A stretch of 64,000 nt of DNA from positions 13,592,935 to 13,656,934 of the forward strand of contig NC_058338.1 in NCBI RefSeq assembly GCF_905475395.1. Direction: 5' to 3'. The stretch's first letter is position 1. Each line of letters opens with the position of its first letter. The notes under the pieces are model-generated. The model saw only the letters and a program-made list of their open reading frames with translations, did not search any database and was not told the origin of the DNA. Both the position numbers and the translations under genes were made by a program. The stretch comes from Chrysoperla carnea. Taxonomy: Eukaryota; Arthropoda; Insecta; Neuroptera; Chrysopidae. Shown one piece after another: positions 1-64,000 of the stretch.

Positions 1-1150
1 GCCGAGGGTTACAAATTCTTTGCTTTTGCTACCTAGATGTGTAATATACTATTTTCTTTTCTTTTAAATTTACTGTCTATTTCATTTTTAACTTTTTTGG
101 GTACAAAAACAAGCAATTCTATGACTTGTATTATACGTTGAAGTTTCAAATGGTACGCTACGTATGAAAGCGGTTTCAAATTCTGATTAATTTAGACACA
201 AAAGACAAAATTTTTATAATAAAAACCTTTATTTATTTTAAATACAATTAATAACAATTTATAAAAAGGAATAACAAATGACCATAAAAATCACTATAAA
301 ACCAATATAGTACAGTTAAAGATGCAACACATTAAGGAAAATGAAATAAACAGCTCACTTTTCTAAAAGCTAGTAGAGTTGACATAAAAAAATCAATAAA
401 TAGATAACTTGGATTATGTATATGTTATACATGTATAATAGTTTTTCGATCATTTGACGAACACTCACATATACGTAATACAAGTTGTCTATTTATTAAT
501 TTTTTAAATCAACTTTAACGTGGACCATTTCATTTAATTAAGAATTTATTGTCTATTAACAAATGGAAATATTTACACAACTAGTCCGTGGTTTATGGAT
601 GATATTTGGCACCTAGGAATTATATTCTATCAGGTTTTGGCAAAAAGTGGGCGCTTTATTTCATTTTCCTTACTTACCCGATTATCGCAACATCTTTTAC
701 TGTACTAATAAGTAAATTAAAATATTTTATGAGATTAAATAGTACCTATAGTTCAATTCAAGAGATAATTGCACGAGTTGCTCATTAGTTTCTTTTCATA
801 CGCAGAATATGTATTATTAGTGCAGTATTTGCGGCGCAAAATACCATAATATTAAAAAGAATTAACCCATCCTGTTTTTTAATGCGATAATTAGAAGAAA
901 AATAGTAGTTTTTATGAAAAATCTTTGAAAATAATAAGAATGTAGAAAGGTTTTTTTTTAATCGGAAAAGAACAACAAAAAAGTCGAGTCATACAAACCA
1001 AAAAATAAATGATGAAAAACACGATAATGAACCGGTTTTCTGCACCTTTTTGATTTTTTAAAAATTATTTTCTACACTCCGATTATTTCTTAAAAACTAC
1101 CATTATTTTCCTAATTAGCTCGGTGAAAAGCCAGGAGGGTTATTAGACAT
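1..1150. other. Intergenic flank downstream of mARC
   Basis: AT-rich DNA with no open frame that resembles a known protein. It presumably holds the 3' UTR of the minus-strand mARC gene, whose stop codon is at 1151-1153. I see no convincing repeat or RNA gene. The small frame at 606-788 has no splice context and no recognisable family. Confidence 0.5.
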
Positions 1151-2647
1151 TCAGTTGACGTTAATGTAAATAGGATCACCTAATTTTACCACTCCTGGAA
1201 CACGTAAACCCAAATGTATTCCCAGTTTTGGAGCATATTTTTCACCTTTAGCTATCTCTGGATCTTCAACTTGTCGATAACTATTTGAATAAACAAAAAG
1301 AAATAAGATTATAGGGAAAACAAATTAAAATAATATATTTTACCTTCGAAGTGTCTTTAATGGTTCAGACCCACTGTCCTTAACACCAGTTTCCGGATCA
1401 ATTGTAGTGAATACACATCTAGAGCAAATAAATAATCAATAATGTACGAACAAATTTTAATGAAAGTTTCAAAATAGAAAAAACTCATTTACCACAAAGC
1501 AATCCACGTAAAAGTGAAACAAAGAATACAAAATTTTAATAAAAATTTTTTAATTACTAATATTTTAACAGAAATTACCTTGTACACGGTCTAACATTGC
1601 GGAAAATTGCATCGGAACCAATCTTAACATAATCCCAATTGTCTTCTTCATAAGGTTGTGTGCCTTTAACAACAAAATTAGGTCGAAATTGTTGAATTGG
1701 CGTGCTTCTTTTTGTACGATCATTTAAATCTGTAACCGAACTTTCAGTCATCAACATATAACTAGTTGAATCACACAACGGGCCCTGAAATGAAATAGAC
1801 AAAATTCTTGAATGTGATCATGGCTGAACAAAAGAAAAGAAATGAACAAAAAGTTTAACTTCTTGATTGATTCAATAACATTGTTGTATAAATAAAAACT
1901 ACCGTAGATACTTTTCCAATTGTTGTTAACCTCAACTGTAATACTTACATTATCACTTGGCAGTAATTTTGGAAAGTAGCTCTTTGTTCTATGTGTTACA
2001 CGTGGCTCTTCTTCTGGGTAAAATACTAATCGGAATCCAAGATCATCACTGATCAAATACCTAGAAATCCATCGTGCAGCTTCTTCGCCACAATCAATAG
2101 CTCTAACTCGATCACCTGGACAATTAAGTTCCATAAAATATAATTACTTAAAGACTTGATTATTTTGCCAGTTTATGCATACCCCAAACTACGGCATGTT
2201 TAACAATTTGTTTGTGAATTCGTTCCAAATCTATAACAGCATCAATCATACCAGGACCTTTTAAAGTTAACGTATTACCAACAATTTCTGGTTGAATTAA
2301 AACCATTTTTGGAATTTGACGTGCTGTTACAAATTCGCCTTCTAAATTAACAACCATAAATACTCTAAAAATAAGTTAATATATTAGTTTTACAGATTAT
2401 TTTTCAAATTTTTCCATTTAGTAAATAATTACCTGTCGCGTATTAGCCCCTTCTTTAATCCTAAATTAGTAGCTTCCATTTCGGTTTCACGAATTGGAGC
2501 GCATGATTTTATCGGAAAACATATTAAATCACTAATTTCGCCAACTTTTTGCCATTTAGTTGGTAGCTTGTTTCGGCGATGTTTTACCCACAAAGCTACA
2601 CCAATAACTGCAACACCAACTGATGCTCCAATTCCCACAAGGAGCAT
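1151..2647 (-). CDS. mARC: MOSC-domain mitochondrial amidoxime-reducing component (mARC-like)
   Basis: A molybdenum-cofactor enzyme family that reduces N-hydroxylated substrates at the outer mitochondrial membrane together with cytochrome b5 and its reductase (family knowledge). Coding exons on the minus strand: 2433-2647, 2183-2364, 1949-2115, 1579-1784, 1344-1418, 1151-1280. They total 975 nt, or 324 aa, and all junctions keep frame. The start at 2647 follows a good acceptor (TTTATATAG), so a non-coding first exon probably lies upstream. Residues 1-25 form a signal-anchor membrane segment ([20 protein letters not shown]). The MOSC N-terminal beta-barrel follows ([11 protein letters not shown]), and the MOSC domain ends in [12 protein letters not shown]. 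The PCTRC motif (Cys255 and Cys258, then TTIDPETG) matches the conserved cysteine region; one of the two is probably the molybdenum ligand. Length agrees with the family (about 335 aa). Confidence 0.93.
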
Positions 2648-5600
2648 ACGTGATTGGCCTATATAAAACAATGAAGTAATTATTTTACGATTTATGTTTT
2701 TGTCAAATCCAGAGGCTTTTGTATATAGGCATTACAGAAATAATGAGGAGCTTCTAATGGTTTATGGATCAGCAGGGAGAGCTTGCTGGCTACATGAGAG
2801 TTCAAGATGAAGGATTAAGAGGATAATAAAAGAATTGTATGCTCGATCATTTTCATTCTTCGAACTGAACTCAATTAAGAGGTCAATTGGAGACTAGATA
2901 TTCAATCAAAAATTTTCTGAAAAAAAGTTAAAAATGACATTCTGTATATACACAACTGTGGTCACAAATTCACACTGTCAGAGTCATCTAGTTATTAGCT
3001 CTGAACTTTAAAGTAAGATACATATTTTAAATTTTATCAATCACATGATGTATGAGATTGTTGATTGTGTTTCATCACGCAAATAAAATTAAATGCATGC
3101 TAAGCACTTAATTTTAAATGACTTCACATTGATTCTAATTTTAAATTTATTTGCCCTTTTTAATTGGCATGCTTTTAGTTACAACTATAGAGACACATTA
3201 TGGTTTAAGAGCTAGCAACATCACGAAAAAGTAGATTTCAAAACTCTAGATTGGGTTATTAATTTCCATATTGAAATGGAAGGGATGAAGATTGACGGGC
3301 ACTTGAGAGCGGTTGCGTTTCTAGAAATTACCAGACAGTTTTGCTATTGCTTAACGCAACTGCTCTCAAAAACGAGACATACTTCATACCTAAGTTAAGG
3401 AAAGGAATATTTGAAATTCAGCTATCTTAAAATAAACTCTTAAAAATGTTGCCACCTTCCGTATCATTAATTTTAATTTATTCTAGGAGACCAGTATTGA
3501 ATACGTCCTACCGAGAACAAGGAGTGTATTTCGACGTATTTTGACCTGCTGCATCCGAATTTCTAACTTGCTCATTGCTCAGAGTGGGTAGAAATTTGTT
3601 ATAAACAAATTAATTGTTTATACGGCCATAGCTCCTAGACTATTGAAAATTTTGCTAAGTAATTTTATACCACTTTATTTTACATGAAAAAACTAATAAT
3701 TGGGGAGCCCGTGACAGTAAAACTGCACTTACACGGATTTCGAAATTTCGCATATGAATCAATGCTATTTTTAACGATAGGTACAATATGGGCTAGGTGT
3801 GCCAGAGTTTATCCTGGCAGAAATATAAACGTCCTCATGAAATCGTACCTTCATAAACATCTTTAAATTCAAAAATGATTGAAAGGAAGAAACTCTCAAC
3901 CGGCATTGTACGTACCGGCATTATACTTTTAAAACTTTAGAATGAGCAAAAAGTAAAATCTTTTCACCGGTTGCTTCTGGTTTTCTTTTCATAAAGGCAA
4001 CTTATACCTACAGTACAGTTAATTATATTTTCTTTGTATATTTATTAAAGCTACCTTATCTGTGATTAAATTATAAATGCAATAAAAAAAACAGTGGTAT
4101 TTAACTGATGACGTCACGAAATGACATTGGAATTCATGTAGTATGAACTAGACCACTTGTTTTGTTTGTAAATCGTATAAAAAAAATATTACAGCTATTA
4201 CTTTCTTTTTTATGCCTATCTAGGGGAAGCTGATTAGGGGGCAGAATATTAATTAAAAAATTAATTTTCAAGAATAAACATATGTTTTCAACCCTAAACA
4301 ATAGTAAGTGCATTTGTTTTACTCTGACTTACATTTCTTTTATTGACTTAGTAATTAAAAAAAATAACTTGATTATACTACGACTCAAAACTGCATTTAC
4401 TATTTCAAAATTTTATTTTTGATATGAAAATTATATATTGACTAACCTGACATACTGAGTTAATACGTTTTTAACCCAAATATTATGAATGTTTCCAAAT
4501 TTTTCACAAAATTTGTACAACCAATAACAGAATACTAATTACAAAGTTCCCATTAATTAAAACAATTAATTCGAAAAATCTAAAACCGGTCAGCTGATTA
4601 GGAAGCTGTTTAAAACTTGGAAAGTACCGTTTCCGATAAAATGATGGAAATACATCATGCAACTTCCGTAGTAATGGGAATGGCCGCGCTCGACTTACAA
4701 AAACTTTTCGAAAACAGACGCTACTATAAATTGATTCGTTAACGTTACAAATTAAATTAAAAACATGAGGTATTTATCCAAAACTTCAAAATAGTTAGAT
4801 TGTAAACGATTTTTTAATTGTTTTCTGATTGAACATATATTAATGATGAGGCTTAAAATTTTCTCAAAGAATATGTGGTTAAAATTTCAGCATAGGTATT
4901 CATGCAAATTTTTAAGAAAAATCATTAAAAATCGATATAAAATACATTGGCTCTTATGAAAATCTTTTTAATAGAAAGTAAACATATAAGCAATGACATT
5001 GAAAAGAAAAAAACCATAATCTACATCCATATAAGGGATGTAAGAGTAGGGTAGATTTAAGGTTAAAATTATTTTTATCTTATTTTCAAATTTGATGATG
5101 AATTTGTTTATAACTTCATGAATGCAGATGAAAAATAAGAATAAAATTTTTCGACATTTGCCTTGATTTTCGAAATATCAAAAGCTGAATAATTAAACAA
5201 AATTTTCAATCTTCGATATTTTGAAAATTACGCCAGATATCGAAAAAAATGTATTATTACTTTCGTCTTACATCGTCAAGTTATAATATAATTTATCATC
5301 AAAATTGAAAAAATATATTTTTTTAAATTTGTGCCCCCACTACCGTGCTCATACATCCTTAAATTTCTCATTATTGTATGGCTTATTTTACTCCAAAAAA
5401 TCTGGCATCTAGGCATTAAAAGTGTGGGAGAAATATGGTTTCTAGATGGTGCCAGTATTTGAAGCGTCTATAAGCAACTTTTATAATTTGCCTGTCTATG
5501 ATAAATAATTTAAACCTGTTTTATGACGTATTGAATGAGTAAACTTCTCGTATAATAAAATAGAAGTTACATGTAACATGCAGTGCCACACATTTGGAAC

Positions 5601-5811
5601 TAAAACATTCTTTTTGACGTTTTAAGAAAATGTTAAAATTTATTTGTGTTTGTTAAAAATTTGAAGGATACAATAATTATATTAATATAATTGTTAAAAT
5701 TTATGTATCGACTTTTAAAATAATATTCAATTTAGATAAATTAATTAAGGTAAAATAAATTAATTTTTATATTAAAAATACATTATCACATTCATTATGT
5801 TTTGTTTTTAG
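2648..5811. other. Intergenic region between divergent mARC and VAMP7
   Basis: About 3.2 kb between two genes that are transcribed away from each other, so both promoters and their 5' UTR exons should lie here. A perfect TGACGTCA box (CRE/ATF type) occurs at about 4108-4115. The proximal part before 5811 is occupied by a fold-back repeat (5031-5362). A frame at 3684-3866 resembles nothing known. Confidence 0.5.
5031..5362. repeat. Palindromic fold-back MITE, copy A
   Basis: The whole segment is a long imperfect palindrome. The ends read ATAAGGGATGTAAGAG on the left and, reverse-complemented, TTAAGGATGTATGAG on the right. Inside, the block around TAAGAATAAAATTTTTCGA on the left pairs with the inverted block near 5240-5275. 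Two related copies lie at 40421-40766 and 61206-61425. No coding capacity, so it must be moved by a transposase supplied in trans, if it still moves. Confidence 0.75.
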
Positions 5812-5823
5812 TTTGGAAGAACA

Positions 5824-8814
5824 ATGGCTATATTGTATAGTGTAGTAGCTCGTGGCACAACAATTCTTACAAAATATGCGTCTTGTGCGGGCAATTTTGC
5901 TGAAGTTACTGAACAAATTTTGAAAAAAATACCACCTGAAAATGATCGACTCACATATTCACATGGCAGCTATTTATTTCATTATGTTTGTGAAGATCGT
6001 ATTATTTATTTATGTATCACAGACGATGTAAGTACATAATTTTTATTTTTGAAAATTTTGTATGGCTTCTCCGTTCAAATGTATAACATAATCAAAAGCC
6101 TTTGTTTGTATTGAAATAGTCTTCTACCATCTTGTTTCGAAAGTTTTGGTAAACAAATTAGTCATATCAATTTTATCTACATTTTTATTCTCTGAACTAT
6201 GAACACTGATCTGCATATTAAACGATTTAAAACCTTTCGATACTACTGTTAAGTAATAAAATCTTCGTTAAAGTTTTAGGTAATGAACACTTTAAAAATC
6301 TGCCCCCAAAAATATTTAATTTGCGATTTGCAGGGTTATATATTTTAAACCTATTTGAATTTTATGAATTTATATTTGATTCAATCGATCCACTTGTTGT
6401 TAAAAAGAGTAGCCTAAACTTCAAAATATCACAGTTTGAAGGCCAAACTTATATTTTTTAATATTTGTATCAAAAAAACGAACACTAAAAGAACACAAGA
6501 ATCAGTTGAAAATATTGAAAATAAGATTTTTGGCAGACTGCTGAAAAAATTCAAATGTCATGATTTCTTTTTATATTTTTTCACGAAAAGAAATATTTGG
6601 AACTTTTGGATGATTCTAGTCTATATATTCACATGTTCTGAGTCTGCTTAATAAATTTCAAGTGAATCGGTTGAACTGTTCTCGAGTTATGACGGAAGAA
6701 AGTTTAAAAAACACAGTTTTGAGAAAAATGCTTTTAAAGATTCAAGTACTTATCTGAACTTGCCAACATCTGTTTCTTCAACAACAAAAATTTGATTTTT
6801 TGAATCCATCACACAGGGAATACACCCTTCCCTCGAAAATATTACAAAAACAGTTATTTGAATTTAAAACTGCTGCAGAATTCAGAATAATGTGATTGAG
6901 CAAAAATTCACAACTTTTTTTTTATCATTCAGTAAATATAATTTTGAATTTTAGGAATTTGAACGCTCTCGAGCATTTTTGTTCTTGAATGAAATCAAAC
7001 GACGCTTTAAGTCATCATTTGGTAATAGTGCTCAAACAGCTATTGCATATTCCATGAACAATGAATTTGCGCGTGTATTGGCAAATGAAATGAAACATTA
7101 TTCAGAATCAAAAGATTTGGATACCATATCAAGAGTTCATGGTGAACTTGATGAATTGAAAGATATTATGGTTAAAAATATTGGTAAGTAGTCAAATATT
7201 GATTCAATTACAGTTTCCTGGATGATAAGGACAATCAATTCGATAACTTTAAGAATAAGACTGAAATTAAGATTGTATTGCTGATAGGCGTCGATACGGG
7301 GGCACGATTAAGGGGAGACGAATTATGTAACAACACGTTTTTCGAGTATATTGTATCAGAGAAATATATATCTCAGTCTAAAATTTCAGTTTTACATCGT
7401 CGGGTAAAAAAAATAATTTCATCAGAATCCATTCCATCTTTGTCGCTAGCCCATGTCATGTATGCAATTGCATGCCCCTTTAGTATTTTGACACGTAGAG
7501 CAATGTTAAATTTAAATTTTTTAAGTTGCATATTATTTTATTAATCTTTGAACAAAATCTTAAATTATGATTACGGATTATAAGGTCGGATTAAGTCAGA
7601 GCCCAAATCTGACGGTTTGGGAGGTGAGGGTGGTCGAAAAAGCAAAAAAATGGTTATGTGTAGTAACTCGAGCGCGTCTTTTTTTCGGAAAATCTTCCGG
7701 AGTTTTTTAATTTTACACAGATATTAAAAAACTAGTTGTTATGTAATAAACTTATTATAATTAAAATATTATAAATTATAATATATTATTAATAAATTAT
7801 AAAGTGGTTATAATGATTATTTCGATTAAAACATTAATGAATCACGACAGGCACAAGCTACACTTATTAAGATTGTTTGTAGTATATACAGTGTGTCGCA
7901 TTTAAGATGAAGACAGCAAATATGTTATATTATGTTATGATAATCACGTCACGACTGTGCAAAATATCAAATCGATATTCCTATTAATAACGACAATATG
8001 AGTGTCTTCATCTTAGGTTAGGTTAGGTTAGAGTGGCTGTCCTGGAGTGAGACACACTTAGACCATAGGGTCCGTTGTGATACCGAAAAAAGGTTGGTCC
8101 ATCCCCGGCCACTACTTCACGAACCATTTGGAGCTGTTTAAGAACAGCAGGAGGGCTTTGACGTCGACTGAACTTTAGGTCGAAGAGGTCGTCAAAGAGA
8201 GGTGGGCTCAAGTAAGTCCATCTCCTCATGACAAGAGCTGGGCAGTGACAGAGAAGATGAGACATTGTCTTCCCCTCGTCACCACTGTGACAGCTCCTGC
8301 AGAAGTCGTGATACACTGCCAGGCCTAAGCGTTCAGCATGCTTGCCGCCCAGCCAGTCTTCATCTTATAAAAAAATATAATGAAATTTAATATAAGAAAA
8401 GGCATGAGATGATATACGTGACAAGGACTAGCGCTTAGACTATTTATTACATTCATGAAAAAAAGTAAATTATTTAAATTAATTTTTTTCAGAAAATGTA
8501 TCAATGCGAGGTGAACGTTTGGAATTACTTGTTAATAAGACTGATAATTTGAGTGCAGATGTAAGTGATTACATAATGTAAAAACAAGTAAAACTTGTTT
8601 TGAAAAATTATTTTATCTTTATTAATTTATTCAAATATTTTTATTTCAGTCGGTTACGTTCAGGAAAACAAGTCGTAATCTTGCCAGATCTATGTTTTGG
8701 AAAAATGTGAAAATTTATGTTATTTTGGCTGTTATTGTATTTTTTATCATCTATTTTATATTATCCATGGCATGCGGAGGTTTCTTTTTGGAAACTTGTT
8801 TTGGAAGCAATTAA
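5824..8814 (+). CDS. Vamp7: Vesicle-associated membrane protein 7 (longin R-SNARE)
   Basis: R-SNARE for fusion of late endosomes, lysosomes and secretory vesicles with target membranes (family knowledge). Coding exons: 5824-6027, 6955-7183, 8493-8560, 8650-8814; 666 nt, 221 aa, close to the 220 aa of the vertebrate protein. Residues 1 to about 115 are the autoinhibitory longin domain (start MAILYSVVARGTTIL). The SNARE motif spans about 122-180, with the zero-layer Arg at 150 in SMRGERLELL. A tail-anchor membrane helix lies at about 187-208, followed by a short luminal tail. Exon 1 begins at an acceptor (TTTTTAG, ending at 5811) 12 nt before the ATG, so a non-coding 5' exon lies further upstream. 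A candidate AATAAA polyadenylation signal is at 8843-8848. Intron 2 carries a LINE insertion. Confidence 0.96.
7884..8015. repeat. Hairpin-forming segment hosting a LINE
   Basis: TAAGATGAAGAC at 7902-7913 is the exact reverse complement of GTCTTCATCTTA at 8004-8015, about 90 bp away. The right arm became the 12-bp target-site duplication of the LINE that follows. It looks like the remains of a small element with terminal inverted repeats. No coding capacity. Confidence 0.5.
8016..8355 (-). mobile_element. 5'-truncated non-LTR retrotransposon (family 1, copy 1)
   Basis: A minus-strand LINE fragment in VAMP7 intron 2, bounded by a perfect 12-bp duplication GTCTTCATCTTA (8004-8015 and 8356-8367). 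The frame is open and encodes the end of the reverse-transcriptase polyprotein: WLGGKHAERLGL, then a zinc knuckle CRSC..H..LCHCPAL and MRRWTY. This is the RNase H tail and CCHC region of Jockey/R1-type elements. The 3' end of the element, at the left here, finishes in TAACC repeats. Two relatives are at 48155-48437 and about 20066-20430. Clear target-site duplication and an intact frame suggest a fairly young insertion. Confidence 0.85.
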
Positions 8815-9338
8815 CTAGAAATATGAAAATTGACACTTATATAATAAAAAGACCCGCAAATTTATTTTTGTTTTGGATTGAGTATTTTTCTATTCAACAC
8901 AATTGAATAATAATTCTTTTTGTTTTGGGTCACATAAATCAAGGAAAAATTTTTAAACGTTCCTTCAAATGTCAATTAAGCAATTTATTAAAAATTGCTT
9001 GGGCATAAAAATACTCAATTTAAACAACTAAGATATCATGTTTATAAAATTTATTTTAACTATGTTATTTTTTTTTTGCTATATATAGATTATATTCTTA
9101 AAAAGCTTAAAAAAGCTCTTTAAACTTAATAAAAATATTTTTTGTACATATATTCTTAAAAGATTTTCATTTAGAAAATTATTATTGATTACTATTAGTA
9201 AAGATTTATCTATAATAAAGTGAACTAATTTTGAAATTTTGTTTGTTAACTTCTTGCGTATTGCGTACTACAATATAAAAACCGTAAAAATGTATTTTTA
9301 CCCGACTGAGCAACGCAAAGGAGTGGTAATGTCTATAT

Positions 9339-9660
9339 ATGTATGTGCGTTCTTATGTGGGATACTAAAGCCTAAACGCGAGGGCCGATTTTGATGATTC
9401 TTGTGTCAATCGATTTGTCTTTGCCTTGCGAGTGCTACTGAAGATATGGTCGTAGTGAAAATTCAATATGTCAATCTCCAGACGCCATATTTTGAAAATA
9501 ATGTATGTGCGTTCATATGTAGCACACTAGAGACCAAATGCGTGGGCTGATTCTGATGATTCTAACGTCAATTGATTTGTCTTAGCCTTGCGAGTGCTTT
9601 AGAAAATATGGCAATAATGAAAATTCAATATGGCGACCACCAGGCACCATAATGTGACAG
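9339..9660. repeat. Diverged tandem duplication, about 162 bp unit
   Basis: Two head-to-tail copies. Landmarks: GTATGTGCGTTC at 9341 and 9503, CCTTGCGAGTGCT in each unit, and GAAAATTCAATATG in each unit. It is preceded by CCCGACTGAGCAACGC, which looks like the start of a dispersed repeat. No coding potential. Confidence 0.7.
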
Positions 9661-11934
9661 AGAAAAAATTAATTTGGAAATTCATCCCATAAGGGGTTCA
9701 AGCAACTTATTATTATTCAATTTAGAACCACAATAGCTCATTTGAAAGGAACGAAAAGTGGGGGAATGTAATTAATTTATTTTACAAAAAAAATATGCAG
9801 GGATATCAAAGAAAGGCAGTTTAAATTTTCGAATAAAAAGAGTCAAATTACAATGCGATGATTATTTCAGAAGATTTAAGATACAGAATTATCCAAAAGC
9901 TTTAACAGCGAATATCTTGGTTCAAAAAGCTCGAACAGGAATTTTTCTAGGGATAATATTTCTCACCCTTTCAGTCATCCGTACAAAGCGGCAAGGGGTG
10001 ATATTTTAAAAATTTTCGAGTGATTTTTTTTAATAGATTCCAAAACTAGAAAGTAAAGGTTATCAAGTTTTTTTTTGAGGTTCCAAATTCTATGATTTTT
10101 CGCCAAGATACAGCTGTTTTACTTGTATAACGTTTTTCTTTAATACTGTTGATGAGTAAGTAATAGCGCACCGGGTGTGTTAAAAAAAACTACTTACACT
10201 ATCGAAATTTTGTTTTTTGTACATACAAGAGTGTTTTTTAGACATTAGTATTATAGAATATTTTTAATACCGACTCTTGGTCTAATATGAAAGATGTGGG
10301 TATGTAAACGAATTATTAACTTTACTGCGCAACTCAGGAACATCAACAATCGATAGTAATAAATGTCAGCTATTTGTAAACTTTTTTATTTAGTGGTTGT
10401 TACTCCTGAAAATACACTTCTTAACTTCTTAATATTTCAATCACCATAAATTTTTATAAAAACAACGTATGTCTTCTAGTAAATAATTCAATGCATTACA
10501 GTAAAATATTTCGTTAAATCAAATGCGTTTTAAGTATGGCGTGCCTATACCGCAATTTAAATTCGGAAAGGATTCACACCTAAGTTGCGGCTACCAATAG
10601 CTTTACATTAATTGGAGCCTACAAAAAGTACTTTTTTATCTAATGGTGATTGATTCAGATAATGTTTCTGCTTGGGGAAGAAACCCTTGAAAACGTTAGT
10701 AGAAAGAGAGTTTTTAGAAAATTCTTTCACGAATATCTGATTAAAATGTATGATACATATTTAGTTCTTTCAAGAATTCAGAAACCCTTAAGTATATTAG
10801 TTATTCCTCTTCATAAATATCTACGTTTTACTATAAATTTTTATTATGCACTTTAAAAAATGACATCGTAAATTATGTTTTTACCCTTATAAACTACTAA
10901 CACATATGACTTATACATGGTAATCATTTTATCCCCTTGATCTAACATCGGCAAAATGTAAAAAGGAAGTGTTAATTCCTTGTTTGCGGTATATTTATTT
11001 GTTATGTCTGTCAATATTTATAATCTTGCGTCAATTTTAATAAATAAACAACGAAAAATATTAATTACAAAATGGCGTACAATAGGCAAATGCAATCGAA
11101 TAAAAGGGTGTCAAAAAAAGCGTAGTATCTAAAAATAATCCATGTTTAATATTTAATGATGTACACTTTTCCATGAGGCTTGCTTGCTAAACAAAAAAAA
11201 CTTTGTTTACTAGTCATATAGAGTTAGTTAGGTGTCTGCCTCTTGAATACTTCAACTATGTAACTTTTACTTTCGTTTCAAAAAGCCGCAGGGTCAATGA
11301 ATGTTTTCTACGTGATCTTAAATTCTAAATATATATATATATATAATATAATTTTACTATGCTATTTCATTCAACAAAAGTTATGAAATAACTATATTTA
11401 GTTTTACGGTTTTAGAAAAGGATAAAAATATCGTATTATATTCCAGTGTACTGAATAAAATCGTAAAAAAATCATTGGCAGAAACTTTTAAAGTCATGTG
11501 TTTTTTATTCACCAGGTTTCTGAAAATCGCCATGGATGAGAGAAGGAATATAAATGGTCTTTATTAACACTTAGTGAATTCAATCTTTGTTAAGAAGTTA
11601 ATATCGCAAATGCTAGTATATCATCTTGCATGCGGAGAAGACTTACTAAAGGAGAAAACTCTGATAAGAAATCGCTCCCAGAGGTCGATGAAATAGGCTA
11701 TTAATTGATCATGTCATATAGAAAGGAACTACGGCGTTCACGTGTTTTTATTGCTGAAATCGTTCAATGGGTTATAAAGAAGAAAGAACCGTGGAGGGAT
11801 GTTAAATGAAAGGGTGGAAATTAAGGATAGGGGTGAAAAAGCACCCTTTTTAGTTTTTTCCAAATGTCTCGTATACGAAGCAAAATTTGGAGAAATTAAA
11901 ATTTAATCTGACATTTTACTGCTCCATCTATGAT

Positions 11935-12212
11935 CACTATTTTGAAAAATAAATTAAAGATTTCTGTAAAAATTTAAAATAATAAATGAATTTAAATAAA
12001 TTCATTGCCATCTTTTCTGATATACTCAATGAATTATAACTATTTTACACTTTAAAAAAAATTGAAAACTGTGCGTATATTTTAGTTGTGTAAAACAATC
12101 CCTTCGAGTGTTATGGAAGGGGGATAAGTGAGGTCAAGAGAGCTAGAGGCTATAAAGCGGTGGTTGTTACTTTTGAGCCCAGTGAAGCGGGTGGGTATCA
12201 AGCTAGTATAAG
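11935..12212 (-). repeat. Dispersed element with 5' hairpin, copy 1
   Basis: Reverse-complemented, this begins CTAG..TGATACCCACCCGCTTC.CTGGG and continues through a CATTGAGTATATCAGA..AGATGGC block and TTTTTACAGAAATCT. The same order of blocks is found on the plus strand at 57119-57360. The two copies diverge at their far ends. No coding capacity is evident. Confidence 0.7.
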
Positions 12213-13159
12213 AATTTTCTTAGGTGTTAGGAATACACTATTGGTACTGCCAATTGTTAAAGAGGTTACTTGTTACATTAGAAATAATGAAAGGTGTTTC
12301 GATATCCTACCTCCAAGATATCTACCTTCGAATAAATACGTAGCTGAAGAACATGATTCATGTGAATCGAGAAGATTATCAACATGCAGCACATACACAC
12401 AAACAGTAAATATTGAAGTGAATGCACATACAAGACAAGGGTGGAATAATAATATTTTAACAACCCTGCGCAAATAGTACTATTTCTATAATACGCACAG
12501 CGCATTTAATGCGTATATATGTAATTTTATGTGTTCTCTCGAATAATCATCATGCTCCTCCGTTTCTCTTCTTCTAGCTTTGTCTATTTCCCCACGTTTG
12601 AATTCCTATACACATTGACTGTACGTTATGTGAGAGACTAGACGACGTTTGTATTAAACACAGTGTATACAAACACACGACATTTTCATTACAAATCACA
12701 ACAATACTTTTTTTTACTACACAACAAAAATTATTTCTACTACTCATCCATACACAATTCTCAACAAAAAGCTCAAATTTCTCAATGAAATGCTAACACA
12801 ATTTTACTTTTATTTAACAATTTTTATTTATTATTTAATAAATTTACTCAATCCTCTGTGATATTCGAATTCGACTGACATCAAAAATTCTTTTTTTTTA
12901 CACCGTCTTTTGTTTTTATTTACATTACATACCATAGTGACGTGGGTTACATTTATAATTGCGGTAAATATGAATTCGATAAACAATCATTATTCAAATC
13001 AGTGTTTAATTTTAAATAAAATTTTAAATTATTTCCAAAGTGATTTGTGTAGATAATTTGTCTTTTTAAAAATGATGTGAAATTTCCTTTTTGAGAAAAG
13101 TATTACACAAAATTTATTTTTCCTGTATTGGCGAATTTTAATACGAAAAATTTATCGAA

Positions 13160-16100
13160 ATGGAAGATAGCTCACCTGATTTAAGTTTAAAATTAAGACG
13201 TGGATCAAGTGATTCTCGAGATTCATTTTATATGGATTTTGCGCAAGGGATTGATTCAGATATTGAGGATATTGCAACCACGACATCAGGTGGTGCAATA
13301 CCGGAAATGGGGGATGTTACAACCGAATGTGATGTTACTACGGTTAGCCCATCAACAACCATACCACCAAATAAGGATGAGGAAGGGCCAAGGTAAGAAT
13401 CTGATAATAATGAAAGAAATAATGATACCAAGGATCTTATTATTGAGTTATTATTACATATGAAAATATTATTTATTATTGTTTAGAAATGGAAAAATAT
13501 TATTTATTATTATTAAAGATATTCCCAAAAAAATGAGTGTATGAAAATATTTGAGACTTACTTATGAAATATTGAGGGTGGATTCTGTTGGATATTTTTT
13601 AGATTTATACCATAACTACCAGATACCTGCCCGCTTTGCTGGATAATTTCTTCTTTAAAAACAAAGCACTTTATAGGCCTCACTTATTCTCTCTTTCTGT
13701 TCACAAATTTATGGATTTAAATTTTTTGGTGGGGAACTCTAACTTTTTTGAAAATGAAGTTTTGCCCATGATACTTTCTATAGGTTCAATCATTAGTTTA
13801 ACCTCATTTTTATACTTTTTGGATCAAAATTACCCCATTTACCAAGTTTCTTCAAATTCCAAAAAAAAATTGTTTTTGCGCTTTTCTCAATTTTTTCAAA
13901 GGTACGTACCCCTTAAAAAATTGAGACTTTTTTAAAATTCCAATTTTGATAAAACTTAGTATATAAGGTAATTTTGACCCAAAAAGTACAAAAATCGTGC
14001 ATTTGACGACTGGTCGAATAGTTTTTGAAATACGGACTAAAATCGATCCAAATATTGGGATATTTCAGAAAATCTGCATCCCATCATTAAATAAACCTGA
14101 TTTTTATACTTTTTGGATCAAAATAACCCTATCCACCGAGTTTCATCATATTCTGTAAATTTATATTGTTTTAATATTTTGTTCGAAGATAAATCAACTT
14201 GATGACAGTGATTTATTAAGCCGTTTAAGAATTAATTTACAATAGAATTAGAAGAAATATAAAACTGTGTTAAAATGTGATATTTTTTAGGATTTTGTAT
14301 ATAAATAGTTCTTTTAAAACGAAAAAGTTTTAATAAGAGCCAAGCTTTACTTTAGAGGGAAAGAACTGTGTTAATGATTGATTACTAGCAAAGAAAATGG
14401 TACTTTTTAGTTCCTTCATTATTATTTTGGGAATTTTTAGTTGTATTTAAAGTTGTATAAAGGAAATCAAATAGTAAAACTGTGTCATATATAGCGATAA
14501 GCAAAACCACTCTTGGTTTTAGGCTCAGAAGATCTTGCCCATGTTCCAAATTTTGTTAACAAAGTTTGTTTTCTGTATTAATTCCAGGACCAGGACTCCA
14601 CATTCTAGAAACTTATTAGAGCTAGGTTAATTTTGATGACAAATTTGAAAAGTATGACCCGAATTTAGTAGGATTACATACTTGGTTTATCAAAATTGGA
14701 TAAAATTTGGATGTGATAGAGCAAAATTAAATTTTTTGGATCTGATGACGTCATAAAGTTAAAAAATCCGATTGTTTTGATAACACAGGCAAATTTTATC
14801 CGATCTTATTGGAATTTTTTTTGAAATCCACTAATTTTGGGTCATTCTTTTCAGCTGTGATGTCAGTTTTTCCCTAACAATAATTTATGTGCTTGATTCC
14901 GGGACCAGGACTCCACATTCTTAAAACCTATTAGAGCTAGGTTAATTTTGATCACATATATGAAAAATATGACCCAAATTTAGTAGGATTACATACTTGG
15001 TTTATCAAAATTGGATAAAATTTGGATGTGATAGAGCAAAATTAAATTTTTTGGATTCCGATGACGTCATAAAGTTCAAAAATTCGATTTTTTTGATAAC
15101 ACCGGCAAATGTGATCCGATCTTATTGGAATTTTTTTTGAAACCCACTAATTTTGGGCTATTCTTTTCAGCTGTAATATCAGTTTTTCTCTAGCTATCAT
15201 TTATGTGCTTGATTCCGGGACCAGGGCTCCACATTCTTGAAACCTATTAGAGCTAGGTTAATTTTGATCACAAATTTGAAAAATATGACCCAAATTTAGT
15301 AGGATTACATACTTGGTTTATCAAAATTGGATAAAATTTGGATGTGATAGAGCAAAAATAAATTTTTTGGATTCTGATGACGTCATAAAGTTCAAAAATG
15401 CGATTTTTTTGATAACACCGGCAAATTTGATCCGATCTTATTGGAATTTTTTTTGAAACCCACTAATTTTGGGTCATTCTTTTCAGCTGTAATATCAGTT
15501 TTTCTCTAGCTATAATTTATGTGCTTGATTCCGGGACCAGGACTCCACATTCTTGAAACCTATTAGAGCTAGGTTAATTTTGATCACGAATTTGAAAAAT
15601 ATGACCCAAATTTAGTAGGATTACATACTTGGTTTATCAAAATTGGATAAAATTTGGATGTGATAGAGCAAAATTAAATTTTTTGGATTCTGATGACGTC
15701 ATAAAGTTCAAAAATCCGATTGCTTTGATAACACAGGCAAATGTGATCCGATCTTATTGAAATTTTTTTTGAAACCCATTAATTTTGGGCCCTTCTTTTC
15801 AGCTGTGATGTCAGTTTTTCGCTAGCTATCACTTATATCCTTAATTCCGCGACCAGACTCCACATTCTTGAAACCTATTAGAGCTAGGTTAATTTTGATC
15901 ACAAATTTGAAAAGTATGACCCAAATTTAGTAGGATTACATACTTGGTTTATCAAAATTGGATAAAATTTGGATGTGATAGAGCAAAATTAAATTTTTTG
16001 GATTCTGATGACGTCATAAAGTTCAAAAATCCGATTGCTTTGATAACACAGGCAAATGTGATCCGATCTTATTGAAATTTTTTTTGAAACCCATTAATTT

Positions 16101-19100
16101 TGGGCCCTTCTTTTCAGCTGTGATGTCAGTTTTTCGCTAGCTATCACTTATATCCTTAATTCCGCGACCAGACTCCAAATTCTAGAAACCTATTAGAGCT
16201 AGGTTAATTGTTAATGTGATATGACTCTCCTCAATTTTGCCTTTACTCTTATGTAAAATACTATCAGTATAAGAATTTTCATCAAAATCATTTGAGCCAA
16301 TCCCGATATATTTAAGGCGCAACCTATATAATTGCCACCAGCGCTATGTACCCTCGTTACGGCCCTGATTTAAAGGTCTGTTAAATAAATCGACAAATTT
16401 TTCATTGTTTCTGTGTTAAAATTTGCTTTAGAGATGTTTAGTCTCTTCAGTAAAATGAGTGGTCATATAATCCTCTATATCTGTTGGAAGAGATAATTCG
16501 AGAGAAAGAGTATGCGGAATAGGACCAGGTGATGAGCCATAATTTTTGTTTTGGAATAACATTTGACCTGAGAGATTGACCTAATATATGGACTTTACTA
16601 AATCTCCTATTAAAAGATTTAGATGGTTTTGGAAGTCTCACAATATAAAATTTCCTACTAAGTATCAAAAACGACAAGCACCTATCTGTTAATAAGTAGC
16701 ACAGAAGCTTTGATCTTTGAGACTAAAAAGAATTCTACTGAACCCTCATTTTATGTGACTTGATTAAACATTTAATCATATTTTCTTACATGAAAATATC
16801 GATTCGAATCAACAGTTTTAGTAACCTTTTTCGTTTATATAACATGAAAGCTTTATATGAAAGCTTTATATATTTTACTTGACTGCAGCTGTGAATGTAT
16901 AGATGCTATTAACTTCTATAATGAGAGTTGCATTTAAATTAAACAAATTAAGAGGCCATTAAGTTTCTCTAATCAATAACAGAGGTTTTTACTTCTCCGG
17001 GTGTTTGCTTTTCTTAAATTTGAGGTTATAGTGTAATAAACGTTGGAAATTTATCCACCAGCTTATTACTAACGCTGCGATTTTAAGGAAGTTCAAACCA
17101 AATAGAGTAACTTTTTTTATTTGGTCTGATAGAAAAAACATATTCTTGGTATAAACCTGCGATTATCGAAACATAATGAAGGCAGGAAGATTCTATTAAA
17201 TATGCAAAATTTTGCTTGATTACCAGAACGAATGTGGCTAAAAAGAATTTCTGGTTTTTTTTTTTGTCTAACTTGGTGCCGACGAATCCAATCCCTAATC
17301 TAAAGAAAGGATGTTCTAATGGGAAGGAGCTATCTTATAGGCAATGACGCAAAAGCTTAAAGTGTCTTTGACAAAACTACACCCTTGTTGGATGATTCTA
17401 CATGTTTCTACGGAAAAAAAATCTATGGTAGACGCCTTGCACGCTTTCAAAACAACCAGGGATTATCTATATTTCCGTACTGTATCTAATTAGTTTTAAA
17501 CGGCCATGGTTAAGTCTATTATTAGCCACACAAAATTTATGATTTCCAATGCTATATAAACAATTCCAGCACCCAAGGAGGATTTAACATACCTACATCT
17601 TACGGGATTCCTAGTAGTCTCAACCGAGAGGAATCTTAAAGACGATTTGCTGGTTCCTGTAGACTTTAATAAAGCAACGATTTCAGCGAATTAAATCATA
17701 TAAAGAGTATCCCTGGAAGGCCTGGAAAGAATAAATGATTTCAATTTTTCTTTTGATTATTTTCAAATGTATTGCGTTTCATTGTAAAAATACTGTGTTT
17801 CGTAATAAAAATAGAAAAATTTTTAAAACGGATAAAAATGTTTTGCTGTTTTTGGTAAATTTTGAAAATTTTGGATTAAGGTTCATGCAAACTTGATAAG
17901 CGCATACTTAATCAATTTTTTTGTAAAAGTATGCTAAATCTTCCGTCGGCACCATCTTGTTCCAATAAGCTTGGGAAAGTTATCATTTTTTTGTGCTAAA
18001 GAAACTTTTATCAGCTTGTAACTATGAAAAGCAATATTTGCAAAAATATATTCAGAGGTAGGTAGTATGCCTATGCACTTATGTATTCAAGAGAAATCTG
18101 TTGTTCAGTATCATTAAAGCTCTCGATATCAACTGATACAGCGTAACTATCTATATATAATTAGCGTCATACTAAAGTTTATTTTAGGTTTGCCATTAGA
18201 GAATCAATTAAACCTTTTTGAATAATGTAGGAATAATTGCATTTATAACGAATATAAAAGGACCTTCATCAATTTATCTGCAAAATTATAACAATTTAAT
18301 TTATTTTATGACTGTACACTCGTATTAAGAAACTGTGATCCAACTCGAAATGTACGAAGGCGCATTATTGTGGTCAATACAACCAAAAATCTAAGTTGCA
18401 TTTATTTGACATGTTGAAAAAGAAGTACTTTTACGCCTTATGATTTTGTTTCTCCTTATTATTAAGTCCAGTCGAAGTTGACTTCTCAGAAAAAGATTGT
18501 CTTCATTTTGATTTTATCCTTAAAATGAGACTTGGAAGTAATATTATCTTTTATAATGTAAATTATGTAACTCGTTTTGTTAAAGAATTGAAATCATCTA
18601 TCCAGCTCCCGTAATAAAAAATTACAGCTCCCGTAATAAAAATCTATCAATAGAGACCTTTTTTTAGTTTTAATTTCTTTATGCCTTAAAACCTGTAGAA
18701 TCGCGTTGGTTGTTCGGGGGAAGTTCTTCAGTTCGTCTTGAGTTCGTCTATAAGAACGTGAAATGGGTAAATTCATCAAAAAGCACTGTTCTTAATCACC
18801 AGAATATATCGTTACAAACAAACTTGCTTTATTTTGTTTAGGTACGAAAATTTACTGTAAAAATTGCTGTACAATGGTCGTCTCTTTTGAAGTTCAACCA
18901 CAAGTCTGTCTATAATGACTCGATATACTGTCATTCTGTAAAATGTCAATATCAACGGACTTATTTTTTGCATACTTACACAATTAACTTTATGTTGATT
19001 AAAAACTTTCACGCGCCAAGGTTAGGTTAGGTTATATTGGCTGTCCACGAAGGACACACTTAGGCTAAAGAGCCTATTGTGATACCATATATGTGTTTTC

Positions 19101-22100
19101 ACTTTTCCGCTGATAATTTCATTTATCAGCTCTTCAATTTCAATGGCTGAGTGCACCTCCTTCATGCATATACCATGCACTACACCATCCCATCACAACT
19201 ATTAATTAAATTAATTTTGTTGCGACGGCGGGAATCGAGCCCGCTACCCTAAGCATACCGCGGGTGGAATTGGTTACGCCTTAACCAATTGAGTTAATAG
19301 GGCGTTGTGATTACGAGAAGTTCGGCGTTCATTGTTCAAATACCTTTGGGTTCATTTTTGTTGAACAATAGTGTATATAAGTATGGTATCAGATCAAAAC
19401 TTTCCTGAATGACTTTTATCACTTACAATTCATATAAATAAATACACATGTATGTATCCATTTATGATTTATAAAATGGGGACTTAATATTTGATTGTAT
19501 AATTAAGTAATAGCTTTATTCCTATAATATTTTACATTCATTCATTCATTTATTTAGTCACAGCAGTAATTTGTGTTTGGTGTTGACTCTGATTTATTAT
19601 ATACAATATACCTACAATGCAGCAACAACTACAAAATTATTCATTGGGGGTTTCACTGTTTTTGTACTTGTATCGATACGAATGTTATTGTTATTGTTAG
19701 TATTGTCGCGGTCAAATTCATTAGGTATGTATGTATGTATGTATGTGTTTAGTTTTGTACAGTATTAAACACCGTTTAATCAACGTGGTTGTTTAAATCG
19801 ATTTATTTATAAACCTACAGGCTTATGTTTAAAAAAAACACGCGAATTCCAATAGTTGCACCCCTTTTCATCATATCATTCTATGTCCACAAAACGAGAG
19901 ATTATATTTTCATACAAATGGGAAAGTGATGTACCTTGGAGCACAATTAACTTTAAATATATGGTGAAGACGATGAGCTTTCTAGAAACGGTACAATATG
20001 CTGCCAAAGACAAGCTTCAATAAATCTCCGGGAATTCCATTCGCGAACTGCAAGTTGCACCTCAAAGAGGATATCTTAAAAAAGGCCAATCTTAGATGGA
20101 GAGGGAACGTATCTTGTGGTACTACAAGACAGATATGGTCTTAGTACAATCTTAGGCGTTTCGAAGATCTTATATCTCTTGCGGCTATTACAGGACCCTG
20201 GTTGCGCCTGACAGTATATCACGACTACTGCAGGAGCTGTCAGAGTGGTGAAGAGGAGGAGACAATGTCTCATCTTCTCTGTCACTGCCCAGCTCTTGCC
20301 ATGAGGAGATGGACTTACTTCAGATAGCCTCTCTTTGACGACCTCTCCGACGTAAAGTCCGTCAACGTCAAAGCACTCTTGCTGTTCTTAAACAGTTCCA
20401 AATGGTTCATGTAGTAGTGGCCCTAAATCCCTAAAAACTAAAAAGCCCTAAATCCCTAACAACATGTTCAAGCAATTAGTTTTCATGCGTATATGTGTGT
20501 AGCGAAATTTTTTCAAACGAAAAAATCATTCACATTTCCTTCATAGATTGTGCATTATACAGATTAGTAAATAATGCACATGAGCTTTGAAATTCAACCA
20601 ATAAATATGCAGTTAAGACCCCTGACCAGGGACCTTATTATTCGTCTTTCAAGTCTTTAAAGACTTTGATGTAATACACAAATCTACAGCAAAACCGAAT
20701 GTCAATGGAAAAAGATCTATGAATTGCAGGAAATCTATTCAGTTGTAGTAACATGTTTCAAATAATAGTTTAAAAATAAAATATTTCCCGTCTATATCTT
20801 ACGCCTTAAAAAATTTAATTATAAAAGGTAGGCACATTACAATTGCCAATGATCTAAGTACGAGTTGCATATCTTGTCAAAATTTGAACTTAATCAATGC
20901 GAAACTTTTTTAGTTTTTGAAGCATACGCAAACGAACCTAACATTTATATATAATTTTTCCTTTTTTGATGAACTATATTTTTTTCTTTTTTTGATAAAC
21001 TGTTTACAGTTGGCCATCAATTCCTCTAAATAATATGAGCGGTGGGAGTAGAGCATGTAGTAGTCGATTGGGTGGTGGTGACCCATTACTGCCATCACCA
21101 GCTTCCCCAACAGCAGTAATTGTATCACCAGAAACCTTAAGTCATCATTCATCATCGTCACCAGCACGACGTCCATTATCCTCAGCTGGTAGCACAACAC
21201 ATCATCATCAAAAGCAACAAAGTGGTAGCAACCGATTTAGTGGAATAAGCGTTGGTGGTGTCACGCCATCGTGTTCGCATCATCATGTGTCATTATCTTC
21301 ACCCATCAGGTAATTTCCTTTTACATGTATACAATTTACCCAAAACAAACTAGGTACTTTGGTAAATGAAAACGATGTACAAAATTAGGAAAGTTAAACT
21401 TGCTACTCTGGCAAATTAAGATCAAACAAAGTTCGTGCCTTATTTGTACGATACGTACTATAGTACGATGCTATCACTTTATAGATTTTCATACCCCATG
21501 GGTGTAAGCCTTAGTCCGCCATCTTATGCCAAGCTGACGTTCTTTCCTCTACGAAATTTTATAAACGGAGAGTTCTCATTCAATTGCCTGAAAATTTTTG
21601 AATTTTTGCTCGCCAAGAATAGGACACAATTCAAATAACCACATAATTGAATAATAACAAATTCAAAACTCATTTTTCCGATTTTATTAAGGCATTAATA
21701 TGCCCTATTCAGCTTCAATCCTTCTCCGTAACGAAGGTCTGTGGCAAAAATCAGGTTTGGAAACGAGTCTTATTCTACTCAGGGAATCTATTCATTTTGC
21801 TCGATAGATTCGGATATGATTTTAGTAGACTTTGGGATATTTTCATGAAAAATAGGTTTAATAAAACTTTAAATTCGAAAATAAATTTAATTTTAATTAA
21901 ATTTATTTTATTCTCATTCTACTGACTCGGTAAAAATATATCTTCTCACTAAAAGAGGTCAAATAAAAAAAGCTGTAAAAGGAATGAAATATACTTCGAT
22001 ATTTATTGTGATAAAATAAATTGTTTCTGGATGGGTAAATTGGTTTTTATTTCTTGAACCAATTTCTAAAGTACATAATAAACTTTACGATTATATGTCA

Positions 22101-25100
22101 ACTACAGATGTATGTATCTACAGTGTGTTAAAGATTCATATATGTATTGATATAATTGTTAATTCCATACACATGCGTGACACACCCTGTACATTGATTG
22201 GTTTCTTTATTTTACAGACAGCACGGTGACAGTAGCAATATAAGTAGTAGCCGTGGTGGAATGAATACAACGGATGAAGCGAGTAAAACAGGAAGGGATG
22301 CTGTAAGTCATCATCATCATACACGGCGTACACAACAAAAACAAAAAGCTGGCCCCCTTGCAATAGCACCCTTAAGTTTTCAACATCATCATGTTGGCGG
22401 TCTTCAACTTCCTGCACTAAGACGACCCTCTCGTGTTGAACGCCAGACTGAATGGAAACAACTTGGCGCGTAAGTTTTTATAGTTTTCTCTAACTCTACA
22501 TATCATTTTTTTTTTAGTCATTCGTTTGCTTCATTCTATCTCATCTTTATAACACTTATCTCTGTGACTCTTGTGTCTACTTTAAAACTTATACAGTCGT
22601 ATATAAATGAATGACACTTATTAATATACTGACTGTTCCTACAATTTTTTTACAGGATTGCAAATAATAAACCTTTCTTTCAGTTTTTTAAATTTGGAAT
22701 ATTCTGGGTGATTAGAAATAACTACCTAAATATAAAACGTTTTAAATGATCTTTAACACGTTTTCATTAGCTTGACCATGAAGTATCAATATAATGGTAC
22801 TTTTTAATTCAGTTTTCACTCCCAGTCATTTTTCCCATTTTTCCCATACCTTTTTTTATCGTTTATCGAAAGTAGGCATATCAATGAGTCAGTGAACCAA
22901 AACCGAACTCTATAAGGGTAGTTTTAAGAGAAACCGCAGTTAAAAATTTCGCTTTTTTCTAAATTTAAATTAAACAATCTCTAGATCTATCCGACCGATT
23001 TATCCGATTTTTCAATAGAATGCACAGTTTAGCCAGAAATCGCGTAAAACTATTTTCAACCCCTGAAAAACCCACTTCTTTCCAACTCGGATAGCTGGTG
23101 TCAATTTAATTTCTTTTTACTTTTTTACATGAGCTTGTTCGACAATTTTCCTGTCAGATTGGTGCAACCAATTTTGTTGGTTGTTGCTCAGACCCCATTT
23201 CTCCCAATTTGGTACAGATCTTTTTTACTGTATTCATATCATCTTCATTTAAATCTAGACTAACTGCGATTTTTTAAAGCAGGTTTTTTAAAGAGTTTCG
23301 AGCACTTAACTCGGGATTAAAGTATTCACTTAAATAACCTCATATTACCCCTTTATTTCTGAGAATGTTTTATATGGATTGCAATTATGGAATGCCCAAG
23401 CTCTAAAACTATTAAATATTAACCTTCGACACGGCGAACCTTATTTTTATTATTAAATGGCAATAAAAATGTTCTGCCGCGGTGGACTGATTTTCTGTTT
23501 ATGTAATTTTACAGTCAACAGTTTACTCGATATACAAAATTTATGATTTAGAAGATTTTTAAATCATGGTGGCATCCTGTACTTATTTTTTATTCTTTTT
23601 GTTTTGAATCTTTCGCTTTTTTACCTTTAGAAACAATTAAGTAATAAAGTGTAGATAGAAAATTGTTAATTTTCTTTTAATACCTTAAAACATGCTTGTC
23701 GAGTTTTTCACAAAGTATATTTACTCCCCTTTCGTTTTTAACTCAATGAATTGCATATCTATTCATTATTTCTGCACAAAGAGGCATAAAATTAAACATT
23801 TCAATCGTTACAGACTTTTGAAGAGATGTCAATGATAGTATATATCGCTGACTTTTTTCTTTGAATTTCAGTGATGCGTTAGCAACAACATTATCCGCTT
23901 TGTATGGGAAATTATTAGTTGTAATGGGAACTGCATTTCCAATGGCTGAAGTTATATCAACTTATATACCACCATCTTTTTATGAGGTATTTAAACATAT
24001 CAAAGTTTTTATTCTTAATAATTTTCGACATAAAACCTGGCTTGTTGATTTTCCATTAAGTTGAAATTGTTTAATAATATAATAATGTGTTGATATAATC
24101 AAGTATGTAAAACGTGAGTGACTAGTAAAACCATGCTTGTAGATATGCAGCTTACTAGCAACTCTTTGTTGGTTTAGTAAAGGGTAAACTTTTTATCAAT
24201 CTCTCCTATTTTGAAATTATAAAATTATAGGTCGATATGTCGACATCACCTACCAAATTTCTTCTCGAACTTTATACTGTCAAGAATTAGCAGGTGGCAA
24301 TGCATAAAAAATATCTATATTATTTTTATTGGAAATATAATGCATTTTTTACCATACCACTCGCCTGGTGAACGTTACACGCCTGCATCCCTCTTTGGTA
24401 TCTTCTGGACTCTCCTTATTTGTCTTACTCCTTCAATCTCGAAAGAAATTTAATCAAATAGGTGGTATCACAAATTTCAAAACAAAATAAGCCCCTATGC
24501 AAGTCAAAGTACCATGTAGAAAGCACCTAGAAATCAAATAGTATTTCTAACTTTTCTAATTTACTGTCGTAAAAAAGACTCTTATATAAATCAAATGTCC
24601 TGTAAATGAGATAAAGCTTCATATTCTTACATTCTAGTGTCTAGAATCGTTCATGGTTTCTAGAACGCCTACATTTAGCAGATACGATTATATCAACCAC
24701 GTGTAAGGTTTATCTTCAATTATAACTTAGGCTAATTCATTCAGGCTTTTTTCTATTTTAGTGGTATTATTTATATTTGTACATTGGAAGTATGTTGTTT
24801 CTATTATACATGTATACGATGCTATTAACGGAGAAAAAGAACAGGAAAAAAGCAAGTAAGTAATTCTAACGAATCCAGAATAGCATTTATGAAATGCTTA
24901 GGATTTAAGAAAATAATTTTAAGTGGAATTTTATCCTCCACAATTTTTATAATAAATGTAAACAAGCAAAAGAAACGAGATATTCTCATAAAACGACATT
25001 TGACCTTGGATATCTAAGGACGCTGGCCATATGTGACTTTTGAGACAACATTTATACTATCAAAATAAAGCTTTGTACAAGTATTTAGCTTCTTCCGTTA

Positions 25101-27064
25101 GATTCCGAGGTGAAATCCTGAGATGATTAGACTATTTAACAAAAAAAGGGAAAAATTACCGTATTAGTTAAAGGTATTAATACATTTAGTAAATGTAAGT
25201 ACAAATGTGTAAAATTTTTTTAGATTTTCTTTGAAATAGGCTATAAATTCCCTATGTTATCGGGTAAGTTTGAAAAAGAAAGAACCAGCAATTAAATTAA
25301 AAATTTTTTTAAGGAATGAAAAGTAATTTAGCAGCTAAAGAACTTTCAATTAGTGATAGTGGTGAAGAATCAGGCACAGCAACGTCCAGTAAACAATCCG
25401 ATGATTCCGGTAGTACAACCTCGGATAGTCGATATCGTGTCGCTGTGAATGCAACAAGACGATTATCATTTTTAATGACCCAACCTCACCAGTACCATTA
25501 TGGAAGCTTTTATTTACGAATGGGTGCAGTAGGTAATGGGTGACTTAAATTTGCATCTTAAGAAAAATTTGAATAAAAATTTTGTTCTTTTAGCTTTTGG
25601 AATTGGAAGTATGATCTATTCAGGTTTAGAATTTGGACAGTATTTTGAATTGGAACGGAATACAAAGTGTCATAATGTTATGTTAGCTTTAACGCCAGCA
25701 ACTCGAATGGCATTTATTTTTATACAAATGTATTTCATTTTCTTAACTAATGAGGTTTGTGTTTATTATCGATTTTGGATTTAGCGAAAAGTATTTATTT
25801 TTATTTGTTTGTAGCAAATGAAGGTTTATAAACATAAAATAACTGCCCGATTTGGATTGATGCATATGATTGGAACAAATTTATCAGTATGGTTAAATGT
25901 ACTCGTCCAAGAAACTAAACATGAAATTTTAACTTTCTACAATCCAGAAAATAATTCTTTACGAATATCACATCGGTTAGGTACGTAAAGTTTGGCTCTC
26001 GAAATGTTTCGCCTCTAAAAGAAAGTTCTTAAAAATTGTCATTTACAGGTTCCAAAGTCTTACATTTCAGTGGTCGTGAGGGTGGAGGCCATGGTCATGG
26101 CGAACAATTAGCATTAACTGCCACACATCATATAGTCGCACGAGGTTTAAAAGGCCCCCATGCAATATACGAATGTCGTCGTACAAACATAATTGGATCA
26201 TTGGTTCAAGATGCCTCACCATTTCTATTTCCTTGTACGATTGAGTACAGTTTAATCTGTGCAGCAATTCTGTACGTAATGTGGAAAAATATCAGTAAAC
26301 AACCAAAACAAATTAGTATCATCGATATTAAATCTACAAATGATGGTTTAGCTTATAAAAAATCACCCCATCACTATTCCGTAGATTGTGCTCGCGCACA
26401 TAAAGGTCTATTCGTTGGTATATTAATCCTAGTCTTAACAATTATATCGCTAATATTATTTTTTGTATTAATATCACGACCAGAATTTGTAAATTTAGCC
26501 GTAATGGAAGTGAATATTTGTGAGTTAACATTGTACGGTGTTAGTACATTGGCGAGCTTAATTGGTATGTTTCAAGTACGGGTACTTAAATACGATGGAG
26601 GTCGTAATTTGGAATTAGATAATATTTTATTAATTGGTGCCCAAACTGGGATGTTTATTTACAGTATGTTTACGATTATTGGTGGACAATTTACAATTGA
26701 AAAAAATACGATTTTAGTTGTAATAACAGCCCTAACGTCCTTAGTACAAACTACATTTCAAACGATGTTTATATTAGACGCATCACGACGCTCGTGTGTT
26801 ACACCAGATCAAATACGACGTAAACCAGGACGTGAAATTGTAACATTTTTATTGGTAACAAATTTAGCAATGTGGGCAATATCAACGTTAGAAAAATCTC
26901 GAGCAGAATCACACCCAATACAATTGCATTTTTATGGCTTATGGGCATGGACAATAATTACCCATGTGTCAATGCCTTTGGCAATATTTTATCGTTTTCA
27001 TTCGACTGTTTGTTTATGTGAAATTTGGAAGCGGGCCTATAAAATGAAGCCTACTTATATGTAA
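13160..27064 (+). CDS. Otop: Otopetrin proton channel (OtopLa-like)
   Basis: A multi-pass proton-selective channel of the plasma membrane; insect relatives act in acid sensing (family knowledge). Coding exons: 13160-13392, 21010-21309, 22218-22469, 23872-23986, 24762-24855, 25314-25532, 25594-25754, 25815-25980, 26049-27064. They total 2556 nt, or 851 aa, with every junction in frame. Residues 1 to about 261 are a cytosolic low-complexity tail rich in Ser and His (runs HHHH), with YMDFAQGIDSDIED and WPSIPLNN as recognisable islands. I count 12 hydrophobic helices, five before the last exon and seven within it, as expected for two otopetrin domains. Typical blocks are LYGKLLVVMGTAFPMAEVIS, FYLRMGAVAFGIGSMIYSGLE and MPLAIFYRFHSTVCL. 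A Ser/Asp-rich loop lies between helices 2 and 3. A possible AATAAA is at 27704-27709. Confidence 0.95.
13806..14160. repeat. Inverted and direct repeat cluster in otopetrin intron 1
   Basis: A block reading ACTTTTTGGATCAAAATTAC at about 13815 is repeated inverted at about 13968-13992 and again direct at about 14106. The phrase AAGTTT..TCAAA follows in both orientations. It lies just upstream of the 315-bp satellite, which carries a similar TTGGTTTATCAAAATTGG phrase, so the two may be related. No coding capacity. Confidence 0.6.
14585..16212. repeat. Satellite array, five units of about 315 bp
   Basis: Head-to-tail copies marked by GACTCCACATTCT at 14594, 14909, 15225, 15541, 15856 and (as GACTCCAAATTCT) 16171. 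Spacing is 315-316 bp, and a sixth unit is cut off after TTAGAGCTAGGTTAATT. Every unit contains CTTGGTTTATCAAAATTGG, a TGATGACGTCAT palindrome and TTTTCAGCTGT. Units 4 and 5 are nearly identical and share changes absent from units 1-3 (GGGCCCTTC, CGCGACC), which shows recent duplication. It sits in otopetrin intron 1. No frame stays open across units. Confidence 0.95.
16213..19018. other. Intron 1 sequence of otopetrin without recognised features
   Basis: AT-rich intronic DNA. The small frames at 16447-16677, 18594-18779 and 18812-19012 show no family resemblance, splice context or codon signal. I saw no tRNA or other RNA gene here. Confidence 0.4.
19020..19304 (-). mobile_element. tRNA-derived SINE, copy 1 (family A)
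   Basis: Read on the minus strand, it starts with a tRNA-like head: A-box TAACTCAATTGG and B-box GGCTCGATTCCC. A tRNA-unrelated body follows (GGTGTAGTGCATGGTATATG). The tail GGTATCACAA..GGCTC..TAGCCTAAGTGTGTCC..GGACAGCCA then ends in TAACC repeats. The tail matches the 3' end of LINE family 1 (8016-8355, 48155-48437). A second copy is at 35870-36149. I find no clear target-site duplication here. Confidence 0.82.
19723..19746. repeat. GTAT microsatellite
   Basis: About five tandem GTAT units within otopetrin intron 1. Simple sequence only. Confidence 0.8.
20066..20430 (+). mobile_element. Decayed non-LTR retrotransposon fragment (family 1, copy 2)
   Basis: Plus-strand remnant of the same LINE family as at 8016 and 48155. 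The translated block reads HDYCRSCQSG..ETMSHLLCHCPAL.MRRWTY, the zinc-knuckle region. A stop codon follows shortly after the WTY block and the frame is broken upstream, so it is dead. Sequence from about 19850 may be more of the same element but is too degraded to be sure. It ends near GTAGTGGCC without the TAACC tail. Confidence 0.8.
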
Positions 27065-27164
27065 AACACAATCAGTTAGATATTTAGTATAGTCTAAGCA
27101 ACAAGTTCAAATTGGTAAAATATAGAAATAATGTCCCACTTTCCGAAACTCCTGAAAGTTTATC

Positions 27165-27295
27165 TGCATTAGGGAGCGTCCATAAACCACGTAGCCTGGT
27201 CAAGAGGGAGGGGGGTGAGTTTGAATGCTACGCTGAACCACGTAACGGGTGGGAGGAGGTAAGACAAGAGCTATCACATGTATTTTTTGACCATT
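27165..27295. repeat. Fragment of a dispersed repeat after otopetrin
   Basis: About 100 bp past the otopetrin stop, TTAGGGAGCGTCCATAAACCAC is followed by a G-rich run and ACCACGTAACGGGTGGGAGG. From memory this resembles the start of MITE-like repeats common in insects (GGGNCCGTCCATAAA type); I cannot confirm this. If the otopetrin transcript extends this far, it is part of the 3' UTR. Confidence 0.4.
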
Positions 27296-29224
27296 ATTTC
27301 TATATTTCATCAACACGAACTAAAACGAACTTGTTGACTAGACTATATAATCATTTAACTCCTGACTTTTTGAAAAAATTATCGTATTAGGAAATCAGGG
27401 GAAATCTTTTCGAAACATTTTTTGAATAGGATAAATAGAATTTTTTTATACAAATATGACAATAAAAACTTTTGGTATACAGATATTTGGTAGTTTGAAT
27501 CAACCTATTTTGATAGACAAATGTATTTCTGAAAAAAAAATTTTGCAATATTTAAAAAAGTAGTTTTTCAAAGTGATAAATAATAAGGCTTATAAATCCC
27601 CTAAATCCAACCCCAAATTTTAAATGACTTTGGAGTTTATAATATGGTAAGATGGTAAAACGCTTGCTACAAGAATTCAGGAGACTGACTGAAGAAAAAT
27701 ACAAATAAATTGAAAGATCGAGAATAGTTTATGATATTGAAACGTTAGTTTTGTATTAATAGAAAAATCGTGTACTTCTAGCAATAAATTACCGTTGACT
27801 AAAATATTTTACTGCCAAATACGTAAACACTTTTGAAGTGCAAAGTATCTCGAAGAAGTAATTTTGATTTTACGAGTAAAAAATCATTTCGATTTGAATA
27901 ATGCTCATTGTAAAGCTTTCAACGCTCGAATTATACATATGAAAGCACAAAATAAAGAATTAAAATTATATTTTTGTTTTCTAAAATTTTTATTTTAAGC
28001 TCAAAAAAAAAATATGGTGTTTATCATAAGATGTGATATTGCATAAGATATTATATTACCTCATATCCTCCATTCAAAGGAAAAATATAATAAATGTCTA
28101 ATTTCTATGGAAAATTTAATATATTTTGGTGAAAAATTTTTTAAAGATACTCAAAAAATTAAGATATTACTTATAAATTGTTTTCATAATGGTTTCATTT
28201 TTATTGAGTTCGGTTCGAAATGAAACTATTTTTTTAGAAAATTTTAATTGAAAAATATAATCAAAGAAAGTAAAAATGAGCTCCGTAAAAAAAGCACCCT
28301 GAAATGTAAATTTTCTCAAAATTCTGATAAGATTCATTTAACATTTGTCCACCCAAAATTTTCGAAATTGGGCGAAAATGGAAACCAAAGTTTTGCCCTA
28401 ATTTGCGACTTCATGAAAAAACAATGATATTTACGAAAAAATGTTTCAAGCAAAAGTTTATATACTTAAATTTTTGTTCTATATCTTACAATTCAGAAGT
28501 GGTGCCTACTGCATGACCCAATTGACCCATGTTGGGCATTTGCGAAATGAAATAGACTTGCACTCGCTCCAATTTGTTTGTAGCATCAAATTTTCTAGTC
28601 GCGACCCACTTAAGGTAGTTGCTCCGCAATTGCAATATATTAAGAAATTTACAAAACTTGGAGCACAAGTAATTAAATGCATAGTTCACTCCATGTTAAA
28701 ATTTGAAGACGATTTACTAAACTATGAGGCATCACCATATGAGGCTAACTATGAGGCAACTAAACTATGAGGAACCTTGAAGAGTTCCTTTAAGCTCAAA
28801 AAAGTATTCAATTTGAATGAAGTTTTTTGAAGTAATATCTGAATGGCAGCATTAGAAAAGTCTTCCACTTGAATACGCTGACGGAAGTTAATACTAATAT
28901 AGGGAAAACATAGTTTCCACGAATTATTTTAGAAATTTGGAAATAGAAATTTTTCCTGCTCTGCGATAGATTTTTCATTTTATTTTTTGCGTTTGCGTAT
29001 CTTTAATTAATATGTTCACCAAATTTACCTAACTTTTATAAAAAAAAAAATGTAATTATTTATATAATTAGCCTAGAATAATGATATACAAAATTTCGAT
29101 TATATTAATGAGTATTTTCTATACCAATTAAAATTTTAAAAATAAAAATCATTTCAAAAATATTATATTTAAATAGCTCTTTATCATTATTAAAATAGTT
29201 TTGTCAGTTCATCACCTTCATTAA
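27296..29224. other. Intergenic region, otopetrin to MITE
   Basis: AT-rich DNA with no recognisable gene. A short stretch near 28505-28545 (CCCAATTGACCCATGTTGGGCATTT) resembles one at 50888-50915, so both may be fragments of one repeat. The frame 28441-28770 looks like chance. Confidence 0.4.
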
Positions 29225-29401
29225 GGCGCAATTCCACTGAGGCAACACGTAGCCTGTGGCATTGAATTATAGAGGGAAAACAAAGCGACAAAAATATGTC
29301 TCCCAACACGTAGCATGTTGTCGCACGCCCACAGTAAACAACACTTGACAACAAATATCGAGCCACATGTCGCCCAGTGTTGCGTCAGTGGAATTGCGCC
29401 T
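29225..29401. mobile_element. MITE with TTAA target duplication (piggyBac-like)
   Basis: A 177-bp non-coding element. Its inverted termini GGCGCAATTCCACTGA and TCAGTGGAATTGCGCC match perfectly, and TTAA flanks it on both sides (29221-29224 and 29402-29405). TTAA duplication is the signature of piggyBac-type transposases. The core has another repeat pair, CAACACGTAGC at two places. Perfect termini suggest recent mobility. Confidence 0.88.
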
Positions 29402-30369
29402 TTAACAAGAACATATTCATGTTAAATGGGAACAATATTTCGTAGATGTTTAGATAAAACCATAGCAAATTTTTTAAATACCTTCATATATAAAAACTTA
29501 CAAAAAGATTATACGATCAGTTTAATAAATTTTTATCAATTTAATAAATAACAAAAAAGTCTTATACCTGTGCCATAGAACAAAATCAATTTGCCTTTTT
29601 TTGTTGGTGTTATAAAGATAAAAAAAACCTGCTTTGTTTAGTAAATGTCAGTCGAATACATCGTTTGTCAACGTTTTAAGCCGATCACTGGATCTTAAGG
29701 TTCTAAATTAAAATTATTTTTACAATTGCTATTATAAATCAGTAACCTTGTTGCCTGAAGAACAGGGTAGTCTGCATCAAATCCGGTAGTTTTGATTTTT
29801 CAATGTATGATACTGATGATGACTACTTGGTAGTCGAAATACAAAAATTGATCTAGGAAATTGGGACAAAATCAAAATTTATTTATACCGTTCTAACTGT
29901 TATAGCTATAATATTATATGTGAATTACATGTACTGCTATTAATATCACTTAGAATGGTTCATTCAGTTTTTGCGTTCATTATGACTTTCTATATCCATT
30001 AAAAGGTTGATAATCGTTGATAGAATGATGGGATTGACTTTGTTAAAGTATTTATTTTCAAATGGATGTAAAATGTAATCTTTAAAATTTAAGAAGTTTA
30101 AATATAATTTACATGCCCACAAAAAAATAAATTATGCTAAAAAACATTTTACAAAACCATATTTTAAAATATTATTGTTAAATTTGTATTAATTAATCAA
30201 ATAAATCAGTTTTATTAAAATATAATTATTAAGAAAAGAAACAGGAAAGGAAAATTGCTTAGTTTAGATTCACCAGAATTAATAAATATGAAAATTATGG
30301 TATTCATTTTGATTAAATAAAGAATCGATAATTATGCAGTACCGCTTCACATATGTTTGGCAGGAATCT

Positions 30370-30930
30370 CTGAATAAAGAAGATAAACATATTTGACGAT
30401 TGACTAAAATTATTTTTTACTTGATTGAAAACGTAATATAAAATTTTGTTTCTACCAAAAAAAGCAGTTAAAATGAATGGAAAAACCACTTTTCTTAATA
30501 ATTACTAAAAATATGTACAAAAATTGCGCTTATTTATTTAAATTGATTTTCTTTGTAAATAATTTTTATTGATCCATAAATATTTATAAATTTTTAGGTT
30601 TATTATGTGTTACAATTGCTTAGAATTTTATTGTAAATATTAATAAAAAAACTAAAAAGAAAATATTTCCACAACAAAAAACCAAAACCCTGAAACACTC
30701 AAACATTCAGTATGAAGTTAATTATAGATATTTTCAAATGTTGTATAATCAGTCTCTTTAGGGTAAATTTTCTAATAGTTCCTATATACATTTTTGTCCA
30801 TTCGATTACGCTTCCATTTTCATCTCGAACCTTTTGGAAGGGAACTATCTTTTTGGGATCGAGATTATTGAGGCTGATTACGTTTATTTCAGAGTACATT
30901 CATTTAATTTATAGGGGCTTAAAAATTTTG
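30370..30930. other. Intergenic region, no recognised feature
   Basis: Contains overlapping frames on both strands at 30699-31035, without family resemblance or splice signals. I see no gene here. Confidence 0.35.
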
Positions 30931-30984
30931 GGCGATCACGACCATTTTTGTGTTATATTTAAAGTTACAAAAAATTACTTTCTT

Positions 30985-31235
30985 GTTATTTATAGGCAAT
31001 TTTATTGCAATTATGATAAACAAATTACATACTGAACAAAATTAAATCTTTATATTATCATTCTAGCCTGTTTTTTTCCTAAGCGATACATTTTGAGATC
31101 GTGAGTCTATTTTTTGTAATTAGCCAGCCTGTTAAGCCTTAAAATGAACGGTAAATCCTGGAAATTGATAAAGGAACAAGGGAGATCTCGTGATGTGACA
31201 GACAATCAGGCTAGATAAATAATATATAAGATAAT
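30985..31235. repeat. Dispersed repeat D, copy 1
   Basis: Blocks TATAGGCAATTT..ATT and TTACATA.TGAACAAA are followed by a terminal-like TCTAGCCTG (31065), then TTAAAATGA..GTAAATC and GATAAAGGAA.AAGG, ending CAGGCTAGATAAATAATATATAAGATAA. The same order occurs at 40329-41180, where a fold-back MITE interrupts it. TCTAGCCTG and CAGGCTAGA form an inverted pair about 150 bp apart. Confidence 0.6.
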
Positions 31236-31804
31236 GATGACGTGTTTTTTCCTTATCGTTGTTAATTTCATACTGAAATCACCAATAGAAAAACTTATAA
31301 TGCTGTATTTGCCATACGAAAAATATATTAATAATTTTAGATATATTTAATATTTATTTGTTATTATTTAAATAAAATAGTTATTATTAATTAATTAATT
31401 ATTATGAATGTGTTGATTGTATTTGTTATGTGAATTTATGAGTTATGAATCAAAAAACGCTGAAAATTTTTTTCTTAATTAATTTATTGTTAAAAAAAAA
31501 CGTTTGCCAAAAAATTTACATGATCATTATTAAAATAATTTATTCACCATTTTTCCAAAATTACTGACAAATAATTTATATAAACTGTATTAAAGACTTT
31601 TATTAATAATAACATTATCATTCGAAATCGTGTCTTATTACCGTTGAACCTTAGTCAAGGTGTTACCCCTGATTAAAAGAGAGTATTGTTACCCACGATT
31701 AAAAGAGATTTTGAGAATTTTATCGTTACTGTGTAAATTAAACAATCTTTCTTGAGAAAAATGCGCTGAAAATCTATTTCACGAACTTTTACAAAACGCT
31801 TTAA

Positions 31805-32095
31805 AAACACGGTTCCTATATGCTGTATCTCATAGGAACCGTGCATTTTTCCGGGATAAAAATTAGCTTATGTCTTTTTCTGTCTCCTAAACTCTCTCTA
31901 CCGTTGCAAAAAATCACGGAAACTGTACATTTTACCGGGATAAAAAGCCTAAGTGCTATTTCAGATTATAATCTATCTCTGTGCCAAATTTCATCCAAAT
32001 CCGTTCGGTAGTTTTTGCATTAAAGAGTAACAAACACCCATCCATCTATCTATCGATTCAAACTTTCACGATTGTAATAAATATCAGATTAGAAT
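31805..32095 (+). mobile_element. 3' end of a dispersed non-LTR-type repeat
   Basis: Blocks include GGAACCGTGCATTTTTCCGG, GGGATAAAAAGCCTA, CCAAATTTCATCCAAATCCG, GTTCGGTAGTTTTTGC, AGTAACAAACA with a CATC run, and ACTTTC..TTGTAATAA. This arrangement is, from memory, that of a 3' tail found in many arthropod non-LTR elements. The end GAGTAACAAACA..ACTTTC resembles that of the element at 57119-57535. A 12-bp perfect hairpin, CACGGTTCCTAT / ATAGGAACCGTG, lies at 31808-31843. Confidence 0.6.
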
Positions 32096-32377
32096 TATTG
32101 GAAAAAGGTATAGAAATGATTTGATTAAACTAGACCTTCAGAGGTCATGATGGGATAGCTATTATATTTTCCTGTAATGTCCCTTTTATTATTACACTGC
32201 ATTTTATGTCACTTTCCTCTTACAGGCTAGATAATTTGTCTATCACGTACGTGATCACGCTGCACTCCAATTGGGCCACAGTATGTGGTCGCCTAGCTTG
32301 CCTAATGATTGTTTCTGCCTCTAATAGAAGACTTACAAAATAAAGTAAAGAAAAAACAAAGAGTATTTAAATCATAT

Positions 32378-32383
32378 TTTATT
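32378..32383 (-). other. Polyadenylation signal of alpha-mannosidase
   Basis: AATAAA on the minus strand, about 13 nt past the stop codon of the mannosidase gene. It is the only canonical signal this close, which implies a very short 3' UTR. Confidence 0.6.
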
Positions 32384-32395
32384 TACAAAAATAAT

Positions 32396-35300
32396 TTAAT
32401 AGAAAGTTCTTTTTACATCTAAAACAAATGTTCGAATTTGCATTGCATTTAATACAATATCAAATTTATTATTTCCATTCTCTGAACATTTGTAGTTTTG
32501 GGAGATTGAAGTTTTAGTTTCACCACTAGAAATGAAACCCTGTGTTTTCCATTTTAATCGTTTTTTGTCTTCAATCCACTGATTTGCATCCAAAGTAGTT
32601 TCCTTTAAGTTTTGAACTTGGAATTGCTTGAATAAGTTCTAGAAATATAAGTTAAATTAGTTTAAGTTTTCTTAAAAAAAATGTATGTTTCATACCTCAA
32701 TGTTAACGCAAGCTGATTGAGATAAATTTGGATCGTCAGTTTTTTCTAAAATATGCTCTAAACGTAATAGTATTGTTCCATCTTTCCATGGTTCCAAAGT
32801 TAATATTTGTACATTTGAGGGAAATGATTCAGGGTCATTAATTCCTGATAACTACGAAACACAATTTTTAGTCTTATTGTTAGTTAAAGCATTCGATTTG
32901 ATCAAAATATGAAATAATACTTACTTCCACGGAATTGAGTGAGTTCAAATCTAAGGATTTAATATTTTCGGTATTGGCTACAAATATTAACGGTGCTAAA
33001 ATCTTTTGAGATGCAATTTGGCGTTCTTCGAAAGCAGCCGATGGTGCTACAAAAATAAAAATTACAAAGTAGTCCTTAGTCACCTTAGTGGTGTTTGGAT
33101 GTTTGAACTGAACATTTCTGCTCAAAAAGAACCAAGGTCGTCCATAGTACAAGGGGGTCGACCCCCATCGTCTCCTGTACTAGGAGAATCGAAAATAATA
33201 CACAAATACACCAGGAATCGAGCCAAGGTCTCTTGGATTCATGCCAAGGATCGTTCTAACTCGACCAATATTATGCTTTAAGTGAATGTACAAATTTTTC
33301 AACTCAAAGACGAATTTTACTTGTTGTCAACATTGCTGCTTTATAGAGAATTTTGTTATGCTTACAAGTATTACTACTGCTAAATATATAATGAGTTCCT
33401 TTAACTACCAGTCCATTTTGCCCTGTTTTGGTTTCAAATTCAGTCTCATTTAATGCTTCACCCACGCCAAAATAATCATCATGCAATAAACGGCGATGGA
33501 CCATTAATTCAACTTGACCATCTTCTAAACTGGATCCACCTTGAGCGCGATCAGTCAATACTGCAAATCTAGTATTATTTTCAGTTAAGACAATCCGTGA
33601 TGTTATTGGATAATAATTAGCGGAAACTGGTTCATCTACATTTAGTTCCCATGTATCACGATGGTCCTTTACACGGCGTAATAGTTCACGGCCATTAGAA
33701 TCTGTGTAGAAGGTTTTGTTTGTCTTAAGATCTGTCTGGAATCGATTGATAACTTCTTTCCCTTTGCCATCACTGTAACATTTTTAATTATTTTTTTTAA
33801 ATATAAAATTATATTTTACTGATAATTTTAAATAGTTTACCCAACAAACTACTTAAAAAAAAACAAGTGAAAATAAAAAATTGACTGAGAAAATTGTTGA
33901 AATACCCTATATAGATAGTGTGGTTTATAATTAAGAAACTTAAGGAAACCAAAGATGCTTTCAGTCTGACTTCGGATTTCGACTTCATAGCAAATATGCT
34001 ATAGATATTAAGGTTTATTTCCAGATAAGTTCAGGGGTACAAATGGAAAAGCCAAAATTGGTTTCTAATCGTAAACATACAAGTTGAAAAACTTACTCAA
34101 TTGGAATGGGTCCAACAATCCAATCAAATTCGATATAGTTCAAATTCTTGTAGATTCGCACGTCAGAATAAGCCCATTCGCCAACTTTTTGATGAATTTC
34201 TTCTACAAGTGGTCCTTTGTATGTTTGGCTGCTAGTCACTTCAAATGGTGTAGGTGTATTAGATTCTGGTCGAAAGACATATGCCCCTGAGGGATTCGGA
34301 CCATTTGGTTGGTAAGCACCTTCATAAAATAATAGCTGTTGACTAAAATTTAAATTTTCTGCCTTGAAGTGTAATCTTTGATTGTCATCTGAAATGATTC
34401 ATTGAGAGTAATATTATAATCTGAAGGTTTGTAATATAAGTAAAAATTTTTATATTACCTTCATCTACATAAATTTCCAAATGGTCATTACCAATTCTGT
34501 TTTCAACGATTTTCTGACTCAAGTGAGAGGATTTTTTAGAACTTTCCTTTGTAATTTGATAAACTTTGTGACCAAGTGGGGGAATTTTGGATGCAAGGAA
34601 GATTAATTCTTGTTTTGCTTCACTTACACGACCAGGAAGATTTAATACTCCTTCTGATATTGGAATAATTTGATTTTCGACTATGTTTCCTTTAAAGCAT
34701 TAATTTATTACGATTAATATTTGTTAAAACTTGATATATAATAATTAATTAAAATAGTACCTTCATTGTCTTTAACACTATAAGATTCTCCAGTGACTGG
34801 CAAACGAACATATTTGTCAGCCGGATGACTACTTGGATTATAAATTACAGTTACGAATTTTCTAGAAGTTTCCGTAACATCACAAACACTAATGTTCAAT
34901 GGACATTGTTTTAATTCCAAATTTGATGCAGTTGTGGACTCCTTCGAGATCAATAATTTACTGCAACATTAGATTTGCTAATTAAAAATAGTTTTTATCT
35001 ACGTTGCCAGGCCACTTTCGCCGGTAGAGATTAATTTGGTCCACGTCCGGGTTGGAATATTTGGTACTATTTTACAGCCAAGTAAATAGTTTTCAGTACG
35101 TAATATGCTTTAAGACAAAATTTGGCACAGCTGTAAATCTTTATTGGCTATAAAAAGTGATTTGGCGCCTTTTTTAAATATGTATTTATTTATTAACTCA
35201 CTTCAAACTTTTAGAAATAATTTGTTCACATTGGTTAATGGCTTTAGATAATTGTCTCACGTAATCCTTTGTCACATGCTGTTTTTCAGTTCCAGTGATA

Positions 35301-38300
35301 GCGTCGTGATGTTGAAATACACCCATAACCTCTCTTAACGCTATTAAATTTTCATCAGAATCAGAAGCTGAATCGGTAGTTGCCGCTAATTGTTTACAAA
35401 CCTATACATTTTTATGTGTAAACAAACAAAAAATTAAAATGCGCTACAAATTCATCAATTTGTAAGCTACTTTAATTAGTACAATAAAATATTTAGTTTT
35501 TAAGAAATGCAAAGACCATCTTATGTATGCCGTACAAACAGGAATTTTTCCCCTTTAATTTTTGAATTCTTCTTGTTTTTGAGGCAAGCAAAAATAATTA
35601 AGCGATTAAAATTTGGAGCACATACTTGAAGATTATTATTTCCTTCTCGTTCCAGAAATTTTGTTGTTGGTCTAGAAGAGAAATATCCTGTCCAATAAGA
35701 GTGATCTCCACTTGAATATGGGAAAAAGTCATCCGTTTTCGTAGACCATGTTTCGTTTGCATCATGAACTCTTTGCAAATAACAAGCAGGTGTTGAATAA
35801 AAAGCATTAATTTTATCTCCATAAAGTTCATTTACGTAACTGTAAATAAAAACAAATAAATGTTAACAATGAGAATATTGGCTGTCCACGAAGGACACAC
35901 TTAGGCTATTGAGCCCATTGCGATACAATATATGTGTTTTACCACCTTTCCGCTTATTATTTCATTTAGAAGCTAAGTGCACCTCCTTCATGCATATACC
36001 ATGCACTACACCAGCCCATCGCAACTATTAATTAAATTAGTTTTTGTTGCGACGGTGGGAATTGAATCCGCTCACCTGGGCATACCGCGGACGGAATTGG
36101 TTACGCATTAACCAACTGAGCTACGTGAGCGACCTAACCTAACCTAACCTAACAATAATAACATGGAGGAAAAAGGGGAACTTTCTAAAACGCATGGGAA
36201 AAATTTCTATGTTGACATAGAATAATTAACAGTTAGACATAGGAATAATCTAGTGTAAATATACCTAATAACAAGCCGTGGATAGAGTCTGGCGCGACCC
36301 TTGAGATCCACTTCTCAGTATAAAAAAAAAGTTAAAAGAAATAAAAGCTTGCTCGACTCGAAGGGGTTCGACCGAATGTTATGAAATTCTTTTCGAATCA
36401 TATTGCTTTTAATGCGCATCGATTGACACCTCAACGAAGCCTGTATCATTTTTAAGAAAGTATCAAAATATAAGAAAGAGCTCAACAGCTTAGATAGGTA
36501 GCTTTAAATAAAATCAGAACACAGAAATAGTTAGATCGGTGTTTTATAAAAAAAAAGTAAAATAATTAATATGATTAATCAACTTACTGTATCAATTTAT
36601 CTATATTTTTGTACCACCAATGAGCTGCTGAGTATTGAAAATCATCACCCATTTTTATCAATATATTATTAGTTTTAAAATACTTCGCTTCACCTTGGCA
36701 ATGTTCAACAAATGCTCGTATCTAACACAAAAAAAGTTTAACTTTGATTAATGGTTAAAATTATAAGTTTCATTGGAAACAGATGAGACAACCAAATAGT
36801 AAGGAAACCCAAAATTTCAACAATTTACTGTGAATGGTTTTGATACATTCGTTCATACATGATACGTGTAATTGCCACCCTAAAACTTATCAAAATGAAT
36901 TCAAGGATCTGACCTGATCGATTCACGATTACAACTTTAAGTGTATTCATACTCAGAGTTGTATCGGATATAATAACTTTGATTGATTCAAAAGTAGCCA
37001 TTAAAATTCTTCGTAATTAAAACTATAGAACAGGATGATAGAAAGAATATATTACAAGCAGTTTTAAAACTTTGACCGGCGGTCATTTTCCTATCAAAAC
37101 GAGCGTTTATCTATTAAAAAAGGGACTACTATTATAGTAGAAAAATTATACAACCAACCCTATCTGGAACATTATAATCTGGACTATTTTTATCATCAAT
37201 AATTGGATCGTCACCACCATTCACATCCCAATTAAAACCTCCAGGAGGACTATAATGACCCGTAAAAGCACCCGTAAATAAATCAGATTCTTCACCTGCA
37301 ACAATTGACATATTTTATATTAATAGAATACCTTTTTTTTAAGATTAAGTAAATTTTACCTAAACTAGCACTTCCCCGCCAAATCATTTCTAAAGTCTTA
37401 TCATTCTTTCTTTTGTCTCTGTCTGCATGATCCAACCGCGCAAAAAAGACTCCATCAAAACCTATTTGTGCGAAAATTGAAGCCATTTCACGACTGTGGC
37501 CAAATGGATCAATTTGCCATCCTACTTTAGGACGACCACATACACCAAATGTGTCATTTATGCGTCGAAGTCCCCATGCGAAATTGTCAATTATTGAATG
37601 ATAATGTGTAGCGGCTTCATCGTTCATACTCCAAGCTCCGCCAGTAATTTCAAGTTGATTGGTATTAACCAATTGTTTAACTAGGTCACGGGTTTCTTCA
37701 TTTTGCTCTACCCACCACTTCCAGAAAAATGCAGTTTCAACTTGAATGAACCTACAAAATAATGTGATGTAATGGAAAAATGTGGAATATAAGTTGATAA
37801 AAATTTTTTCTTACTTTCGATCCTTGTTTGCTGACAACTCACGAGTTACCGAATCTAGAATATATTGAACAGTAGCTCTTTGGATATCAGTACGTGCTAC
37901 AAAAAAAAACAATGTATCAAGGAGGAGTATATTCCGTTAATTTTGTGTTAAAGATAAATATACTGAATCACACTTCTACATTTTTTCAGTATAAGTTATT
38001 GAACTAACCGCTGGGAAATTATTATTTAATTAATTTTGCGCGTTTTTCAATCGAACTTTTCTATCTTCATACAATTTTATCTTTCAAGCCCTTCAGAGAG
38101 TGTGAGAATTTCTCTCTTCAAGATGTAAGCAAAAAATATTACCTTCGGAACTTTTCGGACCTGTTGTACTTTCATTAGTTTACGGATATTTGGCTCTGTA
38201 CGTTATAAATTTTTGAAATTTATTTGTCAAAAATATTACAATGTCATATTATTATTGTGATAAGATTATGAGATATCCAACAATAATTATCTAAGAAAGT

Positions 38301-39004
38301 CTTCGAAGTTAATGTACAAATGTGTCTCTTCGATTACTTTTTTGACTCCCAAACTAAAAAAAATGTTATAAGTTTGACCGCAATGTGTGTGTGTCTACCT
38401 GTCTTTGGCATCGTAGCGTCTAAACGGACGAATCGATTTTGATTATTTTGGTTTTGTTTGAAAGTTTAAACAAAGAAAATTTAATGGAGAGTGTTTTTAA
38501 CTATGTTTCAGGAGCGAATTTAGGGCTCCGTACCAAAAAAAACTAAAAAATGGCATTGGTCTTCCAAATCGGCTCAGTTTGGAAAAGGTTTTAAGGAAAA
38601 AGGCAATTTAATAGAAAGTTTTCTTAGATATGTTTCAAATAATTACAGTTTAGGGTTCCGTAGCCGAAAAATTTGTCGGGTGTCTTTTAAATCTTGTAAA
38701 TTTCACTTGTTCAAAATCCAAGAGAGTAAATATGTACTTACTGCCATAATAATATTGATCCACAGTTTTTAACCAACCAACATCATCATGAGAATGTGGA
38801 ACTATATGTACATTGATTACACCTTCCTTCACACTGTGACAAGTCTAAAACAAGAACAAAATTTATCAATTTAAATTTTCCAATTAAATTGTGAAATTTG
38901 TTTACATTTAAACATGTCGGTTGATCAGCGAACAAAGTTGGTTTTGCGTGTAAAACATTTGTAAACACGAATGTAAACACAATAAATTTTAAAATATGTA
39001 TCAT
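32396..39004 (-). CDS. LManII: Lysosomal alpha-mannosidase (GH38)
   Basis: Removes alpha-linked mannose from glycoprotein-derived oligosaccharides in lysosomes (family knowledge). Coding exons, 5' to 3': 38906-39004, 38742-38844, 37815-37896, 37360-37751, 37159-37295, 36588-36721, 35626-35839, 35202-35401, 34761-34960, 34459-34689, 34097-34388, 33321-33772, 32925-33046, 32696-32851, 32396-32638. Total 3057 nt, 1018 aa, all junctions in frame. Residues 1 to about 20 are a signal peptide ([17 protein letters not shown]). [15 protein letters not shown] (46-60) gives the zinc ligands His52 and Asp54. [10 protein letters not shown] gives the nucleophile Asp176. [14 protein letters not shown] (417-430) gives a further zinc-ligand His. 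[20 protein letters not shown] lies in the C-terminal beta region. The donor after exon 5 (GTTGGT) is atypical. Intron 6 holds a SINE. The gene symbol follows Drosophila usage; which paralogue it is remains uncertain. Confidence 0.95.
35870..36149 (-). mobile_element. tRNA-derived SINE, copy 2 (family A)
   Basis: In intron 6 of the mannosidase gene, in the same orientation as the gene. The minus strand gives a head with A-box TAGCTCAGTTGG and B-box GGATTCAATTCCC, then the same body and LINE-like tail as copy 1. A 7-bp TAACAAT flanks it (35863-35869 and 36150-36156). Unlike copy 1, the 3' end has no TAACC repeats. Instead four TTAGG-type repeats stand before the tRNA head (CCTAACC run at 36133-36150 on the plus strand). 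Confidence 0.82.
38370..38690. repeat. Dispersed repeat fragment in mannosidase intron 2
   Basis: Contains two copies of a phrase like AGGGCTCCGTACCAAAAA (38521) and AGGGTTCCGTAGCCGAAAAA (38652), each preceded by TTTCA and an AATT-rich spacer, and a TAGCGTCTAAACGGACGAATC block. The two phrases lie about 130 bp apart, in a degenerate tandem. Probably transposon-derived; family unknown. Confidence 0.5.
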
Positions 39005-40328
39005 ATTTTCAAGAATTAATAAATTAATTAATTACAGCAACATTGATTTAATTAGTTTAATCACAGGATATAAAATTACAATGATTTATTTAATTATTTA
39101 TATATATATGTAATTATAAATATTTTTTTAAAATAGTTTTAAGTATTTAATGATAACGAATGTTATTATAATTACTTTGTGATAAAAATTCGAAAAGAAA
39201 AATTTTATCAAAAAATGATAATTTATAGTTTATTTTGATTGATTAATTAACTTCCATATTACATTGTTTTGAAAACTTGTAAGTTAATACTTTTTACATA
39301 GTGTAAGCGTTCCAAAAATTATGCCGTTATTTAAAAAATTTTGTAATACATAGAAGTTTTCACTCTCTGTTCGATCGATATAATACTAAGCATACTATGA
39401 AATATTGAACGGCAGTTATGTGATTTATTTAAAATTGCTCGATAGTATATTTTTTGATTATAGTATAATTCTCAGGGTTTCATATGGAGTCTTTCTGAAT
39501 TTCCCAGAATATCAAAATTTTTTAGTCATTTACCAACGTAATTTTCAAATATATTTAGACTGTGCGTTTCCAGTGTGTAATAAGAAACGTGCACTTAGCA
39601 AATAAGAAGAGGTTGAGTTTTTTAGAAAAAGATTTACGAACTTTGCCAATAATACCAAACGTCAAAATTTATTTCTTAAAAGAAACTCTTTTTTTATTCG
39701 TATTTCTAGATATAGAAGTATGCGGAAAACAAAAATAATCAATTTATCTATTGATAAAAAAAATTCTGTTTTGGATACTTATGTTTTGGAAAAAATTGAT
39801 ATTGTAGGTAGTGCGGCGGCTAAGGGAGATTCGCTCGGTACTTAGTGTACCATTATCGTATATTTTTCGCTCAAAGACTCTCCTCAAATAGAGCTAGCGA
39901 GTTGTGCAACCACTATTTTTATAGAGTTGATCTTAATAGACAAACTTAAATAATTTCGAATTTTCTGACAATTGCAAAGAAACTCTTGGCCGTTGTACTA
40001 ATACATCCATAACATGTATCAAATAAATTTTTTAATATCAGTGAATATTTACTCGAAATTCAAAATCATTTGACTGATAATAGTATTATTCCTAAGTCAA
40101 AGCAATATTTAAAAATCGATATAATCACTATTTTTACGATACTCGAGTGCCTATTGTTGCACTCAAGTTGTTGCAAAAATCAATGCAACATATAGGTATA
40201 TACACTCCAAGTTGTTGTTTTTTTTTGTATATGTATTGCAACATAAAATAGTAAGCTGAAAACTACTATATATCAAACTGGATCGACCCGTGTAGCATTC
40301 TGTAGCCCACCCGTGGCTAAAATCAGGC
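39005..40328. other. Upstream flank of alpha-mannosidase
   Basis: Holds the presumed promoter of the minus-strand mannosidase gene. AT-rich, without a recognisable gene. I cannot point to a core promoter. Confidence 0.4.
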
Positions 40329-41180
40329 TAGAGAAATGATATATATTGAGTTATTAACTTTTTTATTTATAGGCAATTTCATTACAGACATTATATACAA
40401 GTTACATATTGAACAAATGTTAGTACGAGCGCCAAGGCAAGCTTAGACTTGGCAAGGCAAGTGGTTGAAATTATTTGTACCTTTTTTTCAACTTTGATGA
40501 TGAATTTTGTTATAACTTCATGAATGTAGACGAAAAATAAGAATAACATTTTTTCGATATCTGCCTTGGTTTTCGAAATATCGAAAGCTAAATAATTAAA
40601 CAAAATATTCAATTTTCGATATTTTAAAAATTACTCCAGATATCGAAGAATTGTATTCTTACTTTTCGTCTTATATTGTCAAATTATATAATAATTTACC
40701 ATCAAAATTAAATATATAAAAATTTTTTTAATTTGTGTCCCAACTACCGTGCTTATACATCCTTAATTAGTAGGGTACCACAGGCTTTTTTGTTTTCAAT
40801 AATTTATTAAGGATTTAACTTACCATAAAGCCAATGTTAATTATGCTCACTTTTGAATTCATTTATTTATTAAAATAATCGACAACCCCCCTTAAATTTT
40901 TAGAATTGATTTAGACTGAGTCCAATTTCATAAGAAAAAAAACTCAAGCTTTTTATCCGAAATTGCCCTGACGCTAGTAAATCTTTAATAATATTTCTCT
41001 AGTTTTTTTCCACTAAAAATGTACTCAAGAATTGTTATTAACCAGTTACAGTCAAGTATTATTCGTTAATAACTAGCGCGATAAGTTTTAAAATGAGGCG
41101 TAAATCATGAAATTCGATAAAGGAATAAGGAAGATATGTGACAGGAAAACAGGCTAAAGAAATAATATATAAGATAACAA
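40329..41180. repeat. Dispersed repeat D, copy 2, with nested MITE
   Basis: Same block order as 30985-31235: CAGGCTAGAGAAATGATATATA (40332), ATAGGCAATTTCATT, TTACATATTGAACAAA, then the fold-back MITE (40421-40766), further sequence, TTTTAAAATGAGGCGTAAATC, GATAAAGGAATAAGG, and CAGGCTAAAGAAATAATATA at 41144. A third partial match, inverted, is at about 60288-60350 (ATTTCGTTATCAAATTCCATG). Confidence 0.6.
40421..40766. repeat. Palindromic fold-back MITE, copy B
   Basis: Matches copy A (5031-5362) along its length: AACTTCATGAATG..GACGAAAAATAAGAAT, the CTGCCTTGGTTTTCGAAATATCGAAAG centre, and the right end ACTACCGTGCTTATACATCCTTAA. The left end is shortened (TTAGTACGAG instead of TTAAGGTAGTACGAG as in copy C). 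It lies inside repeat D. Confidence 0.72.
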
Positions 41181-44100
41181 ACGAGATAAGAAATTGATAA
41201 AAAAAATTTACTAATTTGCACTTCACATAATATCAATATTTTTTAACATGCTCTTTTACTTTGAACAGATAAGTTTAATTGTGAAATTGTGAGACATAAA
41301 ATTATATTTGCAAGTCAAAAATTTGGCAAAGCCTCGTTACTTCAAAGCGAAATTCTCAATGGCATCCTTGCTGAGTGTTCTTTAGCAACCTTTGCAAATA
41401 ATTCCAAAAAATTTATTTAAAGGACAAATTCGACAGCAAAAAGCATTGCAGAAAAAAAATATATCCAGCTAATATATTATAATAAAAAACAATAGTCATT
41501 TTAATGTTTCCTTATGTAAGGGTATTTTCTATTTAAACAATGTATGCGAACAAAAATTGCAAAACTGTATAGAAATGTTGACAATTAATATCTTCTTACT
41601 TTTGGTTAAACTGTACCAAAGCGTACCAACAAATAATAACTAGTATGCATGATAACTATATGCTGTGATGATATTCCACCCTCACTAGCTAGCTACACGT
41701 TATATATAATAAGGGTAGGTATATATCTCTGTTTTTAAAAACAGAATTCATCTTCATCCCCTTAGTATTTTCATTTAAATAATAATGCTGTTTCAAAACA
41801 ACTATGTCTAGTCAAAAAAGAATGTGCATGTATTGTCACAGTCCGAATACTCAGAAGGTATTTAAAGGTCGAAAGTATTTAAAGGTATGTAATGCATTAT
41901 TTTAAGAATTTTTCGAAAGCATGATGAAATTTTCTTGAATGACTGTCCGAAAATAATAAATCTGCGATTAGTCACCGATAACCAGCGAATAATTCCGTAA
42001 TAACTACGAATAACAACGTAATTCGACCAATTATGAGTCGCCATATATTCTGGAATCTGTACGATAATGGAAAGTTTTTTTACCGCGTTTGAATTTGAAA
42101 TTCAAAACTTTCAATGCTCAGTTACTTAAGTCGTACCTGCGCAGAGCTCCAATAAAAAACCTGTATCAAAGAGCAACATCATAAAATGTACATGAAAAAA
42201 AAAAAAATCTTACCCCCTTATAACATTAAGAGTATGGGTGGTACGATTTAAGCAATCAGGTATTAATAAAATTTTATTTTTATGATTGCCGGTTGGAATC
42301 TTAACAATTTTAACATCGGACCTAGACCCTGCAGTTCGCATGCATTTTTTCTTCTTCAAATTATATTAAATAAATAACTCCAAATCCAATTACCCGCTTT
42401 ATAGCGGCCAAAGGTTAAGCAAATTGGTCTCTTAGCTTTAAAACCTTTAATTGAGTGTACAAATTTTTTGAAAAATTTCTGAATAAAAGTTTGTTATTTT
42501 ATCTTTAAAGTGCTTTGATGTGTTGCTGTAAATCGAGCTACTTTAATTGTCAAAGTCAAAGTCACAATTTGGCTTTAAGTCGTTATATCTTCTAGACTTC
42601 AGGTGCCTTTCTTCTTAAAAAATTGTCTTTTTTAAACCAAATCTACTATTCAAAGAATAATAACTTGAAATTTTCATTGAGTATTATAAAGTGAAATGTT
42701 TTTCGATTTTTCTAAGCACTGTAAAATCTTGAACACTGTAAAATTTGGTCTACTAATGAATGCGTTTTTTGTCTTACTAATAAATTCAGTTGCGAGGAGT
42801 GAATGTTTAATCTTTTAGTTTTATCTAATCAAGAATAAAAGATTTTGTGTTTTTTCCTAATTTCGAAGCATTATACTATGCAGTTATTTTTTTTATAAAA
42901 GCTGTATTTTAAATCTTTTTAAATATTGTCGAAAGCGGAAATGAGAAAAAAAATCATATATAAACATGGCTAGAGAACAAGGACTTGTGTGCTGTATTTC
43001 AAAACCTAATTATTTTTCAAAATCATATCCGCCTCCATCAATTTTTGACATGATTTAAAATACACCCCATATATAAAAATATAATTGCATAAGGCCTGGA
43101 TATTATTATGTATACGTGAGACGACTGGTACTGGAAAATTAAAAACAGGCCTCTTTTTTTCTATGCATTGTTTTAAATTCCTTTGTTTTTTTCATTCTCT
43201 TTTATTTATTTTTTTGTCCTATACAATTTGGTCATTAGCATTTTGTTTAATGTGCATTTGTTTAACCCTTTACAAGCGCATCCATATGGGGGTAGACATA
43301 TTAAGGGCTTTCTCGAGCTTTCTCGGGCTTTTAACGGTAAATATTATTATAATAATTTGAAATTGAAATACTAATTGTTTGTCTGAGAATAAAAAAAATT
43401 GCATGAAAGCTACAAATACTTATTTATAAAAACTATGAATAAATTTTTCGACAGTGATTTATATTGTATGTTTAAAATTCGATATTATTGTCACGATAAA
43501 ATAAACAATTTTATTAACTAAATATTTGTAAGAAAATCAATGTCCTTGTAAGATCCATTTACTATTTTCTCTAAGGAAGAATTTGTATCCCCTCTTATTT
43601 ACTATACGGTACAAGGTACGAGGATTATGCGATACAAATGTAGATTTCAATCGAGAACCTTTATTACTGGTGATTTTGATGCTTGATATATCTTTAAGTG
43701 CACTTAACATTAAATACGACAAATTTTTCTATACGACAAAGAATCTGTGTTACAATTGGGATGTCTTTATCCAAAAGAAAAAAAATTTAAAAAAAAAAAA
43801 CTTATTAAGTTAATATACATTTTTTATAATTATTTGAAACAGGAATGCTGAAAAATTGCTTCATGCCTAAACAGTTGAAACAAACAGGAAAAAAAGACAA
43901 AATTTTGATTTTTGTGGTTTTTTGCTTTTTCGGTTGAATCTTTTTTTTTTTTTTTGAGCATAGATAGCTATAACATTGCATAATAAAAAGAAAGTAGAAT
44001 AAATTTCCTTTTAAATGGAATGCTGAACAATTTTTTGCTTAAAAATTGACAGAGATATCGCCATGTTAACCAGGTTTTTTTCGCATTTCATCTTTCGTTC

Positions 44101-44460
44101 ACATTTTATTGTATATCTACTTAAAAATCATTCAAATACCCTACTCTTAGGGTTAGTAGTGATTCATAATGTGCTAATGAGCTTAATTGTGCTAATGACC
44201 TTTACAAATTATATCAAATCACATATAAAACAAGCTAGAAAAAATTGTGAAATAGATAATTTAAAGTCGAATTCAGATTCAGAAGATTTAAATATAATTT
44301 GTAAATACTATTTTTTTTATCTCAATTTGGAAACTGTCTATTATGCTAACTTTGCTTGGACTCCATAAACTTGACTTTTGAATATGGACCTTTATCAATT
44401 TGGATGAGCTCTTCTTCTAATTATAGCTTTCCCCAGAGTTTAAAATAATAAAACAAAAAG
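41181..44460. other. Gene-poor AT-rich DNA
   Basis: No recognisable gene, RNA gene or clear repeat. Short frames at 43085-43374 and 43583-43813 are low-complexity, and no family fits. Confidence 0.4.
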
Positions 44461-44469
44461 AGGGGTACT

Positions 44470-44950
44470 GCAAGTGGGTCCCTAGCACCTAGCCTGTCAC
44501 CTAGCACCGAAGACGAGGCGTCTTCGAATAGGAGGTGCTATTAAAATGAAGCTAAAGGATTCTGCCGAGGCCAGGCGCCACACAGAAAGCCCACAGCTTC
44601 TCCGTCGAGATCTCTCCGAGGATAGATGAATCCAAGGTTTCGAACCCGAACATTCTGAATCTAACGCCCTGCTTATGCCTGGGGGTGCAAATAACATGTA
44701 TAGAAGTTTCGTCATCCTCCATACAGGCTTTACAAGGGGGGGGGTCATTAGAGATCCCCATATTATGAAGGTGATAGTGTCCTGTCAAGAGTCCCACCGT
44801 CCTTCTCAACAGTACTCTAGCAAGTTTCAGGCGAGCAGAGTCGAATAGCCTAGCTGTGGTTAATCACAGTTTGGCCTGTCACATGCTTGCGTCAAGTCGC
44901 AATAATCAAGATGGGCTTGTCCTAGCCACTCTTTGATTTTCCCAGAGTTA
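44470..44950 (-). mobile_element. Non-LTR retrotransposon fragment (family 2)
   Basis: The minus strand encodes RRTVGLLTGHYHLHNMGI, then CKAC..DDETSIHVICTPRHK, the RNase H tail and zinc-knuckle region of a Jockey-superfamily LINE (R1/Jockey/LOA-like). Its GLLTGH..L motif and knuckle differ from family 1, so it is a second family. The frame is open for about 85 codons, then decays: upstream, in three frames, there are stop codons. A stretch of TAGCACCTAGCCTG and TCACCTAGCACC repeats marks the 3' side near 44487-44510. Confidence 0.82.
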
Positions 44951-47900
44951 CTTCCTAATTTATTGAAACACAATTTTCATGAAGGAAATCGCATATTATT
45001 GGTAGAAATGACTGGTAAAGTTTCATTTTGACCATTAATGAATATGTAACAGGTAAACATACAAACAAGAAGTTTCATAAAAGCTTTTAATGTTGTTGTA
45101 GGCCTGGATGATTTGATCCATCCTTACTGATTCAACGGTAGCAAATCCATTTTATTTACTACACACTTTACGAATATTTTATGAATCGAACACTCCTTTT
45201 AATGTAAAACGAACTTTAACCCTCCGTTTTAAGAATGCATTCTCTACAACTACGTAACATCAAGTTCTCTCTACCATATGATACCCATATTGTATATATA
45301 CTTGTAGTCAATATCAATTTTTTTTTCTGCTTCCATTTACGATAGTAAACCTCTCCAATAATAAACAGCAAAGTGTATACAGTTAGTGCTAGCGACCGTA
45401 TAGTATATATACCTTCAATTTTAACGACACTAACAGAAAACAAAACGTTGTGAATATAGCCTTTAGAGATCAGACAAATCAATTCTGATAAAATAAAAAT
45501 TCTACTTATTGATAACTTAAAGTTAAATGTAATTTTTAAACCGCTTTTATTATTAGCTTCATAACGTATGTTAGTATGTTTGTATGTAACGGAAACTTTG
45601 AACATGATTTTTACCCCCTGCAAAACGTCGGATTAACTCGAAATTTGGTATACTTATCAAGCACCGATGACAATACAATAATTTAACAAGTTTATTTGAT
45701 TGTCCTCATCATTTTTTAGGATTAACGATTTCCATACCCGAAATTATATACATTTACTTGCGCTCCCACCATATTTATACTAAATTTTGTAACTAGTTAG
45801 AACTAAATGCTTCTGAAGATAGAAAACCCTCGAAAGACACTTCCCCCATGGGAACACATCTTAAATATAAAAATAAGATCTAATGAACACATATATCAAG
45901 TTTAATGGCTTGAACCCCAAAAAAATAAAACCTCTTACCATATCAACTATAAAGACATCATATAAAGCTTTTGATTTCAATTTTTATGATGAAACTAACA
46001 ACTTTACACCAGGAAGTTAAAACTTCATCACTACCATAATATTATGGAGTTTGCGTACATTTGAAACAATTCATAAATGAAAATATATACAGTGTTGGTT
46101 GACTGATATGTCTTTGTTTACAAAAACATATACATGCAAGTGTAAACGGCGGCAGACCATATCAAAAAAATACAAATATTAAAATTAAATAAATAGAAAT
46201 ACAAAGCTTATAATAAATTAATTAATTCGATTCTAAATGAATAAATATTTTTAAAAACAAAACTGGTTTAGTTGGTATTTTATGGGATTAATAAATAAAT
46301 AAACTTGAAGTGATTTCAATAATAAAATAAAATTATTGAAGTGCGCGTTAATTTCTTTTGTTTAACCGCAAAGTGTAAAATAATTTAAAAAATATCGTTG
46401 TTGCATTTATTTTAAATAATTGCAATTAAATTTTTCAAAAATTTGTGAAGTGTTTTTTTGAAATAATGATATTTTTTTGGTAAAAATGTTTTATTAAAAG
46501 AAAAATATGAATTTGTAAGTAAATTTTAATTTTTTTAAATATATTTATTGATAAACTAGGAATGCTCTCTTTATCGTTCCTTGAAATTTCTAGTAAGAAT
46601 AAAATTCTTTATTTATTTTTTTATTAAAATAAAATTTAGTTTTTGTGGAAACACTATTGTTGAATAGAACCCCAGCAATGTTAAACAATTGTTGAATATT
46701 CATTGTCCAAAACATCGCAACTAAAGAGTGTCTAAAAAGACTATTAGGATTTGAATTCGTTATAAATTTTTCATTTAAGCGATGCTTATGAAATTTTAAG
46801 AGCAATAAAATTTGTTAGTATTTGGATTATAAGAAAATAAAAGTATCCCTCAAGTTATGGACATTTGGAAGGCTGAATGCTGGAAGAAATTTGAAGTATT
46901 TTTGAAATAGTATATTTTTGAAAAAATGCGGTACAATGGACCGTTGATTTTCAAAACGAAAGACCCGAGTTTAATTTTGATGAGAAGCGAACCATACGAA
47001 GTTTCAAATATATTTTTTACATTCAAACATTAATTACCATTAGATTTTCAACGAGTATGATTATCGTAAAAAAAAATAAATAATAACAAATTTGGAAACA
47101 TCCCACGATCAAAAGTTATTGAAGGCGTCAAAAAAAAATCACTTTCTAATTTTTAACGACCTCTTTTCGATAAATACCTACACAATAAAATTAATAAATC
47201 ATCAATTATTAAGTAATATTTGGCAAATATTGTCATAGAGTTGGCAGTAAAATTTTTAGTTGCATTCCTGTAGTATATCATACTGTATTGCATAACAGAT
47301 TGCATGACGCCATGGAGCGCACTTTATATGTATTCGTTCTAGTAATGTTCTAGACAGCTTGGCGCCATTAAAATATCTATATTATGGTCTTAAGAGTATA
47401 ATATGTATAATATAGAGCATTACAATCCACTCGTCTTTCTCTGTTCAACTTACATATATTTGAATACAATTTATTTGATATGCAATTATTTCGTCTTAAT
47501 AATTTTGTTCGGCTCATATTATTTTGTTCGATCGAAATTAAACGAAACGATTTTATATGTATGAATATGCGTTTGTACATCTTTGAATGTAATATGTATG
47601 CTATTCAGATTTACTCAACATCCGGTCATAATTATATTTTGTAGGTTGTTGACCTGATGAATTATTTCGAAAAATTACGATTAAATGCTTTTGCAAGATT
47701 TATTGAAATTATTAATGAAATCTATTGTATACAATTGTTAATAGTTAACGTTTAACCGTAAATTTAAAGATTTCAAAAAATATCTAGATTAGGTACTGAA
47801 TCCCTGCGGTTTTTATTTGACACCTGATACTTTATGAGTATATATATTATTGTTATTTTATTACTTAAAAACATCCGGTTTACTAAATATATTCTTTGGG

Positions 47901-48030
47901 CTATTTTATTTCTGTTCCTGGATAGAAAAACGCCAAGATTGTTATACAGGCGATTTTTATTCAATAATTAAAGTGTTTTAATGATTTATTAATTAAAATA
48001 TTAATGATTATATTGCTAACTCAAATGTAC
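44951..48030. other. Gene-poor AT-rich DNA
   Basis: No recognisable gene. The frames at 45216-45623, 46590-46805, 47377-47580 and 47773-47964 are all minus strand, rich in Asn, Ile and Lys, and without family resemblance. The phrase CTTGCGCTCCCACCAT at about 45748-45763 resembles the inverted termini at 56953-57026. Confidence 0.4.
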
Positions 48031-48111
48031 AGGCCTGGATTTATCTACTGGGCCACATGGGCCATGGTCCTAGAGGGTAAATTCTGGGGGCGGCAAAAAT
48101 GTCCTCTCGTT

Positions 48112-48610
48112 CCTTCACAACACATTATTGCTCTTCTAGTAATTGAAGATCTAGGTTAGGTTAGGTTAGAGTGGCTGTCCTGGAATGGGATACACGTAGA
48201 CCATAGGGTCCATTGTGATACCGAAAAAGGGTTGGCCTATCCCCGGCCACTACTTCATGAACCATTTGAAGCTGTTTAAGAACAGCAGGAGTGCTTTGAC
48301 ATCGACGGACTTTACGTCGGAGAGGTCGTCAAAGAGAGGCTTGCTCAAATAAGTTCATCTCCTCATGGCAAGAGCTGGACAGTGACAGAGAATATGAGAC
48401 ATAGTTTCCTCCTCCTGACCACTCTGACAGCTCCTGCGAAGATCTAGCTCTCTGAAGAGTATTTTGGTTCTCTAGTATGGAAGCAAATGCTGCCATACCC
48501 AGAATACATCAGAGATATTATGGCTGTAGTTGTATCCATACGACACGATTCAGATACTCTTTAGAGAGCTACTCCTTCAATTACTAGAAAAGCAATTATA
48601 TGTTGTGAAG
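48112..48610. repeat. Fold-back element interrupted by a LINE
   Basis: Left arm CTTCACAACA..ATTGCTCTTCTAGTAATTGAAG (48113-48146) is inverted at 48573-48610. Inner arms AGCTCTCTGAAGAGTAT (48446-48462) and ATACTCTTTAGAGAGCT (48554-48570) pair too. The LINE at 48155-48437 splits the left arm. A 6+2 bp hairpin, GTATGG..GC / GC..CCATAC, lies at about 48475-48499 in the loop. Confidence 0.75.
48155..48437 (-). mobile_element. 5'-truncated non-LTR retrotransposon (family 1, copy 3)
   Basis: Minus-strand LINE fragment with a perfect 10-bp duplication GAAGATCTAG (48145-48154 and 48438-48447). It matches 8016-8355 closely, including the tail GTTAGGTTAGGTTAGAGTGG (plus strand), GTGATACCGAAAAA and the zinc-knuckle block near 48400-48437. 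It is shorter at the 5' end than copy 1. Confidence 0.88.
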
Positions 48611-50739
48611 CAGTTGAGGGTGGGATGGGTATAGTGTCCAAAATTTTAATTACCTTTGTGTAAGCAATCCGAAAACTACTTTATTCAACAATGTCTTTGC
48701 TTTATTAGTTGAATTTAATAGTGCATATAACTGCTTAACTATTGGATTGTAGGCAAAAGTCTATAAACGCATTTTCGACTTTAACTTGTCTAAAGCTATA
48801 CGCTCTTAAGCTCTGCCATCGAGTCACGAGACACCCTGTACATGTAGTATATAACTTTTTATCAGCCACTTTTAAAAATCCCAAATAAAAATTAAGGATT
48901 ATCAGAATTATCACGATTTTCAATACAATTACTTATCCTATTATCCATAGTTGAGTGTAACTGTATACAGGTAATCGCCAGCAATATGAAAATTGATAAT
49001 TTTTATTATCTATAAAAGGGAAAATTTGCATACACATAAATAAGAAAGCTGACTTTTTTTCTTCAAACAACTTGCAAAACTATAAATACCCATTTATATA
49101 GAACTTTCAAACTTTGAATAATTATTTCTTATTTATATTTTAATTGTGAAAGTATACAGCAACAACATACATGGTAGAACCTTTTAAGAAAAGTGTGTTA
49201 GCAAATAAGTAAACTTTAAATTATAATTACATTACATGAAAAGGAAAAGCTCACATTTTTATGGTTTCATTATTACTCTTGTACGTAATGAATTCATGTC
49301 ATATTATGTTATTAAAAAACCGTTCGATAAAGTTAACTCTCTGTGTACCAAAAACACGTCGAATCGATTATAGGTACAAAAAAAATGATTCCTATAATAA
49401 AATAAGTACATTTAAAAGTTTTTTTGCAATAAATATACTAGCTTAAAAAAAATTGTGACATTAAAACACTGCAGAATCATGCGCTATGAATCATGACATC
49501 ATCTTTTATGATAATTCATAGTATACCACAGTGTTTATACAACTAGAGAACGCCAGAACCCAAAACTTGCGATATGATGAATGAGAGAGAAGATTGCCAG
49601 TGAGTTTCCCTGTGTCCTTGTCTAATCTATATGCCATTGGCTACATATTGTTTACATTATTGCTATTAAGTACATAGTTAAAAAACGATTTATGGAATAT
49701 TATTTAATACATTAAAAGTTATTAAAAATGTCAAAAGAAACTTCAATTCCTCTCTTCTTCTTTTCTTATTTCCGGAAGCAAATTAGGAAGATTTTTACAT
49801 GATATTTTGGCTGCATTATATGGGTTTTCTCGTGGATGAGATTCATGAAATTTAACTTGTTTTTCATTAAGATTGGCCTAAATTTGTGTAATTTTATCTG
49901 ATAAATTCTTCTTTAATAAAAAATTATCTCCACTTATGTGAAAATACGTAAAAAATTTTGCTGCCCTTTTTACGGTAACCGTTAACCCTTAAATGAATGC
50001 TTTGAGAACATTAAATTAACTTAAATTGCATGTAGTCAGTTGTAATCATCACCCATTTGGAATTCAATCAGGATGAGTTTCAAAAAATTTGAACAAAAAA
50101 AATTAATCCAATGTAAAATGTGCGGAATCCTTTGTATTATCCTTTGTAAGGAAAAAATCTGTAAACAATATCTGTCAAAGCTATACAAAACCTCTTTTTT
50201 TTTTATATACCCTTATTAATAACATCTTAAGAATATGTGAACAAATATATGTAAATATAAGTAATCCTTGGGACAATGTACTTTCGGTAAAACTTTTTAT
50301 CAAGAATAGAAATATAATAGGGTGTTGCCTAGGACGTGTCTTTAACCGTATTTGGAATTATATTACTTCCGAACCATTTACAGATTCGATAGAATTACTT
50401 TTTCAAATTAAATATCCCTTGTTTGTTGCTCTGATTTTAAATGGTGAGGTTTACTTTGATGACTCATGATGCTGGTTATCGTAGGTATATTATTATTGTA
50501 TTATTAACTAAAAGTATTGTAACAGAAAATATGAAAGGAAAAGCACTTTAAAGTTTATTTTCTTCTCTCCCTTCATTTAACTCGTCATGCTGGAGCTACG
50601 CAGACTAAGTGAATTTTTAAAACAAAATATACAGCGACATTAGTTTATTACATTTCATTCTACTACTTATGTGTAAACGTAGTTTGTGTATTAATAAGGA
50701 AAAGAGATATATGTATTCGGGCAACTATGGATGATCAAG
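48611..50739. other. Gene-poor AT-rich DNA
   Basis: No recognisable gene or RNA. Frames at 48735-48923 and 49261-49446 look like chance. Confidence 0.4.
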
Positions 50740-51095
50740 GCGCCAGCCGAGGCCAGCAACCTTCGAGGTCAGCAAATTTGAGAATGTAGCTTTCCAACGA
50801 GATGCATACGCTTTTTTCTGAAATTGTTAAACAATAACGACTTTCAAGAAGCGTTCTGACGCCAGAATTTGGTCCTACAAACCCAAGACCCAATTGACCT
50901 ATGTTGCCCATTTACGAACCCGACCTCACTTTTTACGTCCTGAGTACGCTGTATAAATTTCAGCTTGAAGACGGACGGCCGGACATCCGAAAATGTACTA
51001 ATTAGGTGATTTTATGAACACCTATACCAAAATTTTGTTGGTAGCACCAATATTTTTAAGCGTTACAAACTTGGGACTGAACTTAGTATACCTTA
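50740..51095. repeat. Dispersed repeat, about 350 bp
   Basis: Contains CCCAATTGACCTATGTTGCCC, a GACGGACGGCCGGACATCC stretch, then AATTAGGTGATTTTATGAAC, CCTATACCAAAATTTTGTTGG and TACAAACTTGGGACTGAAC. From memory these phrases recur in other arthropod genomes as a common repeat; I cannot verify it here. Part of it recurs near 28505. Confidence 0.5.
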
Positions 51096-52354
51096 TATAT
51101 TACATATATATATATGGAATAAAAACAGGTCGGATCGATGAATATTTAAAGAAATTTTTTCCGAAATTTTTGCGATCGGTACAGTAACTGCGTTTTATGA
51201 GCGAAACTTCTCAAACAATTTTCCCAGCCGTTTAGAATATAATATAAATATTGACTATATAAAAGCACGGACGGCACAGTACAACTCAGTCTGTATTTAT
51301 TTTCTATTCATATATTTAATTACGATAAGATTGCACCCACATTTTATAATAAAATATTATTGAATGTTTACAACAAAAGCCTCTAAAAATAGCATAACCA
51401 TATAGGTATTGAGTCCACACCCTGCCACAGCCTGTGTCCCATCATGTTCTATGTAGTTGGATGAAGACTACGATGCCTACGAACTGAACTGAACTGAATA
51501 TACCAATCCGCCTATATATACCTACTGTGCTGTATGTTGCCTGTTGTTCACTGTTTGCTCTGTTTTGTGTAGCCTAGCCTTGCTTTGCTTCTGCTGCCAT
51601 CCGCATGTAACAAATCTCTACTTTGTTATGTTCAGAGATATTATTCCATCAAAACATAATGCTCTAGCGATATTTTTATCTCATTCTAATATAATTTAAT
51701 TTTAGATATTGCTGTCTTTGTTATTTTATAATTTATAAGAATGAATGCATTGTAAAATTGGTCTATCTCACTTTTCCAACAATTGTGCAACAATGCTTTT
51801 ATGTTTTTCGTGCTAATGGCATATGAATTACAATATATCGTTTTGATCATGTTTGCAATTTTTCTGAAAATTTATCTATTTGATCTTGGGAGTTCTAACA
51901 CAAGTGTGTTGTAAATAAATCTTTTAATATAAGTATCATCAAAGATAATAAATAATAAATTAGAACTCATGGAATATTCATGGAATATTCCAACTTGAAA
52001 CAGTCCCGCAATTTTCTTGCCTTATCAAAACAAGTTACAAAAATTAACATTAGCCTGGACCAACTTTGATAGGGTCTAAGATTCTTAATGTTTGAATTAT
52101 TGAAGGCTAGTATCAAATATCTAGGAGAAGTTGAAATGTGTATTTAAATGTAACAAGTTTCACCGCCAAGATGCATTCGTTTTCGATTGGGAAAAACAAA
52201 TTTAGAATTGTCAATAAAATTACATAAATACAATATTTTGCGCTGGTGATTCTCAAAAATATTTTGTATGAGACCATAACGTCTATTCGTCTCAGAGTTA
52301 AAAGTTTTTTCTACACAACATAATAAGCTTTTATAATATTTCACGGCGCCACCA

Positions 52355-52356
<2 letters not shown>
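51096..52356. other. Gene-poor AT-rich DNA
   Basis: No recognisable gene or structured RNA. Confidence 0.35.

Positions 52357-52445
<89 letters not shown>
52357..52445. repeat. AT dinucleotide microsatellite, about 44 units
   Basis: An uninterrupted 89-bp run of alternating A and T. It can extrude as a cruciform and is probably highly variable in length. Confidence 0.97.
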
Positions 52446-52449
<4 letters not shown>

Positions 52450-55400
52450 CCCCTGAAACTAAAATCTTGAACTAATTATCTTTTAATCTGAAACTAAATC
52501 GAATAATAATAAGATACTGTGTCATATGAGCTACAAAAATTTAATCTAAAATGTCTTAGTTTGATTTTTTTATGCTTAGCTTAAAGCGTGGAAAGTTGTC
52601 TGATTACACAAACCAGAAGGTCACGAAAGCAGTTACTTTTATAAAAAAACGTTGTCATTCAGATCAAGACTTTGACAATCTGTTTTATTTCAATTTATAA
52701 CTGCCAAATGCAAAATTTGATGATACACTAAGGAAAATGACTTTAATAAAATAATTTAAGCTATTTTAGCTACTTATCTGTTAATTATTTCGCATTCACA
52801 AGTTATAAAATATGCACTCACTTTGTTCTGTCTGAAAAACTAAAATACAACGTTAAAATGACGTCGTATTTATGTATAGGTGGGATTCCCTTTTTGTTTA
52901 TGATAGTATTTTCACATTCCCACGAAATATGAAATGATTGATGGTGATAAAAATAAACAGTATGAGAGGGTTTTGGATAGTATCTAACAAATTTTAGTGG
53001 AAAATATTGAGGAAAAACCATCAAAAATATATCTGTTTTGACATTTTTAATCAGATATACTGAAATATAAAATTTAATACATATAAATGATATGAGATAT
53101 TACCCGAGATACATGTAGGTATATAATAATATCGTATGAACTCGTGTTGAATCGTTGCTAATATCGATATGAAAATACATACACATTATACATATACATC
53201 TGTATGGTATGTTTTGCTCCGCGTTCCGTGTTTTTATGCCGTGTTTTTTTTTGTATATTTTTAGACATATATATTATTAAATAGCAAAGTAAGAATTTTA
53301 TTTGTAATATGCGTTTTCGATACGTGTGTTCGACATCGATATATACAACCGATACAACACTATATACGATATTTACTACGATGATTAATTGTTAATTATT
53401 AATATTAAAAAAAATAAATTATCATGTTTATTAGAATTAGAAATTTGAACATTGTTGTGATACCTAAACTAATCATATCATCCAAAAAATATGTTTAAAA
53501 ACCCTTAAAGTGTTCTCACAAAAAATTTCTGTGTATTAATTTTTTAAAAAAAATAATTCTTTCTCTCGACAATAAAAAAAATTATCAGAATTTTTGATTA
53601 TATATCTCGATGAATTAAAATCTTGATATTTTTGGTAAGTGAATATATATATTTTTTTGTTTTATTGTGTTGAAAATGGCGGGAAAGTTTTCGATGTGAT
53701 TTATATGTATGGTACGTAAAAAAATACATTTTGTAACTAGCCTTTTGGGATTTAGCTCACAAGAAATATTTTATGTGCAAAAGTGTTTTATGTTATTAAC
53801 TTGATTAAACAAGGGAATTGTTAGATGCAATTGTTGATGATAGAATTCGGTCAACAGATGATACAAATAATCCATGCACACTGTTGGGAAATCAAAAAGT
53901 TTTTCGAGTACTGCTCAAATAAATGTTTTTTATGGCTTTGTTATAGAGAATTTTTAAAATTAGTCCAAATGTACTAAACAGTATTTTTTGTAGATAGTTT
54001 TTTTTGTCTGATTTAAGTAAAGATGTTCCCTAATGATTTAAACTGAAGTATTTTGAAAATAATACCCAATATGCTTATGTTTTGAATCCGCATACTTTAT
54101 CGTAGATATTGATAAAAAGCGCGTTAATGACAATTACTCAATGATTTTATAATTAAGTAAATCAAGATTAATTTGAACTGATCTGTCTTGATTGATTGAT
54201 GAAGTCACTAGATTTCAAGTTTAACTTGAAATTAAACGTTAGCTATACTGATTTTTAAGAATTAATTTATAGGTAGTGTTGCTACTGAGACTAATCATAA
54301 CGGTGACTTTTTTTTTACTGTGTTTTAAATCAACAGTTGTCAAATACATTTTATACGGTAGTGTCATAAATAATTTAAAATGACATTAATTATGCTTCTA
54401 AGAAAAAGTAATTTATGTTTTTTTTTTTTTTTTGTTATTTTATTAGTATTGTTCTTGACTTTTACGGCGAACCAACGAATATTGTATAAGTTTTCTTTTA
54501 TAAAAAAGCTTTTGTTCTTCAAGATGAAGTGTCTCTATTAATCTGAAGAATTAAAAGCTCTAAGTAGATGTATGCATCCTTGTATGCAACATTAGATTGT
54601 TGCCAATTAAATTTTAAGGTATTTCCAGTATGGTTTTTGTTATTCCTATGCTAAAACAATGGCAAAACCACCTTTCGACAGAATTTAACGAATTTTTTTC
54701 ATAGGCTAAGAATAAAACTTACTATTAAAACTCAAAGTTTAAGAAAATTTGACATTTTAAAAAACGATATAATTAATGTCTTAGTTCCCAATTTTGACAA
54801 TTTGTGTCAAAATTAATATCTCGAAAACAAAACGACGTGGTATTTTTTTCCTAAAAGCTTTTCGTTTTTTCCTAAAGGCAAACTTTGCAGTTGATTATCT
54901 CGCGATCTAAACGACCATTTCTACTTTTCTACAATTTCGGGAACTCACATTATTCTCAGTCTGTAATCTGACGAAATGCTTTCATGTTAAGCTAGAATTC
55001 TTCACTTTATTTTAGTTAGTTTATGAATAAGCTAATGTCATTTCAAAAAGCTATTTTGAAAAAATTCGATATATTAAATGAATGAACGAAATTTAACCGA
55101 TATAATTTTATAAAAGAATTTTAGCCTTGAATTAAAATTTTTCAAATAGTTTGGTAAACTGTTATACCTTTGATCATAATTTACATTTAAATGTTTTTAT
55201 ACCTATTTTAAAATATAGCAATATTAGAAGTCCCTCCTTTCATCATCATTATTCCTACATACTATGTATTTTTGTCACATTCTTCTAATAACAGTATTAT
55301 TTCAAAACATTATAAATTGAAATTTTAAAGAGATCTCGATAGAAACAATATATTACATGCTTTACTTATAAGTGATCCATGATCGAAGACCATAAAGAAT

Positions 55401-55490
55401 CATACACCATATCTTAGTGTACCTTTGATCATTTCCAAATCATTTTAACAAGTAATCTTTACAGTCCACTGTAGGAAACAGTAATTCTTT
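52446..55490. other. Gene-poor AT-rich DNA
   Basis: No recognisable gene, RNA gene or clear repeat over about 3 kb. Confidence 0.35.
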
Positions 55491-55494
55491 TGTA

Positions 55495-55577
55495 TGCTTG
55501 CTCTTCTCTTGGCATCTATGCTTCTATTAGCATCTAGCATCTTCTCTTAGCATCTATTAGCTTCTATTAGCATCTAG
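55495..55577. repeat. Short minisatellite built on CTTCT.TTAGCATCTA
   Basis: Degenerate tandem copies of CTTCT(A/C)TTAGCATCTA, four to five in about 80 bp, such as CTTCTATTAGCATCTAG at two places. A simple tandem expansion. Confidence 0.75.
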
Positions 55578-56952
55578 TTACAGCTTTAACTGAGTATGTT
55601 GACGTATGACAAAGAACAAAATAGTAATTGTATCATTAAGTATCTACGTTCGTTGATCGTTGATACAGGAAAAAGATATGATCCAATTTATATGACGTTA
55701 CATATTTTCAAATTTTATCTCCTCAAAGTTATCCGTTATCAATAAAACTGAAATATTTCTGCTTTTATTTAAAACAAAACCATATGAACAACCACTCTCT
55801 CGGTTGCTTGCCATCAGGTAACTAAATTTTGTCTTCATACAGTAAATTGCTATCTTATAATTAGTAATATCTGTCATGAAAAGTATAATTCAATATACAT
55901 TATCACCAAGGTACCATAGTCCACCCCTTAATATTTCAGGTATTGGTTTAGTTTAAGTTGTTTTTTATATTACCAATTAAAGTAATAAAAATAAACTTTG
56001 TTTATATATATATCATTATCAATCTAAAAAAGTATAATTAATTTAACTTTCACAGCGAATATAACCTTTAAAAGGAGATGAAATTTCCATAATGAATAAA
56101 TAAATAATATTCAATAACTTTGGTTATAGATACACTGCTATAGAATTGTTATAGGTTGCTCTAATAATTCATTTATAAACGATAAATAGTTTGTGCTATT
56201 ATTCAACATGAATAAACCATCCTCAGAAACGATTATAATTTAAAATTTAATTTTATTCGTTGGTTTATTCTAGATAAATTTGTAGTTAATTTCCGATAAA
56301 TATCAACTATATTTATTATTAGTTATTTTCCCAAATCAATTACAAACAAGTGAAGATAACAACAAGCAATTTTAATTGTATCAATACACTGAACTACAGA
56401 AGAAAAAAATCTAAAATTCAGATCTTTATTTAAAGACGTTCCCAAAAAAAAAAAAGAGCGCGTTTCAAATTTTGAAGGTCTATTCTGGTAGTACTTAGAA
56501 TTAGACGAAAGTTAAGGGAGAGTTTTAGAAGAGTGAAATTTTTCGATTTATACTATAGCTTTTGAAATTCAAATGCCTAAAGATTTAGCGAAAATCACTT
56601 AAAGAAGAAATTAACACAAATGTCATCCATTTCATCACTTTAAATTCTTTTAGCTAATGAATATGCTTTTAACTAATAAAGTTTTCCAAATTTATCATAA
56701 AAAAAGTTTTCTTCGGTCTCTCATGGTTAAAACTGGGTCTAACGGTGTTTTTTGATTCAGCAGACGCCACAAAAATGTCTACTAACTATTTCTATTAATA
56801 TGTCTTCTTGTGACATTTTAGCTGTCCAATTTCAAAGTTTAATTTGAAAGTTTTCATAATCAGGATAGGTGTAAGACATCTATTTCAGAAAATAAAATTT
56901 CTTGACTTATTTATAGATTTAGTGTTTTTTTTTTGCACACTGTTTTGTATTT

Positions 56953-57026
56953 TGGTGGAAGCGCAATTCATTGAATTAAATATATCCTTTAGTTAACAAA
57001 ACATAATGTTCCTTGCGCTTCCACCA
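56953..57026. repeat. Inverted repeat, 14-bp perfect arms
   Basis: TGGTGGAAGCGCAA at 56953-56966 and TTGCGCTTCCACCA at 57013-57026, with a 46-bp AT-rich spacer. It may be a tiny MITE or a solo transposon pair; a similar one-armed phrase is at about 45748. Confidence 0.7.
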
Positions 57027-57118
57027 TAATTCCGCAAGAGTCGAGTTATTATATATAATTCTACATAAGCGTAAAAGAACCCGATGTACACAAGAGATGT
57101 AAACAAATATTAAATTAA

Positions 57119-57234
57119 CTAGAGTGATACCCACCCGCTTCGCTGGGTTTAAAAGTAAAGATTGATAAAGATTGCTCTTGCTTATCCCCTTTCTAAAACA
57201 CTCGAAATAATGGCAAGGATTGTTTTACACAGGT

Positions 57235-57265
<31 letters not shown>

Positions 57266-57535
57266 GGTTTTCTATTTTTTTAAATGTATAATAGTCGTAA
57301 TTATTCATTGAGTATATCAGAGAAGATGGCCGTGAAATATTTCTTATTGACTATTTTTACAGAAATCTGTAATTTTTTTATTAAGATATCTTTAAAATTA
57401 AATCTCATGTGTTATTCTGATATATCAACTATATTGCTGTACAGTTTCATTAAAAACCATTCGCTATTTTAGCGTGAAAGCGTAACAAACAAACAAACAA
57501 ACAAACATGCTTACTTTCGCATTTATAATATAGAA
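57119..57535 (+). mobile_element. Dispersed element with 5' hairpin, copy 2
   Basis: Starts CTAGAGTGATACCCACCCGC. An imperfect palindrome ACCCGCTTCGCTGGGT lies at 57133-57148. It shares a body with the minus-strand copy at about 11935-12212, including CATTGAGTATATCAGA and TTTTTACAGAAATCTGTAA. The 3' end has GCGTGAAAGCGTAACAAACA (five AAAC units) then ACTTTCGCATTTATAATAT, like the 3' tail at 31805-32095. An (AT)n run of 28 bp at 57238-57265 interrupts it. Confidence 0.7.
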
Positions 57536-58419
57536 GATTTATTAATAAGAGCTAATAAAATGTACATGATATACCTAAAAGAATTTTATGGATCGGATCT
57601 ATTTGTATGTATATCAAGTTGTCATATTAAGAAATTTATATACATTTAATAACTTTCTCATTAAACATTTTTTTTAATTCTTATTCAACTTGTTTTTGTC
57701 TAGACTTGGCTTTGCCATTTCTATTCATCATCATCAATAATAATAATAATAATAATATATGCATACATTCAAGTCTAAATGAATCGAGAGAGCTAAATTG
57801 TTTTAAGTTTTCAATTGTAAAGCAAAATAATTAAATTGAAAGCACTCAATCAATATATACTCAATTTTATTGTGTAGGTATAGGTACTACAAAGTAAAAT
57901 TGTACTACAATCGAGGGAAATTAGAAAACCCGCACGAAAAATTCTGTATGGAAAATATATTGCCTGAAATAGTTTAAATATACATATTACGCGCACATCT
58001 TGTCTGGATTGGCTTTATTTTGCACTTTTGTTTATAATATAGATCTATTCAAGGAAAATTTTGGAAATTCAAGTATATTGTTTTAAAGGCCTAGGGAAAA
58101 GGGACGTATTGATCATTGTTTCAAACGAAATTTGGCATATCACGTTAAGAAATTTTTTGTGGATATTACTATGTGAGTATCCGAGTGAACGCCATAATGA
58201 TTTGATCATTGAGATAACAGTAATATTAGCAATAGTTATGGCGGACGAGTCATGCGTCAGGTCCTCACTGGTTGGCGCTACGTATAATACTTCTGGGGGA
58301 TAGCTCTATTCAACACTGCAATATTACTAACTCTAACTAGTTACTATAGTATCTCTTTGTATACCATCCCAATGTAGTAAACGCCATGAATATCTTACCG
58401 TGTATTTTCAATAGACTAA

Positions 58420-58704
58420 TCTCAATGGCCGAGCGGTCTAAGGCGTCAGTCTTAGATCGTTTGACTACTTAGACTTAGGTTGCGGGTTCGAATTCAATCA
58501 GCGGCAGTGTGAACAATTATAATTAATGGAGGTGCAAAATTGTTCACATTGTCGTCGCTTGGATAAGAACGAAGTAACCGATTCCACCCACATCATAAAT
58601 GTAATTGTAAAAATTAATGTAATTAAATAAATAAAGATTAACACATAATGATGTGGGTGGCCTCTGTAATACGGTGTATGTCATAAACACGGACGTTTAT
58701 TATT
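58420..58704 (+). mobile_element. tRNA-derived SINE (family B)
   Basis: A 285-bp element with a perfect 10-bp duplication AATAGACTAA (58410-58419 and 58705-58714). The head has A-box TGGCCGAGCGG and B-box GGTTCGAATTC, most like a tRNA-Leu or tRNA-Ser head with long-arm spacing, but the anticodon arm does not fold properly, so it is not a working tRNA. The body contains two copies of CCACCCACATCAT (second inverted as ATGATGTGGGTGG). Unlike family A, the tail does not match LINE family 1. Confidence 0.88.
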
Positions 58705-58714
58705 AATAGACTAA

Positions 58715-61205
58715 CCTAAACTAGTCAGACCTCTAGACTAACCAGAGATTTAATGCTAAGCTCAACGTAAACTTAGAAACGCCGCAGTTACCCCAGCCTT
58801 CAAAAACGCTATAATATAGTCTATCCATTTGTCGAAGCAAGATAAACAGGCAGAGAATGATTCATTTTTAAAACTTATCTTTTTTCAAACATATGGAAAA
58901 AATTAACAAACTTATGCGTTAAGATAAACATTTTAATAAAATTTTAAAAGCTTTTAACCAATAAACAATTTAAAGAATGAATATTGGAAAATGTCTCAGA
59001 TATTTATACATATGAAAATTGTAAATAATAAATAAATAAATCAGAGGCCATATAAGTAATTTTTTTTCTAATCGATTTTAATAAATTTGTAAATAATTTT
59101 CTATAAAATTTAATTTATAAGATATTGAATATTTATTATTCATAGTGTTTACATTTCGTAAATGTTTATAGTAAAAAAAAATTTTCGCAAAAAATAGAAC
59201 AGACGAAAAAGTAAACAATAATTTTAAAGTACTGACTTCAATCAATAATTTCTTTCTTGCGAGCTTTGAATCCACTTGGATCCATTTTTAGCTAAAGAAA
59301 TAGTTTGAAGTTTGAGAATGGTCTAGGTTTACAATAAATATTTAGTACATTTGATGGACTAATTTTGTTACTAAATGAATAACCTTTTATTCGAAACTTA
59401 TTTCAGGAGTTGATTAGAATTTAGCAAACCAAATCGACACGCCTATGATTTAACAAACCAAAAGAAAATTCTGTATCATGGGCATAAAATTTGATCAATG
59501 CGAAATTTCGGCTACATGATTGTTTTTAACTTAAAAGTTATATAAGTTTTAACTTATACAAATATACATATTTACTACATTGTTCTATGGTTCGATAACG
59601 TTGGTATTTATTTTTAAAAAATTGTATCAAATTCATTGATTGTAATCTTTGGGATTGTCATAACCCGGATTTTATACAATAATATAAAATCTTTTATTCA
59701 AACAAGCTGTGATGCATATTACATTTAAATGGCCGATCAATAATTTGAGTAAATTATTGTATTCAAATTCGCTTTGGATAAATAAGTATTTACATAAGTT
59801 TCTAATTGCGTATTTTAGAGTGTTATCATTTTAATAAAGGGGATCGAATTAAATTTTTTTGATCTTTTGAGATGAAGAATTCTCACTTTACGAATAGAAA
59901 AGTGAAGTTGGGTTTTAAGAATCTTTGCTACTATGCAAGATATGAACGTTTAAAATTCTTAATTAAAGAAAGAGAAAGATACCCACTAGTGACGGCTTTC
60001 ATGTGTGTCGCCCTAGAGATTACGTTTTAAACTTTTTTTTGCTAAAAGAAAATGGGCAACCTTTGAATACAATCTTTGATTTCTTATAACTTCGTTTTTT
60101 AATCAAATTTATTTTCACTTTTAAATTTTTGTCATGGTATTGTCTAGTTTGATATTTTTATGGCCATATTATTATTAATATAGCCAATTCGACATCAGGA
60201 TCATTCCCTATTGTTTCTAAATATTAGATTTCTCTGTAAATATGAGACATGCCGAAAAGAGAAAACAAAATTTAATTGAATTCTTCCTTATTTCGTTATC
60301 AAATTCCATGATTTGTCTCTAATTTTCAAGCTTATCGTGTTGGTTAATCACGAAAAATAGACAAACGGTATAAAAATGTACCGCTTACGAAAAAACATCC
60401 TAGAGAAGTGACGTTAAAATTTAATTTTGTTCATTATGTAATTTTTAAATTACTCAGTCAGAATACTTAGTTTTCATTTATCACAGAGTCAGATTTTTCC
60501 ACGTTGTAATTTAACTAGAAAACTAATTAGCCTGGCTCTGCTATATTTGCCAGTGTGTTACCAAAATTGTTGCTGCAGATATCATTGGTCACTATTTCTG
60601 GAGTAAATACAAGATATTTCAATCATCATTGTTAAAAATCTTTTATTCAAATAACGATGCAATCAAAATCTCATAGCTTACAAAATATAAGTGTCATTCA
60701 AACATGACTCTATTTCATGTTATTAAAACCATTTTTAGGGCATTATCAAAACGGAAGACTAACATAAATAATAACACTTTTAAAGTTTTTATTTTTTTGT
60801 TCGTGTTTATTAAAAGAACCTTTTTTTTATTATAAAAAAAAAACCATTACAGAATGTGTGTGTATATATTAAATATGATATAATATTTATTTATTAATTT
60901 TAATCACGTTTACTAAATTCAATATGCTTACTGCATTCATCATATGTTCAAGTTCTTAAACCTGTTACACACGGCACATTTATAAGGGAACAAATCGTCG
61001 ATCCCATTTTATTTTTTACTATTGGAATACAGGTCCTTTATGCGCGTTCGGCGATTGAGGACTAGTTTATTATCTTTCTACTTTTTTACAGTTTATTGTC
61101 TTGAAATAGCATTCGCAATGAGGTCTTGTAGTTACGATGTAAGCTCCTTATGCGAAAGGTCATTAGTTCGAAACCCACCAACGTCAATAGATTTTTATGA
61201 AGTAT
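58715..61205. other. Gene-poor AT-rich DNA
   Basis: No gene recognised. A stretch near 61150-61200 (TAGTTCGAAACCC) looks like a tRNA B-box and may be a decayed SINE next to MITE copy C; there is no matching A-box that I trust. Confidence 0.35.
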
Positions 61206-61425
61206 TTAAGGTAGTACGAGGACGATGGCAATTATTTGTACCTTGTTTTTAACTTTGATGTTGAGTTTTGGTATTACTTCATGAATGCGTAGACGAAAAA
61301 TAAGAATACAATTTTTCGATATCTGCCTTGGTTTCCGAAATATCGAAAGATAAATAATTAAACAAAATTTTCACTATTTTGAAATTGACTCCAGATATCG
61401 AACAATTTTATTTTCGATTTTCGCG
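61206..61425. repeat. Palindromic fold-back MITE, copy C (truncated)
   Basis: Begins TTAAGGTAGTACGAGGACG and matches copies A and B through the CTGCCTTGG centre and ACTCCAGATATCGAA, then stops. It preserves the intact left end that copy B lacks. Confidence 0.7.
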
Positions 61426-63016
61426 TTTATAAGTGAACACCAGAATTAGAGCGGGTAGTTCCATTGAATTATGTCATGTGAAGGAGGCTTTATATTCAAT
61501 ATGCGTAAATGATGTTGTGTTTCGCTTTCAGACAGTTTTATTCTTATTACTTAGAAAAGAATTAATATACAAAGACGATTATTGAGTCTGTTTTAATTTA
61601 TACAAAAAGTAAATTGTTTATTAAACTTTACACGTTTTACAGTATTTGACGGAAAACGTACCGTTTCTTATTTCAATTTGCATATGAATTTTTATAACAT
61701 CTTTTGTAGAAAATGTAAGCCGGAAATGCGCATCTGTGTTGGTTGGATTTGTAAAAAAAGTATACGAAGAACGATGGAATAAAGTTTGGGGGGGGGGTTA
61801 ATTTACCTAGAATTTTAACTCCCCTTTTTTAAGCCTGCGTATCTATTATTGTCTACCGAAAAAACTTTGGGTTGATTTTTAATCCTTTTCCCGTAATCCA
61901 ATCGAGCAGAAACTATACAGGCAGGCTCGTGGCGACAAAAAATTAAACAAAGAAAGAATGTTTAATAAAAATATGGAGGGTAGAGATAAGAAGATTTTCT
62001 CTGTATATAAAAAGGGTCCCTAAAAAACAGAAAATTGGTGGTGCTGCTGTAGAAAATGAGTTTTAAAAGATGGTAATAAGATTAAGATAAAGGTCTAAAC
62101 AATTGTTATTAGAGAAGGGTAGAGAAACTCGCACCAAACACCTTTTGCTATACAAGCGCTATTCTGGCTAATTTTAGAATTATTATTTGCTTTGTTCTGC
62201 TGGTCACTTTGACCCCTATTTAAGAATGTCTTCCTTACCTCTACCCTCCATAAATAAAAAATTGATTTTTATGGGTAATTTTTTTATATTTTTGAGTGCA
62301 GGTTTCTGTTTTTTATTATTTTATATTTCTGAGAGTAGATTATTAAACAAAAAACTTTATATTCAGATAAATTTAAGAAATGATTACCTCACTGACAAGT
62401 ACGAAAAAAATATAAAAAGGTATTTGAGATGTGTACAAAAATATGCATGTTGGGGTAAACCACCCTTTTAAAGGGAGAAGTCATCTCGCAATTTTTATGT
62501 TATACTTACAGTTATGAAATACTTATAGTCCTTTGTTGCAAATTTGTGACATAAAGTTTCAGCCAAAAAATGACTGGGCTATAATATTTCTCCACAATTT
62601 GTTTAACATTTCTAATAGCTCTATTCTGGAATATCTAAACTGGCTTCCTAGCACAAATTTTATAGCATTCACGATTCGAAACGTGACATACCTTTTGAAG
62701 ATAAGATAAAACTAACCACATAAAATAATTCTTTTTATTGTCATGTACCAATCAATTCATAATAACTTCTTTAGCGTACGTATTGTTATTTGACGACAGC
62801 ATTTCCTGGAGTTTACTGACTCCCATATAAGGCTTATTTATATATAAATTTATATGCTGCTTAGAGGGACATACTCATAATTTAATAATTTATTATATTT
62901 ATTACAAAATATTTAATTCAATTATTTAAATATTATTTTTTGTTTGTTATTGAAATTATCCGGTTCGGGTATGACCAAAAATAGTATTAATAATAATGAT
63001 GGTTTCTTTATTACAG
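61426..63016. other. Intergenic or intronic DNA before the last exon
   Basis: AT-rich, no recognisable coding sequence. It may be intronic to the gene whose exon follows; the frame at 62187-62471 resembles nothing known. Confidence 0.4.
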
Positions 63017-63193
63017 ACGGAAGTGTGATATAGAATGCAACGGTGTCCTTACATACACGAAATGAAGGAGCGCTTGCTTGGACAACCAACAGAACAACAA
63101 ATGGTCATGGAACCATTAACGAAACATATCCAGGATACACCACCTACGAGATCGCCAGTACATCGAGATCCACCGATCGGTACTGTTGTGAGG
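63017..63193 (+). CDS. Probable 5' coding exon of an unidentified gene
   Basis: An acceptor (TTTATTACAG, ending at 63016) and a donor (GTAAGA at 63194) bracket a 177-nt exon. The first ATG at 63035 opens a frame of 53 codons that ends at the donor on a codon boundary, so a following exon in phase 0 must lie beyond the window or in its last 800 bases. The peptide starts MQRCPYIHEMKERLLG and ends in a Pro/Arg/Thr-rich tail (TPPTRSPVHRDPPIGT). It has no signal peptide or membrane segment. Codon use is less AT-biased than the surroundings, which supports coding. I do not recognise the family. Confidence 0.65.
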
Positions 63194-63474
63194 GTAAGAT
63201 TTTTTAGTTATTTTAAATTCAAAAAAATACTGGCTTAATTTCGATTCCACCAAAAATGGGTACAAAACAACATAAGATGTCGAAAGCCAAAAACTGAATC
63301 TTCACGTATTGATGAATCTTCTATGAAGACTCTTTGAATTGTGTAGGTTTTAAGTTATTCCTCGTCGAATGCAAAATCTTTCTAACATATCTAAATTATT
63401 TTAAATTTATATACGAGTTGGGTCACTTTGGGATTATATAATTTAAAAAAAGGATGAAACACGGTAAAGAATTG

Positions 63475-63745
63475 ATTTGTTAGGCTTGGCTTGGTTTGAG
63501 TAAATGAAGGCTTGGTAAATTAGATTTGGCTGAAACTTGGGCAAGTGCTTGCAACCCAAGACTTGATTTATTTTCTCGTAGCCAAGACTTCGAAAACAGT
63601 TGACACACCAATATTTGATTTATTAGATTAGAAGCCAAAGCTTAGGCAGAGGCTGGAAAAGTCCTGATTTACTAGCTTGGCCAATGCATGGGCAAGGATT
63701 ATACAAGCACTAGTATACCAAAGCTTGATATATTGGCTTTTGTGG
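63475..63745. repeat. Degenerate minisatellite, unit about 52-62 bp
   Basis: Tandem, diverged units keyed by TTGATTTATT/TGATTTACTAG and (G)CCAAG.CTT. Landmarks: CTTGATTTATT at about 63563, TTTGATTTATT at about 63615, CTGATTTACTAG at about 63664 and TTGATATATTGG at about 63726. Within the putative intron after the last exon. Confidence 0.6.
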
Positions 63746-64000
63746 AAACGAACAATTAAAAACAGTCAAAGTTTCCTCTAACGAATCGAATGTGAAAACC
63801 GCATTCAAATCCGCCTTACTGTTCAAATTTTTGAACTTTATTGTTTCGTTTCTACGATTATTTCGCTGAAGCATTTGCAAGGAATGGCAGACGAAGTTTT
63901 GGTAAAACGATAACTGCTCGCTCACTCCGTTACCACCGTCAGGCTTCTCAGTTTCTCTATGGGCAACTAAGAGTTGGCAAAATACCTGTTACACACAGTA

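Follow-up and report, generated by a model that had tools for sequence, protein, structure and literature searches.

The window, i.e. the whole 64,000 nt stretch of the Chrysoperla carnea genome (inChrCarn1.1) that was analysed, contains copies of a SINE family and of a LINE family (Table 1). A preliminary description had placed two SINE and two LINE copies here, and all four are confirmed in the window sequence. A third LINE copy (20206-20422, + strand) was absent from that description.

Table 1. SINE and LINE copies in the window, with their tails, predicted hairpins and target duplications.
Feature	Position	Strand	Remarks
LINE copy A	8016..8355	-	5'-truncated; last part of RNase H-type ORF, then 3' UTR with two predicted hairpins, (TAACC)3
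Target duplication of LINE copy A	8004-8015 / 8356-8367		12 bp; TAAGATGAAGAC in LINE sense
(TAACC)3 tail of LINE copy A	8016..8030	-	
LINE copy B	48155..48437	-	5'-truncated; 3' end same as LINE copy A
Target duplication of LINE copy B	48145-48154 / 48438-48447		10 bp
(TAACC)3 tail of LINE copy B	48155..48169	-	
LINE copy C	20206..20422	+	stops just past ORF stop codon; without shared tail and TAACC run
SINE copy A	19020..19306 (end approximate)	-	tRNA-like head (A, B boxes), then body and LINE-like tail, with TAACC run at 3' end
TAACC run, 3' tail of SINE copy A	19020..19034	-	
Predicted hairpin 1, tail of SINE copy A	19057..19081	-	CAC..GTG closing stem, AGGCU/AGCCU inner stem
Predicted hairpin 2, tail of SINE copy A	19042..19056	-	UGUCC/GGACA stem, UUCGU loop
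SINE copy B	35871..36149	-	no TAACC run after the tail; repeat run at 5' end, inverted
Short duplication of SINE copy B	35864-35870 / 36150-36156		TAACAAT
GGTTAGG run of SINE copy B	36133..36149	-	upstream of tRNA-like head; inverted relative to normal tail

The window has four TTAGG/CCTAA runs of at least two units, and all of them are found at LINE copies A and B and SINE copies A and B. When the elements of the window were compared with each other, the tail of SINE copy A matched one LINE tail at 78.6% over 70 bp (E = 8.6e-11) and the other at 76.5% over 81 bp (E = 3.5e-12), and SINE copy B had no LINE match at that same threshold. Both SINE copies had been described as ending in the same tail, but the tail of SINE copy B reads GTATCGCAA and not GGTATCACAA. 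The CCTAA run of SINE copy B lies inside the TAACAAT duplication at the 5' (tRNA) end. SINE copy B is an exception rather than a typical copy of its family: an inverted TTAGG at the 5' end is seen in two of the 31 sampled SINE copies (SINE copy B and L003), and genome-wide TTAGGTTAGG stands directly upstream in 4 of the 907 SINE copies with an exact head. As a guess, the second target strand may have been primed on the tail in such copies, a putative event resembling twin priming. SINE copy A has no clear target duplication, the longest word shared across the insertion being 6 bp.

The SINE is a short, non-coding element of about 260-290 bp, and 2377 exact tail anchors and 907 exact heads are present genome-wide. 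It had been called tRNA-headed, a label that rests on internal Pol III A and B boxes near the 5' end, which lie, with no more than two mismatches each, at a tRNA-like spacing (43-58 nt apart) in 29 of 31 copies; ARAGORN, however, recognised no tRNA in the window or in the 22 loci tested. In about half of the cases, the exact SINE anchor lacks an exact AACCTAACC directly after it.

The LINE is known here from partial copies, which cover its 3' part up to the reverse transcriptase (RT) region. A 113-aa piece of L229, a copy which ends in the common tail (L231), contains the Pfam domain RVT_1 (E = 5.4e-14), and RNase_H was detected (E = 9e-15) on a mosaic assembled by hand from several LINE copies. 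The 5' truncation is variable: counted from the 3' end, similarity stops after 268 to about 700 nt, depending on the copy. The motif wording resembles that of Lian-type elements, and the family may be LOA-like (Lian/LOA); in LOA-like insect LINEs, the RT is likewise followed by an RNase H that has a Cys-rich block at its C terminus.

To describe the 3' ends, the copies closest to the query sequences were sampled, 31 of the SINE and 31 of the tailed LINE; the tail-less LINE copy C is outside the latter. Alignment A1 holds 29 of the 31 SINE copies (L028 and L029 were excluded for a weak tail anchor) and 29 of the 31 LINE copies (L174 and L176 were excluded for a shifted anchor). The SINE and LINE consensus tails derived from these copies are identical in 48 of 62 aligned columns (43 of 54 in the core), and their local alignment score is 31.5, the best of 2000 shuffles reaching 12.5. 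Beyond the shared block, at least two TAACC units are found within 25 nt in 29/31 LINE copies (0/31 at +200), and SINE copies carry at least one unit in 27/31 and at least two in 22/31, the control at +200 giving at least one in 1/31. Genome-wide, an exact AACCTAACC directly follows 1191 of the 2377 exact SINE anchors, and the reversed-pattern control gave 0. The same 3' ending is present in all five longer LINE copies, two of which extend into the RT region. The exact 17-mer of the LINE end had no match in viral contigs. A scan of bacterial genomes with CCTAACCTAACCTAACC returned chance matches and was set aside.

The common tail can be modelled as two hairpins. In hairpin 1, the loop (CUAU) is identical in the SINE and LINE consensus, and two pairs are changed on both sides between the families: 30-42 (AU 26, GC 26) and 32-40 (UA 28, CG 23). 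At paired columns, the SINE and LINE consensus differ in four places, and all of these fall in the two compensated pairs, which may represent just one or two evolutionary events. In hairpin 2, the stem UGUCC/GGACA is kept and the loops differ, UUCGU in the SINE and CACCCCA in the LINE. Over the alignment, 96.2% of cells are paired, compared with 92.8% after shuffling (0/500 shuffles as high) and with 17-43% in slid controls of the tail structure. Neither the number of double-change pairs (272/500) nor that of further pair types (492/500) exceeds shuffles. RNAalifold gave a partial structure on the same alignment (8 pairs, -1.6 kcal/mol) in which hairpin 2 was not recovered, and single-sequence folds of the tail were not significant against shuffles (z from -1.8 to +0.1). 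Overall, the common 3' tail that had been proposed from the window copies is borne out by many copies of both families, by the compensated hairpin, and by the like ending of the longer LINE copies. Neither of the two outcomes named beforehand as speaking against it, a tail missing from most SINE copies and a different ending of the LINE, was encountered in the 31 SINE copies and the five longer LINE copies.

Insertion sites were examined through their target duplications. A shared word of at least 8 bp flanks 21/31 LINE copies (control 4.1%) and 14/31 SINE copies (control 3.3%). Copies of both families sit within unique duplicated sequence, and their target sites differ. The TAACC repeat is enclosed by the duplications and stands on the 3' side of the element, at a fixed phase after the tail; therefore, as had been proposed, the repeat belongs to the elements. 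For the counting of duplication starts, 18 of the 21 LINE words were kept (L154 and L168 lie off the tail end, and L176, a duplicate of L160, was dropped) and 13 of the 14 SINE words (L028 was dropped). TA starts 18 of these 31 duplications, the frequency of TA in the flanks being 0.103.

A 3' tail common to a SINE and a LINE is a known sign that the SINE uses the enzyme of its partner LINE. Judged from sequence, the use of LINE machinery by the lacewing SINE appears well supported, and the two families very probably form a stringent-type SINE/LINE pair, in which the LINE RT would read the double-hairpin tail and copy the SINE in trans. The favoured scheme can be described as follows. The LINE RT most likely recognises the double hairpin at the 3' end of the RNA, and copying would begin in the (UAACC)n tail that directly follows this structure, where the nicked target strand, often ending in TA-3' or TTA-3', may pair with the UA(A) of the tail. 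The new copy would therefore open with the repeat and be flanked by duplications of approximately 9-15 bp, often starting with TA. The SINE would be transcribed from its tRNA-like promoter, carry a copy of the tail, and be copied in trans. The TTAGG-like appearance of the tail would then be a property of a short tandem tail and not of a telomere function. Recognition of stem-loop tails by the proteins of stringent LINEs is described in PMC4176376.

Given the difference in the loop of hairpin 2, the LINE subfamily of the window may be closely related to the true partner and not the partner itself. A tentative alternative, possible but doubtful, holds that the SINE depends on a related, perhaps older, LINE subfamily with a UUCGU loop and a CAATA junction, to which the window LINE is a sister. 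Besides that loop, the bases that immediately precede the repeat are not the same in SINE and LINE, the sampled SINE matches are more diverged (80-89% to a window copy) than the LINE matches (93-95%), and loop-specific recognition is published (PMC4176376). The loop and the stem logic of hairpin 1 are, however, common to the SINE and the window LINE, and a search for the mixed pattern (LINE hairpin 1 with SINE hairpin 2, no more than three mismatches) gave 107 matches, of which the five inspected were all SINEs.

The TAACC repeat had also been identified as the insect telomere motif, and whether the tail once aided priming at telomeres had been left open. The motif is indeed telomeric in many insects, but no TTAGG tandem is present in the last 1.5 kb at the 10 readable ends of C. 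carnea chromosomes, and no tail of either family with such a tandem was found within the 1.5 kb read there. Southern blots, as cited in PMC12564400, detected no (TTAGG)n in this species. A TERT is present in the genome, and (TTGGG)n arrays are subterminal with outward polarity, a telomere-like placement; in that search the reversed pattern has no value as a control, since reversing the motif just rotates it. From the Southern result, the 10 ends, and the telomere-like (TTGGG)n, it follows that a role of the tail in telomere priming is unsupported. It is improbable that the tail is a relic, i.e. that the pair arose under (TTAGG)n telomeres with its RNA primed on the overhang or borrowing a telomerase product, and that, once the host had adopted a different telomere repeat, probably TTGGG, the elements retained the former motif and came to insert at dispersed A+T-rich sites. 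If this were true, retroelement tails would now be the main stock of old telomere sequence in the genome.

Still less probable is a present or recent use of the tail in priming on (TTAGG)n telomeres, where its C-rich RNA would anneal to the overhang like a telomerase template. The orientation would fit, (UAACC)n RNA being complementary to a TTAGG 3' overhang, and 26 of the 40 LINE copies closest to the window copy lie no more than 10 Mb from a chromosome end, where 22.8% would be expected, compared with 8/40 SINE matches and 12/40 copies of another LINE family. However, age and the richness of distal regions in repeats confound this distal bias, and the set, picked for its similarity, contains a segmental duplicate (L160/L176). 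Furthermore, copies lie inside unique duplications and not in TTAGG arrays, and among the (TTAGG)8 arrays listed, 15 of 16 are element tails and all 16 are internal, at least 6.6 Mb from chromosome ends. It is scarcely credible that the repeat is foreign to the elements and that both families insert into pre-existing TTAGG-like microsatellites: tandem repeats do adjoin the elements, and the run of SINE copy B is on the opposite side, but the repeat is inside duplications in a fixed phase, reaches at least two units in most copies of each family at differing targets, and in the window forms runs of two or more units at these elements alone.

The reading of the two families as a stringent-type pair can be compared with known systems. 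UnaL2/UnaSINE1 of the eel is a stringent LINE/SINE pair with a common 3' stem-loop; UnaL2 ends in short repeats, whereas the lacewing tail is a pentamer, (TAACC)n. In contrast to stringent pairs, the lacewing pair has two predicted hairpins, probably belongs to a different LINE clade, and is known from sequence alone. Zebrafish ZfL2-1/ZfL2-2 (PMC4176376) likewise have a common LINE/SINE 3' tail with a stem-loop near the 3' end and short tandem repeats, and in pairs of this type a compensated stem with a conserved loop, as in lacewing hairpin 1, is also found.

SART/TRAS elements, according to PMC7265360, are telomeric non-LTR elements of insects and likewise have a link to the TTAGG motif, and for SART1 short pairing of the RNA 3' end with the nicked target has been proposed. 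SART1Bm is described there as targeting (TTAGG)n arrays and carrying poly(A), whereas the lacewing elements target dispersed unique sites and carry a C-strand repeat of their own. FoTeRs, telomere-associated retrotransposons of Fusarium, likewise have 3' ends that run into three to eight C-strand repeats of telomere type (TAACCC); in PMC12857005, these elements are placed at chromosome ends with no definable target duplication. MoTeRs of Magnaporthe are a related case, also with C-strand telomere-type repeats at the 3' end. In contrast, lacewing copies are dispersed with clear duplications, and their repeat differs from the one that probably forms the telomeres of this insect. No description of the lacewing pair, or of any TTAGG-tailed SINE/LINE pair, was found in the literature searched, subscription journals and repeat databases being outside the search.

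The two families represent a clear natural SINE/LINE pair in Neuroptera, and the compensated changes point to an RNA element that the LINE protein may read. The match between a TA-rich nick and the tail is a directly testable feature. Since 15 of 16 arrays of at least 40 bp, among the matches listed, are element tails, a short TTAGG run in the interior of an insect chromosome may represent the tail of a retroelement, and not an old telomere or a fusion scar.

The two LINE and two SINE copies of the window agree in coordinates and minus strand with the preliminary description, and the four TTAGG/CCTAA runs of at least two units in the window each lie at one of these four elements. Within 20206-20460, the third LINE fragment terminates right behind its stop codon, and CCCTAAATCCCTAA-like sequence follows where the usual tail would be. 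A second LINE family, represented in the window at 44552-44920, has 1086 first-look candidates across the genome.

SINE and LINE elements in the window (contig C2 in the genome of the common green lacewing, Chrysoperla carnea, G000:C2:13592935-13656934; window positions)
Element	Position	Strand	Remarks
LINE copy	8016-8355	-	target duplication 12 bp, outside TAACC run
LINE copy	48155-48437	-	target duplication 10 bp, outside TAACC run
LINE fragment, third	20206-20422	+	without tail
SINE copy	19020-19306	-	
SINE copy	35871-36149	-	
Second LINE family	44552-44920	-	C-terminal Cys-rich block; this copy without TAACC tail

The earlier claim that the SINE, which has a tRNA-like head, shares its tail with the LINE is right in substance and is now better founded, by sampled copies, by hairpins, and by five longer LINE copies, probed upstream and at the 3' end, all of which (5/5) carry the same tail. 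The genome searched comprised 559 Mb in 337 contigs; the best 40 of 1638 first-look SINE candidates, plus one weak piece, and the best 40 of 3713 LINE candidates were scored and 30 sequences of each were retrieved, and since only the best candidates were scored, both samples are biased toward query-like copies. At least one TAACC lies within 25 nt of the common block in 27/31 sampled SINE copies (flank control 1/31) and at least two units in 22/31; at least two units are found in 29/31 sampled LINE copies (flank control 0/31). By exact-pattern count, AACCTAACC directly follows 1191 of the 2377 exact SINE anchors genome-wide, for which the reversed-pattern control gave 0; among sampled copies that lack this exact continuation, many carry degenerate repeats.

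Consensus tails built from 29 SINE and 29 LINE copies are identical in 48/62 columns (43/54 from GGTATCACAA on), and their local alignment score is 31.5, as compared with a maximum of 12.5 among 2000 shuffles. Two hairpins can be folded in both tails upstream of (TAACC)n. Hairpin 1 has the loop CTAT in both families, and the four paired columns of its stem that differ make two compensated pairs (GC/AU, UA/CG); hairpin 2 retains the stem UGUCC/GGACA with a different loop. Paired cells amount to 96.2% in the tail alignment, 92.8% when shuffled, and 17-43% in slid versions, and the covariation score lies above 500/500 shuffles, whereas neither the count of doubly changed pairs nor that of pair types exceeds all 500 shuffles, RNAalifold run alone on the tails gave only 8 pairs and did not recover hairpin 2, and single-sequence folding energies are not significant. 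Therefore, the evidence for hairpin 1 is good but not strong, and that for hairpin 2 is weaker. Two SINE copies without part of the body (L237, L238) have a hairpin 1 stem of the LINE type; they may represent an older SINE subfamily.

Words of at least 8 bp are common to both sides of the insertion in 21/31 LINE copies (4.1% in shuffled pairings) and 14/31 SINE copies (3.3%). With four words removed, three from LINE copies and one from a SINE copy, 18 of the 31 retained duplications start with TA, which has a frequency of 0.103 in the flanks; since the word search runs maximally leftward, the leading TA represents microhomology to the following unit of the tail, as would be expected if a nicked target end ...TA-3' pairs with UAA of the RNA tail. 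The repeat is inverted at the 5' end of a few SINE copies (4/907 exact SINE heads), including the window copy at 35870, possibly after the second target strand had primed on the tail. In this copy (run at 36133-36149) and in L003, the inverted TTAGG run lies directly upstream of the SINE head, within the target duplication.

The sampled LINE copies are 5'-truncated at differing points. Two of the five longer copies, L227 and L229, extend into reverse transcriptase sequence as judged by eye; Pfam RVT_1 was confirmed on L229, and RNase_H on a mosaic typed from LINE copies rather than a single copy. The LINE, known here from partial copies, may be LOA-like. Among the LINE hits most similar to the window copies, 26/40 lie within 10 Mb of a chromosome end (expected 22.8%), a distal excess confounded by age and selection by similarity; the corresponding counts are 8/40 for SINE hits and 12/40 for another, older LINE family.

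The TAACC run had also been noted as the insect telomere motif, with telomere priming raised as open, a remark without support in C. carnea. According to PMC12564400, Southern blots revealed no (TTAGG)n in this species and no motif at its chromosome ends satisfied the criteria used there. The same paper gives (TTGGG)n as the repeat of Nineta flava and (TTAGG)n as that of Nothochrysa capitata. Ten of the 12 chromosome ends, read over 1.5 kb each, are readable (two are N); no TTAGG tandem of at least two units occurs in these ten, and the C3 right end (L189) has TTGGG runs of 30-65 bp. At the C1 right end (L187, 1.5 kb), the assembly stops inside what appears by eye to be the RT/RNase H region of another LINE. 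The first 100 of 192 overlapping (TTAGG)8 matches group into 16 arrays, and among these matches the array closest to a chromosome end is 6.6 Mb away; 13 adjoin the SINE tail (with matches as short as 34-46 bp for L215, L220 and L223), two the LINE tail, and only L218 (G000:C2:8938361) neither. The first 100 of 573 overlapping (TTGGG)8 matches form 40 arrays on C1-C3, some locally clustered and thus not independent; among these, the G-strand is outward in 33/40 and 33/40 lie within 10 Mb of a chromosome end. A match to the telomerase RNA-binding domain (PF12009, E 5.2e-13, G000:C4:16343644-16344015, + strand), within a 714-aa open frame, indicates that TERT is present. From this together with the array placement, the chromosome-end reads and the published data, the telomere repeat of C. 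carnea is likely (TTGGG)n, which the TAACC tail does not match. The subterminal, outward (TTGGG)n, present also at the C3 right end, is a candidate telomere repeat for a species in which the 2025 paper found none.
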